From Cloeon dipterum (taxonomy: Eukaryota; Arthropoda; Insecta; Ephemeroptera; Baetidae), in NCBI RefSeq assembly GCF_949628265.1, contig NC_088790.1, positions 5,956,545 to 6,020,544 on the forward strand: DNA of 64,000 nt, written 5' to 3'. A model generated the notes under the pieces. It ran no database searches. It was not told the DNA's origin and saw only the letters and a program-made list of their open reading frames with translations. The position numbers and the translations under genes were made by a program. This document shows positions 1-64,000 of this stretch, piece by piece (position 1 is the first letter of the stretch; the number at the start of each line of letters is the position of its first letter).

Positions 1-62
1 AAACTCTCTTCTGTTTCGTTAAAATTCTCAACCTGTATAAATTATTTTAACCCTGGTCTTAC

Positions 63-3000
63 TTCGAAAGTAACTCCTTCCACACCGCAGAGGAGGTAGA
101 GCCCATTTTCAATAACTGCGTTGAAGAAGGGAATCACTGAGAGCCAAATGATGAGGCAGGCGACAATTGACTTAATGACTTCAAAGGCTGTCGCTGCACT
201 CGTCGTTGTGAGATCGAAAACGTTTGTTTTTTCCCTAAAGAGTACTTATTAGAGGCCTAATTGAATGCCGAATTGAACGCTTACGTTTGTTTTGAGATCT
301 CCATGTCCTTCGTTTGCGATTCTTCCGTGTCGGGCAGGATCAACTTGCACGCTCCTATGGCGCCAATTGACGACATGATCGATGCGGTGATCAAATGCAC
401 GGCCGAGATGCCTAATGTGATGTAAGCTGCCATGACGGATCCTAAAAGACACACGCTAATCAGTATCAACTTAATTTTGCCTGCACATTGCAATGTGAGA
501 ACTCGAGTGATGTTTGTGGGTCGAGTGCAGGATTATTTTCGCCTACATTTGACTCTCTTGCATTGAAATGAAGAGTCCATCCGGATTTTGGGAGAATTGC
601 GTAAGCTTTTTCCGACTCGCTAATTCCTGGCTTGATCATTTCCAGCATGCGTGAATAAATTCCTCGCAGGGCTGCAGTGTTCGCCAATTATGCAATGCGC
701 AAAAATGCACCACTGTTTTTTGCGGAAAAAAGCTTTCTGGGGTTTTCCGCATTTTTTCCAAATTCAACCCCAATAAGGTCCCATTTTGCGCCAAATAAGT
801 CAGAAATTTTGTATAAATACGATTATAGTGTTAGAATCTTTGGTGAAACCATTTTTATTAATTTTTTAAATCCCTATTTTTGATTATCCATCATGAGAAT
901 TTTTTATTAACAATAAAAATCCATGCGTGCTGAGGAAAAATGCGCAAAATTGCTTAAAAAAACCCAAAAAAAGGTTTTTTGCAATGCAGTGGGTTTTTCC
1001 AGAAAAAATGCGGATTTTTGGCGAACCCTACAGTACTGGGAATCTCCCGGGGAGTTTCCCAAACTTGCATATTATCAGTGTTTTTTTTGCGGTTTTTACG
1101 CCAGTTTCGTGCGGTTTATTGCGCATAATATTCAGAACTCGAAATTGACCAGTTTTACCATTAAAACTTATTTGAAAAAATGCATATGAAAATCTGGGGT
1201 TCACAGCGTTTAGTATTATCAAATGATTTTTTTTAAATTTTAATAAAAAATTTTATTTTAAAAGTTGGTAAGAGAGTTAAAAAGGCAAAATTCAATAGAT
1301 GCAAAATTTGTTTACAAAAGCCCGGGAGAAATTATTTCACGGGACGAATGTCTAATTTTTTAATAAAAGATCCCGGTGCTGGGACTTGTCCTTTTCTGGA
1401 CTGGGCTTCCTCCAATGAGGCCCATTCGTTCGCGGTTTTATCAGAACGCGGAGTTTTCGCCCTTATTAAAAGAGGCGAACCAATCATTAAAAAATCTGGC
1501 AAAGTGTCTCTCTATGCACTGCTAAAGGACATGAACTGGCAAGAGCTAGTGTGGGTGAAAAACTTGGCTCTGAGCTCGAAATCAAATAGCCCTGACACAG
1601 AATTAAATCAATTTTCACCTGCGATTGTTGACAGTCCACTGACCATGATGGTGAATATTTCTGACTTCGACAACTTTGGCAGGTAGCGCTGAATCAGAAG
1701 TGGTGACTCGGTCTGTTAGTTGCATAAATTACAATTAATAATTTGTTATTTAACGTTTTAATAATTTTACTTGGCCGAGGAACACACTGGAAGCAGCCGT
1801 AAAAGCCTCAACTTCGGAATTTGTGCCCAAGATTTTGAGCAGACCTTTTCCAAGGGCAGAGATGAATTTCGGTAAAATGTTCATGTGGTTTAGCACGGCA
1901 ACCACAAAGCTCAGGAACAAAATAACTGGCAGTACCTAATTAAAAACGGTGTAAAATAATCAACGTTGCCTTGGGTTGAAAATAAATTGCAGTACCATAA
2001 AAGCAAACACGCTGTTCGCCAGTTCCTCGCCGAAAACCATTGCTCCTCCTTCTCTGGAGAAGTTCAAGAAGGTGGTGAATTTGTCTGTGATGCAACTGAT
2101 GAAGTTGTTGATGAACGGAATCCGCAACATGAGCATGCACACGTAAAATTGCAGCAGCAGAGATCTAAGCGGCACTTCCCAGTTGATCTATCAATAATTT
2201 TAACCATTTAAATTTCCTGGTCAAATGGAATTCTCACCTTTTTCTTGTTACGGCAGAAAATCCACAACACAAGACCGTTTTTAAACACGCCAATAATTGA
2301 CCTCCATCTGTCGAATTCGTCCCAGATATCCCAGATCAAAAAGGCGGTCAAAGCTCCGATTTGTATGCCGTAGATCCATACTTTTGTCAAGCTGTAATGG
2401 TATGGTTGAGAGTTAATTTACATTAGAAATCTCAGGGGAAAGGCTCATAACTGATGTAAATTTATTTTTAAATTTATACTTACGTTGGTCCCATGATCTT
2501 AACGCTGGATTTGTAGACAACTTTGAAGACGATTCCGATTTTCGACACATATCGTCCAAAGTACGCGAGCAAGTAGCAGGCGTAGAAGAAAACGAGCACC
2601 AAAACCAAACCCTCGTCCTCGCAGATTTTCCATTGGCGGTTGCTGTCGTTGAAGACGAACCAGTAGAGGAGTGAGCCAGTGAAGTACAGGATGATGAGGG
2701 TGTTCGCTATCACTCGGTTGGTCAGCACTTTGCGCGTCTTCCGCCAATTCTCCTTGACTGGCCGTGGCACAGTCCACTTCCTCTGTTTTTTCTGTAAAAA
2801 TATTTGCCGTTCAAAGCCATCTCAATAAGCAACTTGAAATAAAAAATACCTTTTTAGGTTCATCTTCGATGTGATCGACCGGCTTGCCGTTGCTGACCTT
2901 TGGTTCACTCTGAAATTATTTTGAAAAATTCAAGGTCGTTCACTTTATAGTGCGCAATCTAAAGGAGACAATGATTGTCCTTCCTTTATGATAAGTGTCT

Positions 3001-3218
3001 TAACAGCGCAGTAATACATAGGATTAGCGTCATTGGAATTATTTTTTTATTATCTCTATAGATAGGCTTTTTGAGTTTTCATACAGAAGCCTACTCATTG
3101 AGATTGAACTTCAAAATTTCTAGGAATACCATCATACCTCAGAAATAATCTCCAACTCAACTTGTGCCAAATCCGGAGCAGTCTCCTCGTCATACCCTTT
3201 ATTTTCTTGGGCCGTCAT
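63..3218 (-). CDS. CNT: Concentrative nucleoside transporter (SLC28/CNT family), 3' part missing
   Basis: Sodium-coupled nucleoside uptake carrier of the plasma membrane. Nine coding exons, read on the minus strand: 3218-3138, 2909-2850, 2791-2484, 2391-2238, 2187-1996, 1935-1771, 1712-1619, 441-285 and 234-63. All junctions keep phase and all have GT-AG ends. About 461 codons are present; the rest lies left of the window. The N-terminus is soluble and acidic, followed by hydrophobic helices. Family signatures are clear: INWEVPLRSLLLQF at the start of exon 5, the GQTESPLL motif across exons 6/7 (substrate/sodium site), LPKLSKSEIFTIMVSGLSTIAG in exon 7 and the helix AAYITLGISAVHLITASIMS in exon 8. 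The start at 3218 lies just after a good acceptor (TATGTCTCAG), so a non-coding leader exon is expected upstream. The intron between exons 7 and 8 (442-1618) carries a MITE-like insert and an antisense ORF. Identity is confident; which CNT paralogue is unknown. Confidence 0.93.
675..1030. mobile_element. Degenerate hAT-like MITE inside the CNT intron
   Basis: A 356-bp non-coding insert begins CAGTGTTCGCC and ends GGCGAACCCTA, giving imperfect terminal inverted repeats (10 of 11 bases when the first base is ignored). It is flanked by CAGGGCTG (667-674) and CAGTACTG (1031-1038), an imperfect 8-bp duplication (6 of 8). The inside is rich in inverted copies of TGCGCAAAA and GCGGAAAAA-like words. 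An 8-bp duplication with a CAG/TAG-type end fits hAT elements. No transposase is present. The flank mismatches mean it is old, or the call is wrong. Confidence 0.5.
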
Positions 3219-3239
3219 CGTGGAGAGTGATCTGAGACA

Positions 3240-6200
3240 TACGAAATACAAAATGTAGTCAGTCCGATTGAATTGCTTGAAAAAACAACTCTGCGGATTT
3301 TTAATTACGAAAAAAAATCTTTGTTAGGGAAAATGTTGTGTAGTAATTTTTTTCTTTAAGCCTGTTGAAACACAATGGTGCAGTGAAACCTCTTATATGA
3401 GAACTGAAAATTATTGAACAGATGCTTTTTACTACACGGAAGAAACATTGAACTTAAATTATAGTTTACACAACTTGGAGCGTCCACGCGTAAGTGACAA
3501 CTTCCATCAATTAGTCAATAGTCAACTGTATAAATAAGGAAAATCGTCTTTCATAGCAAGAATATTACACACCGCTGCGATCAGGTTACGTTTAAAGTTC
3601 CTATCCTAATCTTTCCACCCCTCATGCGGTTGAGCTTTATTTTGCCTGTCACTCATTGTAAGTGGCTTTTGAGCTACAGAATCGGAGGCGTAGGCAACGG
3701 CTACATTTTATCAAACGCATTATATTTCAAGGTAAAAAATATAATTTTACCAATTTTTCCAACATTTGCACCCAGACAATATTTGCTAAACTAGTTTATT
3801 CGTTTGCAATGTTTTATTTGATCTGCAACCATAAGACCAAAGTGCACGGTTAAGTGAAAAGTCACGATTATACTATTAAATATTTAACTAAATCAAGCTA
3901 TCAATTTTCAATATATTATTTCAGCAACGTGGACACTATATTTTAATAAATAATTAAAGAGGGTGGCACGCATAAACACTGTCATATGTGTGTATATTCG
4001 AAAGAGAAAAAAAACGAGAAAAGGTAAACATGCACTTTTCAACCTTAGCTTACCTCCCGCCGCATTGATGGTGGAAAGCGGACTGAACAACAACAAAAAT
4101 AATTTCCAGGGAGGAAAGCTATTACATCGGCTTGGTGGCGCACAGCCGACCATCAAGCAAGCGCGACCTTCCCTCCCCCGACCTCTCTAAAATTCCTTAA
4201 CTTTTCGATGCATTTGTGAGAAAGATCCCCATTTATAGCGTTTATATAAGTCGTTGGGAAATAACATGAAGTGTATTTTTCCATACCTAATGGTAAGTCA
4301 TCACACACGACCCGTGACTATATATTTTAAGTGTTTTCTGTAATATGCGAAATGAAATTAAAAAATAAATCACAGGAAAATCACAGAGACTTAAATAAAA
4401 CTAAAAAATGTAGGGAATCTGCATAGTGTTTACACAATTTTTTAGGGTAAAATATTTTATGGAATTTATACTCGTAAGCGTGGTTCTATCGTCATTGAGT
4501 TTTGCTGCTTTTAATCTTACACAGGTGTTCTCCCATATTTTTCTGCCCCTAAATCTTCCGCTCCAGGAGCGATTCTCGTTGCAGGAGCAAACACCTGTTG
4601 AGTTATTAGACCCAATATCGCTCAATTCATGTCACAATGAAGGAAAAATACGTTTTAAAGAAGGCAACCTGCAGATGTTTCAAAAAATTGTACGTGACCA
4701 AGACCAAGAGTGGCATCCCCCTGCATCTCAGAGCCGCTTCTTTTGTTAAGCGATCTAACAAAAATATGAGAAAGCGAACTTTACCAAGAAGCAAACAGCG
4801 TTAGCAAAAAGCTTTCAGATCCCAAAAATAACTCCTTTCAATTCTTAAGAATTTTTATCCTTTGCTACTCAATTTACAATATTTATTGATGATTAGATCA
4901 ACCTTCGAGAGGGAGGATTGTTTAATTTGAATAATTTAAATTTACGTAGAAAATTCGACAATTTGAGGTCTGGAAATGGACTGATTTACTATCTTTTATA
5001 TCTAGTTTTTGGTAAAACTCACGTCGATCACGTTATTTCAGCGATAAAATTATTCGCCAGCAGCATGGAAAATAAGCTCTATTTGTCGACGAATTAAGCT
5101 GCCGCCAAGGCGAAAGTAATTTTAATGCCGACGAGAGAACAATGAGGTTGTGTGTTTCATACTTTCGGCTTCTCACCCTTGGTTCATCAAAACCGAGTTT
5201 ATTTTGCTCGAGATACAACGAGACTCTCCTAGCGCTGCAACGCTGATCTTTTTTAAATAAAGTTAAATTAATGTCACCGTTGATATTAATAAACACATCA
5301 TCGATAGACCTCGCTACAAGCGCCGTTTGATAAATTCCACAACAAACATTGTGTTTTGTGACGCACCATATATATAATGATAATACTTAATGATAAAGGT
5401 TCTCGCCAATTGTGTGCACGCCCGGCACCTTTAATATGCAAGGAATAACAAAAAAACACTCAATCAAAAAATTAACAATAATTGCGTCTTGCAAATGAGA
5501 AAAAATAGAAGAGATTTGGTTCGAATTTTTTTATCAAACGCTGCAAGCCTAACCAATAAGATTGGCAAAGTATAGGTGTTATCAGAATGATCAGGTGCCT
5601 CTTTTTAATTTTGCTTATTAATGATTACTTGGAACTCAATCTCTCATCTCCAAGGAGAAAATAACAAATTTACGTGCAGCTTTTGCACAGTAACACGCGA
5701 GTTTAACTGTTTATCTACTTTATAAAAAATTAATTTTAAAATCTTATAATAGGTCAGATCGTGTTTTTAAAGTTTTCACCGGCAAAACATCAAATACAAT
5801 AAAGAAAAATAGGACTGCCTCATTTCATGGTTAGAATCAAACGGTAGGATTGCAAATTACCTTGAGTCTGCAACTTCAGAACAGCAGGAAGGGGCCTGCT
5901 TGGTGTAAATTTGAGTCCGTCAGGCAGACGGTCATTTGGCAGTGAGGCCCAGCAGGAGAGTATTCAACCTTTACTGAGTTGAGCCGACTTCGGATGCTTT
6001 TCCCACTTCTAGCGCGCAGCAGGCTCAGCAGCCAAAGGAGGTGCACCAACCAGAAAGCTTTCCTACGTCATTACGAGGTTTGCAGTGTGCGCGCCTACGG
6101 CTTGATAATTCCCCACTTTTGCTCATTGGGATTTCTCTTCTTTAACCTGGCTCTGCTTTGAAGACAAGGAAAGTGATTTGGAGTACTACACAACACGAAC

Positions 6201-8756
6201 AATGCAAGTTACGCAAATCATGCCAAAGCACAACCTACACCTATACAAGTTCAAAGTGCTATATAGTGACCTAATAATTTTATTTTATGGTTTAAATAAC
6301 ATTTACTTACTTTTTAATGAATTGCTTTTCTGATGGGATGGTTTTTATTTTCCCACATAGGTTTTCTTTGCGATTTTTTATTTTCATTTTCCTTATATGT
6401 GTAGTAAAATTGACTACTTGAAATAATGACCAAGGCCTTTTCACCAAACCTGTTGCTTGCTCTGAAATTCTCCATATCATCTCTCAAGTGCATATTGTGA
6501 TTTGTGTTTTTGAATGGGGCACGTGGCAACAGCTAATCTCTGATTTGATATTGTCATTGTCCTATTTTTTATTGCTGAATCTCCTAGCTACATAATGATG
6601 ATGAGCTGCAGTTTTTCATTTATGTCAACAGCGCTGAAATTAAATATTTTTACTCGAACAAACTTAATCAAAAGGAAAAAGTATTCTACGCTTTAAAAAG
6701 CTTCCAAATTTTAAAAGAAATATGTTATATAAAAGCAGTTCTTCTACAGAAACTGAGCTTATAAAAATACGATAAAAATAATCGATATGAGCTCTCCAAT
6801 AATTGTCGAGTTATCTATAATGAAAAACGTGATCGAATCTGACACTTAAAAATAGCAGAAACGTGAGATTTTTTACGTTTTCCGGTGTTTTTGTAGTAGA
6901 TTTTTTTCTATGGTGACATCTTAACAAGGATATATAGACTTGGAAATTTAATGTCCAAATGTTTATTTTTTGATAATACGAGTTGCAAGGAATAATTTCG
7001 TTTTTTAAGAGCGATGCACCGGAGTAACTTTTTTCCGTGTGTATAGCAGCGTCAAGTAAGAAAGTCATGTGAAAGTCATTATAAGTATTTTTCCATTCAT
7101 GATTTCCTCCTGAGCAATAATATGAAATTTTAATTGTTTCGATATACACTAAAATTTCTGAGCAGACAAAATCGAAACAAATACTATAAATTAATAAATT
7201 ATATAAATATTACTTTACACAGAAGTAAAAATTACTCACAAATGCTTTTTAGTTCCATTTTCTAAGACATAATTTTAGAAACTCTTTTTAAGGAGAGAGG
7301 GTTGCATCAGAATTCCCCCAAATTAAAGCTATATACATACTGTATGTATATTGACTTGTCATGGAAGCCACATCAATATGGTTGAACTTTGCTTTTTTTA
7401 AATTTCAAAGTCGTCCTTAGAATTCTGAAGACGTTTTCTTGAGATAGATGAAATTTAACAATCATATTCTCATTTTCCAAACTGCTTATAATGCAAGAGC
7501 AATTTTTTAATTGTTATTGGCACACGTTATCATGCTTTCTCAGAACTGATTGAATTCGAATAAAAACATTTTAGCGCAAAGTTAATCACAACTATCTGGA
7601 ATTTTTTTTAGTGAAGATATGTGATTAAAACTGATTACGAAATCGTCCAGAAAATTAATCGCCTATGTCTCATTGTAACAAGCCAGATGCGAATCAATGG
7701 TCAAAGCTGTTTAAACAAAGGGACTCTCAAATAACCTGGGAAGAGTTTTGAAGAGGTCACCCAAAACTCGTGTCAATATGAAAACCAGGGAATTAGTTAT
7801 TATGACGCACACTTACACTTCTCTAGTAGGATTCTTGTCTCTTCCAGCTTCACGCGTTTTTCTCACATACCGCTGCGTGGTAGTATAATAGAGACACGTT
7901 GCGTTTGTAAAAAGTCCCTATTTTCATGATACCATGCTGAAGTTACGGATAATTGAGGCTAAATTAACCCCCGTGCAACTATCTTACGTAATTATACCCT
8001 TGCCGTCGTTAAACAGCATTATTTATAAAATATCTTGCTGCATTGAAATGCATTGTGCTTACTGTGAACATTTTTCTCAGGTTACCATTTTTAACATCAC
8101 AAAATAATTAGAAAATAAATGATACCGCAGACTTCATCCTCGTTGCTTCAGATCGTCGTTTTAATTTCTCGACCAGTTTCGACGTCAACAAGTACGTCCT
8201 CTAGTCATGAGTAGTCAATTAAAATCAATACGATAATGTCACATCTGGTTTAATTTATTTTCAATACGAACGCAACCTTGAGTGGTCACAAAAATTTTAG
8301 AAAAATAAGGTTTTGCAAATTTATTTATGGTATTGCACGTTTACACCTGTGTAATTACATCAGTTCTACAGGATAGTAATTTTAACGTTTACAGTACAAT
8401 AATATTACTGTGGACATAATATGCAAAACATCCATGGAAGAAGCCACCAAACAAATGTTGCTAACCGTTTTAAGGCAGGTGGGCATGTGGTTCAGAACAT
8501 TCTTATGTATTACAGTGATGATGAAGAGGGCCGGAGTACTGGAATAAAAATTAAGACTTATGTTAATATATCATACGTGAAAATCAAGAAAAAATCGTTG
8601 GTCTATGCCTAATAGTTTCAGGTATAGCTGCAGCTCTTTATACCTCAATATAATTAAAGCAGATATAAATTATTTTCTTTCACCATGAAATAGAGCTGTA
8701 AGATGACAGCCGAAACTTTTAGACGACTTTCAACCAGGAACGATTAAAATTACCTC
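3240..8756. other. Non-coding, AT-rich intergenic stretch with no supported coding exon
   Basis: No reading frame here shows a recognisable domain, and the longer open frames (around 4426-4749, 5033-5296 and 6811-7149) have AT-driven composition and no paired splice sites I would trust. The moderately GC-rich block at about 5860-6170 is treated separately as a possible leader exon. A palindrome, ATATACATACTGTATGTATA, sits near 7331-7351. Confidence 0.55.
5861..6170 (-). promoter_or_regulatory. Possible non-coding first exon/promoter of the CNT gene
   Basis: On the minus strand a GC-richer block ends in CTCAAG followed by the good donor GTAATTTGCA (boundary 5861). Nothing in it is convincingly coding. 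The CNT start exon at 3218 is preceded immediately by a strong acceptor, so a leader exon must lie upstream on this strand, and this is the best candidate by composition and donor quality. Without transcript data the 5' limit is a guess. Confidence 0.3.
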
Positions 8757-9187
8757 CTGTTGATTCTGCGCCCGGTTATCGCCGTTGGCTTGATAAAGGT
8801 TCAAATTTATCAACTGAGCCCGTAGATTTTCAATATGGTCAAGTAGAGTCTAAGAGTCAAGCATGAGCACATTGGAATTGGGCTGCAAGCCGCTTGGCTG
8901 CACTCCGGGCTGCTGCTGCTGCGCCTGGGCTGGTGACTGGGCGGGGGGCTCCACCACTTGTTGGCCACCGTCGGGCTGCTGCTGCGCTGCGTTGTCCAAT
9001 TGGGCTCCCTGCTGGTCCTGCAGCTGAAGGGGTTGGAAGAGCTGGCCAAGCTTTACGTCGGGAGGCGCTATGCCCTTCTGCGGCCATATGATCTGCGGCC
9101 ATATGTTCTGCGGTTTTGGTGAGCCATTTTTATAGCCGCCGGAGCCGCTCATCGTGGTGTTGTTGCCACCCTGGGGCATCTGTTGAC
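8757..9187 (-). CDS. Unassigned Gln/Pro-rich exon(s) with an internal in-frame TAG
   Basis: I do not recognise this protein. On the minus strand, acceptor TTGTTTCAG opens at 9187 a frame rich in Gln, Pro, Gly and Asn (for example AQAQQQQPGVQPSGLQ), far more GC-rich than its surroundings. The frame ends in LMLDS and TAG at 8850-8852. In the same frame it then continues as TLLDHIENLRAQLINLNLYQ and ends QNQQE at a proper donor (GAG|GTAATT, boundary 8757). Two readings fit: a terminal exon stopping at 8850, or an exon whose Q-rich part is an optional intron. The second reading uses donor GAC|GTAAAG near 9052 and acceptor CTCTTAG just before ACTCTACTT, both phase 0. The rest of the gene, upstream (higher coordinates) and downstream, was not found. 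Low-complexity nuclear or RNA-associated proteins look like this, but that is inference. Confidence 0.45.
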
Positions 9188-9189
9188 CT

Positions 9190-11007
9190 GAAACAAGATT
9201 TTGTTTCAGTTTCACGTCTGGGCAACCAAAGAAGCGTTTTTACAGATTCTTATTTCCATTTATTCTTAACTGAACTAGTGATAATATATACTAGAACAAC
9301 AGAGCTTAACTGCAAACAATAACGAAGTTCCAATGCTACCAAAACCCGAAAATTGGAATAATTAATATCATATTTTCCAAGTCTTAGATATTTTTAATCT
9401 TTAAAATGGCAATTTTGAGATTTTTAACCCAGTTTGAGAAGGGGAAGAGGTATCGTTTATAAGATTTCTGAGTTGAACGGTGTGCAATTTGTGCAATTCT
9501 GATGGGACTAGGTGATGCGTTTGTTTTATTTGATAAAAAGATGTACGGCACACAAAATGCCATTGTGTCCGGATAAAGGTGAAAAACTTTGCAGCAATTA
9601 ATTTTTGATAATTTAATGTCAACAGATGCTGCAACCTCAAATTACAATCAGTATTTTTTTAGGGACATAGAAAAGACGTGTTCCAAAGCCGTGAAAAAGG
9701 TAATCGTTCCAGAGCCGTGTATAATAATTTCCGAGTTTCCTGAGTTGTGTATTTTGTTCTAGAATAAAAAAATTAAGATATTACGCCTGAACAGACGAGA
9801 TTAAAGAAAGCAAAATGCCCTGGATACAAAACCAAATCGCATTTGCCAAGTCAGAAAAACGTGAGGTATTTGAAAGTCCCAAAATTCATGCAAATCCCCA
9901 GCGAATTGAGCGAATGAACAACAGGTGTTCTGTAGTCGGGACAGGAATAGTCGAATTATTTATACTTCTATCCTGCCTTCTCCACCGTGAGTTCGAGTTC
10001 CACGTCGTTAGGTCGGGTAAAGGGAAAAAAGCGTCTTGTCCGCGCAGCAGAGACGAGGATCCAAAATCGAAGGGATTGTAATTGTGCATGACGTGATCGC
10101 AATTGACTCAAATGTTTCAACAAAATGAGTATCAACAACTTCTTGCTTGCTTGGCGTGGGAAAAGCTAGAGATATCACCACGTGCAACACGCAAAGATCC
10201 CTCTATTATAAGCTGCATTTCAGAGATGTCACCACCACCACCACTGGGGGAAAAAAGCAAACACCTCCTGATAGAGGGTTAATATATTTTAAGATTTTTA
10301 GGCGGGAATGAATTTCATCGCTTTCATTCTGGCCGATCAATCAAATTTTTCTGTCAAACAGTTTTAAATTTAATTGAACTTGAATTTAACTTTAAATTTT
10401 TAAATTTTCAGAAGCCGCTATATTTTTTCTAGTTGCCAATTTACAACAATGGAAAACGTACAATATATAAATTATGATGTTGTAATTCAATCCAATGAAA
10501 TATTAGAACTGTATAGGGGCTACCACAGCGTGGCTGCCTTCAGAATTGTTAACATTAACTTTTAATGTTTTTGCTAACAATGCACATAGTCATGTGAGTT
10601 TTAGTGCGCATTTAAAATAAAAAGAAGAAATAACCGTGGAAGGATTGTATAGCTTCGATAGCCTGACCAATGAATCGAAAAAGCACAGTGATTACTGTGA
10701 ATAGTACATACTGGATATCACAATCAGTGTTGCAATTCTGCAATGCTTTTTTCCCTTTTTTCATAGCGAAATAGCTACAGCGGATGCAACAACTACTGCA
10801 ACCCGCATGATGCCCTTGAAGAGCGGATAGCATAACCTAACCAATTTTGCAGCTCCGTGCTTCCCGCGATTGCCTGCAGAAAGAAGGCGTGGTCTTGCAA
10901 ACAAACAAACAAACAACTTGCATGACTGCCATGGCTGCCTAGGTCGGCATCAAGAAACAAAATCCATGCCGGTTCTTATTAAGACAACTTTGGAGGGCTA
11001 AATAATT
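9190..11007. other. Intergenic region and WDR61 leader; no other gene seen
   Basis: This stretch is mostly AT-rich with several short chance ORFs. The last 150 bases before 11008 are likely the WDR61 promoter and leader. They include a run of four CAAA units (about 10899-10914). The upstream exons of the minus-strand Q-rich gene should lie here, but none is recognisable. Confidence 0.45.
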
Positions 11008-12453
11008 ATGGTAAATTTAGCAGGATTGTTTGAAACATCAGCTAATTAACAGGATTTTAGTTTTCGACTAAGCTGAAGAAGGAAAAGGTGCACGACGAGA
11101 GCATTTGGAGCTGCTCATGGGGCCAATTGAAAATCACAAAGGAAAAGGAACCTAAAGAAGAGGATGAAAATGAAGAGCAAGCTGACAGGTTCATTATTAA
11201 AAAAACACGAAATATTGATTTTGCTAAAGTTGTTTTATTTACACAGAGAGTCTCCAGTTCAAGAAGAGGAAATTTTAGAGTTTGTTGTCAGCGGGGGATT
11301 GGACGACACTGTCAAAGTTTGGCAGTATAATGACTCTGTTTCTGGAGACAATTCTTTGAAGCTGCGAAATAGCTGGGATGGACACTACTTAGGGGTAGTC
11401 TCTGTGGACGTCAGCACAGAAGGAACAAGTGCGGAACAAACTCTGTTCCAAATTAGGCCTTCTCTAATTCAAATTAAAATTTTTAGTGATTGCTGCAAGC
11501 TGTATGGATTCTACAATAAAATTGTGGGAAGTTACCAATGGCAAAAAGTTCTGCACAATCGATGCTGGCCCTGTTGACGTGTGGACCGTCGCATTTTCTC
11601 CTGACTCTCAACACGTTATCTCCGGAAGCCACTCAGGCAAGATTCACATGTACAAAATTGATGGCAGTCTAGAGCAAACCTTGGACACCAGAGGGAAATT
11701 TACATTGAGCATTGCATATGTAAGTCCTTCAAGACGGTCTTAAAAATGGAGATAAATTTTGATCCTTTCTAGAGCCCTGATGGGAAGTACATTGCCAGTG
11801 GCGCCAATGACGGAATTATCAATATTTTTGATGTGGCCACAAGTAAATTGGTCCACACATTAGAGGGTAAGTACGATTTAATTTGATCTAGATCAATTAT
11901 TGAATTGAAATTTTCAAGGTCACGCAATGCCAATTCGTTCTCTCACCTTTTCCCCTGATTCGCAATTTTTGCTAACTGCGTCTGATGACGGCCACATGAA
12001 GTTATATGATGTGTAAGTGATTAAATAATTATTCAATTTAATAATTTGCATGAAAACAATCTAATTTTTATTTCAGTTCCCACGCAAATGTTGTTGGAAC
12101 AATGTCTGGACACGCCTCCTGGGTGCTGAGTGTGGATTTCTCGCCTGACAACAAACACTTTGTCTCTGGAAGTGCTGATCGCACGGTAAAATTGTGGGAG
12201 CTCCAGGACAGACAGTGCTTGCATACATTCGCTGAGCACGAGGACCAGGTAATTGTGCAGGCATAGTTATTTTATTTAACTAACCAGTTGTGATGTTTAG
12301 GTTTGGGGAGTTAAGTTCAGCCCTGACGGAAAGAAAATTGTCTCGGTGTCAGAAGACCGCTCGATTTTTATTTACGAATGCAATTTCCCTGAGCCAGAGC
12401 CAGAGCAGCCTGCTGAGGAGCCTGCCACAGATATTTTGGACATGTACAATTAA
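11008..12453 (+). CDS. Wdr61: WDR61/SKI8 WD40-repeat protein
   Basis: Seven-bladed beta-propeller subunit of the Ski complex (3'-5' cytoplasmic mRNA decay) and, in animals, of the nuclear Paf1 elongation complex. Exons: 11008-11010, 11061-11188, 11247-11428, 11487-11719, 11773-11866, 11919-12012, 12077-12248, 12301-12453, giving 352 residues (human about 305). Repeats seen in order include [12 protein letters not shown], the [12 protein letters not shown] repeat, [12 protein letters not shown], the highly conserved [17 protein letters not shown] and [35 protein letters not shown], and [15 protein letters not shown]. The extra length is an acidic insert in blade 1 (about residues 25-45, Glu-rich) and a Pro/Glu-rich tail. 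The first coding exon is just the ATG, followed by a 50-bp intron. The alternative start, a GTG at 11088, would lose the conserved first strand. Poly(A) signal AATAAA at 12479-12484. Tail to tail with LSM11. Confidence 0.95.
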
Positions 12454-12478
12454 TTTTTAATGTAAGTTATGCCTGAAA

Positions 12479-12484
12479 AATAAA
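12479..12484 (+). terminator. Poly(A) signal of WDR61
   Basis: AATAAA 26 bp after the WDR61 stop and 44 bp before the LSM11 stop on the other strand. Confidence 0.6.
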
Positions 12485-12527
12485 TTGCTTTCAGCACTTT
12501 TGTACAAATGACTATTGGGAAGATTAC

Positions 12528-13851
12528 TCAAACTACTGGAAACACAATAACAATTTGCTCTCCTCTGATCATCAACTGTGGAATGTAACGTTTGCAAAGT
12601 TCAGAGTTTTTGCCGATATTTTGGATCAGTCGTGGTCTCACTAGTCCTCTCTCAGCCAATTCTTTGTCAGATAACTTGACGGTGTCCTCTCCTAACTCAG
12701 CAGGCACCTTTCGTTTCTTTTTACGAATAAACGTCTCCTCGACGTCAGTGAGTGCCAGATTCCAGTGCTTGTCAAAGGCAACAATGTAAGCAACCATGTC
12801 ATTTGTGCCAATGTAAATGTTTCTCGTTTTAATCTGTGGGACAAAATCAATTCAGATTATTGAAATTCATCAGATTTATCGCACTCACCATGACTCTAAT
12901 TTTCTTGTCTCTGTATTCAACCAGCTTGGCGAGAGGGCCTTTCGCCAATTCCATTCTGTCTAGCAGATTTTTCTTTTTCTTGCTCTCTTTGGAGGGTCTT
13001 GAAATGGGCATTTGACTTGGCAAAAATTTCCTAGTTATAGGCACATCAGCTTTGGGCGGCGGAACATAGTCTTTGCTCTTTTTTGAAAGGGGTTTTTTCT
13101 TCAGTGCATTTTTCATGTTTTCTTCAAAGTCTTCAGGATCAGGAGATGCAGACGCAACGTGTTTGTACTGAGCCAGGTTATTGAGTTTTTTGGTGTTCGG
13201 ATAAGGTAACCTCTTCAAGAAGGCTTTCCCTAGCGACAGCGCTTTCTTGGCATCAAATTTTGAGCTGTAGATGTCTAGATCATCTCCACTGGACTCTGAA
13301 GTTTCCTCAGATGATGATGATGATGGTATTTTACTCTCTCTTCTAATTTGAGAACTTGTAGGTCCTGAAATTCAATTTTAATATTTATTTATTTTGGTAA
13401 ATTTTTTAAAATACGTACTCTGTTTTTCAAGACCAGACGTCGAAGCTTCCTCAACCTTGCTGCTTGAGGGAACGCCTAACATTTTGGCTATTGGAGTAGT
13501 ACTCTTACATGGTGTGTCAATTTCTGATTCGGACAACTCCAGATCCTTGAGAAGCATTTGACTTAATTCTCTGTTTTTCTTGGTGTTTGGCGTTTCTAAA
13601 AGACTCCTCAGGATGCCTGGAGTCTTAGGCGGGGACAAACAGCCCGCGTCAATTATATCTTCTGCTGTATGGAGCATGTCTCCACACTCGTCTCTAAGCA
13701 CGTCCATGTCTTGGTCACTTATCAAGGGCGACGAAGCTACTTCTTGGGAAAACGCTTTTCGGGGAGTGAACAAGTGACTCGGAATGACTGGCACAGAAGA
13801 TGAGCCAGGCTGTTCCTTATCCTTTTTCTTGGAGCCTTCTCTGGTTTTCAT
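12528..13851 (-). CDS. Lsm11: LSM11, U7 snRNP-specific Sm-like protein
   Basis: Replaces an Sm protein in the U7 snRNP ring that cleaves replication-dependent histone pre-mRNAs at their 3' end. Exons on the minus strand: 13851-13419, 13364-12889, 12833-12528; 404 residues, start chosen as the first ATG of the long open exon. The N-terminal half is disordered and Ser/Lys-rich. A conserved element DDLDIYSSKFDAKKALSLG (about residue 175) corresponds to the family's FLASH-binding region, followed by LPYPNTKKLNNLAQY. The Sm1 motif is in the last exon (NDMVAYIVAFDKHWNLALTDVEET) and Sm2 near the C-terminus (YIPQLMIRGEQIVIV), separated by the long spacer typical of LSM11. The protein ends shortly after Sm2. 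The stop lies 74 bp from the WDR61 stop, so the two 3' UTRs probably overlap. Confidence 0.94.
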
Positions 13852-14837
13852 CTTCTCTTTTTACATGAACCTGAAAATTGATTTTGTGGATAAAAAGCAA
13901 AACTTGTTGGGAAGATTAATAGATTAGAAATTCAAGTGCCAATTTGTACACATTAAATTTTTGAGAAATTTATGCATTTAACTTATTTTATTTTTCTGTA
14001 CTTCTACTAAGCGAATAAAATTGTTCAATAGAATAGAATGTATTAATCGTATTATTCTAAAAGCAACGGTGTACAATTTACGACATAAATCTAACGTATT
14101 GTAACATCAACAATTATAAATTAACGCAATAGTTGTGTGCGTGTCCAAATTAGCTCTCGATATCATACAATACATGACTCAACTTGTATTACCACAATTT
14201 TAATGAAAAGTTGGAGCAACGGTTGAGGTAACGAGCTTATTTTGACCCACCCTGTGTATCAAGTTATGCATGCTAAGGGAAGAGAGAAATGCACGCAAAC
14301 ATGCAAATTATAGAAAAGCGAAAAGTTTATTCCTAAACTAGGCCCATAACTGCATTGATACATTACATATTATGTATACATATTATACTTTATTTAACAC
14401 GGGCTAGGTTATCGCCTCTCAAGTTAATAATTACACGAATTTGTTACGAGGGGAAAATTAACTGATTGTGCTTACACTTGTATTATTTCAAAATGATATA
14501 ATAAATTCCTTCAATAACCAAGAACAACTCTTCTCTTAGTTAGTTTCAAAATCATTAAAATAAATCAAGACTGGTGCTAAACCCGCGCATTCCTTGACCG
14601 CCTATAGTCGTGGTCGTCGTGGTGAAATTCACAACAAAGTTACGCCCCCTTTAATCAGCTGGCGACGCTGGTGTAACGACGCACGCTGGTGTTCGTTGGA
14701 GTTCTTCCCTTTTCTTTCCTTGCCCTCGCTCTCACCTTCGCGTCTCGTTAAATATGTAACGCGTAGATCGATCGGTTCAGGTCAGACGTCGTCCCTTTTT
14801 CGTTCGTTCTCAGGCTACTGTATCAAACATTTTATAA
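13852..14837. promoter_or_regulatory. Divergent promoter region between LSM11 and SPOUT1
   Basis: Just under 1 kb separates the two start codons. Most is AT-rich and shows no coding signal. From about 14590 to 14837 the sequence becomes GC-richer, as expected for the SPOUT1 leader. No further gene is supported. Confidence 0.5.
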
Positions 14838-16096
14838 ATGGGTCCAGTGAAAAAAGAAGTGCCAACAGCAACATGGATGGAATGGAAAAAGGAGAAGAAT
14901 ATACGTAAAGCGAAAAAGAGAGACAAAATTTTAGCAAAGATTGACCAGCATCAACAAGAGCAAAGTGAGTCGGCGTCTTCTTCAGCAGCCACTGCTGAGA
15001 AAAGCGGTCCTGCGGAAGAACGTAAAGGGCGCAATTGGACCGTCTCGATTGCACTGCCTGGAAATATTTTGGACAATGCGCAAACACCAGAGCTCAGATC
15101 TTATTTGGCTGGCCAGATTGCTCGTGCTGTGGCGATTTTTAACGTCGACGAGGTAAATTTGAGTTATTTAGGAAAATCGTATGTTTTCCATCAAGCTCAC
15201 ATTATTTATTGCCTTTGGGAACAACAATCATGTATTTTACTTACCAGGTTGTGGTATTCAATGAACAAGGCAGCTTAGAAGACCTGAAAGGAGGAAATGA
15301 CGAGGAAATGGTCGAGGAACTACCACGGGCTTGTCTTCAACTAAGCAGAATTCTACAATACCTTGAATGCCCTCAATATTTAAGGAAATACTTTTTCCCA
15401 ATGCACAAGGACTTGAGCCATGCAGGGCTCTTGAACCCTTTGGATGCGCCCAATCACTACAGGAGAGAGGATAAAGCCAAGTACAGGTAAATAAATCGCG
15501 AGTTGATGGTTTGCAAGGTGAAACTTATAATGATTAATAACAGAGAGGGTTACGTGACCGAAAAAGTGAAGAAAGGTGTGTACTCTATGGTGGATGTAGG
15601 ACTTCAAAGACCCATTCCAGTTGACACTTTGCTCTCTCCTGGTTTACGAGTGACGGTGGAGATATCTGGAGATGAGAGTGGAGAAATTAAGAAGATGAGA
15701 GGAATGATTGTGCCACCTTCCACTCCAGTTAAGCAAGATGGAATCTACTGGGGCTACTCCGTTCGATGTGCCAACTCTTTGGGAGCAGTGTTCACTCAGT
15801 GTCCTTACGAGGAAGGTTATGACTTGTTGGTGGGAACATCCGAGAGAGGTGATGAGCTGCCGAAGAGTCTTCCCAGTTATAAGCACATTCTTATTGCCTT
15901 CGGAGGACTGAGAGGCCTGGAGTTAGGCTTGGAGAGTGACAAAAGTTTAAAAGTTGAAGACCCATCACTGCTTTTCGACTTTTATTTAAACACTTGTCCA
16001 AGCCAAGGCTCTAGGACTATCAGAACAGAGGAGGCGCTCCTTGTAACACTTGCGTCCCTTCAGCCTCTTCTCTCTAAGGCTAATAATTACTCATGA
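14838..16096 (+). CDS. SPOUT1: SPOUT-domain RNA methyltransferase (C9orf114/CENP-32 family)
   Basis: A SPOUT-fold (trefoil-knot) methyltransferase related to the human protein reported at spindle poles and thought to methylate rRNA. Exons: 14838-15152, 15248-15486, 15544-16096; 368 residues against about 376 in human. The N-terminus is Lys/Arg/Glu-rich and coiled. The fold starts at WTVSIALPGNILDNAQTPEL. LQYLECPQYLRKYFFP and AGLLNPLDAP flank an inserted OB-like domain in exon 3. The knot at the C-terminus contains LIAFGGLRGLELG and NTCPSQGSRTIRTEEALL, the likely SAM-binding and catalytic segments of the family. Tail to tail with RPE, whose minus-strand poly(A) signal (TTTATT on the plus strand, 16126-16131) lies just past this stop. 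Identity is strong; the exact substrate is not deducible here. Confidence 0.94.
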
Positions 16097-16242
16097 AAAC
16101 TTCTGTTCATTTCAAAAAATATAAGTTTATTGATTGAACATAAGATTTTCCTTAAAAACAACCAGGAACAAGATACCAAAACTCAAGTGAACCCGAGAAC
16201 TAAATAAGCTAAAATATGAGCGTATGATGGAATGCTTCATAA

Positions 16243-19200
16243 TCAATTTTTCAAGTCAATGGCTGTCTGCACGGATTTCTTGAGGCTTGAAATGACCGAC
16301 TTTGGATCCTCTGCCTTGATTACTGCCGTTCCAGACACTATCCAGTTTGCTCCAGCCTAAGGGACGCAGGATTGTTAGGAAACAAACAGGTATGACAACA
16401 GAAGTTCTTACTTTTGAGCACTGGTCAATGGTGCTTGGGCCAACCCCTCCGTCGACCTCAATGTTAAGGTCTGGGTAATTTTCCCTCAGCCAGGCCACCT
16501 TTGGCATCATGTCCGCCATGAATTTCTGGCCTCCAAAGCCTGGCTCTACTGTCATTATCAAAACCAGGTCGGCGAAATCCAAGTAGTCCTTGACAACATC
16601 CACTGAAGTGCCAGGTTTAATGGCAAGGCCAACCTAGGAGGCACATTAATTAACATTTTCAAATCTACATTTGATCTTAGCGTGCAAAACCACTTAAATA
16701 ATGCTCCGATCAATTTATTAAGAGAATGTGCGTCAGCAAAAATATTTTATAAGTTAAAAAAACATTGAAACTTAAAACAGTGTGCTTATAAGTAAACCTA
16801 CCAGATTATTTTGAAAATTCTCTGACAGCAACCAATTTTAAATTAAACCCTCGCAACGGAAGAGACATTTTGAAGTGCTCTTTCATATTTTTTAACACCC
16901 GTACCCTTGTAATTGGTTGAAACATTTTAAATTTGCACATACATTAGGATAAATTAGGATTGAAATCGGTTTTTCAAGAACACATTCTGTAAATATAAAT
17001 ACCCAGTTAAAAATTGCAGTGAATTTTTTAAAATTATATTTGAAAAATTAATTACTTTCATGCCAGCTTCTTTAATTTTTCTGCATATCTCCGGTACATC
17101 TTGAACTGGCTCTACATGAAAGGTGTATTGGTCCACTTTAGCTTCAGCCATGGGCTCGATCCACTGAAATAAAAATTAATATCATGGTAGAATCAACTCA
17201 TTTCGGCTTTGCTTAGTTCAAGTTTAACAATGGGTTTTTAATTAAATCCCTGAGCAGCGAGTACCAATTCAGACAACGTCCCTTCAACTATTCCCTTAAT
17301 TTAAGTGATAGTAACATCTGATTTGGGATTCGCCTTAATACACTTAAATCATTTTTTGCTGTCATTATCTTTGGGGTTAAGTTTAAAATATTTTTAAGGG
17401 TTTAACATGAGAACTAAGAACCCTGGTCCCGTTCCACTCAGACATGCAATTTGTTTTCCTCAGAAAATATGTTTACTTATGTGATGTTTAGATGGACCAT
17501 CAGACCAAAATTTTCAATGTAGCACTGTCTTCGATTTACAGATTGGACAAGTTTTTTAATTAATCAGTGATTTATTTAACGCAATATAGGCGTGCAACTT
17601 ATTTTTTAGGGGAATTTTTAAAATTATTTTTAATTTAATACAAATTGAATACAATTACAAATTTTGTTCAATCGTGATGATTTTTGGTAAATAGACTCCC
17701 CTTGACGATACAATTTGATTGATGGGTAAATTGTTTGGCTTTCCAAAATTCTCAGGGATGATTCCACTAAGGTGACTTCAGGTGCCTCTAACGTTATTTT
17801 TTCAAATATTTATTTACATATTCGTATATAGCTTATAAATTTGGCTATATTTTTAATATTTTAACTTAAATTATTAATTTAGGTTCTAAACTAAATTAAA
17901 CATTAAAAAAATTTGATGTATTTTTCTAGTTTTATGAAAGTATACACGTTTTAGGCGAAACATTGCGTGTTAGAGTGTAAAATTTCCTTTTAATGTTAAA
18001 AATAGTTCGAATTACCTGGAAATGCGACAAAAGTGAATTACTGAAGCTAAGCATTAGTTTGTATATTGTTATTCTTGAACTAAGCTGCAGCTATTTTGCC
18101 TCTAATTGCAAGCCGCCGCATGCTTCAAATAAAATTGACAAATTTCTTGGTTGTCATCACTCAAACTGATTCACAGCCCTAAAGTTCTAGCGTCTTAATC
18201 CTTTTTTAAATCAAGAACTGATAAAAATACAAACCTTATCTTGTAAATTAATATATTTAATAAATCTATTTTCATATATGTATTATTGCTTTACTTTTAA
18301 TCTTTAGGGCATCTCATGTTGCTCATTTCCTATTTTTGTGTGGTTGGTAACACATTTATTTGACGGTTCTGTTAAATTTTAAGCACGCAGTAGCTTGTGA
18401 ACAGCTGCTTAGGCAAACAAAAAATCATTTTTTCTTATCATTCTCACTCTTGAAATTGTCTCTAATATTGTTTTTGTAATCCATATTTTATCTCATATCC
18501 CCAAATAAATTGAGATGGATTTTATTTATTTAATTTTGAGTTAGCAACTATCAGGTAGAGGTAAAATACCGGCCCAGCGAAAAAGCCAACTGAACATCTG
18601 CTGCATTTTAGTAATCTTCAACCTTGCGCCAAGTTAAATAAAATAACAATCATTGGGGGTTTTATTTGAGTTAAAACTTAGATGTGATTTTTGAGGGATG
18701 ATATCTACGATTTTACAGGCATGATCAAAATTATAGCTCCTTTTCCCTTTCACCTTCATTGCAAGGATAGTAGAGAACAGAATACGACTTAGTTCTAGAA
18801 CCAAGATAAAAAATTGCTGGGTTTCTTGTTTGTTTCCTCTTGTTGTCAATGTTACTCTAAAGAAACAATTGGTTAGGCGAAATAAAAGTCAAACCAATTG
18901 TTTTTTTTTAAATTATTTCATATGAGTAGCATTGAAAACAAAAAGAAACCAACAAGAAACCCAACAATGATGCTTCTTGGTCCAAGACCTAGGTCCTGAT
19001 CTCCACTATGTTGAGTGAGCGTCAGCGCAGCCTACCAAAGGAGGATATGGCAACGCAGCCGGTAGCGCTGAAATCTTTAACTCCTGCACTTGCTCCACAC
19101 TTCAGAGGTGCTTAGAGCAGTGGAGGAATCGGTCACAAGAATGCTGCGTCCATGGATGCTACCTCCTACAGCGCGGAGCTCCTTTATATTTCATAGAGCG

Positions 19201-20769
19201 TCACTGATGTTGACTTGCTTAACACGTGGATATCCTCGCTTCAACAAAACTAGTCAAATTTAACATCGTTTTGCGCTGTGTTGAAGGAAGTCATCTATGC
19301 ATTAAGGACGAGTGGAAAACAAAATATCAACGCACCATAAGTAGCTGCTACTTGACGCGTAATAACGTAACTATCCCTTACTAGAGAGGCATGGCTTTTC
19401 AGTGATCAATGGAAGCGGCCGCGAAACGAACTATATTATTAAGGAGGATTGATACTGGAAAATCCTTGTTTCCAATACATGATCTCATCCCACAGGATTC
19501 AGTTGAAGCCAAAATTGACCTTATTAGCACTGTACATTTTTTAGAGAAGTGGCTGCAAGCATTCAGTTCAGGTCAGATAGTTTTTATTTTCTTTAAGTCG
19601 AAATTTACAATGGTGACTTATTAAAATACGTCAAACTAAACCTAATACAGCTAATAATTATACATATACTTTATATCATTATCCTAAAGCAAAATCACAG
19701 ACATAATAATCGGAAAGGTCGTAAAATTTGAGTTGCATCACTATTCTCTTTACGGTACTGTATGATATTTAGAAATAATTGGTCATCTTGTTACTTGTTA
19801 TCATTTGATTTCAGTCGGCAGGGCGTTGAATAGTCTAGGGATCATGACTGTTGGGCTTTGGGTCGACATAAATATATGTAGAGAATGCGGCGCAACATAG
19901 AGATCATAAGGGCTAATGTGTTTGACTGCGTTACGCGTATTATTTACCATTATTTACATACATGGTAAAGAATATTGCCCTTGAAATCTGATTTTATTTT
20001 AAAACACGAGTTTTAAAAGTGTGAATAGATCTTGACAAGAGAAATCGGAATACACCAAGAAAATGTGGTCAAACGCTGTAAATTTTGGAGAAAATTGCAA
20101 TGCTTGACTACATTTTCTTGGCAGATTTCGATGCCTCTCGTTGAGATCTGTCCAACAATGAATGAAACCTTTTAGGGAAAGTCTTTGTTGTGAAAAAAAG
20201 GATTTAAAATAATAATCAAAACGGTCCCCACCATTATTTGAATAGCTTGCTAACTTTGCAGCTACTTTTCTAAAAATAATTGACTGTGCTACTTACAATT
20301 AGGTAAATTTTGGCTTCAACTGAATCCTAAGGGATGCGTCCATTATGCATTGGCAACAAGTATTTTCCAGTATCAACCCTCTTATTATTAAGTCAGCAAC
20401 ATCAATAAGGAACATCTCTCATTCAACCATGGCGCAAGTGAAGTAATAAGAATAATTATATTGTTATTAGGAATCTAGCTATCACAGTCAGGGGATTTCA
20501 GCATGACATAATAATTATGATGATTAACAGCGCACCTGTTCTGGATTAGACACCATCATGTGAGTTTCAAAGAAAGCCTTAGGGATCTTGTTCCTGAGGC
20601 ATTTAACAACAGGGTGCCCAAATGTGAGATTGGGCACAAAGTGTCCGTCCATCACATCAAGATGCAAATAGTCGGCTCCAAAGTCCAGGAGTCTCTGAGA
20701 TTCATCGCACAACTGAGCCAAATCAGCATTCAGAATAGACGGCCCAATCATAGGTTTCAGGCAAGACAT
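16243..20769 (-). CDS. Rpe: Ribulose-phosphate 3-epimerase
   Basis: Interconverts ribulose-5-phosphate and xylulose-5-phosphate in the non-oxidative pentose phosphate pathway; cytosolic (beta/alpha)8 barrel with a metal ion. Exons on the minus strand: 20769-20536, 17163-17056, 16633-16412, 16356-16243; 225 residues (human 228). Motifs in order: [13 protein letters not shown] (catalytic Asp region), [16 protein letters not shown] (metal-binding His and catalytic Asp), [48 protein letters not shown] and [12 protein letters not shown] (phosphate-binding loop). The start at 20769 lies 6 bp after an acceptor-like TTTCCCAG, so I prefer it to the in-frame ATG at 20790. Intron 1 is 3.4 kb, unusually long for this neighbourhood, and holds repeats. 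Confidence 0.95.
19436..20391. repeat. Inverted pair of transposon-derived fragments in RPE intron 1
   Basis: Positions 19436-19527 and 20301-20391 are two copies of the same roughly 92-bp sequence in opposite orientation. They share GTTGATACTGGAAAA-like and GGATTCAGTTGAAGCCAAAATT blocks (about 80% identical by eye). The left copy sits in an open frame (19409-19624) that translates like coding sequence ([18 protein letters not shown]). The right copy has a one-base shift and a stop in that frame. Between them, on the minus strand at about 19800-19905, is a fragment reading [18 protein letters not shown] and then a stop, reminiscent of non-LTR retrotransposon C-termini. This looks like decayed transposon material; the family is not identified. 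Confidence 0.5.
20041..20129 (+). repeat. Near-perfect 89-nt hairpin in RPE intron 1
   Basis: The two arms pair across a 4-nt loop (GGAG near 20089-20092). CCAAGAAAATGTGGTCAA (20055-20072) pairs with TTGACTACATTTTCTTGG (20104-20121) with a single G-U wobble. AAATTTT pairs with AAAATT near the loop, and GAAATC (20041) with GATTTC (20124-20129) closes the base. A small internal bulge lies near the base and wobbles lie near the loop. Size and pairing resemble an animal pre-miRNA, but it lies among transposon debris, so a short MITE is equally possible. The strand is undetermined. Confidence 0.55.
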
Positions 20770-20789
20770 TTTCCTGGGAAATACATACA

Positions 20790-23776
20790 TATTTTAAAAT
20801 TTAGTTTTCTGCTTTAAAGTATGAACCTATGTATTACTATTATGAATTTAACCACTAGACCCATAAACAGGCTCCAGAAATCCGGTATAGTATGTTAAGG
20901 TGGTTAAGGTGAAGAATACAATACAACTACATTATAATTATAATCAATTATTCCTGCTTATAATTAAATACCCGAGTTTACTTTAGTCTCACCTATTTCA
21001 ACAATTTTCCCGTCAGATTGACTAATTAAAGTAAATGGTGCGCGGGGTTGTGGTCTGGTTTAATATTATTCTCTTTGTTGTTGTTTCTGCTAAGTAGGCG
21101 GAGTCTAGTAATGGAAGAGAGTGGGGATACATCGTGTACCACGCGTGGCCTTAATAGTTAAAAAGATGTGGAGCTAAAACCGGTAAACTGAGCAACCCAT
21201 TCGCAACGCAGCTGCAATTCATGAGTCAAATGCAAGAGGAGAGTATGGTTTTGGGTAATTTGTGGAAATGTAAGTTTGAAAAATATTTTGGAAGGTGAAA
21301 TTTTGTTTTCAGACTCTTGAAGACTTGAGCAGTCGTGCCATAACACAAGAGTTGATGCGGTTAAATCGGTTTTGTATTTCCCCTCCTTTGACAAAAAATC
21401 GTTTTGATTTATGTTTATTTCACAGAAGGAAAGGATCCGCAGACACGCCACATTCTGTGAGTCCTGGAGACACGCCTCCCGGCCTGCGTTTGCTTCGTTT
21501 GCTTGCTCATTCACCGTCACTACTTTAACACAAAAGGGCGTCTCCGTCATAGCACATGGTGGTATGCAGCTCTAAGAACGTGGCGGCCTATCCAGTCCTT
21601 CGTCCTGCAAGCTCATTCCATGGGTGATGTTGCAACAGCGCAATTCAGGCCATGTGACTATGAGCAGAGAGAACGTGATAGCATTGCCTCGAGTTAGCAC
21701 TGTTCGCAGGGAAGTTGCTCGTACCTTGCTCGGCTTGCCACTTCCCAGGGGAAGCGTCGTTCTTAAGGGTACGCGGCAGCGTGTTAGGTACCAGGTCCAC
21801 GAGGCATAGTTAGGGGGCCCCGTACACGTGCTCACCTAGGACACGGAAGGACGGGTGGCAAATTATATTGGGCCCCCACAAAGCAATATCGGGGCCCCCT
21901 TTCGCTGCAGCAACTCAAGTGCCGGAGCGGGAGTAAACTCGCAAAACGTGCTTTTACGGAGAAACCCTATGTGCGCGTTCTATGTCGGCTAGCCGCGCAT
22001 CGACAACGGCGCGAGGCGTTCGGCACGACAATGGTCGGCGCTCGAAGAGGTTGGTTTTCTTGTGGAAATGCTTTTCGGCAAACTGAATTATTTTTTGTTC
22101 TTTTTTTTCGCAGCTACGAGAGACGGCAGCATGCAAGCCCGTACCCACCTTATGCAGTGACGTCACTCTTTGCTCTGATTGGCCGAATCGACTCGACAGC
22201 ATGGAGCCGTTGTAAACACGTAAGTAGGCCGATTCGCTCAGCCAACCTGCCGACTCGCTCTGCGGCCGTGCTTATATTTGTCTAAGTGATCCGCGTGCGG
22301 CGGGGCGTTGTTCCGAGCTAATGTCGCTCTCTGTCGGCGCTGTTTTCGTCCGCCGACGCTGACCCCGCGATTGATTGCATCCCCCCTCTCCCAGGATGAG
22401 GTGAGGCAGCGTGTAGCTTTGCAGACAATATCCCAAGGTGGACGGGTCTGACTGAGCGAGGTGGCCTGTTAGGCACGCTGAGCGCGTGATGCTTTCGCCT
22501 CCCCCTAGCTCTGCACCCTCTCGACTCAACAAAATATATTTATTTTATATACATTTCCAAAAATTAATCTTAATAGTTACAAATCGTGCTATTTCAATCA
22601 TTTTGTATATCCGGTCGGTTTGACGTTTCGACCGGGAACGTCCGAAAGCCCAGCTTGTAATGGGCCGCCGTCGACTCGCCGATTGATTTTCTGCTGCCCC
22701 CGGCTGCCAGAGAGCACGCTGGCAGGAGACCGCATGGCTTGTGCAGCAGCCAATGAGTGCGCTGAGAGTTGTGACGATTTTTGCCTCGACCAATGGCAGC
22801 AGCTGCGTGCTTAGAATCCCGGGCAAAACAGAGACGATGCTTCCACCATGCTTGCCTCTGGAGTCAGTCGGCACGTCGATTACGGCCCCTCGCTGTGACG
22901 CTCTCCCTCCAAATTGATGGGACGCGGATTATTATGGTCGGCGGGCTTCTTTAAACCTCCGACTAGTGCGTTGTGATGAAACAATCGGAAAAAATGAATT
23001 ATTAAAGCTTGATGAAATAAAAAAATCCTAGAGCATTAATAAAGTAGTAATTAATTTTATATAATGAAATTGAGAGTTTAACTTAATTCTAATTAAGAAT
23101 GATTCAATATCTAACAAGCAAAAATTTTCCTGACTCAGGGTTAAGGGTGAATTCGCAAGAGGCGCCTACCCTAAATTTGGAACAGGTCGATTGATATTAG
23201 AATGCGGCTGCGTGGAGAGAGACTGGAACGGGGTGCGCGCAGCGTGGAAAGCTTTGGGGCAGTCGGTGCCTTTTTGCTACTCCCGGCCGGCGGAGCAGCT
23301 TTTCGCTCCTTTTCTGCTCTCTCAATGTGAGTTGGATGGAGCCCTTTCCTGCGTCGAGCCGGCTTTTCTCACTGAGACCCCTTTCACTTTTTATGTTCCT
23401 CACAACACACTCTCGACTTCGGCGTTCTACGCCTCAGCAGGAGCATTCGCGTGTGCTTGTACAGATTGATTTTCGCTGCCTACCTTTTACTAAACATCAA
23501 GATGAACTCGCGGGAACCAGCCGTTTGCATGATATTAATCCAACTGAAAATGTTCGCAAGCTGTATTGATTTGCAACTTGAACGTGTGAAGAGGTAGATT
23601 GTCAAAATTAAATTAGGTGATAAATCTAAAGCGTTTTTATAAACTCGTGGTCTTATCAGCATGTTCCCCCCATATTTTTCCCGAACGAGTGTTGTGACGA
23701 ATCAAATAATTTTTATTTTTCAGGGCGAGGAAACAAAAGGTGCACTTTTGTTGAGTGGAACGGTGCTGGAGGCGCC
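20790..23776. promoter_or_regulatory. RPE/Mnt divergent upstream region with CpG-rich promoter-like block
   Basis: No coding exon is supported. From about 21900 to 23500 the sequence is GC- and CpG-rich, unlike its flanks. It holds a perfect cAMP-response palindrome TGACGTCA (22158-22165) with a CCAAT-type ATTGG 13 bp beyond (22178-22182), an E-box CACGTG at 21825-21830, and another CCAAT-like CCAATGG near 22790. A strong acceptor (TTATTTTTCAG) lies about 50 bp before the first Mnt coding exon, so the Mnt leader exon and promoter should be in this block. Confidence 0.5.
22158..22182. promoter_or_regulatory. CRE palindrome plus CCAAT-type site upstream of Mnt
   Basis: TGACGTCA followed closely by ATTGG inside the CpG-rich block. 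The spacing and setting are those of a TATA-less housekeeping promoter. The binding factor (ATF/CREB and NF-Y classes) is inferred from the motifs alone. Confidence 0.45.
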
Positions 23777-26700
23777 ATGAATCTGGAAATCCTAATTAAA
23801 GCCACTGAATATGTAGAGTATCAAACTGAGGCGAAAAAAAGAGGTAAGCCAAATAAATTTTTCACCACAAATAGAAATAGCTAGTTAAAACGAAACACTT
23901 GTGTTTCGTTAGAAATAAGTTTGTCGCGGGCTTTAATGCGCTGTCCATTAGTTTGTTGAAATGATAACAATAATATTATTACCGAAAAACTCATCTTCCG
24001 TCACTAAGGTGGAGATTAAGTATATAAGATCCCCACTATGGCTGGGTGGTTATTGCGCCGGCTCAATTCGCGCTTGACAACATGACCCTACCGTGCTGTC
24101 GCTGCCTGCTCACGAGCGAATTAATTCGTTTTGCAGCGCAATAACTAAGATCAGTATAAAAAACCAAGCATTATGATATGTCCTTTGGGCTGTTGGCAAC
24201 AACAGAAAATTGCGTTTGGCTAGCATGATTACAGAACCACCGCATGAACCTCTTTTCCCGGTTTGTCTGAATCGTTAACCGTAGTTGTGACGTCAGCTTG
24301 TCGCGCACATGGCACGCTAAGGAGGCGTGGTTTAGGCTGCCACGTGGATGTCTGCGAGCAGGCTCTGGCCGCGGCCCCTCCCGATCTGCGCTCGCTCGAC
24401 CTGTGTATTTTTTTTAATCCTCCTCGTGCTGCGCCCTACGTCGCCAGCATGCGGTCGGTGTTGTGAACCCTTTTAATAATTAAAAATTGGACATTTTTTT
24501 CCAGGGAGTACGGGATTATTTTCAGTAAACAATTCTACTGGTCTTATGGGGATGATTTTATTTTATTGTTTCTACCAAGTGATACCTGTTGAAACGGCAT
24601 GGTATTAATCTTGAAAACAATCTATTTAAAGAGCTGACAATTTTTGAACACAAAAAATGAGCTAATAGCCACTTCAGCTGACGACCGTTGAGAATTTTGC
24701 TGTTTCTTGTTGAAAATTTAAGGGAGACTACATAGCAAACGCTCGTGAAAGCATAATTTCGCTTCATGAGTAAGCTAGATGACGTGATTCGAGCCTGAGA
24801 GCTGTTCAGTGCGGCCCACAGAAGTGGCATTACCTTATTAGTGATTATATCAGTTTCGCCCAGCAACAGGATAGAGCTTTGTAATATATGACTCACGTAA
24901 CAACGGGCTTTCGTGCCGGGATAAAGTCTGAAGGCTAGGCACACTAACCGGGGGTCTGCCAAAAAAAAAATAATTTTCTTTTTTAAGTACAGTCGTAATT
25001 AGTTAAAGCCGCAGCTAATTGTTATTTCTTCAGCAATATTCTGTTCGTTTCATGGGGCAAACCTTATATAGACGTCAAAGTAGTGTTTCCATCTGAAAAC
25101 GCGTTGGTAAGATTTCAGAAAAACAGAGTCGCAATATTATTTATGTCCCCGGCCGCTGAATTATTGACTACTTGCTAAACCTCGCTGGTAGTTAAGGCTT
25201 GGTCTCCTAGGTGGCGAGAGCGACAAACGCACGGAGCACAAGGCACCTCACCTCGAGGCCTATCTTGGGTTCTGGGTTCGCGAGCACCGATGATATAACC
25301 AAAGGAGCATTCAGTCCAGTGTTGTTTTCTCGTAAAGAGCTCAAATTATCTTGCAACTGAGATGATCTTGGGACCTTTAAACTGACGACTATCTGCAAAC
25401 AATGGATCTTTGGCCAAAATATTGCTAGCGATACCAGATACCAGAGAATAATACTTTAAATTTGAATCGCGGCATTGCTAAAGCGGGACATTTTCATTCA
25501 TTCCTTCACACTCCACGAAATGCTAAACAGAAGAGAGTCTCTCCCAATATTGAATTGATTTATTTTGAAAGGCTGTTGACGTTCGGTCCATTGGCATTCA
25601 AATCTGGCGTCGCAACATTCAAAATTTAAATCTTAAATTTGACTACATCTGCCACTAAATGCAGCTGCTGTCGTATTCATGATGAACATTGTTCAATGTC
25701 GTTGAAAGGCGGCGGTTGCCGGGTTTTGACGTCTCAGACGCAATAAATTCCCTCGCTCATATTGCAGCAGAGAGCTATTTGCATCAAAAGCGAAGGAATC
25801 CGATAGTACTCTCGGATTTCTGCGTGATGCAGGAACAAAGGAAGGCTGTGCCTTGAGAGGGAATAGTGCCTGCCCAATGCCGCTCGGTTATAATAACATT
25901 CTACTTCCTGACCTATGACAAAATGCTGGAATTGTGCGTGCGAGGTAGATCTATTCCGAGGAAAGCATAAAAATCTAAATAATCGAAGATCATGCTCGCG
26001 GGGAGATTGCTCCTAGCGTGCCCGCCAAACAGGTTGACCTTCATTCGAGCCAGCAAGAGAGGGGTTTTGGCAATATTTGCGCTCCAGCCAGTTGGGTGCA
26101 AAACATCGGATTCGCGAGCTACTTTGATATTTTCACAGGCCGCTTGTCGGACCTCGAGCACATTTTGATATAAAAAACAAGTTACGTGCTGCGCGAACTC
26201 GTAAAAATCGATCACGCGTGGTGCAGAAAAAAACAAACGGTCAATCGCGGTGTTTGGATTCAGACAAAGGTGTCGATCACGTGTGCACCAGTCGTTTACA
26301 AAACGGTTAGTGCAGAATATGAAAAGGACGGCGTGTTTCTCAAGAGCGGGTGCATCTCGCGTTGTCCTTGGGTTAATCAGCGCAAACGAGGTTCCATTGG
26401 CCGACGAGTCACATGGCGCTGCAATCCGGCGTCTGGTTGGTTGTTGCTCCACATGGTCTACCTCAATGTGACCTCAAAGTCACATGCACGCCGCACCGCA
26501 ACAACGCTCGCCCATTATTACTTTCAGTGTCCTGTTGGCAAACTCGCCGGCGCCGCTCATTGGCTTTCGGGCTTCATGTCCGCCGCGTTGCTGCTTCTAT
26601 CGCTGCCGATGAGCGAAATGCGTGCGCGGCAGGTGACGCAGCGCGCCAGTTAACTCCCTTTCCTGTTTGTCCATCGACCTTGCTGAATGCCGAACCCACC

Positions 26701-29700
26701 CTGCAGGAATTCACAAATCCGCAGGGGCATCAAATCGAACAATAGTCAATTCTGAATATTAGCTTGGCCGGAATAAATAAAGTCTGCTAGAACTTATCAT
26801 TGTCATGCTGGAATACATTGGATAAGATTGAACCAGTTGATTCTTTTGATTTTTAATGACATTTTGCAAAGCAATGATATGACCTGCAAAATAATATTAG
26901 GATTTTGATTTCTCCACTGTTTTTAGTTTATTTTAAAACGATTTTTTGCGTTGAGAAATGCATTTTTAATACTTTTACCATCTGTTTAAATCTTTGACAG
27001 CCTTTCATCTTCGATTTTGCCTAATTTTCTACTCCCACATCTCCCTCCATCTCTAGCAAACTATTAATTATTAAATCAAATCAATTTTTTGTATTAATTA
27101 ATGGGAAAACGGATCTGGAAAAAATCTGCGCACTGCGTTTGCGAATGCTCTTTGATGTCAACACATTACTTTATCTTAGAGAGTAATCCAATCAATTACA
27201 TAAGCGAGAAAACAGCACGACTCAATTATATATGCTCAATGAAACTTTGCTTCAATGTTGCTCTATGCATATTGTACTTTATTGTAATTGCCCATCAAAG
27301 AAACTGGCTACCTTTGCTCCAAGGGCAAAGGCATGAGTTTGCAAAGCTAGGAAACGTCGCGAATTCACCTTTACTGCTAATTGTGAATAACAGTCACCTT
27401 TTGAATATCTATGATCACAACTTGATTTTTCAAGGCGCAGTAAAATTGATGAAAACAACTGAATTGAGATCACACTAACACGTCTGTACTTTCGCTTGGA
27501 AATTCCATCAAGGTGTTATCAGGGAATTCCTTCGACTGGTCGAGTGAATGACCTTCCGTCAGACCCTAGAACGGCTTTTAAGCCAGATCGCTGGTAATAT
27601 TTCTCTCAAATATGACGTTTTTATGAAGTGTTGCAGCGCGAAATGTTAATCTCGTCACCCCTTAATATCTGTTTCAACTTTCGCGAGCTCGCGGCGTGAA
27701 CACACAACCTCTGCTCCCGACGACGGAAATAACTTTTCACAAACTTTGCGGCCGTAACTCAACTGCGGGGCGGTGGTGTGTTCTCGCTTGCTCGTCGTGA
27801 TGTTGCAACCGGCGTGAAGAGACACACACACCGGGTCACGTGACCCCCGTCTCTGTTGTGGTGCTGCATTTGCGTCCGCGGTAGCCATTATTTATCATTA
27901 GCCAAGTACACCAGGCCGCGTGCTGCATTAAACACATACACGCTGCTAAGTTTGATCGAAAAGTGCCTTCCAAACGCAACCTTGACTTGACTTTGCTCTC
28001 GCTCTCGGTCTGTACGGCCTGCAGCATTTACTTGTTGCGGATTTGCGCGTGCTCTCTTTATGTTTGCTCGCGAGCTGTTCACCTCGGCTCCCGCGGGCCA
28101 CCCTACGGCTGCCGGGAATTGGCAGAAAAAAGTGCGCGCGGAGCACTCGGAATGCGTCTTCAGCCAGATCAAATGGGTGGGTCGGCGGAGCGAGAAAGAG
28201 AAAAAAGCGAGTCGCTGGATTACGATCATCACACACACTCGCGCACATACGGCCGAGCAGATTGGAATGCCGATTTATTACCCACTAGTGAGTGAATGTG
28301 CGCGCACGTATAAAAGGATAAATAAAAAGGCAGTCAAGGAGGAACTCGCCCTGCTGCGAACACAGCCGGCGATGCACAATGCGTTGTTAAAGTTGATTGG
28401 CGAACGCATTAATTATCCTATTGTTTGCCATTAACTGATTTTTACGAGCTGAAAGCTGCTGCAGCCAGCCAGCCAGCGTCGGGCTGTTGGCTTCGGCCAA
28501 TTTTATTAGTGCAGTTGCAGCAGCGTGCGTCGAATTTCGCTGTGGGTGCGGGCGTGAAACGACGCCAGTTGCAACATTGTTAAGCGGCGACCTTGCACAA
28601 AAAGCGCCGCGTCTCGTTATACTCGGCGTGTAGTTGTGGTAGGTCCTCCTCAGCCCGTTCACCGCATGCACCAGCGCGGTGACGCAAACGTTAGCTTTTC
28701 TTCAACTGACAAGGAGCTAGCTGGCTGACTGCAAGGCGCTACATCACACAGCTTTATGTTGCGTGCCTCTCTCGGCCTCCTCGGCTGATATTGGATATCA
28801 CACATCACGCGCCGTGATATGCGCTGCGAGCCGTTATGAAATAATGAAAACGCATTGTGCTGATCAAGGCTCGCAGTTATGCAGGCTGCAATCATCAGAC
28901 TCTATTAATGCAGCGTTTTATTGACGAGTCACTATGATTAATTCGCACTTGAGAGTGTATTTGCAAGTTGCCGTTGCATATTCTGAAACGCACTTTGTAC
29001 CAGACCGGGAGGAGGGTAGGCGTGAAATCTTGATAGAAATCGCAAAGCTTCACTGAAGGAGAATGTTTCCCTTGAGAAAAGACTAATTTGCCTGGGAAAC
29101 TGGTAATGAGTACAAAATTCTCGGTGGACTATGGAAAAATTATCTTTTTGGTGTGGCGAAACTAGCAAAGCCGCTGAGAGAGCAAAATGCAAACTATGAA
29201 CTTTTGTGCAACTCGGTAGACTGAAAGAAAAAATAAATTTGCTAGCGGTGCTGATATGATATATTTCATACTGCAACTCCGTCTGTCCTGCGCATTTTTA
29301 ACCTGCCGCGTGCCTTACTCAACATTTCGGACCATATTGTCTGCTGCGAAGCAAAGCACGCTGGCTCGTTTTCCATTTAAGTATTTATTCACTGCCGTGT
29401 GCCAAGATAAAAAGTAAATAAGTTTTGTTGTCGAGAACGAGGAGGAAAGCTGGCGCGGAAACTCGGGGGGAGTGAAGGGGGTGGAATAAGCGAGCACCAA
29501 CTGCAAGAAGTGTAATCTCGCCATAGCTGTTGCGCAAGCATCGTGCACACAGACGTGCCGTAAAGCGTGCATGCCATTTATTAGATCGGGGAAGCGCGAG
29601 CGAGCGAGCGAGGTTTCAAAACAGCAGTCAGTTTTCACCGAGTATGTACAGTACAGCCGGGTTGTTCGCTCGACGGACGCTGCTGCGAGTAGGTGTGCTT

Positions 29701-32700
29701 ATGCTATGCTGCTGGTGCACTCGCTCGCCGCCGCCGCCGCCGAGTGCATGACCTACGCCAAGGCCCTTGAACAGGACGCATATTGAGCAATTGTGCTCAC
29801 TCGCAGGATCAAAAGCACACGCAGCCTGCACACCGCGTGATCAATATTCCGCTCGCTCTAGCCCAACTATTACGCCCGAGGGCGCAGATGAGCACGATCC
29901 ACTTTGGAAAAAATGAAAAAGTCAGGCAACCGGCGGTCCGGCGCACCAGCTGAATTTCGCAACGCACCACCACCACGACTGCCGCCGTCACCGGATACAG
30001 AAACCGTTCGCAGGGGATGTTTCGCAAGCGCCGTCTCGCTCATAAAAAGAGGGATCCGGGCAGAAAATAATTGTCTGTTCCAAAGCACATTTCCGCGCGC
30101 TTCTCGCAGCCGCAGCCTTGGCTTTAAGGTTTTTTTTTAATGGAAGACGAGTTCTTTCTCCTTCTTTGTCGTGAGCATCGGAATTAATTGGCATGGCGGC
30201 GATCGAGCGATGCTTCTAATGAAGTGCCGAGCCAGCCAGCCAGGAACAATAAGAAAGGTTTCACGACCTATCCCAAGGTTGCTTGCACTTGGCTATGCAG
30301 CCGCGCGCACGGAACCTCTCCTTTGCTAACTCAGCTAGTCGCGCGAACATGCACGACTGCACAATAATATTGCACCTGACGGGGGCCCTGAAAGCCTCTT
30401 TGCGGTTATTCCGTTTTTCTCTTACTTTTACTGCAAGCAGCTATCCGATAATTGTTTGATTGCTCCAAAGCAAATTATCTCATTTCTCTCGCTGCCTCCG
30501 CGGGCGAACCACGTGGTTAAATCGCTCACATGGCGAACTCTGCCTTTCTTTCTCCTCTTCTTATTTTATTGGAAATTGCGTGGACGGTGGTGTCGACCTG
30601 CAAAGCTTGACGGGTTGCGCTCGTCTTTGCCGGGCTTCCTTTTGGGGGTGACGTGCTGATAATCGCCCTGTTACAAACACATTCACGCAGCACGCATAAT
30701 GCCGCCGCGGGGATAATTTTAGCGCTGACTTCTAACTGCCCTTCAGCGGAGTGAACGTCCACGTGCGAAAACAGGACGGAACTCGTCCAGCACGAAATCG
30801 CATATTCGATTCCCATCGCGGGTCTGACCCCCCGTGCGCATATTGAAAGTGTTTGTTTAGCCGCGGTGTTGAAGAGTCTGTTGTTTTGCCCGCAATGTTT
30901 TTTAATTCAACATCATGTGTTGGTGTGTGAACTCTTGGAAAACGTGAATAAGATTTCAACAAGTGCGCCGTGCCATTTGCAACTGTTTCAAATACTGTTA
31001 AAATTGGAGTGCCACAGCGTTTGAGGGGATGGGACAGTCACGTCCGCCACGGTGTCCATTTGGCGGAGATGAACTTCCTTCTCCTGCGCCATATATATAG
31101 CACAAGCAGCACCAGCGCAGACCGAGTGTTGTTGTATAACAACCTGCGTGGGCGGTGGGGAGCGGGCTCATTGTGAGTTGCACCGAACACGATTCTCTGC
31201 GAGCACGTGGCCGCTTGCATTGCCACCCCTTTCGCACCCGTGAAAGAATGGCCATGGACTGGCTTTTAAAAAATAAAATAGAACACCTAATTGACTATTC
31301 GAGCGGCCAACGTGTGCCTGCAGGATGCGAATACACATTGTGGCCTCGTCAGCGATATTTCATTTGATGCGGTGTAAACCAGACAGATGACACTTTTGAA
31401 AAGTTAAAAACTGCATGTGATTTAAAAGTAATTGCTATTGAAGCAAATTTAATCCATTTGGTAGAACCATATTTAATAAATTTTACACTTATTATTCTGA
31501 TATATAATTTAATTAAAATGGAATTGATGAATTTTTTTTCGTCACTTTTATAGGAAAAAATTATTTTAGTGTATTTATTTACGTGGAGCTGCATAAAGGG
31601 CGGATTAAACTGTTCCTATCATATTGCTCAAATTATATACCTCAAGAATGCGCTTCTCAAAATATTTTATACCTGCAGTAAACACGCCCCGCTCCTTTGT
31701 TCGTTACAACGGTATAAAACACGCACGTGACATAATGAAACACCCCTTTTGTAACCCACCTGAACTCCTTTTAGTAGACTTTTAGTTGGTAAACAAGCAT
31801 TTCAGGCAAGTGCGTCGACTAGTCATTTCCACTCATTTGCTCAATAAAGACTGACGGTTTTTCAATGGATGAAATTGATCAATTTCATTCATAGCTGAAT
31901 CAAAGAACTTCCTTTTTTTCAAAGTCACAAAAATACGTCAATTGAAGTGCTTCTTTAATTATCGATTGAATTTTGTTTCATCACGTGGCATCGAGGGTCT
32001 TTTTAAAACCTCGGAGGGCATTGGCCTGTTACAGCTAGGCCGAATACATCCCCGTAAGACTCACGTGCCACTTCCACAACTCTCACGATTTGCCCAACTT
32101 GAAAATCAGCACGAGCGCTTTATTCGCATAATGGAGCCATCAGCCTTTCCATATAATCGGCGAATGAATTATGCAAGCGTACCGGACCAGCGCGATTTGC
32201 AAAAACAAATCGCAGTCTCCGCCCCGTGTCGGTTGCGATATTTCTGATAAAAATCACGTGCAACGGCGTGCGCCTCTGAATTCTTAGAATATAATGTGTC
32301 TTGGATTTAAAAGACGTGGGCCGGTTGCATGTTAAAAATCGGGGCCTGCTCGAAATTAGAATAAACGTAAGGTCACCTGGTGAAGTCGCGTGACTCAAAA
32401 GAGAAACTTTTTTGGCGATTCCCCTTTTGTACCGATTAGCACATCAGGTGATAACATTATCAGCTTATAATACACAATCATCAGATCTCGTGATGAAATC
32501 ACGATTTGGACAACGTGTCGCTCGGCATGTCGTGGAGACTCCTCCTTAGCGGGGTTGCAACGGTTCAACTCTTGACAATGAGAGCAATTTGTTTAACTTC
32601 CCTTTTGCAGGGTCGAGCGCGTTTAGCCTTGATTCGCACAATTCGGCTGACTTGCAAATTCGCTCTCACGCCGAATTTCCTGTACAAGATTCACGTGCTT

Positions 32701-34846
32701 CTCTTGCAAATCGCATTCAAGTTTGACCGGCCGACTGTTGCCAAATCACGCGAATGAATATTCCAGCGCAGAGTGGAAATCATTTAATCACTAGCGATCG
32801 TGAAAGTTTGCTGCCGAGCATCGTTTTCATAAGATTTGCTCGTCATTCTGTTTCTTCGCTTAGTCGCCTGATTTGAGGGAGTCAAATAAAAATAGCCAAA
32901 AGACTATTTTAGAACTGCCACAGTCGGAAAATTAGCCTTCCGCTAGCCATAAAAAATGTGAGCAGAACACAACACGAGGTTTAATTGCGAGTAAAAAACG
33001 TGCGGGCAAAGTCTTTTGATAAAGACAATGCAAACAGACCTCAGCCAACGTGCCTGTCTAAAACGATAACCTTTTCTGACAAGAAACGTGTAACTCGGGA
33101 ATTAGGGTGGAAAGGATCTAAGAGATTGTAAAACAACCAGCTAGGCGTATTTTTTATGTTGAGCGTGTAAATAATTATACATGGAAAAAATTACTCCCAT
33201 GATTTAAACAAAAGATTAAAAAGCATAACTAATTTACAAAATAGAGCAGTTGTTCATGCCCCTATATTAATGTACTTTGTTAATTTGATCTTTCTTTCTG
33301 AAAAAGAGCCTCATTTTCTCACTAAACTGTCAACGAAATTTTGGCTGCACTGAAGGAAGAAGAGGCGATCTACGAAGCAAAAATCACAGATGTCGGGAAA
33401 TGCAAGCTTGCTGCCTGCTAAGCAGATTCGCATCCGCTTAATAGAATTTTTGAAAATATAGCAATATTTCATTACCCAAAACACAAAAGATTTGTAGTTT
33501 TCTGCTTCTTCTCTCTATTTTTTTATGGTGAGAAGTAAAAGTTTCTCGTAATCTTGGTTTCAAATGCATATTTATTTGTAAAGTGATGCTAATTAGGAAT
33601 GCATATTTGTTGAAGCGAAAAGAACCAGCATGGACGGCAGTGAACTCTGAACTCTTTTGATTTGAATACACTCGACCTGCAGTGCGTTAAACTTGACCAC
33701 GTGAAAATTGAAATAAAACGAATGCCATCAACATAATATCATTAGGGTTCAAATGACCAGAGGGGCACGTGACCTGCACTTGGTTCATTGCAGGTCACAC
33801 AATTACCGCTACACCTTACCTGCTGTCACTGGCCATGTTATTTGTCACTATTTTCACGTTGTAAAAATGACACGCGTAAATTAGCGTGATTTCTCTTAAT
33901 TAAGGGATTATATGGATTCAAAACAATAAAATTGCAAACTGATCTGCAAAACGTTGAATTATCTCGAGAAGTTGCCTATCGCGCTTCATAGGAGGGTTTA
34001 TGCAACTGCATTTTGCACGCACCGAGGGCCGCAATCGCTGACGCAGTTTCTGCTCATGATGCTGCTCTTGTCCTTTGACGTCACTTTCTTTCCGCAATTT
34101 TTTTACTTAAGTAAAAAGCGCACAATTCCTTTCGGCGCTTTTTAAAAGTTCGAAAGGTTTTTAAACATTTAGAAAAAAGAGGCAGAGAATTTTGGACATT
34201 TGATGACGAAGCCCAAAAATTGGGCAGTTCTAGACGCTATGGAAATTGGGCCGTACATTGTGTGAGTGAGTGTGCTTGCTTGGACCGGGAGAAGGGGAAC
34301 GGATGAAGAGGGGCACCCCGCGCCGAGCTGTTCTTTAGCGCACACGCTGCTCGACGGCTGTTAGTCAGTCTGTGGTTGTCGCGGAAAAGCCTCGTCGTTT
34401 CTGTGATATCGCAATGCTTTTTTAGTCTGTGATTCGCCCAGATTGTTTTTGTTCCTCGGCCATGATGGGCGTTCTGCTCGAGAACGAGCAGGCCTGGATC
34501 CCTCCACCTAAAAAGAAGTGGATCCGGCACTACTTCCTTAGTAAGTTGGTTGGTTCGCCTCTGCCAGACCCGGAATCATTTCCATCCCTATTAATAATTC
34601 TGTCCACTCTATTTTTAATCTTTTTGATGGCGAATCACACACGTCATTTCAGAATAATTGAAATTCGAGTTCTAATTTCTCGGCGCGTGAACTAAAAGTG
34701 ATGGCCGCGCGCGTTTGCGCGCAAATTGCGAGATTACGTGCACATGCACGAGTGTTCAGTACATAGCACATGAAACAGGTACAAGCGAGAGTAAGTGCCT
34801 GTTATTCGTATGTACTCGCGCAATTACTATGTATATTCGCAGATGC

Positions 34847-34884
<38 letters not shown>

Positions 34885-37590
34885 CGTATTTACACGCGCG
34901 TCTTGATCAGAGCGACGCGTGTCCGTGCCAAATTTTGCAGGTGTTCCGGAGGTATATAAACGAGCAAACTGTTTCGCAAGACTGTGTCTTTGGATTATTT
35001 GATACAACCTTTTCGCACCGAATGAACATTTCAGCTGACTGTCATGTTATCGACCACAATATTTTCAACGCGCCTAATAAAGACTAATTGAAGCGTTGTT
35101 GGCATTCTAAAAATAAAATAAAATCCGTGAATTTGCACCAATGATGCGAGCGGGTGCGAGCTAAAGAAGCCAGAGAGTTATGAGCCTTGGCCTCCTCGGT
35201 TTTCTTCCCTCGTGCTTGTCACACGCACTCTGCCATTCAAAAATAGCGTCTAGTTGCGTAACGCAAACCGATTTTAATTTTTTTTCCCTATTTCAACATT
35301 CACACAGACGCATCGATCACTGACGCATTTGAAAGGACAAAACAGCTCGCTGTTGCCGCTATTGATTTCCGTGGAGCCAAAATAAAAAGCGGCGCGCAAC
35401 AGGCTCAAAATAAACTAAGCAATTATCAGCTCCCTATTAATATTTTAAGTTGTGACCGACAACAGCTGTAAACATTTCAAATAATGAACAGTTTTGTTAT
35501 TGAAAGTAACATGAAGTACTTGAATGACGTCTTTCCCAATGAAAAATCGAAAATGTCCAGGGAGGATGTTATGAAAAATTGTCCAAACAAAATTGGGTTG
35601 TACCTGATGAGTTACGTCAACGACCAGAAAATTTTTAATCATTTCAAACATGCATAAAAGATGTTTCGGTTTTGGAGCCTATTAATATTCGGCCTTCACA
35701 GATTGATTTAATCCCTCCATATTTTCTCTAGTTCTACAGGGTTGAATTTGGATTTTGTTTGCTTACAGGTGAGGTTCCAAAAGACTTTGTGACATATTCA
35801 GCACTGCAAAACCCTGGCACGCCACCGGCCTCTCCACCAAGGGTGCCATTGCCTCCCCCGGCGCCGCCTACCAGCACGCCAGTACATGCGCCCAAGGTAA
35901 ACGGGGTGGGGGGCTCGCCATCAGGGGGCAAGGTGCCACCCCCGACGAGCCCTCCATACTACCAGCCTCCTGAAAACTCATACCTTGCGGCAAGGCTCAC
36001 CGCCCCCACGCCAGCCTCCAATGGGGGCAGTGCGTCGTCGTCACCCGCCTCAGAAGGTTTTGTCAAGGTTAAGAATATATCGATGACGCTGCCAACGACT
36101 ACGCCTATCTCTTCTCCTTCGGCGCACATTCCCTCAGGTGGGGTGCCTAGCTCACCCTCCAGCGTAAACGGAAACATTTCTCCCCAAGAACTCAAGAAAA
36201 GAGCTGGGTAAGTGTTTTTGTCTTGATTAAAGGGGATCTTTATTTTTTCATTTGTTTCATATTTTTCATTTATGATGAACAAACTGAAATGCTCGAATCT
36301 TATATTTTTGTTAATTTATTTTGATTAAATACATGCTTAATTTTGTTTGTTTTGACTCGACAACTTGATGGTCGGCATGAGTGTCTGTTTCTAAGAATGT
36401 TCTCTTGTCTAACCAGTGCGGGTACACGCGAAGTGCACAACAAGCTCGAAAAGAACCGCCGGGCGCACCTAAAAGAGTGCTTTGAGATGTTGAGGCGACA
36501 ACTGCCCCCGTGCGGCCACGATGACAAAAAGCCGTCCAACCTCACCGTTCTCCATTCCGCCATCAGATACATACAGGTGAGATTCGTGTTTGTTCCCCAA
36601 AAGTGAGCAAATAACAGCGAATCCGAAAACCACGCGGCTTGCGCATCGTTGAGAGAGTAGAGAACGCTGATTCGGGCGTGCCTCTGTAAACGAGATTTTG
36701 TTTGTGGGCCGTCTGATAAGGAGGAATCTGTTGTCGTCTGAGTGAGCACGTGTCACCGCGGGTGACGTCACCAGCCTTGGGTGAGCACGTGGACTGGCGG
36801 AGTTGCGAGATGGAGGTGCTGTTTATTTAGGTTCTGGGATCTCCAATCCGGCGCCCACTCTTCGCCATTTTCCCCTCGCGGCCGAAATAGATGGATCTCG
36901 CTTGCACGCACGCACTCGACTTTTGGCCTAGCGCGGGGTCAAAGTTGCTCTCGCTGCTCATCTGGAGCAATCTGGTTCCACCTGCCTCCCCGCCACCGCG
37001 GCCCTCACGACGAATCAAGGCAGCAGTGTGTCTCTCATCGAGCCAGATATAAATTCGAATTTTATGTCAATTCAATCGTCACTCATTTTATCGCGTCCCG
37101 ATTCCGCCTGTTTGTTTTTCGCTCTGCGAAACTCGCGGGTTTATAATTAGCCATTCGATTCCTTCTCGCTTTCCAAGCTGCAAATGCGCGTGAGATTCGA
37201 AGAATTCGGGGTTGATCGCGTGCAAATAGTGCCGTTGGTCGTTGTTGCCGCCGCGCTGCCACTTCATTCTTGGCTCGTCTTCAGCAGCGCGTGGACAAAT
37301 AAGAAAGTGGTGGCCGCGCCGAATATATCAGATTGCGGTTAGGTGTTCGGTCTGTACGTCCCCCGGAAGAGGCAGATCCACCAGCGTTTTTCCAGCGGTC
37401 TGCTCGCCGCAAAGCGTTCACGCTCGGTGCTAATTTCGGCCATTCGGTGCTCGCGCCCCATTAGCGCGCGGCCTGATAATCACGGCGCAAACAAAATTTT
37501 GCAACGCCAGCCGAGCAGGCTGCCGAGCGAGCGAGCGAATGTTTTGGCTTCGCCGCGAAAAGCAGCAGCGTCCGCCCATCTTTCTCCGCG

Positions 37591-37630
<40 letters not shown>

Positions 37631-40600
37631 AAGTCGAATGTGCGCGTTGGGCGACTGAAAAAAAGATGCTAAAATATTCGCAAGTGAGGCCACTCTCGGT
37701 TGGAAATAGCCGGCAAATTTATTTGCGTGGTACTTGAAGGTCAACTTGAAGGGACGCCGCCTGATTCGAGCTGAACTCGACGCACGATTTCCAACATACA
37801 CACAAAACACACACTCACACACAGCCCGTTATCTTATCGCGGCGCGGATTGGGCTAACAATAAATTTATCTCCGCGGCTCAGGCCAGACACGCTTTTTGC
37901 GAGGCTGACATTGAATGACCTTGAAGCGGCCCGTCGACACTGATTGCCTCGTCGGTCCGCCCATCCTGGCCCAAATTGCAGAGGGAAAATCGCCAGATTG
38001 CTAATTTTGCGCGTTGCAGTGCGGGGGGGTTAGCAGGTCGAAACGAGCGCGCACGGCCTTTACGGCGTACGCGGTCAATAGAATTCGAGCGTGGCTGTAC
38101 GTGTGCCTGTTATTTTACAAGTGGACACGCAGCACACGTTGGCCGTGCCAATGTCGGGCGAGAGCGACGGCGGCGGCCAACGAGAGAGCGAGCGAGCCAG
38201 CCAGCCTGCGAGTTTGAGTGGCGGTGCAGACGACAGCCGAGGGGAACATAATATGGAGCGTGCGAGGCCTCGTGTACCGAAAGCACGTGGTCGCACTCTG
38301 GGTCCTCCTCCCACGGACCAGAGGCGGAGGCAGCGGCGGCTCGGCATCAGCATCGCCAGCCTCGCTATTTTAAAAAGCACTTCGCTCGCGCTGCCTGTGC
38401 TTTTGACACGCCAATTTGCGCCTCTCGCGATCGGTCGGCCGCCACCTTGACTCGCCGCCGAGGAGGCCAGGCCAGCAGCAATCCCTCCGCCGACCTCTGA
38501 CTTTTCGACCGTCCTTTGTTTTTCGCCTCACACTTTCTCGATGGCCGGGCGCGGAATGTCACTCAGTACTCGCAACGCTTTGATGCGAGCAAAGTGGGAA
38601 TCGATCACGAGACTGCCCTTACACTCTGTCAGTGCAGAGATAAGGATTTACGCAATTCGCGATCTGGATATCTGTGACACAGCTCGACGTTCGCACTTTC
38701 TAGATTCGACGACGCACTCACTATTCTTTTGAGCACTAATAAACCAAAATAAAGCGTTGAAACCGTAAAAATATTATTTTATGACTGGCATTCAAGCTAA
38801 CTGAAGCGATTTTCTTGTTGACAGACGTTGAGAAGAAAAGAGCGTGACTTTGAGCACGAGATGGAGCGTCTAGCTCGCGAAAAAATCTCCTTCCAGCAGA
38901 GGCTCTCGTCCTTGAAGAAAGAAATCAGTTCTCAGTGCGACTCCGTGGACTTTTCGAACCTTCTGCCCGACGTACCTGCGCAGGCTCTCAAGTCGTCTCA
39001 GGTGCACATGGGTGGATCGCTGTCAAAACCACTGCCCTTTGACTCTGATGACGATTTCGAATTTGACGAAGAGGATGAAACAATGCAGAAGCCGCCATCT
39101 CCGCAACACTCGGCTTCGACGTCGACTGCCTCCGGTAAGACAGGTACCACCCCCTTCCTTTAAATTTTGCTTGCTCGCCACTCGAGGGTATCAACACACC
39201 CTTTGGACGTAGCCCCTCCTCGACTAACAACAAACTTGGTTCATAACTCGCCTTCTCTGTTTGTAAATCTCGAAAATGGCATGCAGCTCTCTGTGTAATT
39301 GGATTTGAAACTAACTTGCTATGCCGACGTCTTGACATTGCCCCTTTCTAACCCCCCGTCCTCCCCGGCTTTTGGTGTGTTTTCGCGCTGTGTCACATGC
39401 AGCAATGCGCTGACGAGCGAAATTAATCTCCTTGCAGAGCGTGGCCACTTGAGCGACGTGGAGGACTTATCGGGGGGCAACTCGCGGCCAGGGTCTTCCC
39501 GCGACGGGGGCTGTTCTCCCACGATGCCCGTCGCGGCCCCAGCGACCAACCCCAACGCGCTGCGGCCCTCGGCGGTCGTGGAGCACCCCGGCCGCAGCAG
39601 CAACATCGGCGAAGTGTTGCGGGAGGTGGTGCGGAAGCCCTCGTCACCGCGCACCGAGCCTGCGCCGTCGCCGCAAAACCTAGGCACAAAACTGAGCATC
39701 CAGCCGCAGCCGGCCCCCATCCAGCTGACGCAGGTGTCCAACAAGGTGAGACATACCTGGAATTGCGCCAATCCAACCAGTGCAGACGTTTGGCTTTTTG
39801 CAGCATGTCGGCGAGCACATTTCGCGACAGTCGCACGTGCAACTCGTGCCGACTTCGCACGGTTTTGCCGGTTCTGGACCAACTCTCGTCGCGCCTACTG
39901 CGATCCAGTTAGTAGCAGCCCCCAGTGGCCTGAGAATGCTCGCCACCGCGCCTCATCCAGACCAACGGTCACAAGGTCAGTACATCGCCTTTAAGCTGTT
40001 AATAATCTGTATGTAAATCTGATTAACACATCACATTTGATTTCAGTGAGCAGAGATGATGTGTCGAAAGTGAAGATGAGCACCTTCATCACCACCACTG
40101 AGTCCTCCCGGCTACCTGGTGGTGCGGAAATCAACGTCATCTCCAGCTCCGCCTCGCAGAATGTGCCGGTCGTGCGAGGAAACATGCCAGGCAAACCCAT
40201 CAACCTGTCTGCTAACGCCAGCGCATCGTTGCTGTCCACCACCTCGGCTCCCCCCATTCTCAACGGGAGCGTCATCAGCCACGGCTCCGCTCTTCACAGA
40301 CAAACACTGCCACAAGGTGAGCTGTTTTACTAACAGCGTTCAATTGTTTGTACTAACTTGCCATGGTATGTTGCAGGACAAAATAACACGACAGTGCTCT
40401 CTTCTGGTGCCACCGCTCCGCTAACCCACACAGTAACCCACCATCTTGCACCTGGCCAAGGCAAGGATGAAATTTATTACACTCGCCACTCATTGTCATC
40501 ATCAAAACGAAGTTAGAGGAAATTTATGACTGGTCAATATCTTTTTGCTTTTCATATCAGGTATCGCGCATGTCGTGGCCGCATCTGGACAGAGTCACAT

Positions 40601-43086
40601 CTCAACTTTGGGGCCGTTAGTGGCAGCTCCTGTTACGATGGTTACACCTGGTAGCCATCCATCAGGAGTCCACATTCTGGCAACTGCAAAGGTAAATAAC
40701 CAAAATGCAGTGACAAATCATCATTGTAACCATAGATTATACTCCAGTGTAAGTGGCCATGAAACTTATGGACATTATCATAATGGTAAATTCTATGGTT
40801 ACAATAATCATCTAAACCCATATTATTATGGTGCATCATACAGCGTTCCGCCACATCATCCACACCATCCTCAAAACCCTGCCTTCATTAACCGTCGAGA
40901 CTTTGGTGCTCTCAATGTTCCTCGCCATCTTCAATACCCTGCCAACAATTTTCCTTTAAACCCCTGTGTGAACCGTGTTCCTCAAAATCATCCTCTCTAT
41001 CATCAATACCTTGCTGAAAACTTGAATTATCTTGATCATCACCTTCAAATGAACAATATTCATTCAAATATCCCCCTTCAATCATACTACAACCACCAGT
41101 ATCAAAACTATCCAAATATCACACGTCATGAAGATGATTGAGGTTACGACCCAACAGTTCTGTTACCCTCGATGCATTCTTATTCTAATTTAGGGTAACA
41201 GAAACTTTGATCCAAACTCATCAGTGCGTGTGCTAAAATGTGTCTTTTATCGGTTGAAAAAGACTTGAGTGAATTGAAATGCGGAACATCTGCCTTGAAA
41301 CTATTTCTTAATTTAACAAAGACTTTTTTGAACAAGGCTGATTCCTGGGTGGACAGAAGAACATTTACATTCCTCTTAATTATAAGAGTAATTCTTCACT
41401 CGGAGAATGAACAGGACTTGTCCTTGTTGTGTTTGAAAAAGAGTCGACTTGATTTGGTCACACCTTAGCCCCTAATCACGAGACAAAAGTGCGTAAATTG
41501 CCATAAATTACTAAAATAAATGTAATTAATTATTTAAAAATTAAATACAAATGTAAATTTTTGTCTAATGATTAGGGCTACAGGATTGGTCAAAACCTGA
41601 TCGAGATGAAATGTATACGACTTTTTTTAGAACACAAGGAGGCCAAGTACGATTTTCCCTGCCAACTGTATAAGTAGTTTATTTATTATTTATTCTTAGA
41701 GGTCGCAAGCCTGCGGGCCATAATTCAGCTGAAGCTGGTTCAGCCAGCTGCACCTTAAAATTACGCGGCTGAGACCTGTATTTACTTTTAGTTTTCTGGA
41801 CATTCTTGTCAATCTAGCATGACCTTGAGTTATAAGTATGTTTGTTCAATCAGGAACTTTCATTATTTTGTAGCAATGAACTGTAGATTGTGCAATATGG
41901 AATTGCAGAGAAATGCAAATGCCATGGCCGCAATCTCAAATATTCAACAAAAATCAATAATTTTCAAAGTTTACAATTCTCTGCTAATTTTATATTGCAC
42001 AATCTACAGTTTTTCAGTTCATTGTTACAATTCAAAACATTACAATCTCCTTGACGAAAGAGAAAGCTGCACAGCCTTTATCAATTAAAAATATACAATA
42101 TATGATTAATTTCAAATCAAATCTATTTTCTCGTTCAGGAAATAATGTACTTTTAAATCAGAAAAATTTAAGCATCAAGAATGTCCAAATAGAAAAAAGA
42201 AAGGCATTGCAAAATTGAATTATAAATCAACAATCGCATTGATTTGGAACCTTTTTTAATTTTAAGGCCCTTAGTCAAGCTTAAAATCAATTTAGCCATT
42301 GGTGATTGATTTTAAAATTGACTTTGTTTAGTTATTAAGTATTATTTTATAGTTCAGCTATCCTGAAATTTGCTCAATTTTTCAATATGTGGGCTAGTCG
42401 AAATAAGTAGACTGACTTCATAATCCATTTCCATTTGACATTGGAAAATTGATTGCGCCAAAACTTAAGTACCTACCCGAAAGCCTAAGATCTTTTTATT
42501 CATGGTCATTGCATCTAATTTCTATTTGCTCTATGTTGGAATTACTTTAGGGTGGATGGCTATGAATCAAATTAGAAGTAAAATTAACTTTACTGCGGAC
42601 GCCACCCATCCTCAGTCAATTCCACGCTGAGTAAAGCATATTTTTTTTTGTTTTAATAACATGCCTCTCTGTGAATTTCTTTTAATTTTCTGTTTTTAAA
42701 TTTGTAATGACTATGGTTCCTTTTGTAAAGGCTCAGTTTCATTGTTAAATTTCGTTGCTAGCTCTTTATTTGCGTCCTGCCTTTGATAGGTTCACGCGCA
42801 CGTCCGACCCTAAATAAATATTAATTCACTCACCTCATCATTTGCATTTCTGTTTAATTTCTTACAATCACGAGATTATTTTTAAAACGGGTTGTGGTTA
42901 TTTGTGCAGCCACCGTTCCTTCTTAAGCATCAAGTGCTGCCAACGCTGGCTTACCAGAGCGGACAGCTCGTCAAACCAGTGATGATGGTCAGCTCAGCAG
43001 CTTCCGTCATGTCCGCGCCCAGGCCCCCGACCAGCGAGACAGCCTCGCCCAACGGTGTGTCCAACCAGAAGAGCACCCCCTCGTAA
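23777..43086 (+). CDS. Mnt: Mnt, Max-binding bHLH-leucine zipper repressor (SID-containing isoform)
   Basis: Max partner that recruits Sin3/HDAC to CACGTG E-boxes and opposes Myc. Exons: 23777-23843, 35769-36207, 36417-36576, 38825-39134, 39438-39745, 39804-39975, 40047-40316, 40377-40460, 40561-40691, 42910-43086; 705 residues. Exon 1 encodes MNLEILIKATEYVEYQTEAK, which matches the amphipathic Sin3-interaction domain. A Pro-rich linker follows (exon 2). Then comes the basic helix-loop-helix (TREVHNKLEKNRRAHLKECF, with the E-box contacts of the family, about residue 172), the leucine zipper (RRKERDFEHEMERLAREKI), an acidic Ser-rich stretch (SASTSTAS) and a Thr/Pro/Gln-poor tail with VAAPVTMVTPG, as in vertebrate MNT. 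Intron 8 uses a GC donor (CAAG|GCAAGG). Poly(A) signal at 43942-43947. An alternative first exon is at 34462. Confidence 0.93.
31204..32697. promoter_or_regulatory. Cluster of six CACGTG E-boxes in Mnt intron 1
   Basis: Perfect CACGTG palindromes at 31204, 31724, 31982, 32062, 32255 and 32692, six within 1.5 kb where fewer than one is expected by chance (one per 4096 bp). CACGTG is the site bound by Max heterodimers with Myc, Mad or Mnt. Autoregulation is inference. Confidence 0.5.
34462..34540 (+). CDS. Mnt: Alternative first coding exon of Mnt, lacking the SID
   Basis: ATGATGGGC opens an exon reading MMGVLLENEQAWIPPPKKKW and onward to YFL, ending at a consensus donor (CCTTA|GTAAGT). It exits in phase 1, exactly like the SID exon at 23777, so both splice in frame to exon 2 at 35769 and would give a protein of 709 residues. 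The start has a good context (TCGGCCATG), and the surrounding 34230-34500 block is GC-rich like a second promoter. The encoded segment bears no resemblance to the Sin3-interaction helix, so this isoform should bind E-boxes with Max but lack that corepressor contact. Isoforms lacking the SID are, as I recall, also known for fly Mnt. Use of this exon is inferred from phase and splice site only. Confidence 0.7.
34847..34884. repeat. (TG)n(TA)n microsatellite in Mnt intron 1
   Basis: Eleven TG units run directly into a TATATA tract of about 16 bp, just downstream of the alternative first exon. Purely simple sequence. Confidence 0.95.
36577..38824 (+). promoter_or_regulatory. Mnt intron 3: CpG-rich with E-boxes, CRE and GA repeat; no gene
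   Basis: Directly after the bHLH exon come CACGTG (36747-36752), TGACGTCA (36763-36770) and CACGTG (36786-36791) within 45 bp. A further CACGTG is at 38284-38289. A (GA)n tract of about 34 bp at 37593-37626 would bind GAGA-type factors. Several open frames (about 36781-37146, 37343-37822, 37976-38450) are products of high GC and overlap on both strands; none shows a domain or a paired splice site. An internal promoter or enhancer is plausible. Confidence 0.45.
37593..37626. repeat. (GA)n microsatellite
   Basis: Uninterrupted GA dinucleotides, about 17 units, within the GC-rich part of Mnt intron 3. Confidence 0.95.
40692..41141 (+). other. Open frame extending Mnt exon 9 into intron 9 (His/Asn/Tyr-rich)
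   Basis: If the donor at 40691 (AAG|GTAAAT) is not used, the Mnt frame stays open for 149 more codons to a TGA ending at 41141. The encoded stretch is rich in His, Asn, Tyr and Pro (for example SVPPHHPHHPQNPAFINRRD). The DNA is a degenerate CATC/ATCATC-like low-complexity tract, which by itself is poor in stops, so the open frame may be accidental. An isoform ending here is possible. Confidence 0.35.
41448..42045. repeat. Inverted-repeat (hairpin) elements in Mnt intron 9
   Basis: Two separate imperfect hairpins. The first has arms near 41448-41505 and 41545-41605, with TAGCCCCTAATCACGAGACAAAA answered by the reverse complement of TTTTTGTCTAATGATTAGGGCTA and an AT-rich loop. The second has arms near 41868-41910 and 41985-42030, with CTGTAGATTGTGCAATAT answered by ATATTGCACAATCTACAG at 41993-42011. 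Both look like small MITE or foldback insertions. No target duplication was clear. Confidence 0.55.
42942..43086 (+). other. Mnt: Mnt terminal exon C-tail
   Basis: Part of the last Mnt exon (42910-43086). Acceptor TTTGTGCAG joins in phase 0 to exon 9, and the frame ends SNQKSTPS then TAA. Listed because it lies 2.2 kb beyond exon 9 and proves that the intron-9 open frame is not the only ending. Confidence 0.8.
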
Positions 43087-44216
43087 TTCGCGTGCGGCAG
43101 GAGGTGCTGCATGTGGCCACCACATTCCTAGCCTGTAATTTTATTTCCAAGAAAGAAGTACAAATTATGATTTCTCGTTGTGAGCGGACATTATTGACTT
43201 GGTGTGCAGAAGACTCAGTCAAAGACAAGTGTACGGTAATCTAGAAGAAACCATAACTCGAGGTGAAGGTGAAAACGAAAGTATTATAAAAAAAAAGAAA
43301 CGCAAGCCGTGTGAATTTCAACTCAATCATCATTGTTAGTGCCATTCAGGATCGCCTCTTTGCTGGCTGAAAGTTTCAGATTGTCGCCTTTTGTGTACCG
43401 AAGACCCTGGTGTGGTTGCATGCGAGGGAAATTTCCAGAATTTTTCAGCTTTGCACACAAAAGCCGGTGGCTTAAATGGAACTTTTGCTTCTCAAAATTC
43501 CCAATTGTTGTACTTTGCGTTGCCTGGCACCTTCCAAATTTACTACGTTGCTTTGACGATGTACCCGTTGCGCATTGAAAACTTTCACAAGGGAGTCTTT
43601 TATTTTCTTCAAAACATTAACTTGAAACTCGCCCCTTATTTTACTGTCTTTTTCTGAAGCATTTTAAATTTCATTTCCCCTTCCCCAAGTTGTTACATTT
43701 GTTCTTGTTGTGGGTCAACAAAATAGGACTCTTCAATCGTCCTAGGAATCCAAGTAGTTTCATCCATCCTGTTTTTTACTTCGAGTGTTCCTTTTGATCA
43801 TTCATGTGTAGGGTCCGACTTCCTATTTATTGCCTAATTTGTTAGATTGAATGTGTTAAGATGTTGTGGTCAGTTTGACATTCACTGGTTCCAAGCCAGC
43901 ATGCGCGGTTGATTGTACACGTCATGATGAAAAACATGAAAAATAAAACTCTTTAATTTGATCTCACCCTATGTTTTCCCTCGTCTTTAGCTTGCCTCTC
44001 CCCACCCTCATCAATGTTCATAACCTTCAAATCTGCAATAATGTGCACCAATCTTTTGGTCTTCAAAATAATTATGGTCATTATAACAATGAACATGTTA
44101 TAAAAGTTGAATGTGTGGTAGAGAAAACGCAGACTAATTAATACTACGAAAAAATAAAGATAAGCAACGAATTCTCGCATTTTATTGCTTCCTCCATCCC
44201 ACGATAAGTCATAAAC
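43087..44216 (+). other. Mnt 3' UTR and convergent gap to ZNHIT2
   Basis: No gene is supported. AATAAA at 43942-43947 is the best poly(A) signal for Mnt, giving a 3' UTR of about 870 bases. Open frames near 43333-43657 have no homology signal. Confidence 0.55.
43942..43947 (+). terminator. Poly(A) signal of Mnt
   Basis: AATAAA in an A-rich context about 860 bp after the Mnt stop. It is the most plausible cleavage signal before ZNHIT2. Confidence 0.5.
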
Positions 44217-45624
44217 TCAGCAACAGCTTTTCACCCAAGCAGTGTAAAACTCTAATTTCTTGATAGTGACCATCAGCTGTTTCTTGGTCCATTTTGACTC
44301 TCTTCCCGAGGCCAGGAAACGCTTGCTGAACTCCCCATTACTCGATTTGCCTACAACTTGTCTAGTTAGAATGAAGATATTTAAGAATAATTTATTTAAC
44401 TACCGTTTCCTTTTTTGGTTGCTTTTGAAAGGACATTAATACAGTCAGACAACGCGCATAGCAAGTAGTATGAGACCTCGTCTGTGCTTGGTCCTTCCAT
44501 TATTTTGCTGAAGTCATCCAAAGCCAAATCAAGGTCATCTTGAGCTGACTCCAGAATCTGCAAATAATTTAATTAGAGATGATTATCCGTGCAAAAAGTG
44601 TCTTCAAACCTCTGTTGCTTGCATTTTCACTGAAGTGACTGCACTTTCACCATCAGCGAAATTTTCCCCTTTTCCTAAACTCAAACTCAAATCCATCAAA
44701 CAGTCAGCAGCTTCGGAAACCAGGTCAGGCTCCAAATGGTCGCCTTGGAAATGCCTTGCAACAATCACATACGCCATCACGGCGTTTGAGATTCCATATT
44801 TTACTCCTGGGTTAACTTTCTAGAAAGGAACGTGTATGAAGGATGATATTTCAGAAAAAAAAACTTGTCACTTACTGCAATATCTTTAAGGAGAGGGATT
44901 TTTGTACTAATTTGTGGACACTTCTTCTTGTAATCGTCAGAGTCAGTGACTTCCTGCACTAACGGTTGCCTGAAGGCAAAATGTGTGTTGTTGTTGTTTT
45001 AGGAAACATAATATCAAGTTTTAATACCTGTGCATCCACCATGGCTCCCACGCTGGCACAATTTGGCTAGCATCACCTGACGCAATGATGCTCTGAAACT
45101 CAGCTTTTTCTTCTGCCGAAAGCTTTTGCCACACAAGCTCTGGATTATTCAAATCAATTCCTGCCAATCTTGCCGCAAGATCTTCTGATTCTGAGGCCAA
45201 GTCATCCGAATCTCCCTCGCTTTCCTCGCCATCATCTTCTCCATCCTCGAGGAAGCCACCATCAACTCCAAGCTTATCTGCTTCTTGAAGGCGCGTCAAA
45301 ATTTTTTGCACTGACCTAAGGTTAAAATTTTTATAACTTAATAAAGCAAAATTAATGAATCATACTTGGCGTCATCTGGATTCGGGGCATCCACTGCCAT
45401 TTCTTCTTGGATGCATTCTTTGTAAAACTGCTCTGAGCAATTTGCATGTTTTGCGCTTCTGTAGCAATCTAAACTACAGTAATAAACGTTGCAACGCGGA
45501 CATACATATTTTCCCTGCACTGCGCCACACCTGAAATTGAAGGAAAAATTAAATGAAGCCAAGATTGATGGTTGGAATCTTACAAAAAGCATAAGTTGTC
45601 CAAGTTGTCGGAGGAACTGCTCAT
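44217..45624 (-). CDS. Znhit2: Zinc finger HIT domain-containing protein 2
   Basis: Assembly factor working with the R2TP/RUVBL chaperone on snRNP (U5) biogenesis. Exons on the minus strand: 45624-45584, 45530-45366, 45315-45028, 44969-44876, 44819-44610, 44557-44404, 44350-44217; 361 residues. The HIT zinc finger is at the very N-terminus and split by the first intron: LCFLCGAVQGKYVCPRCNVY, then YCSLDCYRSAKHANCSEQFY, supplying the Cys and His ligands. Exon 3 carries an acidic run and then EEKAEFQSIIASGDASQIVP followed by AWEPWW, the signature of ZNHIT2 as opposed to other HIT proteins. The C-terminal half is helical. Head to head with EARS2 across a 0.7 kb gap; convergent with Mnt. Confidence 0.93.
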
Positions 45625-46330
45625 CTTTTCTTGATTGCTGGGTAAAAAAAATAATAACAGGCTTATTAATATGTGACGTTTTTGTACTTGAATACTATTT
45701 TTGACACAATCTTGAACTAACAAGAGATGAAAATAATAGCCAGAAGAATTAATAAGACACTAAAGCTTGATGCTCGATCCGGCTCGAACTTACCAACTTA
45801 TAGTTGCTTGGGTTGCTTGTTGTTTTGTTTGTCTTGTCCGTCTTGTCTCTTGTCTTGTGTCTGTTTATAAATAATACCAGCTGATTTGATAGGTTGATTT
45901 CAGTTCATCACGTGGTTAAAAGTTATTTTCGACCAAATGGCGCGAAAAATGTACATCAACCATCAACCTTCTGAATAGGCCACCGGCAACCCACCTATTT
46001 TTAACTGTTAATAAGTTCTATGATGCAAAAGATTTAGAATAATTCATAAGCCCATAAGTTCCATGCCATTTATTTCCAATTAACAAACTCATTAGTATAT
46101 TTATTTAAATATTGTGCGATTAGGTTGACAATATTTTAAAAAAGTGGGCGGGGCGAAGTGTTCTTGCTGGGTATCTTCCCCGATCTTCCCACAGTTCCTC
46201 CTCCCTGCTCCATCAGCTTGTTATTGTTATTTTGTTTTTGCTATTGTCTTGTCCTTTTTTATGAAGAAAAATTGTGTGGGATTGTATATCTACCGAGTAA
46301 AATCATCCTTGAAAGCTCAAATTTCTCAAA
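45625..46330. promoter_or_regulatory. Shared upstream region of ZNHIT2 and EARS2
   Basis: About 700 bp between divergent start codons, AT-rich, with an E-box CACGTG near 45910 and a CTTGTCTTGTC-like repeat near 45835-45860. A plus-strand open frame from 46144 overlaps the EARS2 start in another frame and is judged spurious. Confidence 0.5.
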
Positions 46331-48283
46331 ATGAGATTGTTGACAAGACCTTTCCGGCGGAGCTACGCAACCTTTGTGGAATCTTTGAAGCCGGTGCCGA
46401 GAAACAAGCTTGTCAGGGTGCGATTTGCACCCAGTCCAACAGGTAAAATTTTATAAAAACAGAACGATTTGTAAACTTAAAATTTTCTATTCAGGCTACC
46501 TCCATCTGGGAGGTCTGCGGACCGCTTTATACAACTACCTCTTTGCAAAATCCCATGGCGGCCACTTCATTTTGAGGATCGAGGACACTGACCAGTCCAG
46601 AGTGGTGCCAGGATCCATCAAACAGCTGGAGGAGGACCTCAATTGGGCTGGAGTTGTCCCTGACGAGGGTCCCAGCGCCGGAGGATCTTACGGCCCGTAC
46701 ATACAGTCCGAGAGGGTTCACCTTTACAAAAACCAGGCTCAAATTCTGGTTGACTCTGGTGCAGCCTACCCCTGCTTTTGCTCAGAAAAGCGGCTGGAGT
46801 TGCTCAGGAGGGAAGCAAATAGGCTCAGACAAACGCCTAAGTACGACAATAAATGCAGGAATCTGCCCAAAGAAGTGGCAGAACAAAAAATTAAATCAGG
46901 CGAACCACACTGCATCAGATTCAAAGTAATGGATTTTTTTATCAACTCTATTAAATTCATTAGTGAATATTAGCCTTTAAATCCATTTAGCTCTCACCTC
47001 TAACTGAAGCAGTAACTGATATGGTCTGTGATAAACTGGAGTACCAGCCTTGTGACAATGAGGGTGATCCAGTCATTTTGAAGCAAGATGGGTTTCCAAC
47101 ATACCACTTGGCAAACGTCGTTGACGACCACATGATGGTGATCACTCACGTTCTTCGCGGAATTGAATGGCATATATCCACACCAAAACATATACTCCTT
47201 TACAAGTATATATTAAAATATCTGTCTATTTGAATCTTTATTTTACTATTTGTCAGGGCATTTGGCTGGGATCCGCCGAATTACGCGCACTTGCCTCTTA
47301 TAATGAACTCGGATGGGTCTAAACTTTCCAAAAGACAAGGAGACGTGCAGATTCGCAGCTACGGAGAGAGGGGCATCTTCCCTCTGGCATTGATAAACTA
47401 CGTTACCAAAGCAGGAGGTGGTTTTAGGAATATGGACCACGACAAAATTTATTCTATTGAAGAACTCCAGGAAACTGTAAATTGATTCAACTATCCCTTT
47501 ATTCTTTAGTAACAGAATTATTCAATCTGCAGTTTGACATTGAATCCATGCACAAAAATTCCTGCAAACTCACAGACAGGCTGGGAGACTACAACAGAGA
47601 AACATTGAAAATTGCAGTCCAAGACGAAAATCAACTTGGAGAGATAGTCGGAAACGTTATTAAAATGGTCCAGGACAGCTATCCGCAAAACAAGTAATTT
47701 ATCAGTCTCTTAATTAATCCAGAAGCCTAACGTTCTGAATGAAATAGGGATCTGGATGTCAATGATGAGCATGTTAGGAAGATAGTTTTGTGGAGTCAGA
47801 ATAGGATTCAAGTTTTGAAAGACCTTGTGAGCCCATCTTTGTCTTTCCTTTGGAATGTGCCCTCCGAAAAACAAATTTGTGATTCAAACATTGATGCAGG
47901 TGGGTACCATTGCTTGTATAATGCAGTATTGCAGAAATTTGAATGATTACAGATCAACTGGACTTGGTCATCAATGAGCTCAAGAAGGAGATATCATTCA
48001 CGGAAGATGTAATCAAAGTCGTCCTTAAAAGAATTTCTGAGGAAAATGGTATTCCATTTAAGAAGCTGATGCTGACACTGAGGACAGCAATGAGCGGTTT
48101 AAAAGTAAGATTGTAACTATGATACTAGTAAAATAACCATCTCAATTATTATTTTTTCAGGAGGGTCCAGGAGTAGCAGAAATCATGGATATTCTAGGAA
48201 AGGATTCAGTGATCACAAGGCTTACAAGGGCTAAACTTTATTTGACAAACAAGCACAGGATTGTTGAATTTCACAAACAATAA
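46331..48283 (+). CDS. EARS2: Mitochondrial glutamyl-tRNA synthetase
   Basis: Charges mitochondrial tRNA with glutamate; class I aminoacyl-tRNA synthetase of bacterial type. Exons: 46331-46442, 46495-46925, 46991-47205, 47257-47476, 47533-47693, 47748-47899, 47953-48104, 48161-48283; 521 residues (human 523). The start gives an Arg-rich targeting peptide ([15 protein letters not shown]) directly before the fold ([11 protein letters not shown], with the HIGH-like [14 protein letters not shown]). Further motifs: [45 protein letters not shown], and the KMSKS-type loop [13 protein letters not shown]. Intron 4 ends at CTGCAG|TTTGAC. Earlier AGs in that intron would break the frame, and this choice restores length agreement with human. 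The stop codon is part of an AATAAA (48279-48284). Convergent with LON, 47 bp between stops. Confidence 0.95.
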
Positions 48284-48284
48284 A
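48279..48284 (+). terminator. Poly(A) signal overlapping the EARS2 stop codon
   Basis: CAATAAAAG: the AATAAA includes the TAA stop at 48281-48283. If used, the EARS2 3' UTR would be only about 15-30 nt. Confidence 0.5.
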
Positions 48285-48330
48285 AGTCAGAAATCGAAAA
48301 ATCCATGATGTGTAATTTGTATTCTAAAAA

Positions 48331-52725
<4,395 letters not shown>

Positions 52726-53657
52726 TGTGCCAGTAAAATTATCTGAAATTGTTACATTAACATCAATGTTTTTGCAAATCAACACATAGGCATAATAAGT
52801 TTTCTAGAATTTTTCTTGTAGTATGTATATAAGACGAAACCAGGAATTATTGCATAATCAATTATTTTCACCTAGAAAACTTCACAGCTTATTGGACTGT
52901 GAAGCATCCCCGAGACAGAAAATGCAATATACATATATGTAGATTAAAAAAGTGGAAACATAAAGGTAAAAGTTTATGCAAAATTGAAACTTTTGAAATC
53001 AACAAAACTCCGGCACTGACATTGTATTTATTCCACTCAAGAGATCCACTCCACTGACAATGAGAAAAACGATAATAACTCACAATCAGCGAAGCAAAAA
53101 TCTGTGGAGGGGATTTGCAAAAATACGAGGGGAGCGTGGTTGATTCCTCAGCACTAATTTTCTTTTTCGTACCCTTAACGAAGTTGTTGGTTGATTGTTT
53201 AACACTCCTGTTTTGCCAATGGGGAGAAAAATTGGTAGATTAAACGATTCAAGCAAACAAGCATGCGTCCTCTCACATGTTTTCCGTTTTCAGTTACCAC
53301 GCCCACCTAAACCTGGAGAAACGTCTGCTCCATCGTGCTCAATCTCATTTTTGTTTGTTCAAGTTCTCGGTAACTGAAAATATTCGATTCTTCACAAGAA
53401 GAGTAGTAAATTAAATCTCCTCATAATTGAAACCACTGGTCTGCCACTAGTGAGTACTAATCTATTTATTTATTTTTTGTATAATTAATAGAACATTAAA
53501 TATTTTTCGTACATTTTTCCATTAGAAAATTATGCAACCTTAGTTTTTATCATTCTGAGGTTGATTAAAATGTATTTTCAATACATAATTTAGTCATATG
53601 AAGTTTTTTAAAATTACATAAGTATAGTGATACAACCATAAATTCAATTCGCAGAAA
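52726..53657. promoter_or_regulatory. Divergent region between LON and TOMM7
   Basis: Contains the non-coding first exons of both genes by inference: LON has an acceptor just 5' of its ATG on the minus strand, and TOMM7 has one (AATTCGCAG) 3 bp before its ATG on the plus strand. No coding exon is seen. Confidence 0.5.
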
Positions 53658-53873
53658 ATGGAACCTGGAACAAAACAACGCCTTGCCAAAGTCTCTGCCC
53701 TCGCCAGGACTGTTTTCCACTGGGGTTTCATTCCTACCGTTTTGTACCTTGGTATGTTTGTTCGCCTATTCCGCCATAATTTGAAAGTTAATGATAACCA
53801 CATTACAGGCTTCCGCAAAGGAGCTGATCCAGGAATGCCTCCTCTCACCATCTTCAGCTTGCTGTGGCAGTAG
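53658..53873 (+). CDS. Tomm7: TOMM7, small subunit of the outer-membrane import pore
   Basis: Tail-anchor-like small Tom protein that modulates assembly of the TOM40 complex and stabilises PINK1 in animals. Two exons, 53658-53751 and 53809-53873, 52 residues (human 55). Sequence in order: a basic amphipathic N-terminus (KQRLAKVSALARTVFHW), the membrane segment GFIPTVLYLG, and the invariant FRKGADPGMPPLTIFSLLW at the C-terminus. The unspliced frame is also open across the 57-bp intron, giving an artefactual 71-residue ORF; the family length and the GADPGMP junction support splicing. Poly(A) signal AATAAA at 54057-54062. Head to head with LON and tail to tail with HMMR. Confidence 0.95.
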   Translation: MEPGTKQRLAKVSALARTVFHWGFIPTVLYLGMFVRLFRHNLKVNDNHITGFRKGADPGMPPLTIFSLLWQ

Positions 53874-54183
53874 TGTTTAATCCTCAAATTATTATTTGCA
53901 CTCATAAAAAATGAACTTTTAATTTAAAACAATATTTGCAAGTCTAAGTTTCATTCGAATGATACTAACTTGGTTTGTTGAACACAAAATATTTTGATTT
54001 ATTTATGAATGAAGGAAATAACATGTACAACAGTTCAGTTCAATGAGTTAAGGAGAAATAAATATGATGTAAATTGAAATGGTCCCTTAAGATTTTATTA
54101 AATTCCCCACACTGATGTAAAAGGAGTGATATGAAATCACATTTAAGTACAAAAAACGCCTATAAGAATGGCTTAACAAAGAG

Positions 54184-57100
54184 TTAGATGTTCTTAGGCT
54201 GCAGTGGTGATTTGCGGTGCATTGGCGTTGAAGACGAGAGCAAAGAGTGAGCAGTGCGGCTTAATGAGGCCATCAGACTGTTTTCTTTTCCACGTCTTGT
54301 CTTCTTTGAAGTGGATGCAATGCCCTCAACAATCATTGATTTGCTGTGCGCGGCACTGATGCCATGTTTCTGCAGCTCTGATTCCAGATGCGCCACACGG
54401 CACTCGCTAGCCACAAGCATTGCACGCATATCTTCCTCGTTCTGAAATTAAAATTAACCGTCAGCTTGTTTTCTATTATTTGCTCTGGAGGCTAGTTACC
54501 TTCTCGTGCTTGTAGGCCACTTCCTTAAGGTTCTCCAAGTAGCTGAGCTTCTGCTGGTGATTCTGGTGGCCACTGGACTTAGCCTCATGCTTTTCAAGTT
54601 CAAGGAGTTTGTCACGCAGCTCGCTGTTCACCGAACGGAGCCGTTGGCTTTCACTCTGCAGGATTGACACTTGGGAGCGCAAGCAGGAGTCGTTGGCGCT
54701 TAATTCCTTGTTGAGACTTTCTAGGTTCTCGACGCTGAGGATGCTGTCTTCCACATTGCTCCACCTGGATCACATTTATGAATTATTAGACTACATGTAG
54801 AGTAAAAAAACTATCATGTGGTTTCATTTTCCTGCCCTCACCCCCCTGAATTTCATTACAGGCTTTTAAACCCGTTGATTTTTAATTTTATCAAATTTCC
54901 TGCGATAATCCATAGCAGTCTGACTTAAAGAGTTGGCACTTTGCCTAATTGATATCTAACTTCCTGTTATAGTTTTATGTACAATTAGTAAAGTCAGGGT
55001 CACTGGCAAAATCCTGACCTGTTGATAATTTTGAGAAAAAAAACAATATAAAAAACTGCACTGGCTTAATTTTTAACATAAAAAATGGAGTAAAGTTACA
55101 AACCTTGAGGACATTTCCATCAACTGCGACTCAAGATTCCTGGTTTTTTGCTCAGCTTCTTGGCGGACCTTCTTGATTTCTGACTTTGCTTTGGCTTCAT
55201 TCTCCTCCAGCACAATGGTTTTCTCGTGCAAGCTCTTGCTGAACACCTCCAGTTTGCTAATCTGATCCTTGCTCTGGCCCAATTCAGCGATTTTCCTCTG
55301 CAGCAGATCTTCCATTTCATCAGCAGCCTGCATCCTTGAGTTAGCCTCGTTCATGAGCCTCTTCATTGCAGCCTCCTGGTCTTCAATTTGGCCCCTGAGG
55401 AGTCTAAGCTGTTCCTCCTGCTTCTCAAGCTTTTCATCCTTTTCTTGGACCAGTTCGTCAAGATATTCCATTTCCGTGGCATCCGCGTTGTGCAGCTCAC
55501 TCAAGTCGTTTACTTCCAGTTTGAGCGCGTGAATCGCCTCTGCCATCTCCACTGCTTTCTCCCAGCTTGCCACCAACTTGTGCTTGAGATCCTCCTCTTG
55601 CTTCCTCAGTCCTACCATCTCCACGTCCATGCGTGAGCACTTGGCAATGCAGCGCTCCTTCTCCTCCAATATCTCAGTCATCTCTTCCTCTAACTTTAGT
55701 TGATTCTCTTCAGCCCACTTTGCCTCGTCTTTCAAGAGAGTGATCTCATCCTTCAGCTTCATAATCTCTCCCTCATATTGAACCTGCTTGTCCTCGGCCT
55801 CTTGGGCTTCCATACTTAGCAGCTGGATTGTGGAGGTCAGCTTTCGTTCTTGATCAGCCCACTCATCTTGGGAATACGCACATTCAGTCTCCAGGATTTT
55901 CTTTTCTTCCTCCAACGCATTCAGCTTTCCAAGTGCTAATTCATAGTTCATTCGCAGATCCTCGATTTCTTGTTTGCTGTCGAAGACCTGGTCTTGAAGA
56001 GCAATTACTTTCTTTTTCTCCTCTTCTAGCAGCTCTTCTAAGATTTGCTGCATTATCACTCCCTTTGTGTATTCCTCTTCTATCCCAGCCGAATACTTGT
56101 ACAGCGACTTGATGTCCGACTCAATGGCATCCAGCGCGTTGTTTTCTTTGAACTCTGTCATGTTGAGTATTGATGCTATCTTCCGCAGATTCTCCACTTT
56201 ATCAGCCTTCTCTTTTTCTAGCTGCTGTTTTGTGTTGAGCAAATCATTGCAGAGCTCAATGAAGCTGTTGTTGACTTCGTTGGTATTCTTTTCTGCTTCT
56301 CTGCGGTGCTGCTGCAAATGCTCCTTAGCGCCTCGCAGCTCCTCGTGGACAACCAACAGATCTTCGTCTTTCTTCTTTAACTGAGCATTCAGAAGTCTAC
56401 TTTCCTCGTTCAGTTCATTATTCTGTTCAACCAACAAGCGGATTTCATCATTAATAGCCTCTTGGAACGAGTGAACAGATTCCAGGTTTGACCGGACATC
56501 CTCAATTTCCTTTTTGAGCCCTTTGTTGACATTGCTCAGCTCAGAGATGAGCTTGATTTTCTCCTGGCTGCCGTCCTTAAGCTGGGAGATCTCGTTGTTC
56601 AGTTCTGTGTTGGCTTTTTTTAGCTTACTTTCTCTTTCTAAGCTTTTTTTAAGGATTTGCTGCGTGGCAGCCAAGTCGCTCTCAAGATACTCCAGCTTTT
56701 CCTAAAAAATGTACAGTATTATTTTTGATAAATCAAGAAGTATTTGGAAATTTACCTTGGTATTTTTCAGCAAGGCTTTTGTTCCGGTCAACTTTCGGGC
56801 CAACTTCTCCTTAGCATTCACTTCAACCTGCAGCTTTTGAGCCTGGATCTCACACTCTTGCTGCGCCTTCTCAACAGTACAATTGAGATCATCATACAAC
56901 TTTTCGTACTTCTTAGAAATTTCTTCTTTGTAGAGGTTTTCCAAGCGCTTCTCAAGCGCAATAATTCTATCTCTGACTATATTTGTTTCTTGATTTGACT
57001 CAATCAAGTCTTGCTGAAGCATTTTCTCACTTTGCAGACACCTGGCAAGCTCCTCCTTATTGGTTTCTGACTGCGACGATACCTCATTCAGCTGTTCCTG

Positions 57101-58959
57101 TAGAGCGAAAACGTTTTAGCATTAATTTATTACATCTTTGTTATTGCATTTACCTTTAATTTCTCAACCTGCTCTTCCCCAAGCTGAGTTAGCTTCATTT
57201 CCGAAGCCAAAGCAATCAAGGTTTCTTCATGCTTCTCTTGCAGGCTAAGCAGTTGCTCCTCCAAAGTGACTAATCCGTTCTTGAGGCTATCTCTCTCTTC
57301 AATGGTCATTTTAAGTTGGTCCTGCAAGACCAACATCTGCGATTCCAGAAACTGCGCCTTGCCAGACACGTTGTCAATTTTGGCTTCAAACTCTTTGTTT
57401 TTAAGCCGAAGTTGTTCACCTGTTGCTGCGATAACTTGATCAGCTTCTTGCAAGTGCTTCTCAAGTTGGGACTTTTCAGCACGAATGATCTCAAGACTGC
57501 TCTCCATCGAGGCCAAGTTCAATTGGAGAAGCGAATTGTGTTCTTTTGATTGCTGTAGCTCTTCTTCCAGGTTTTTACTGATCGACTCGAGATCTTTCTT
57601 TTTTTCCAGCAGCTCTTCCAATGCAGCAACTTGCATCTGCAGATTTCGCACCTCCTGGCATTGTGTGTTGTAATTTTCTTCGAGAGATTTTCCGTAGCTT
57701 TTGGCCTGAGAAATTTCTTGACGTAACTGTTCTTCTGCAGTAGCAAGCTCCTCCATCAAGTCGCATTTTTCAAGGAGCTGCTTCTGTAACTGGGATTTGG
57801 TTCTTTCTAACTCTTCATTGGCGTTATTCAGATTGTTGTTGGTCTGATTCACAATTTCCATAAAGACCTCAAGCTTTTGGAACCTTTCATTTCCTTCCCT
57901 GACTGTAACTTGCAACTTGTTGATCACTTCAGTCTGGGCAGCTAACTCAGCTTTTAGCTCAACGAGTTCATTGTGCGAGCTCTCCAACTCTTGCGTCAAG
58001 CTGGCGACGCTTTTGACATCAGTGAGATCAGCAAACTGTTTCCATTCATTCAAAATGAACTTCAAGGAGTCATCATGTGACTTTTCCACCTTACTGACCC
58101 AAGAATCGACCATCACATGCAGAGCCTGAAGAGAAACAGTAGTCACTTCATTTGTTTTGAATTAATAGAAACTGTAGTAGACTTACAGTTGACTTATCTA
58201 GCTTGGCTTTTAATTCAATTATCTCCTCTTTAAGATTATTGATCTCAGTGTCCCTTGAAATTGCCTAAAATTTTAGATATGTAGGATTAGACTTAAAACA
58301 TGATATTTATCGGAAGTTTGGTAAACAGGAAACCACTCAAAAAGTGCCAAATAATTATTGTACCTTGCTCAAGTCAGTAAGGGACGAGCTACTCAAGATG
58401 TTCTTCTTGATCGTCGACTTTGGCTGAGGCTTCGCACACTTTGGCGTTTTAATAGGCTAGAAAAAGGTTGAAGTTTAACATTAGAATAAAATTTAAAGCG
58501 TTTTTATCCATTACATAGAGAGTATATATGTATGTACAATTATTTTTGTGTCTTACCGTTTTTTTGGGCAGGTGCTCTGTGGAGTTAGAAATGGCAGCAG
58601 CCCCTGCAAGCCCATCTAGAGCAGCAAGCTCAGGAAATCTAAGAGTTTTACTTAAAACTCCCCCAACTAATTTGCTTGTTTGTTTGGGGTCGTATGTTCC
58701 TGGAGGTGGAGCACATCCTAAAATGAAATTATTATATTAGATATATATATATATATATATATGTAGGTTTAAATAATATTCGTTTAATTTTCGAGAATTT
58801 AAATGCTCCATATACATACATGCATTAACATGGCAGTGAAACGTTCGTTAAAAGTCAGCCCGCATTTCACTCGCTTTATGACTTAAACAACTGACGAATT
58901 TCAGTTGGAAACTCACCTTCCACTTCATTGAACCTTGTCAACTTTGCTTTTGGAAACAT
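54184..58959 (-). CDS. HMMR: Hyaluronan-mediated motility receptor (RHAMM/HMMR)-like coiled-coil protein
   Basis: Microtubule- and centrosome-associated spindle protein in vertebrates. Nine exons on the minus strand: 58959-58917, 58717-58557, 58456-58364, 58264-58187, 58125-57154, 57097-56756, 56701-55104, 54764-54500, 54441-54184; about 1269 residues against about 725 in human. The N-terminus MFPKAKLTRFNEVEGCAPPP, followed by GTYDPK, aligns directly with the RHAMM start (FPKAPLKRFNDPSGCAP... in human), which decides the family. From about residue 100 to 1180 the protein is almost unbroken heptad-repeat coiled coil, rich in Glu, Lys, Leu and Gln. Near the C-terminus SGHQNHQQKLSYLENLKEVA matches the conserved GHQN-type block of the RHAMM centrosome-targeting zipper. 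It ends with a KEN-box-like GKENS and Ser/Pro-rich tail, suggesting cell-cycle turnover (inference). Exon 7 alone is 1.6 kb. Confidence 0.88.
58741..58762. repeat. (AT)n microsatellite in HMMR intron 1
   Basis: Eleven AT units immediately 5' (plus strand order) of a polypyrimidine-poor intron segment. Confidence 0.9.
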
Positions 58960-59109
58960 GATTGCTGCTAATGTCTTGAAATTCAGAAAACTTCCAAATT
59001 GTGGCACACTTAGAAGTCGCGGCAATGCCGACCAGGGGGAAGGATGGAGATGGTGAACGGTGATCACAGCGACGGTTTAAATCTTTTGTTTAAAATGCTA
59101 CCGCCCCCC

Positions 59110-59117
59110 TGACGTCA
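59110..59117. promoter_or_regulatory. CRE palindrome upstream of HMMR
   Basis: A perfect TGACGTCA about 150 bp upstream of the HMMR start codon on the minus strand. The position suits a proximal promoter element; function is inferred. Confidence 0.4.
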
Positions 59118-59447
59118 CAAAAATATCGTTATTTGATTTGAGAAGGAAGCGGAATGAAGCTAAGCGGAGCACATACAAGAGGGATCAGTGATCTGTTGCG
59201 AACACCACCTAGCGTCATAAAAACGGTACTTCTAATTCTAATCCCAGAGCGCGAGAGTAAGAGTAAGACTATAGTGATGGGAATCTTTGAGAAAGTACCT
59301 ATCGAGAACCGATAGGTAGTTTTTTTTCACTACCGAAAAAATATCGATAGGTTAACCGAAAAACTATCGATAGTCAATTAATCGATAGTTTTTAAAAAAC
59401 CTTTAAAAATGCGTGTTTTTAATCCCGGAAGTAAAAAAACCGGTTAA

Positions 59448-59666
59448 ATTTGGGCGCACCGGTTGCAGCTGTTAAAATAGGCGCGCCGGTTGCAGCTGTT
59501 AAAATGGGTGTGCCGGTTGCAGCTGTTAAAATGGGTGTGCCGGTTGCAGCTGGTAAAATGGGCGTGCCGGTTGCAGCTGGTAAAATGGGCGTGCCGGTTG
59601 CAGCTGGTAAAATGGGCGTGCCGGTTGCAGCTGGTAAAATGGGCGTGCCGGTTGCAGTAAATTTAA
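59448..59666 (+). repeat. 27-bp minisatellite array A (about 8 units) in the hAT element
   Basis: Tandem copies of a GGTTGCAGCTGGTAAAATGG-type unit (27 bp), seven full plus a partial. The last four are nearly identical and the first ones diverge. Since 27 is divisible by three, the array stays open and reads as repeated MGVPVAAGK nonapeptides. No start context or splice signal suggests it is a real gene. Confidence 0.9.
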
Positions 59667-60116
59667 AGTTCGCGCCTAAAATTGTGGAAAACTGTTTATT
59701 TCATTTATGTATTAAAGGTGGCAGCACTCGAGCACTCACGATTGCTCCCTCTACCCTTATTTAGAAAATAAACAAAACAACTATGACGTCATGCCATTTC
59801 TTTTGTCTTATTAATGATGACTTTTAATTGATAAATTACTTTCAATTTGTAATTATAGAGATAAATTGTTCAACAGGAAACTCATATAACAATATTAATC
59901 TATAGTATGTATAATTGATCAGGATTTTAAGTGCATGCAATTAGCCGCCTTTCCAGAGTTGGTTTGACTTGTTTACCGCATTAGTGTCAACCACCTGTCT
60001 CGGCTGTCTCTGTGTTGTGATTGAGTTTATTATTGCTTGTTTTGTTATTATTTATTTTGTTACTGTTGTGTTTGTTTTAAGTATGTGCAATGTGGGAGTG
60101 ACAAGTGAGCGAACGA

Positions 60117-60390
60117 CAGCTGTTAAAATGGGCGCACCGGTTCCAGCTGTTGAAATGGGCGCACCGGTAGCAGCTGGTAATATGGGCGGGCCAGTTCCAG
60201 CTGTTAAAATGGGCGGGCCAGTTCCAGCTGATAAAATGGGCGGGCCAGTTCCAGCTGATAAAATGGGCGGGCCAGTTCCAGCTGATAAAATGGGCGGGCC
60301 AGTTCCACCTGTTAAAATGGGCGCGGCGGTTCCAGCTGATAAAATGGGCGCGCTGGTTTCAGCTGTTAAAATGGGTGTGGCGGCTCAAAA
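60117..60390 (+). repeat. 27-bp minisatellite array B (about 10 units) in the hAT element
   Basis: Same 27-bp period and orientation as array A, with a diverged unit (GGGCCAGTTCCAGCTGATAA core) reading MGGPVPADK. The open frame runs from 59969 to 60397 with a hydrophobic N-terminal stretch ahead of the repeats. That stretch (FIIACFVIIYFVTVVFV) is from the AT-rich spacer. Coding is doubtful. Confidence 0.9.
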
Positions 60391-60760
60391 ATCATGAGAT
60401 ATTTTTTCCGATAGGTTTTGACCAAAAATATCTAAAATCGATAGGTGATTGAGAAAAAATACCTATCGAACTATCGATATTTTCACCGAAAAATATCGAT
60501 AGTTCAAACTATCGATAGGAAAATTCCCATCACTATAAGACTATAACAGAAGAGCCAAGAAGAGGTAAGAAGAGGTATGTAAATACACAACACAGCCAAC
60601 AGCGACAGAAAACAAGCAGGAGATTATGAATGTATGATATTATTGAGCAGGAAGAAAGGAGTGGATAGGACCGACGAAGAAAGCCAATTTAAATTAAAAT
60701 TATACGTAAAGAGCAGCAGCTGAAACTTACTCATTGTCAGAAGATGAGGATCGAAGAAAA

Positions 60761-62451
60761 ATGAACCAGGAACGCACTATCGTTAATAGAGACAGTACTG
60801 TGTGCGCATCTGCAAGCAGAAGATGTGATAGTTTTAACGTTAAGCAGAGGAAAATTCGGAAAATCCAACAAAATCTCTTGTTTGAGAATGTAAGTTAGTA
60901 CACATATACAGTCATATTAAGTAAATGAAATTAAGGTACATAACATACCCCATTGGATGATATAGACAATGTAAAAATATATTTATGTACATACATATTT
61001 CACTTTTTGTCGCAATAATTTTTTTCGCATAAATTTAAAATGAGTTTTGTCTAAAACTGTCTTGCAATTTTACAATAAACAATAATACGTTTTATTTCGA
61101 TTATTATAATTTATAAAATTACTTTCATTTGTATCCAGACCCAGCAGACAGATGAAGTTTGCATTCACATCCCTGCCCGTCCTCAATGCTTTGCTGAACA
61201 TCTGGAAACTCGAAAAGAATTTGCGAGTCAACCTACACCTAATACGCAGAGCTACAATAATAGATCAACTCCAAAGCACACTCTTCCCCTGAAAATGACT
61301 ATTTCAAGAGCGGCCAAACGAAAACTTGACTTTGCAGCTGCCCCAAGAAGCGAATTTCCTGGGCAGGTAGAAGAGGATTCTCTTGAAGAAATCTTTAATC
61401 AAAATCCAATGTAAGTTTTCAGAGTGTGCTAAAATGATGTGGAGAATAGGAATAATTTATAATTTTCTTCAATTAAAATTTTTTGTTCAACTCAATTAAA
61501 TGAAGTAATTAGATTTAATGTATAATTTTGCTGCGATAAATAATTTTATGAATTATATTTCGCTTGGGCCTAGTTAGAGTAACTTATTCCGAGGTATCCA
61601 CGTTTATAGATGCTCTTATTCATGCTGGAGCCTTAACATCTTTGTCCCGTTTTCTAGGAGGCTTTCAAATCCATTCCAGCTGGATGAGTTAGGGACTAAG
61701 CCTGGCAATAACTTTGCCAGCTCATTCGAAAACTCTTTCAAAACAGCTGAAAGTAATTTCTTCAGGTATGATTTCCAAGTTAATAAATCCCAACAATGCA
61801 CCTTTGTCTGACAAAAATACAAACATTTCTGCTTCAGTGATGCAGGAAAATCAAATTTCTGCATTCCCCACAATAATTTCAACTTGGACTCTGAAGATGA
61901 GCTTGAAAACTTTCCAAGCTATGATGATTTGCTTTCCAAGTAAGTATATTATATTAATTAATTCAACATGTCTCACATGACTAATATCAATCTCATTATA
62001 TGTATAGGTACAGCTTGAATACAGCGGATGAGAGCGCCGTCCAAAATTCTTCGTGGACTAGTGATGGCGAACTAGATGGTTTCATTGTGACAGATGCAAA
62101 TCAGTTGCGAAACGACTTTCCTAACTCTTCTGGAGAGTCGCGATGTTCATCTTACTCGCCGCTGCTTGCGTCATCGCCGCCTGAAAAGCAGCTTTTGCTA
62201 GATGGTATGATAATTTAAAAGAATAATTACGTCCAGAAATACTTTTAACATGACATGTGCTACTTGTAGCTTCTGATCTCTGCGCTAATTACCAGTCTCT
62301 GTCTCAAAATTCTTTGGTTGATGTATGCCAAAAAGAGATTGAAAGTCAACCTATTGAGAGTGAAGACTTGTCAACTTTCAACGAGAAACTCCAAAGCATG
62401 AGCGCCGAAGAAGTGATGCAAGTGGTGAGGAGACTGCAGCAACAGCCGTGA
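60761..62451 (+). CDS. Unrecognised acidic, Ser/Asn-rich protein
   Basis: I do not recognise the family. Six exons join in phase with good splice sites: 60761-60889, 61139-61410, 61658-61765, 61838-61939, 62008-62204, 62270-62451; 329 residues. It appears largely disordered. Visible features: a basic N-terminal segment (NVKQRKIRKIQQN, about residues 26-38); TPKHTLPLKMTISRAAKRKLDF (split here as TPKHTLPLK and RAAKRKLDF), the latter resembling a cyclin-docking RxL motif beside a TP site; an NPF tripeptide in exon 3; acidic Ser/Asp patches (LDSEDELENFPSYDD); and a C-terminal helix (EEVMQVVRRLQQQ). The start is the first in-frame ATG after a short upstream ORF. Poly(A) signal AATAAA near 62572. 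It neighbours HMMR head to head across the hAT insertion. A cell-cycle role would be speculation from the motif. Confidence 0.7.
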
Positions 62452-62703
62452 GTACACCATGGTTTGGGTTCTGTGCGGTAGTTTTAAATTTAAAACACAT
62501 TGTTTTACAAAATGAATGCACACTATAAGCAAAATATTTTATTTTATGCGAGAGACCAAGTACATTTCTACCTTGTAAAATTGTTTTAAAATAAATGTAT
62601 AAATATGAGGTCTAAGGGTATGTAGTGTGTATCACCTTCACACAGAATAATGCACAACATGTATGTCAGATATTTTTGCGAAATCCTCGGAAATGTGGCT
62701 CAA

Positions 62704-64000
62704 TCAGAGCGGCGAGAGTTGCTGATCATTTTCTTGAACTGCTCGTAAGTGATCCACAGAACGATATTCCAGCTCACCAAGCGGTAGAATGAGGGAGTAA
62801 ATCTGCAACAAATTAAAATTATAAGAATATATAATAACTTTGCGTCTTTAAATATTCAATTTACCCTTTGTAAAAGGCAGTGGTTCCCTCTTGAGAAAAC
62901 ATGCGGATGGCGCAATCGATGGCGCCTTTGTAGGTGCCTGGAGCTGAATTCATGTAGCGAGTTTTCACGACATCCACGGGGGACGCGAAGACAGTTGTGC
63001 AAAATCCTTTATTAAACGGGATATTATTAAATGTTTCTATTTGCAATAATTGCGACTTTTAAACTTTACCTGCAATCACAGCCGAGGTAAAGTGGCATGG
63101 AACATTGTCTGTCATGAGGTTGTTTGTGATTATGGATTCTTTTATGACGTCGTAGCAGACGATCTCGGAAACATTGACGATAGCATTGCGACCAACGTTT
63201 GGGAAAGTTCCTGTCAATTGCAAACATTAATTATTATGTTATAACCGAGTTTCTTTTAGACACAAACCTTTCCAAAGTCCGCGAGCGCCTTCCGTTTGCG
63301 CGATAGTTTTATATGCCTGGAACGTGCTCTTGTATCTGGCACCGCTGTTCTTTTGGGCTGCCTGGAATCTAACTTTGACCACGTCTGTGGGTTGGGCAAA
63401 CAGGACGGCAAGGGCGCCCGTGGTGAAGCCAGCGGCAATGCGGGTTCCAACGTGAATGGAGCCAGCGACCTTCGGGTTGCCTAGAAACAGAAGAAATTTT
63501 TGCGGGTAAAAATTGAATTTCACTTCATTTTAATTATTAATAATTAAATAATTACCTCCATCCAAGATCTGCTGGTAAAAAGCTTTGGTTGTGTCATAGA
63601 GGCCCAAGCGAACGGAGGCAAAGCACATCTGCCGCTGCAGACCAGCGGAAAGTCCATTGTAGAGACTCCTGTATTGAGACAATAAAGTCGCTGCGCGACA
63701 ACCAAGAGGGTTGTGCTTATTACCTGGCGCCTTCTTGGCGCGCCATTGTCACGATTGTACCAACAAGACCCCGGTACTGGGGTCCTGCGGCTGCGCCTGG
63801 CATCACCACGGCCGCCTCTCCGCTTGTGGCCAGAGCAGTAGAAATCAGAGCACGTCCCTCGCCTTGAACCTAAAAGTTTTACATTTTTGTTATTTTATCT
63901 CATCAAAAGAACCTTTTTTTGTATTGGAATCCAGAAGTAATCAGACAAAAATTACTAAACGTACCTGCAGGCGGACCTTGGCAGTGTCAAGCGGGAAAGT
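62704..64000 (-). CDS. UCP2-like mitochondrial uncoupling protein (SLC25), 5' end beyond window
   Basis: Inner-membrane carrier of the SLC25 family, closest in pattern to vertebrate UCP1-3. Exons on the minus strand: (64000)-63965, 63869-63724, 63668-63556, 63480-63268, 63210-63070, 63006-62865, 62802-62704. All three carrier signatures are visible: [11 protein letters not shown] (partial first repeat), [11 protein letters not shown] (second) and [11 protein letters not shown] (third). UCP-type blocks follow each, including [31 protein letters not shown] and [15 protein letters not shown]. The penultimate intron ends at a poor acceptor (TTTAATAAAG) but the phase is forced. Insects usually keep UCP4 and Bmcp types, and this one looks more like the UCP1-3 clade, by motif comparison only. 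The first transmembrane helix and start codon lie right of 64000. Confidence 0.9.

Follow-up and report, generated by a model that had tools for sequence, protein, structure and literature searches.

A probable alternative N-terminal coding exon without a Sin3-interaction domain in an Mnt gene

Results

The window, that is, the whole stretch of 64,000 nucleotides that was analysed, contains a complete Mnt-type gene on the forward strand. An exon encoding a Sin3-interaction domain (SID) and nine shared coding exons give a protein of 705 aa, referred to as Mnt-A. When exon 1b (34462–34540, 79 nt, MMGVLLENEQAWIPPPKKKWIRHYFL) provides the start in place of the SID exon, an open frame of 709 aa results, referred to as Mnt-B. 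The coding part of the SID exon (23777–23843, 67 nt, MNLEILIKATEYVEYQTEAKKR) and exon 1b were found where the initial annotation had placed them. Both leave phase 1 and fit exon 2 at 35769, as it had also claimed, and the frame stays open across the junction as GEVPKDFV or SEVPKDFV. The nine shared exons encode a full bHLH-zipper protein: the proline/serine-rich exon 2 (35769–36207; open frame), exon 3 with the basic helix-loop-helix (36417–36576), exon 4 with the leucine zipper and an acidic stretch (38825–39134; open frame and solved relatives), exons 5 (39438–39745), 6 (39804–39975) and 7 (40047–40316), exon 8 with a GC donor (CCAAG/gcaagg; 40377–40460), exon 9 (40561–40691), and the last coding exon (42910–43086) with a TAA at 43084–43086.

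A search with the whole Mnt protein gave a match to Pfam HLH (E 5.1e-15), and the best solved relatives were Max (1e-9) and Mad (2.5e-9). The protein has the bHLH-leucine zipper near Max and Mad that marks the MXD/MNT family, and the 705-aa architecture is of the MNT type, with a proline-rich stretch between the SID and the bHLH and a long C-terminus. The name Mnt was given because of this architecture together with the family; the libraries searched return HLH, Max and Mad only. An Rfam scan of the window gave no match at the gathering threshold. Taken as one joint reading with an internal start, it is rather probable that the gene is the Mnt of an arthropod-like animal and has two alternative N-terminal coding exons. 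Three PAH matches were found at one locus of the genome, where PAH2 helix-1 and helix-2 sequence is present, and the genome also holds a bHLH gene (L020) that was labelled Max-like in this analysis. No gene of the genome was identified as Myc. The Mnt protein is predicted to dimerise with Max and bind CACGTG and, in the form with the SID, to recruit Sin3 through PAH2.

The SID exon spans 23724–23843 on the forward strand, with a 5' UTR at 23724–23776 and the donor GAG/gtaagc. Ungapped alignment (BLOSUM62) of its peptide, MNLEILIKATEYVE, with MNIQMLLEAADYLE of the Mad1 SID in PDB 1pd7_B gave a score of 42, which was reached by 2 of 5000 shuffles. The peptide was the top scorer among 718 ATG-started open 22-mers of the window (runner-up, 28). 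These results bear out the proposal of a SID for the exon at 23777, and the domain is Mad1/Mnt-like. The N-terminal amphipathic SID of the MXD/MNT family is found in isoform A only, with Thr at the position of Mad1 Ala16. In a PDB search with the SID-exon peptide alone, Mad1 was absent from the list and the top match was a Max peptide (E 0.13). The hydrophobic moment was set aside as evidence for the SID, as a value of 0.33 reached by 25% of shuffles (12% for the Mad1 SID) is not distinctive. The exon had been described as a first exon, a description at odds with a strong acceptor (tttttatttttcag/GGCG) at 23724, after which 23777 is the first ATG. This acceptor scored 8.1, a value that 55 of the window's 3520 AGs equal or exceed. 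Because of the acceptor, the SID exon is probably internal, not first.

Ten CACGTG E-boxes lie within 3.26 kb of the first intron (30510–33771, no strand assigned). The density of the cluster is 15 times that of the genome (38,116 CACGTG in 190.1 Mb), its clustering was matched by 0 of 500 simulations, and repeats were ruled out as its cause by a repeat check. The cluster adds to what the initial annotation had reported, and its end lies 0.6 kb 5' of the candidate transcription start of exon 1b. The candidate is TCAGTC at 34365–34370 on the forward strand, which resembles an arthropod-type initiator; it was found by pattern match only, lies 97 nt 5' of the exon 1b ATG, and is the sole such match in 33900–34462. 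Since the cluster lies directly upstream of exon 1b, Max-network dimers may control the second start and with it the SID-less form. It is quite possible, though short of probable, that the cluster has nothing to do with exon 1b and instead serves a different bHLH factor (MITF/TFE, USF, Clock/Cycle or Mondo/Mlx), or the SID promoter, as an enhancer within the intron. CACGTG is common to many bHLH proteins, the flanks of the clustered sites vary, and 60 matches were listed in an HLH search of the genome. Against such an enhancer stand the proximity of the cluster to exon 1b, compared with a single CACGTG in the 2.8 kb ahead of the SID exon, and the report, in passages of PMC8465425, that MNT represses its own promoter in an autoregulation through an E-box.

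The peptide of exon 1b shares nothing with the SID beyond the four-residue VLLE, which was reached by 2002 of 5000 shuffles, and its earlier description as unrelated to the SID stands. It has Asn/Glu at the positions of Mad1 Ala15/Ala16, followed by three prolines. Judged from these residues, exon 1b appears to have no usable SID, and Mnt-B is expected to pair with Max on DNA but not to recruit Sin3. We infer a loss of Sin3 binding by Mnt-B; its presence on E-boxes without Sin3 would follow from the biology of the family. A search of its own genome for a second copy of the peptide returned only itself (E up to 10), and the genome (190 Mb) has a single instance of the PPKKKW DNA pattern. Among prokaryote genomes and viral contigs no relative of the peptide was confirmed, as expected, and the PPPKKKW string had no occurrence in the literature searched. 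A possible but somewhat unlikely alternative is that exon 1b is used first and its N-terminus adds a function, such as nuclear import through PPPKKKW or contact with another cofactor, so that Mnt-B would go on repressing or would act on targets of its own. The unusual composition of the peptide (two Trp, KKK, IRHY) and its coding-like codon usage fit this alternative, and the proline-rich N-terminal domain of MXI1-0 is reported, in passages of PMC8984142, to be responsible for cytoplasmic localisation. It is disfavoured by the searches with exon 1b, which gave no Pfam family match and, among solved structures, chemokine chains only, with E 0.72 or worse.

Codon usage in exon 1b was scored on synonymous codons against a reference of 48 stretches (3977 codons), which remained of 62 loci after 14 kinase loci had been removed for their in-frame stops. 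Exon 1b scored +11.1 bits; the average of 237 overlapping coding pieces was 9.1. Read in this frame, the 12 codons ahead of the ATG at 34462 scored -4.2, and the sequence past the donor -9.9 and -12.7. Negative scores were also obtained for the SID exon (-10.0) and for exon 2 (-12.0), so an exon is not disproved by scoring low. An earlier score that included amino-acid content gave exon 1b only +1.0 bits; that score, whose training set was the gene's own proline-rich body, gave way to the synonymous-only score. The codon usage argues that exon 1b is genuinely coding. That the segment at 34462 is a chance open frame in the intron, in a gene with the SID form only, is quite unlikely in view of the coding-like synonymous usage inside the exon and its drop past the donor. 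Of 7201 overlapping 26-codon windows without a stop, taken from both strands of the intron, 8 attained the score of exon 1b, and, by criteria set after the exon had been seen, a candidate equal to it was found in 0 of 400 Markov-simulated introns. Chance finds some room in the donor TTA/GTAAGT at 34540, which is only moderate with a score of 2.7 (eight other Mnt donors, 5.0–10.5; equalled or exceeded by 440 of the window's 3237 GTs). About a quarter of the simulated introns hold some ATG-to-phase-1 GTRAGY candidate, and when any GT is taken as a donor, 4 of 49 intron candidates reach the amino-acid-dependent score of exon 1b.

No strong acceptor was found in 34000–34462, where the best scored 3.1 (at 34149) compared to 8.1 for the SID exon. 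All 27 AGs of this region were tried as acceptors, and 26 break the frame when joined to the SID exon. The exception, 34442 (gattcgcccag), scored 2.8, a level that 466 of the window's 3520 AGs attain. Among the nine acceptors accepted for Mnt the scores ran from 1.1 to 9.0, and because three of them reached only 1.1–1.2, weak acceptors such as 34442 are not dismissible. The segment 34442–34540 would be a 99-nt in-frame exon, and the joint frame of SID and exon 1b is open. The claim that 34462 opens a first exon fits the lack of a strong acceptor and is weakened by 34442, which allows a cassette. Such a cassette between the SID exon and exon 2, adding DCFCSSAMMGVLLENEQAWIPPPKKKWIRHYFLS behind a kept SID with no SID-less form, is quite unlikely, as one in-frame acceptor among 27 AGs is fairly often expected by chance, the ATG at 34462 stands in a favourable start context and codon usage becomes coding-like at about that point, and the initiator-like site lies upstream. 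A minimal upstream ORF (Met-Leu-Phe-stop) is present at 34414–34425 on the forward strand. A bacterial promoter scan of 34000–34600 carries no meaning for this gene. The GC-rich block, taken earlier as a special feature of exon 1b, proved ordinary: GC was 0.55 in 34250–34499, and 10 of 46 250-base intron tiles had at least 0.53, five of them, not counting this block, at least 0.55. Exon 1b is likely a first exon. A promoter switch between the two N-termini is plausible because of the lack of a strong acceptor in 34000–34462, the initiator-like TCAGTC, and the upstream E-box cluster.

Discussion

This kind of switch is already known from vertebrate MXI1 (MXI1-0 and Mxi1-WR). As in isoforms of that kind, exon 1b is a candidate alternative coding exon, likely a first exon, that is in phase with the same exon 2 and has no SID. 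In human MXI1-0, an alternative first exon likewise swaps out the SID exon and keeps the bHLH-zipper. However, that gene is MXI1, not MNT, and according to passages of PMC8984142 its exon contributes 92 residues that include a proline-rich domain and, in another account given there, encodes a different SID; the peptide of exon 1b is short and unrelated. Mxi1-WR and the SID-less MXI1 isoforms of blood cells are, like Mnt-B, Max partners without a SID, as described in parts of PMC8984142 and PMC2441969, but they were described in mammals and for MXI1. Human and mouse MNT share the N-terminal SID, proline-rich region, bHLH-zipper, and Max pairing with the present gene, and passages of PMC8465425 give human MNT as 582 aa with a proline-rich region and do not mention an alternative SID-less first exon. 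The literature searched on insect Mnt isoforms with a Sin3-interaction domain yielded none, and nothing on point for an alternative Mnt promoter was found among the matches listed. Splice forms of Drosophila dMnt without the SID or zipper were reportedly described by Loo et al. 2005; this is a lead only.

In the proposed mechanism, transcripts from an upstream start would have a non-coding exon spliced into the SID exon at 23724–23843 and would encode Mnt-A, which would pair with Max and recruit Sin3 through PAH2. A second start near 34365, inside the 11.9 kb intron, would use exon 1b and give Mnt-B, in which an unrelated basic/aromatic N-terminus, WIPPPKKKWIRHY, presumably unable to dock in PAH2, precedes the bHLH-zipper and C-terminus of Mnt-A. 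On the same E-boxes with Max, Mnt-B would compete with Mnt-A and Myc, or would activate. Deletion of the SID turns MNT into an activator in passages of PMC8465425, and Mnt-B may therefore activate rather than merely compete. Through the E-box cluster upstream of exon 1b, Max-network dimers could drive the second start, which would close a feedback loop. A self-reading switch of this form, in which the ten E-boxes set the internal start and Mnt-B binds DNA without Sin3 and carries an activating or antagonistic N-terminus, is speculative and, as a whole, unlikely.

If it is true, the network would, inside one invertebrate Mnt gene, make its own repressor an activator or an antagonist. The E-box cluster provides a concrete prediction of feedback. 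Flies have one MXD protein, and in a small network the effect on Myc-type growth control would be cleanly testable. SID-less Max partners are known from vertebrate MXI1, partly from tumours. An invertebrate Mnt whose SID-less form is selected by a promoter, if true, would mean that this device belongs to the basic growth-control network and not to one mammalian paralog.

Structure of the Mnt gene

A complete Mnt-type gene was reconstructed on the + strand from splice sites and reading frame; the genome carrying it comprises 190 Mb in ten contigs. Nine shared coding exons (35769-43086) follow either of two candidate coding starts, giving predicted isoforms A and B of 705 and 709 amino acids, respectively. 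The intron after exon 8 (40377-40460) is GC-AG, with the boundary CCAAG|gcaagg, and the remaining nine listed exons, the Sin3-interaction domain (SID) exon and exon 1b among them, have GT donors. Against Pfam the protein gave a single match, HLH (5.1e-15), and the solved chains nearest to its bHLH-zipper were Max and Mad. The name Mnt was assigned because of these matches and the architecture of SID, proline-rich region, bHLH-zipper and long C-terminus.

Beyond the donor at 40691, the reading frame of that Mnt exon stayed open for 149 codons (40692-41141), a length equaled by 0/4000 simulated sequences. This Asn/His/Tyr/Pro-rich tail, whose synonymous codon usage (-115 bits) is strongly unlike that of the training genes, could be an alternative C-terminus reached through intron retention. 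Over 24000-43000, CpG observed/expected was about 1 or higher across most of the 5' part of the gene and dropped to 0.45-0.71 at 40.25-42.75 kb, a profile like the CpG loss of gene-body methylation with the 5' regulatory part spared. A - strand gene with a HIT zinc finger (45338-45694, PF04438, 2.6e-9) lies downstream.

The SID exon and its Sin3 partner

The initial annotation had the exon at 23777 encode a SID-like segment, and the alignment bore this out: the peptide MNLEILIKATEYVE aligned without gaps to Mad1 MNIQMLLEAADYLE (PDB 1pd7_B) with a score of 42, attained by 2/5000 shuffles. It was the best among 718 ATG-started open 22-mers of the window (runner-up, 28). Against this match, a PDB search with the SID peptide gave as top hit a 21-residue Max chain (E 0.13), which we take to be helix 2 of Max; Mad1 was absent from its results. 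Three PAH matches, all at one locus, were found in the genome, together with sequence of helix 1 and helix 2 of PAH2 (DFSHAINYVNKIK and DKYKSFLDILHAY), and a docking partner for the SID therefore exists. A review lists Leu12, Ala15 and Ala16 as the PAH2-critical residues of Mad1 (PMC6295471); the SID exon retains Leu and Ala at these positions, with Thr in place of Ala16.

This exon (23724-23843) had also been proposed as a first exon, which its 5' boundary speaks against. The acceptor at 23724 is strong, with 55 of 3520 window AGs scoring equally high, and 23777 is the first ATG after it, so the SID exon more likely lies second in a longer transcript than first. The beginning of a gene for ribulose-phosphate 3-epimerase (20524-20793, - strand, Pfam PF00834, 2.9e-21) is arranged head-to-head with Mnt, and the upstream Mnt start may therefore share a bidirectional promoter region with it.

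Coding potential of exon 1b

Exon 1b (34462-34540), the candidate alternative coding start, spans 79 nt and ends in a GTAAGT donor in phase 1, the phase originally claimed for it. Its ATG has G at -3, and an in-frame stop lies 36 nt upstream. Candidates were defined by 20-60 codons, an ATG with a purine at -3, a GTRAGY donor and phase 1. The 11.9 kb intron between the SID exon donor (23843) and shared exon 2 (35769) held one further candidate, strongly non-coding with a codon score of -17.5. A candidate equal to exon 1b occurred in 0/400 order-3 Markov introns and some candidate in 24.7%, these criteria having been chosen once the exon was already known.

The synonymous-codon score was trained on 48 domain stretches of the same genome (3977 codons), 14 of the 62 loci offered being excluded for in-frame stops. 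Exon 1b scored +11.1 bits, the mean over 237 overlapping coding pieces being 9.1, and among 7201 overlapping 26-codon windows without a stop, taken from both strands of the intron, 8 scored at least as high. Along the frame, the score was -4.2 in the 12 codons before the ATG, +11.1 inside, and -9.9 and -12.7 after the donor. Windows beginning 1-3 codons ahead of the ATG still scored 11.6-12.9; the left edge is therefore less sharp than the right. Several results point the other way. Under an earlier coding score that took amino-acid content into account, the exon reached only +1.0 bits. The exon side of its donor is TTA, not AG, and the donor scored 2.7 versus 5.0-10.5 in eight other Mnt donors. 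Searches found neither a second copy of the peptide in its own genome nor relatives in the prokaryote and virus collections scanned.

Proposed start of exon 1b

No strong acceptor was found in 34000-34462, where the best score was 3.1 (34149) versus 8.1 for the SID exon; 34426 scored -4.0. A single initiator-like TCAGTC near exon 1b is located at 34365. The GC-rich block around the exon, taken earlier as special, proved ordinary, since 10 of 46 intron tiles reach GC 0.53 or more. When the SID exon was joined in turn to each of the 27 AGs in 34000-34462, 26 joins ran into a stop and 34442 alone stayed in frame, giving a 99-nt cassette exon (34442-34540) that retains the SID. Such splicing is unlikely, as 34442 is one in-frame case among 27 and its score of 2.8 is matched by 466 of 3520 window AGs; it still stands because, of the nine acceptors accepted for Mnt, three have scores of 1.1-1.2, below 34442. 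A three-codon upstream ORF (MLF-stop, 34414-34425) in the presumed exon 1b leader is possibly a translational brake.

Exon 1b as an alternative start would give isoform B a peptide whose sole part shared with the SID is VLLE/MLLE (score 14, attained by 2002/5000 shuffles). In the alignment, the Leu12 position is retained, the critical alanines are replaced by Asn and Glu, and three prolines come after a further four residues. The Mad1 SID loses its activity when Ala16 is replaced by an acidic residue (A16D). By its predicted sequence, isoform B should not bind Sin3. The peptide fits the proposed SID-less isoform; use of acceptor 34442 would keep the SID. SID deletion is described in a review as making MNT a transcriptional activator (PMC8465425); because of this report and the SID features missing from exon 1b, isoform B is likely at least non-repressing.

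E-box cluster upstream of exon 1b

The E-box CACGTG occurred 22 times in the window versus 7.8 expected, and 10 of the 22 fell within 30510-33771. These ten sites in 3.26 kb (3.07 per kb) represent 15 times the genome density (38,116 in 190.1 Mb; 0.20 per kb). In 30400-33900, with an order-2 Markov expectation of 1.78, CACGTG ranked first in over-representation among the 64 palindromic hexamers, and 0/500 simulated introns attained 13 CACGTG overall or 10 within 3.3 kb. The maximum count at 62 other loci (each ~3.1 kb or longer) was 5, and within the first 100 sites listed for contig 1 the count per 3.26 kb peaked at 6. The cluster was noticed after the fact. Fitted to the counts at the 62 loci, a negative-binomial model predicts roughly one window of this kind per genome, so the cluster is rare, not impossible. 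The reverse-read control GTGCAC was absent from the cluster, where 1.72 were expected, and occurred 4 times across the intron versus 4.71 expected. No repeat or tandem array explaining the cluster was found, and the flanks of the sites differ. One CACGTG was present in the 2.8 kb preceding the SID exon.

CACGTG is also used by other bHLH proteins, which could likewise read this cluster. According to a paper title, MXI1 isoforms are reportedly differentially regulated by N-Myc. In a review (PMC8465425), MNT itself is said to act through an E-box in repressing its own promoter, and CACGCG is given as preferred by MNT-MAX; the cluster showed no CACGCG enrichment (2 and 1 by strand versus 1.10 and 1.31 expected). 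A search with a c-Myc fragment returned a Max-like gene as best match and identified no Myc, and the Myc_N profile gave nothing above cut-off in the genome (best E 0.337). Arthropod Myc is divergent, so this non-detection is not evidence of absence.

Comparison with MXI1

For MXI1, loss of the SID from a Max partner through an alternative first exon has already been described (PMC2441969, PMC8984142), and the same device is predicted here. In C. dipterum the gene is Mnt, the N-terminal peptide is unrelated and an E-box cluster adjoins.
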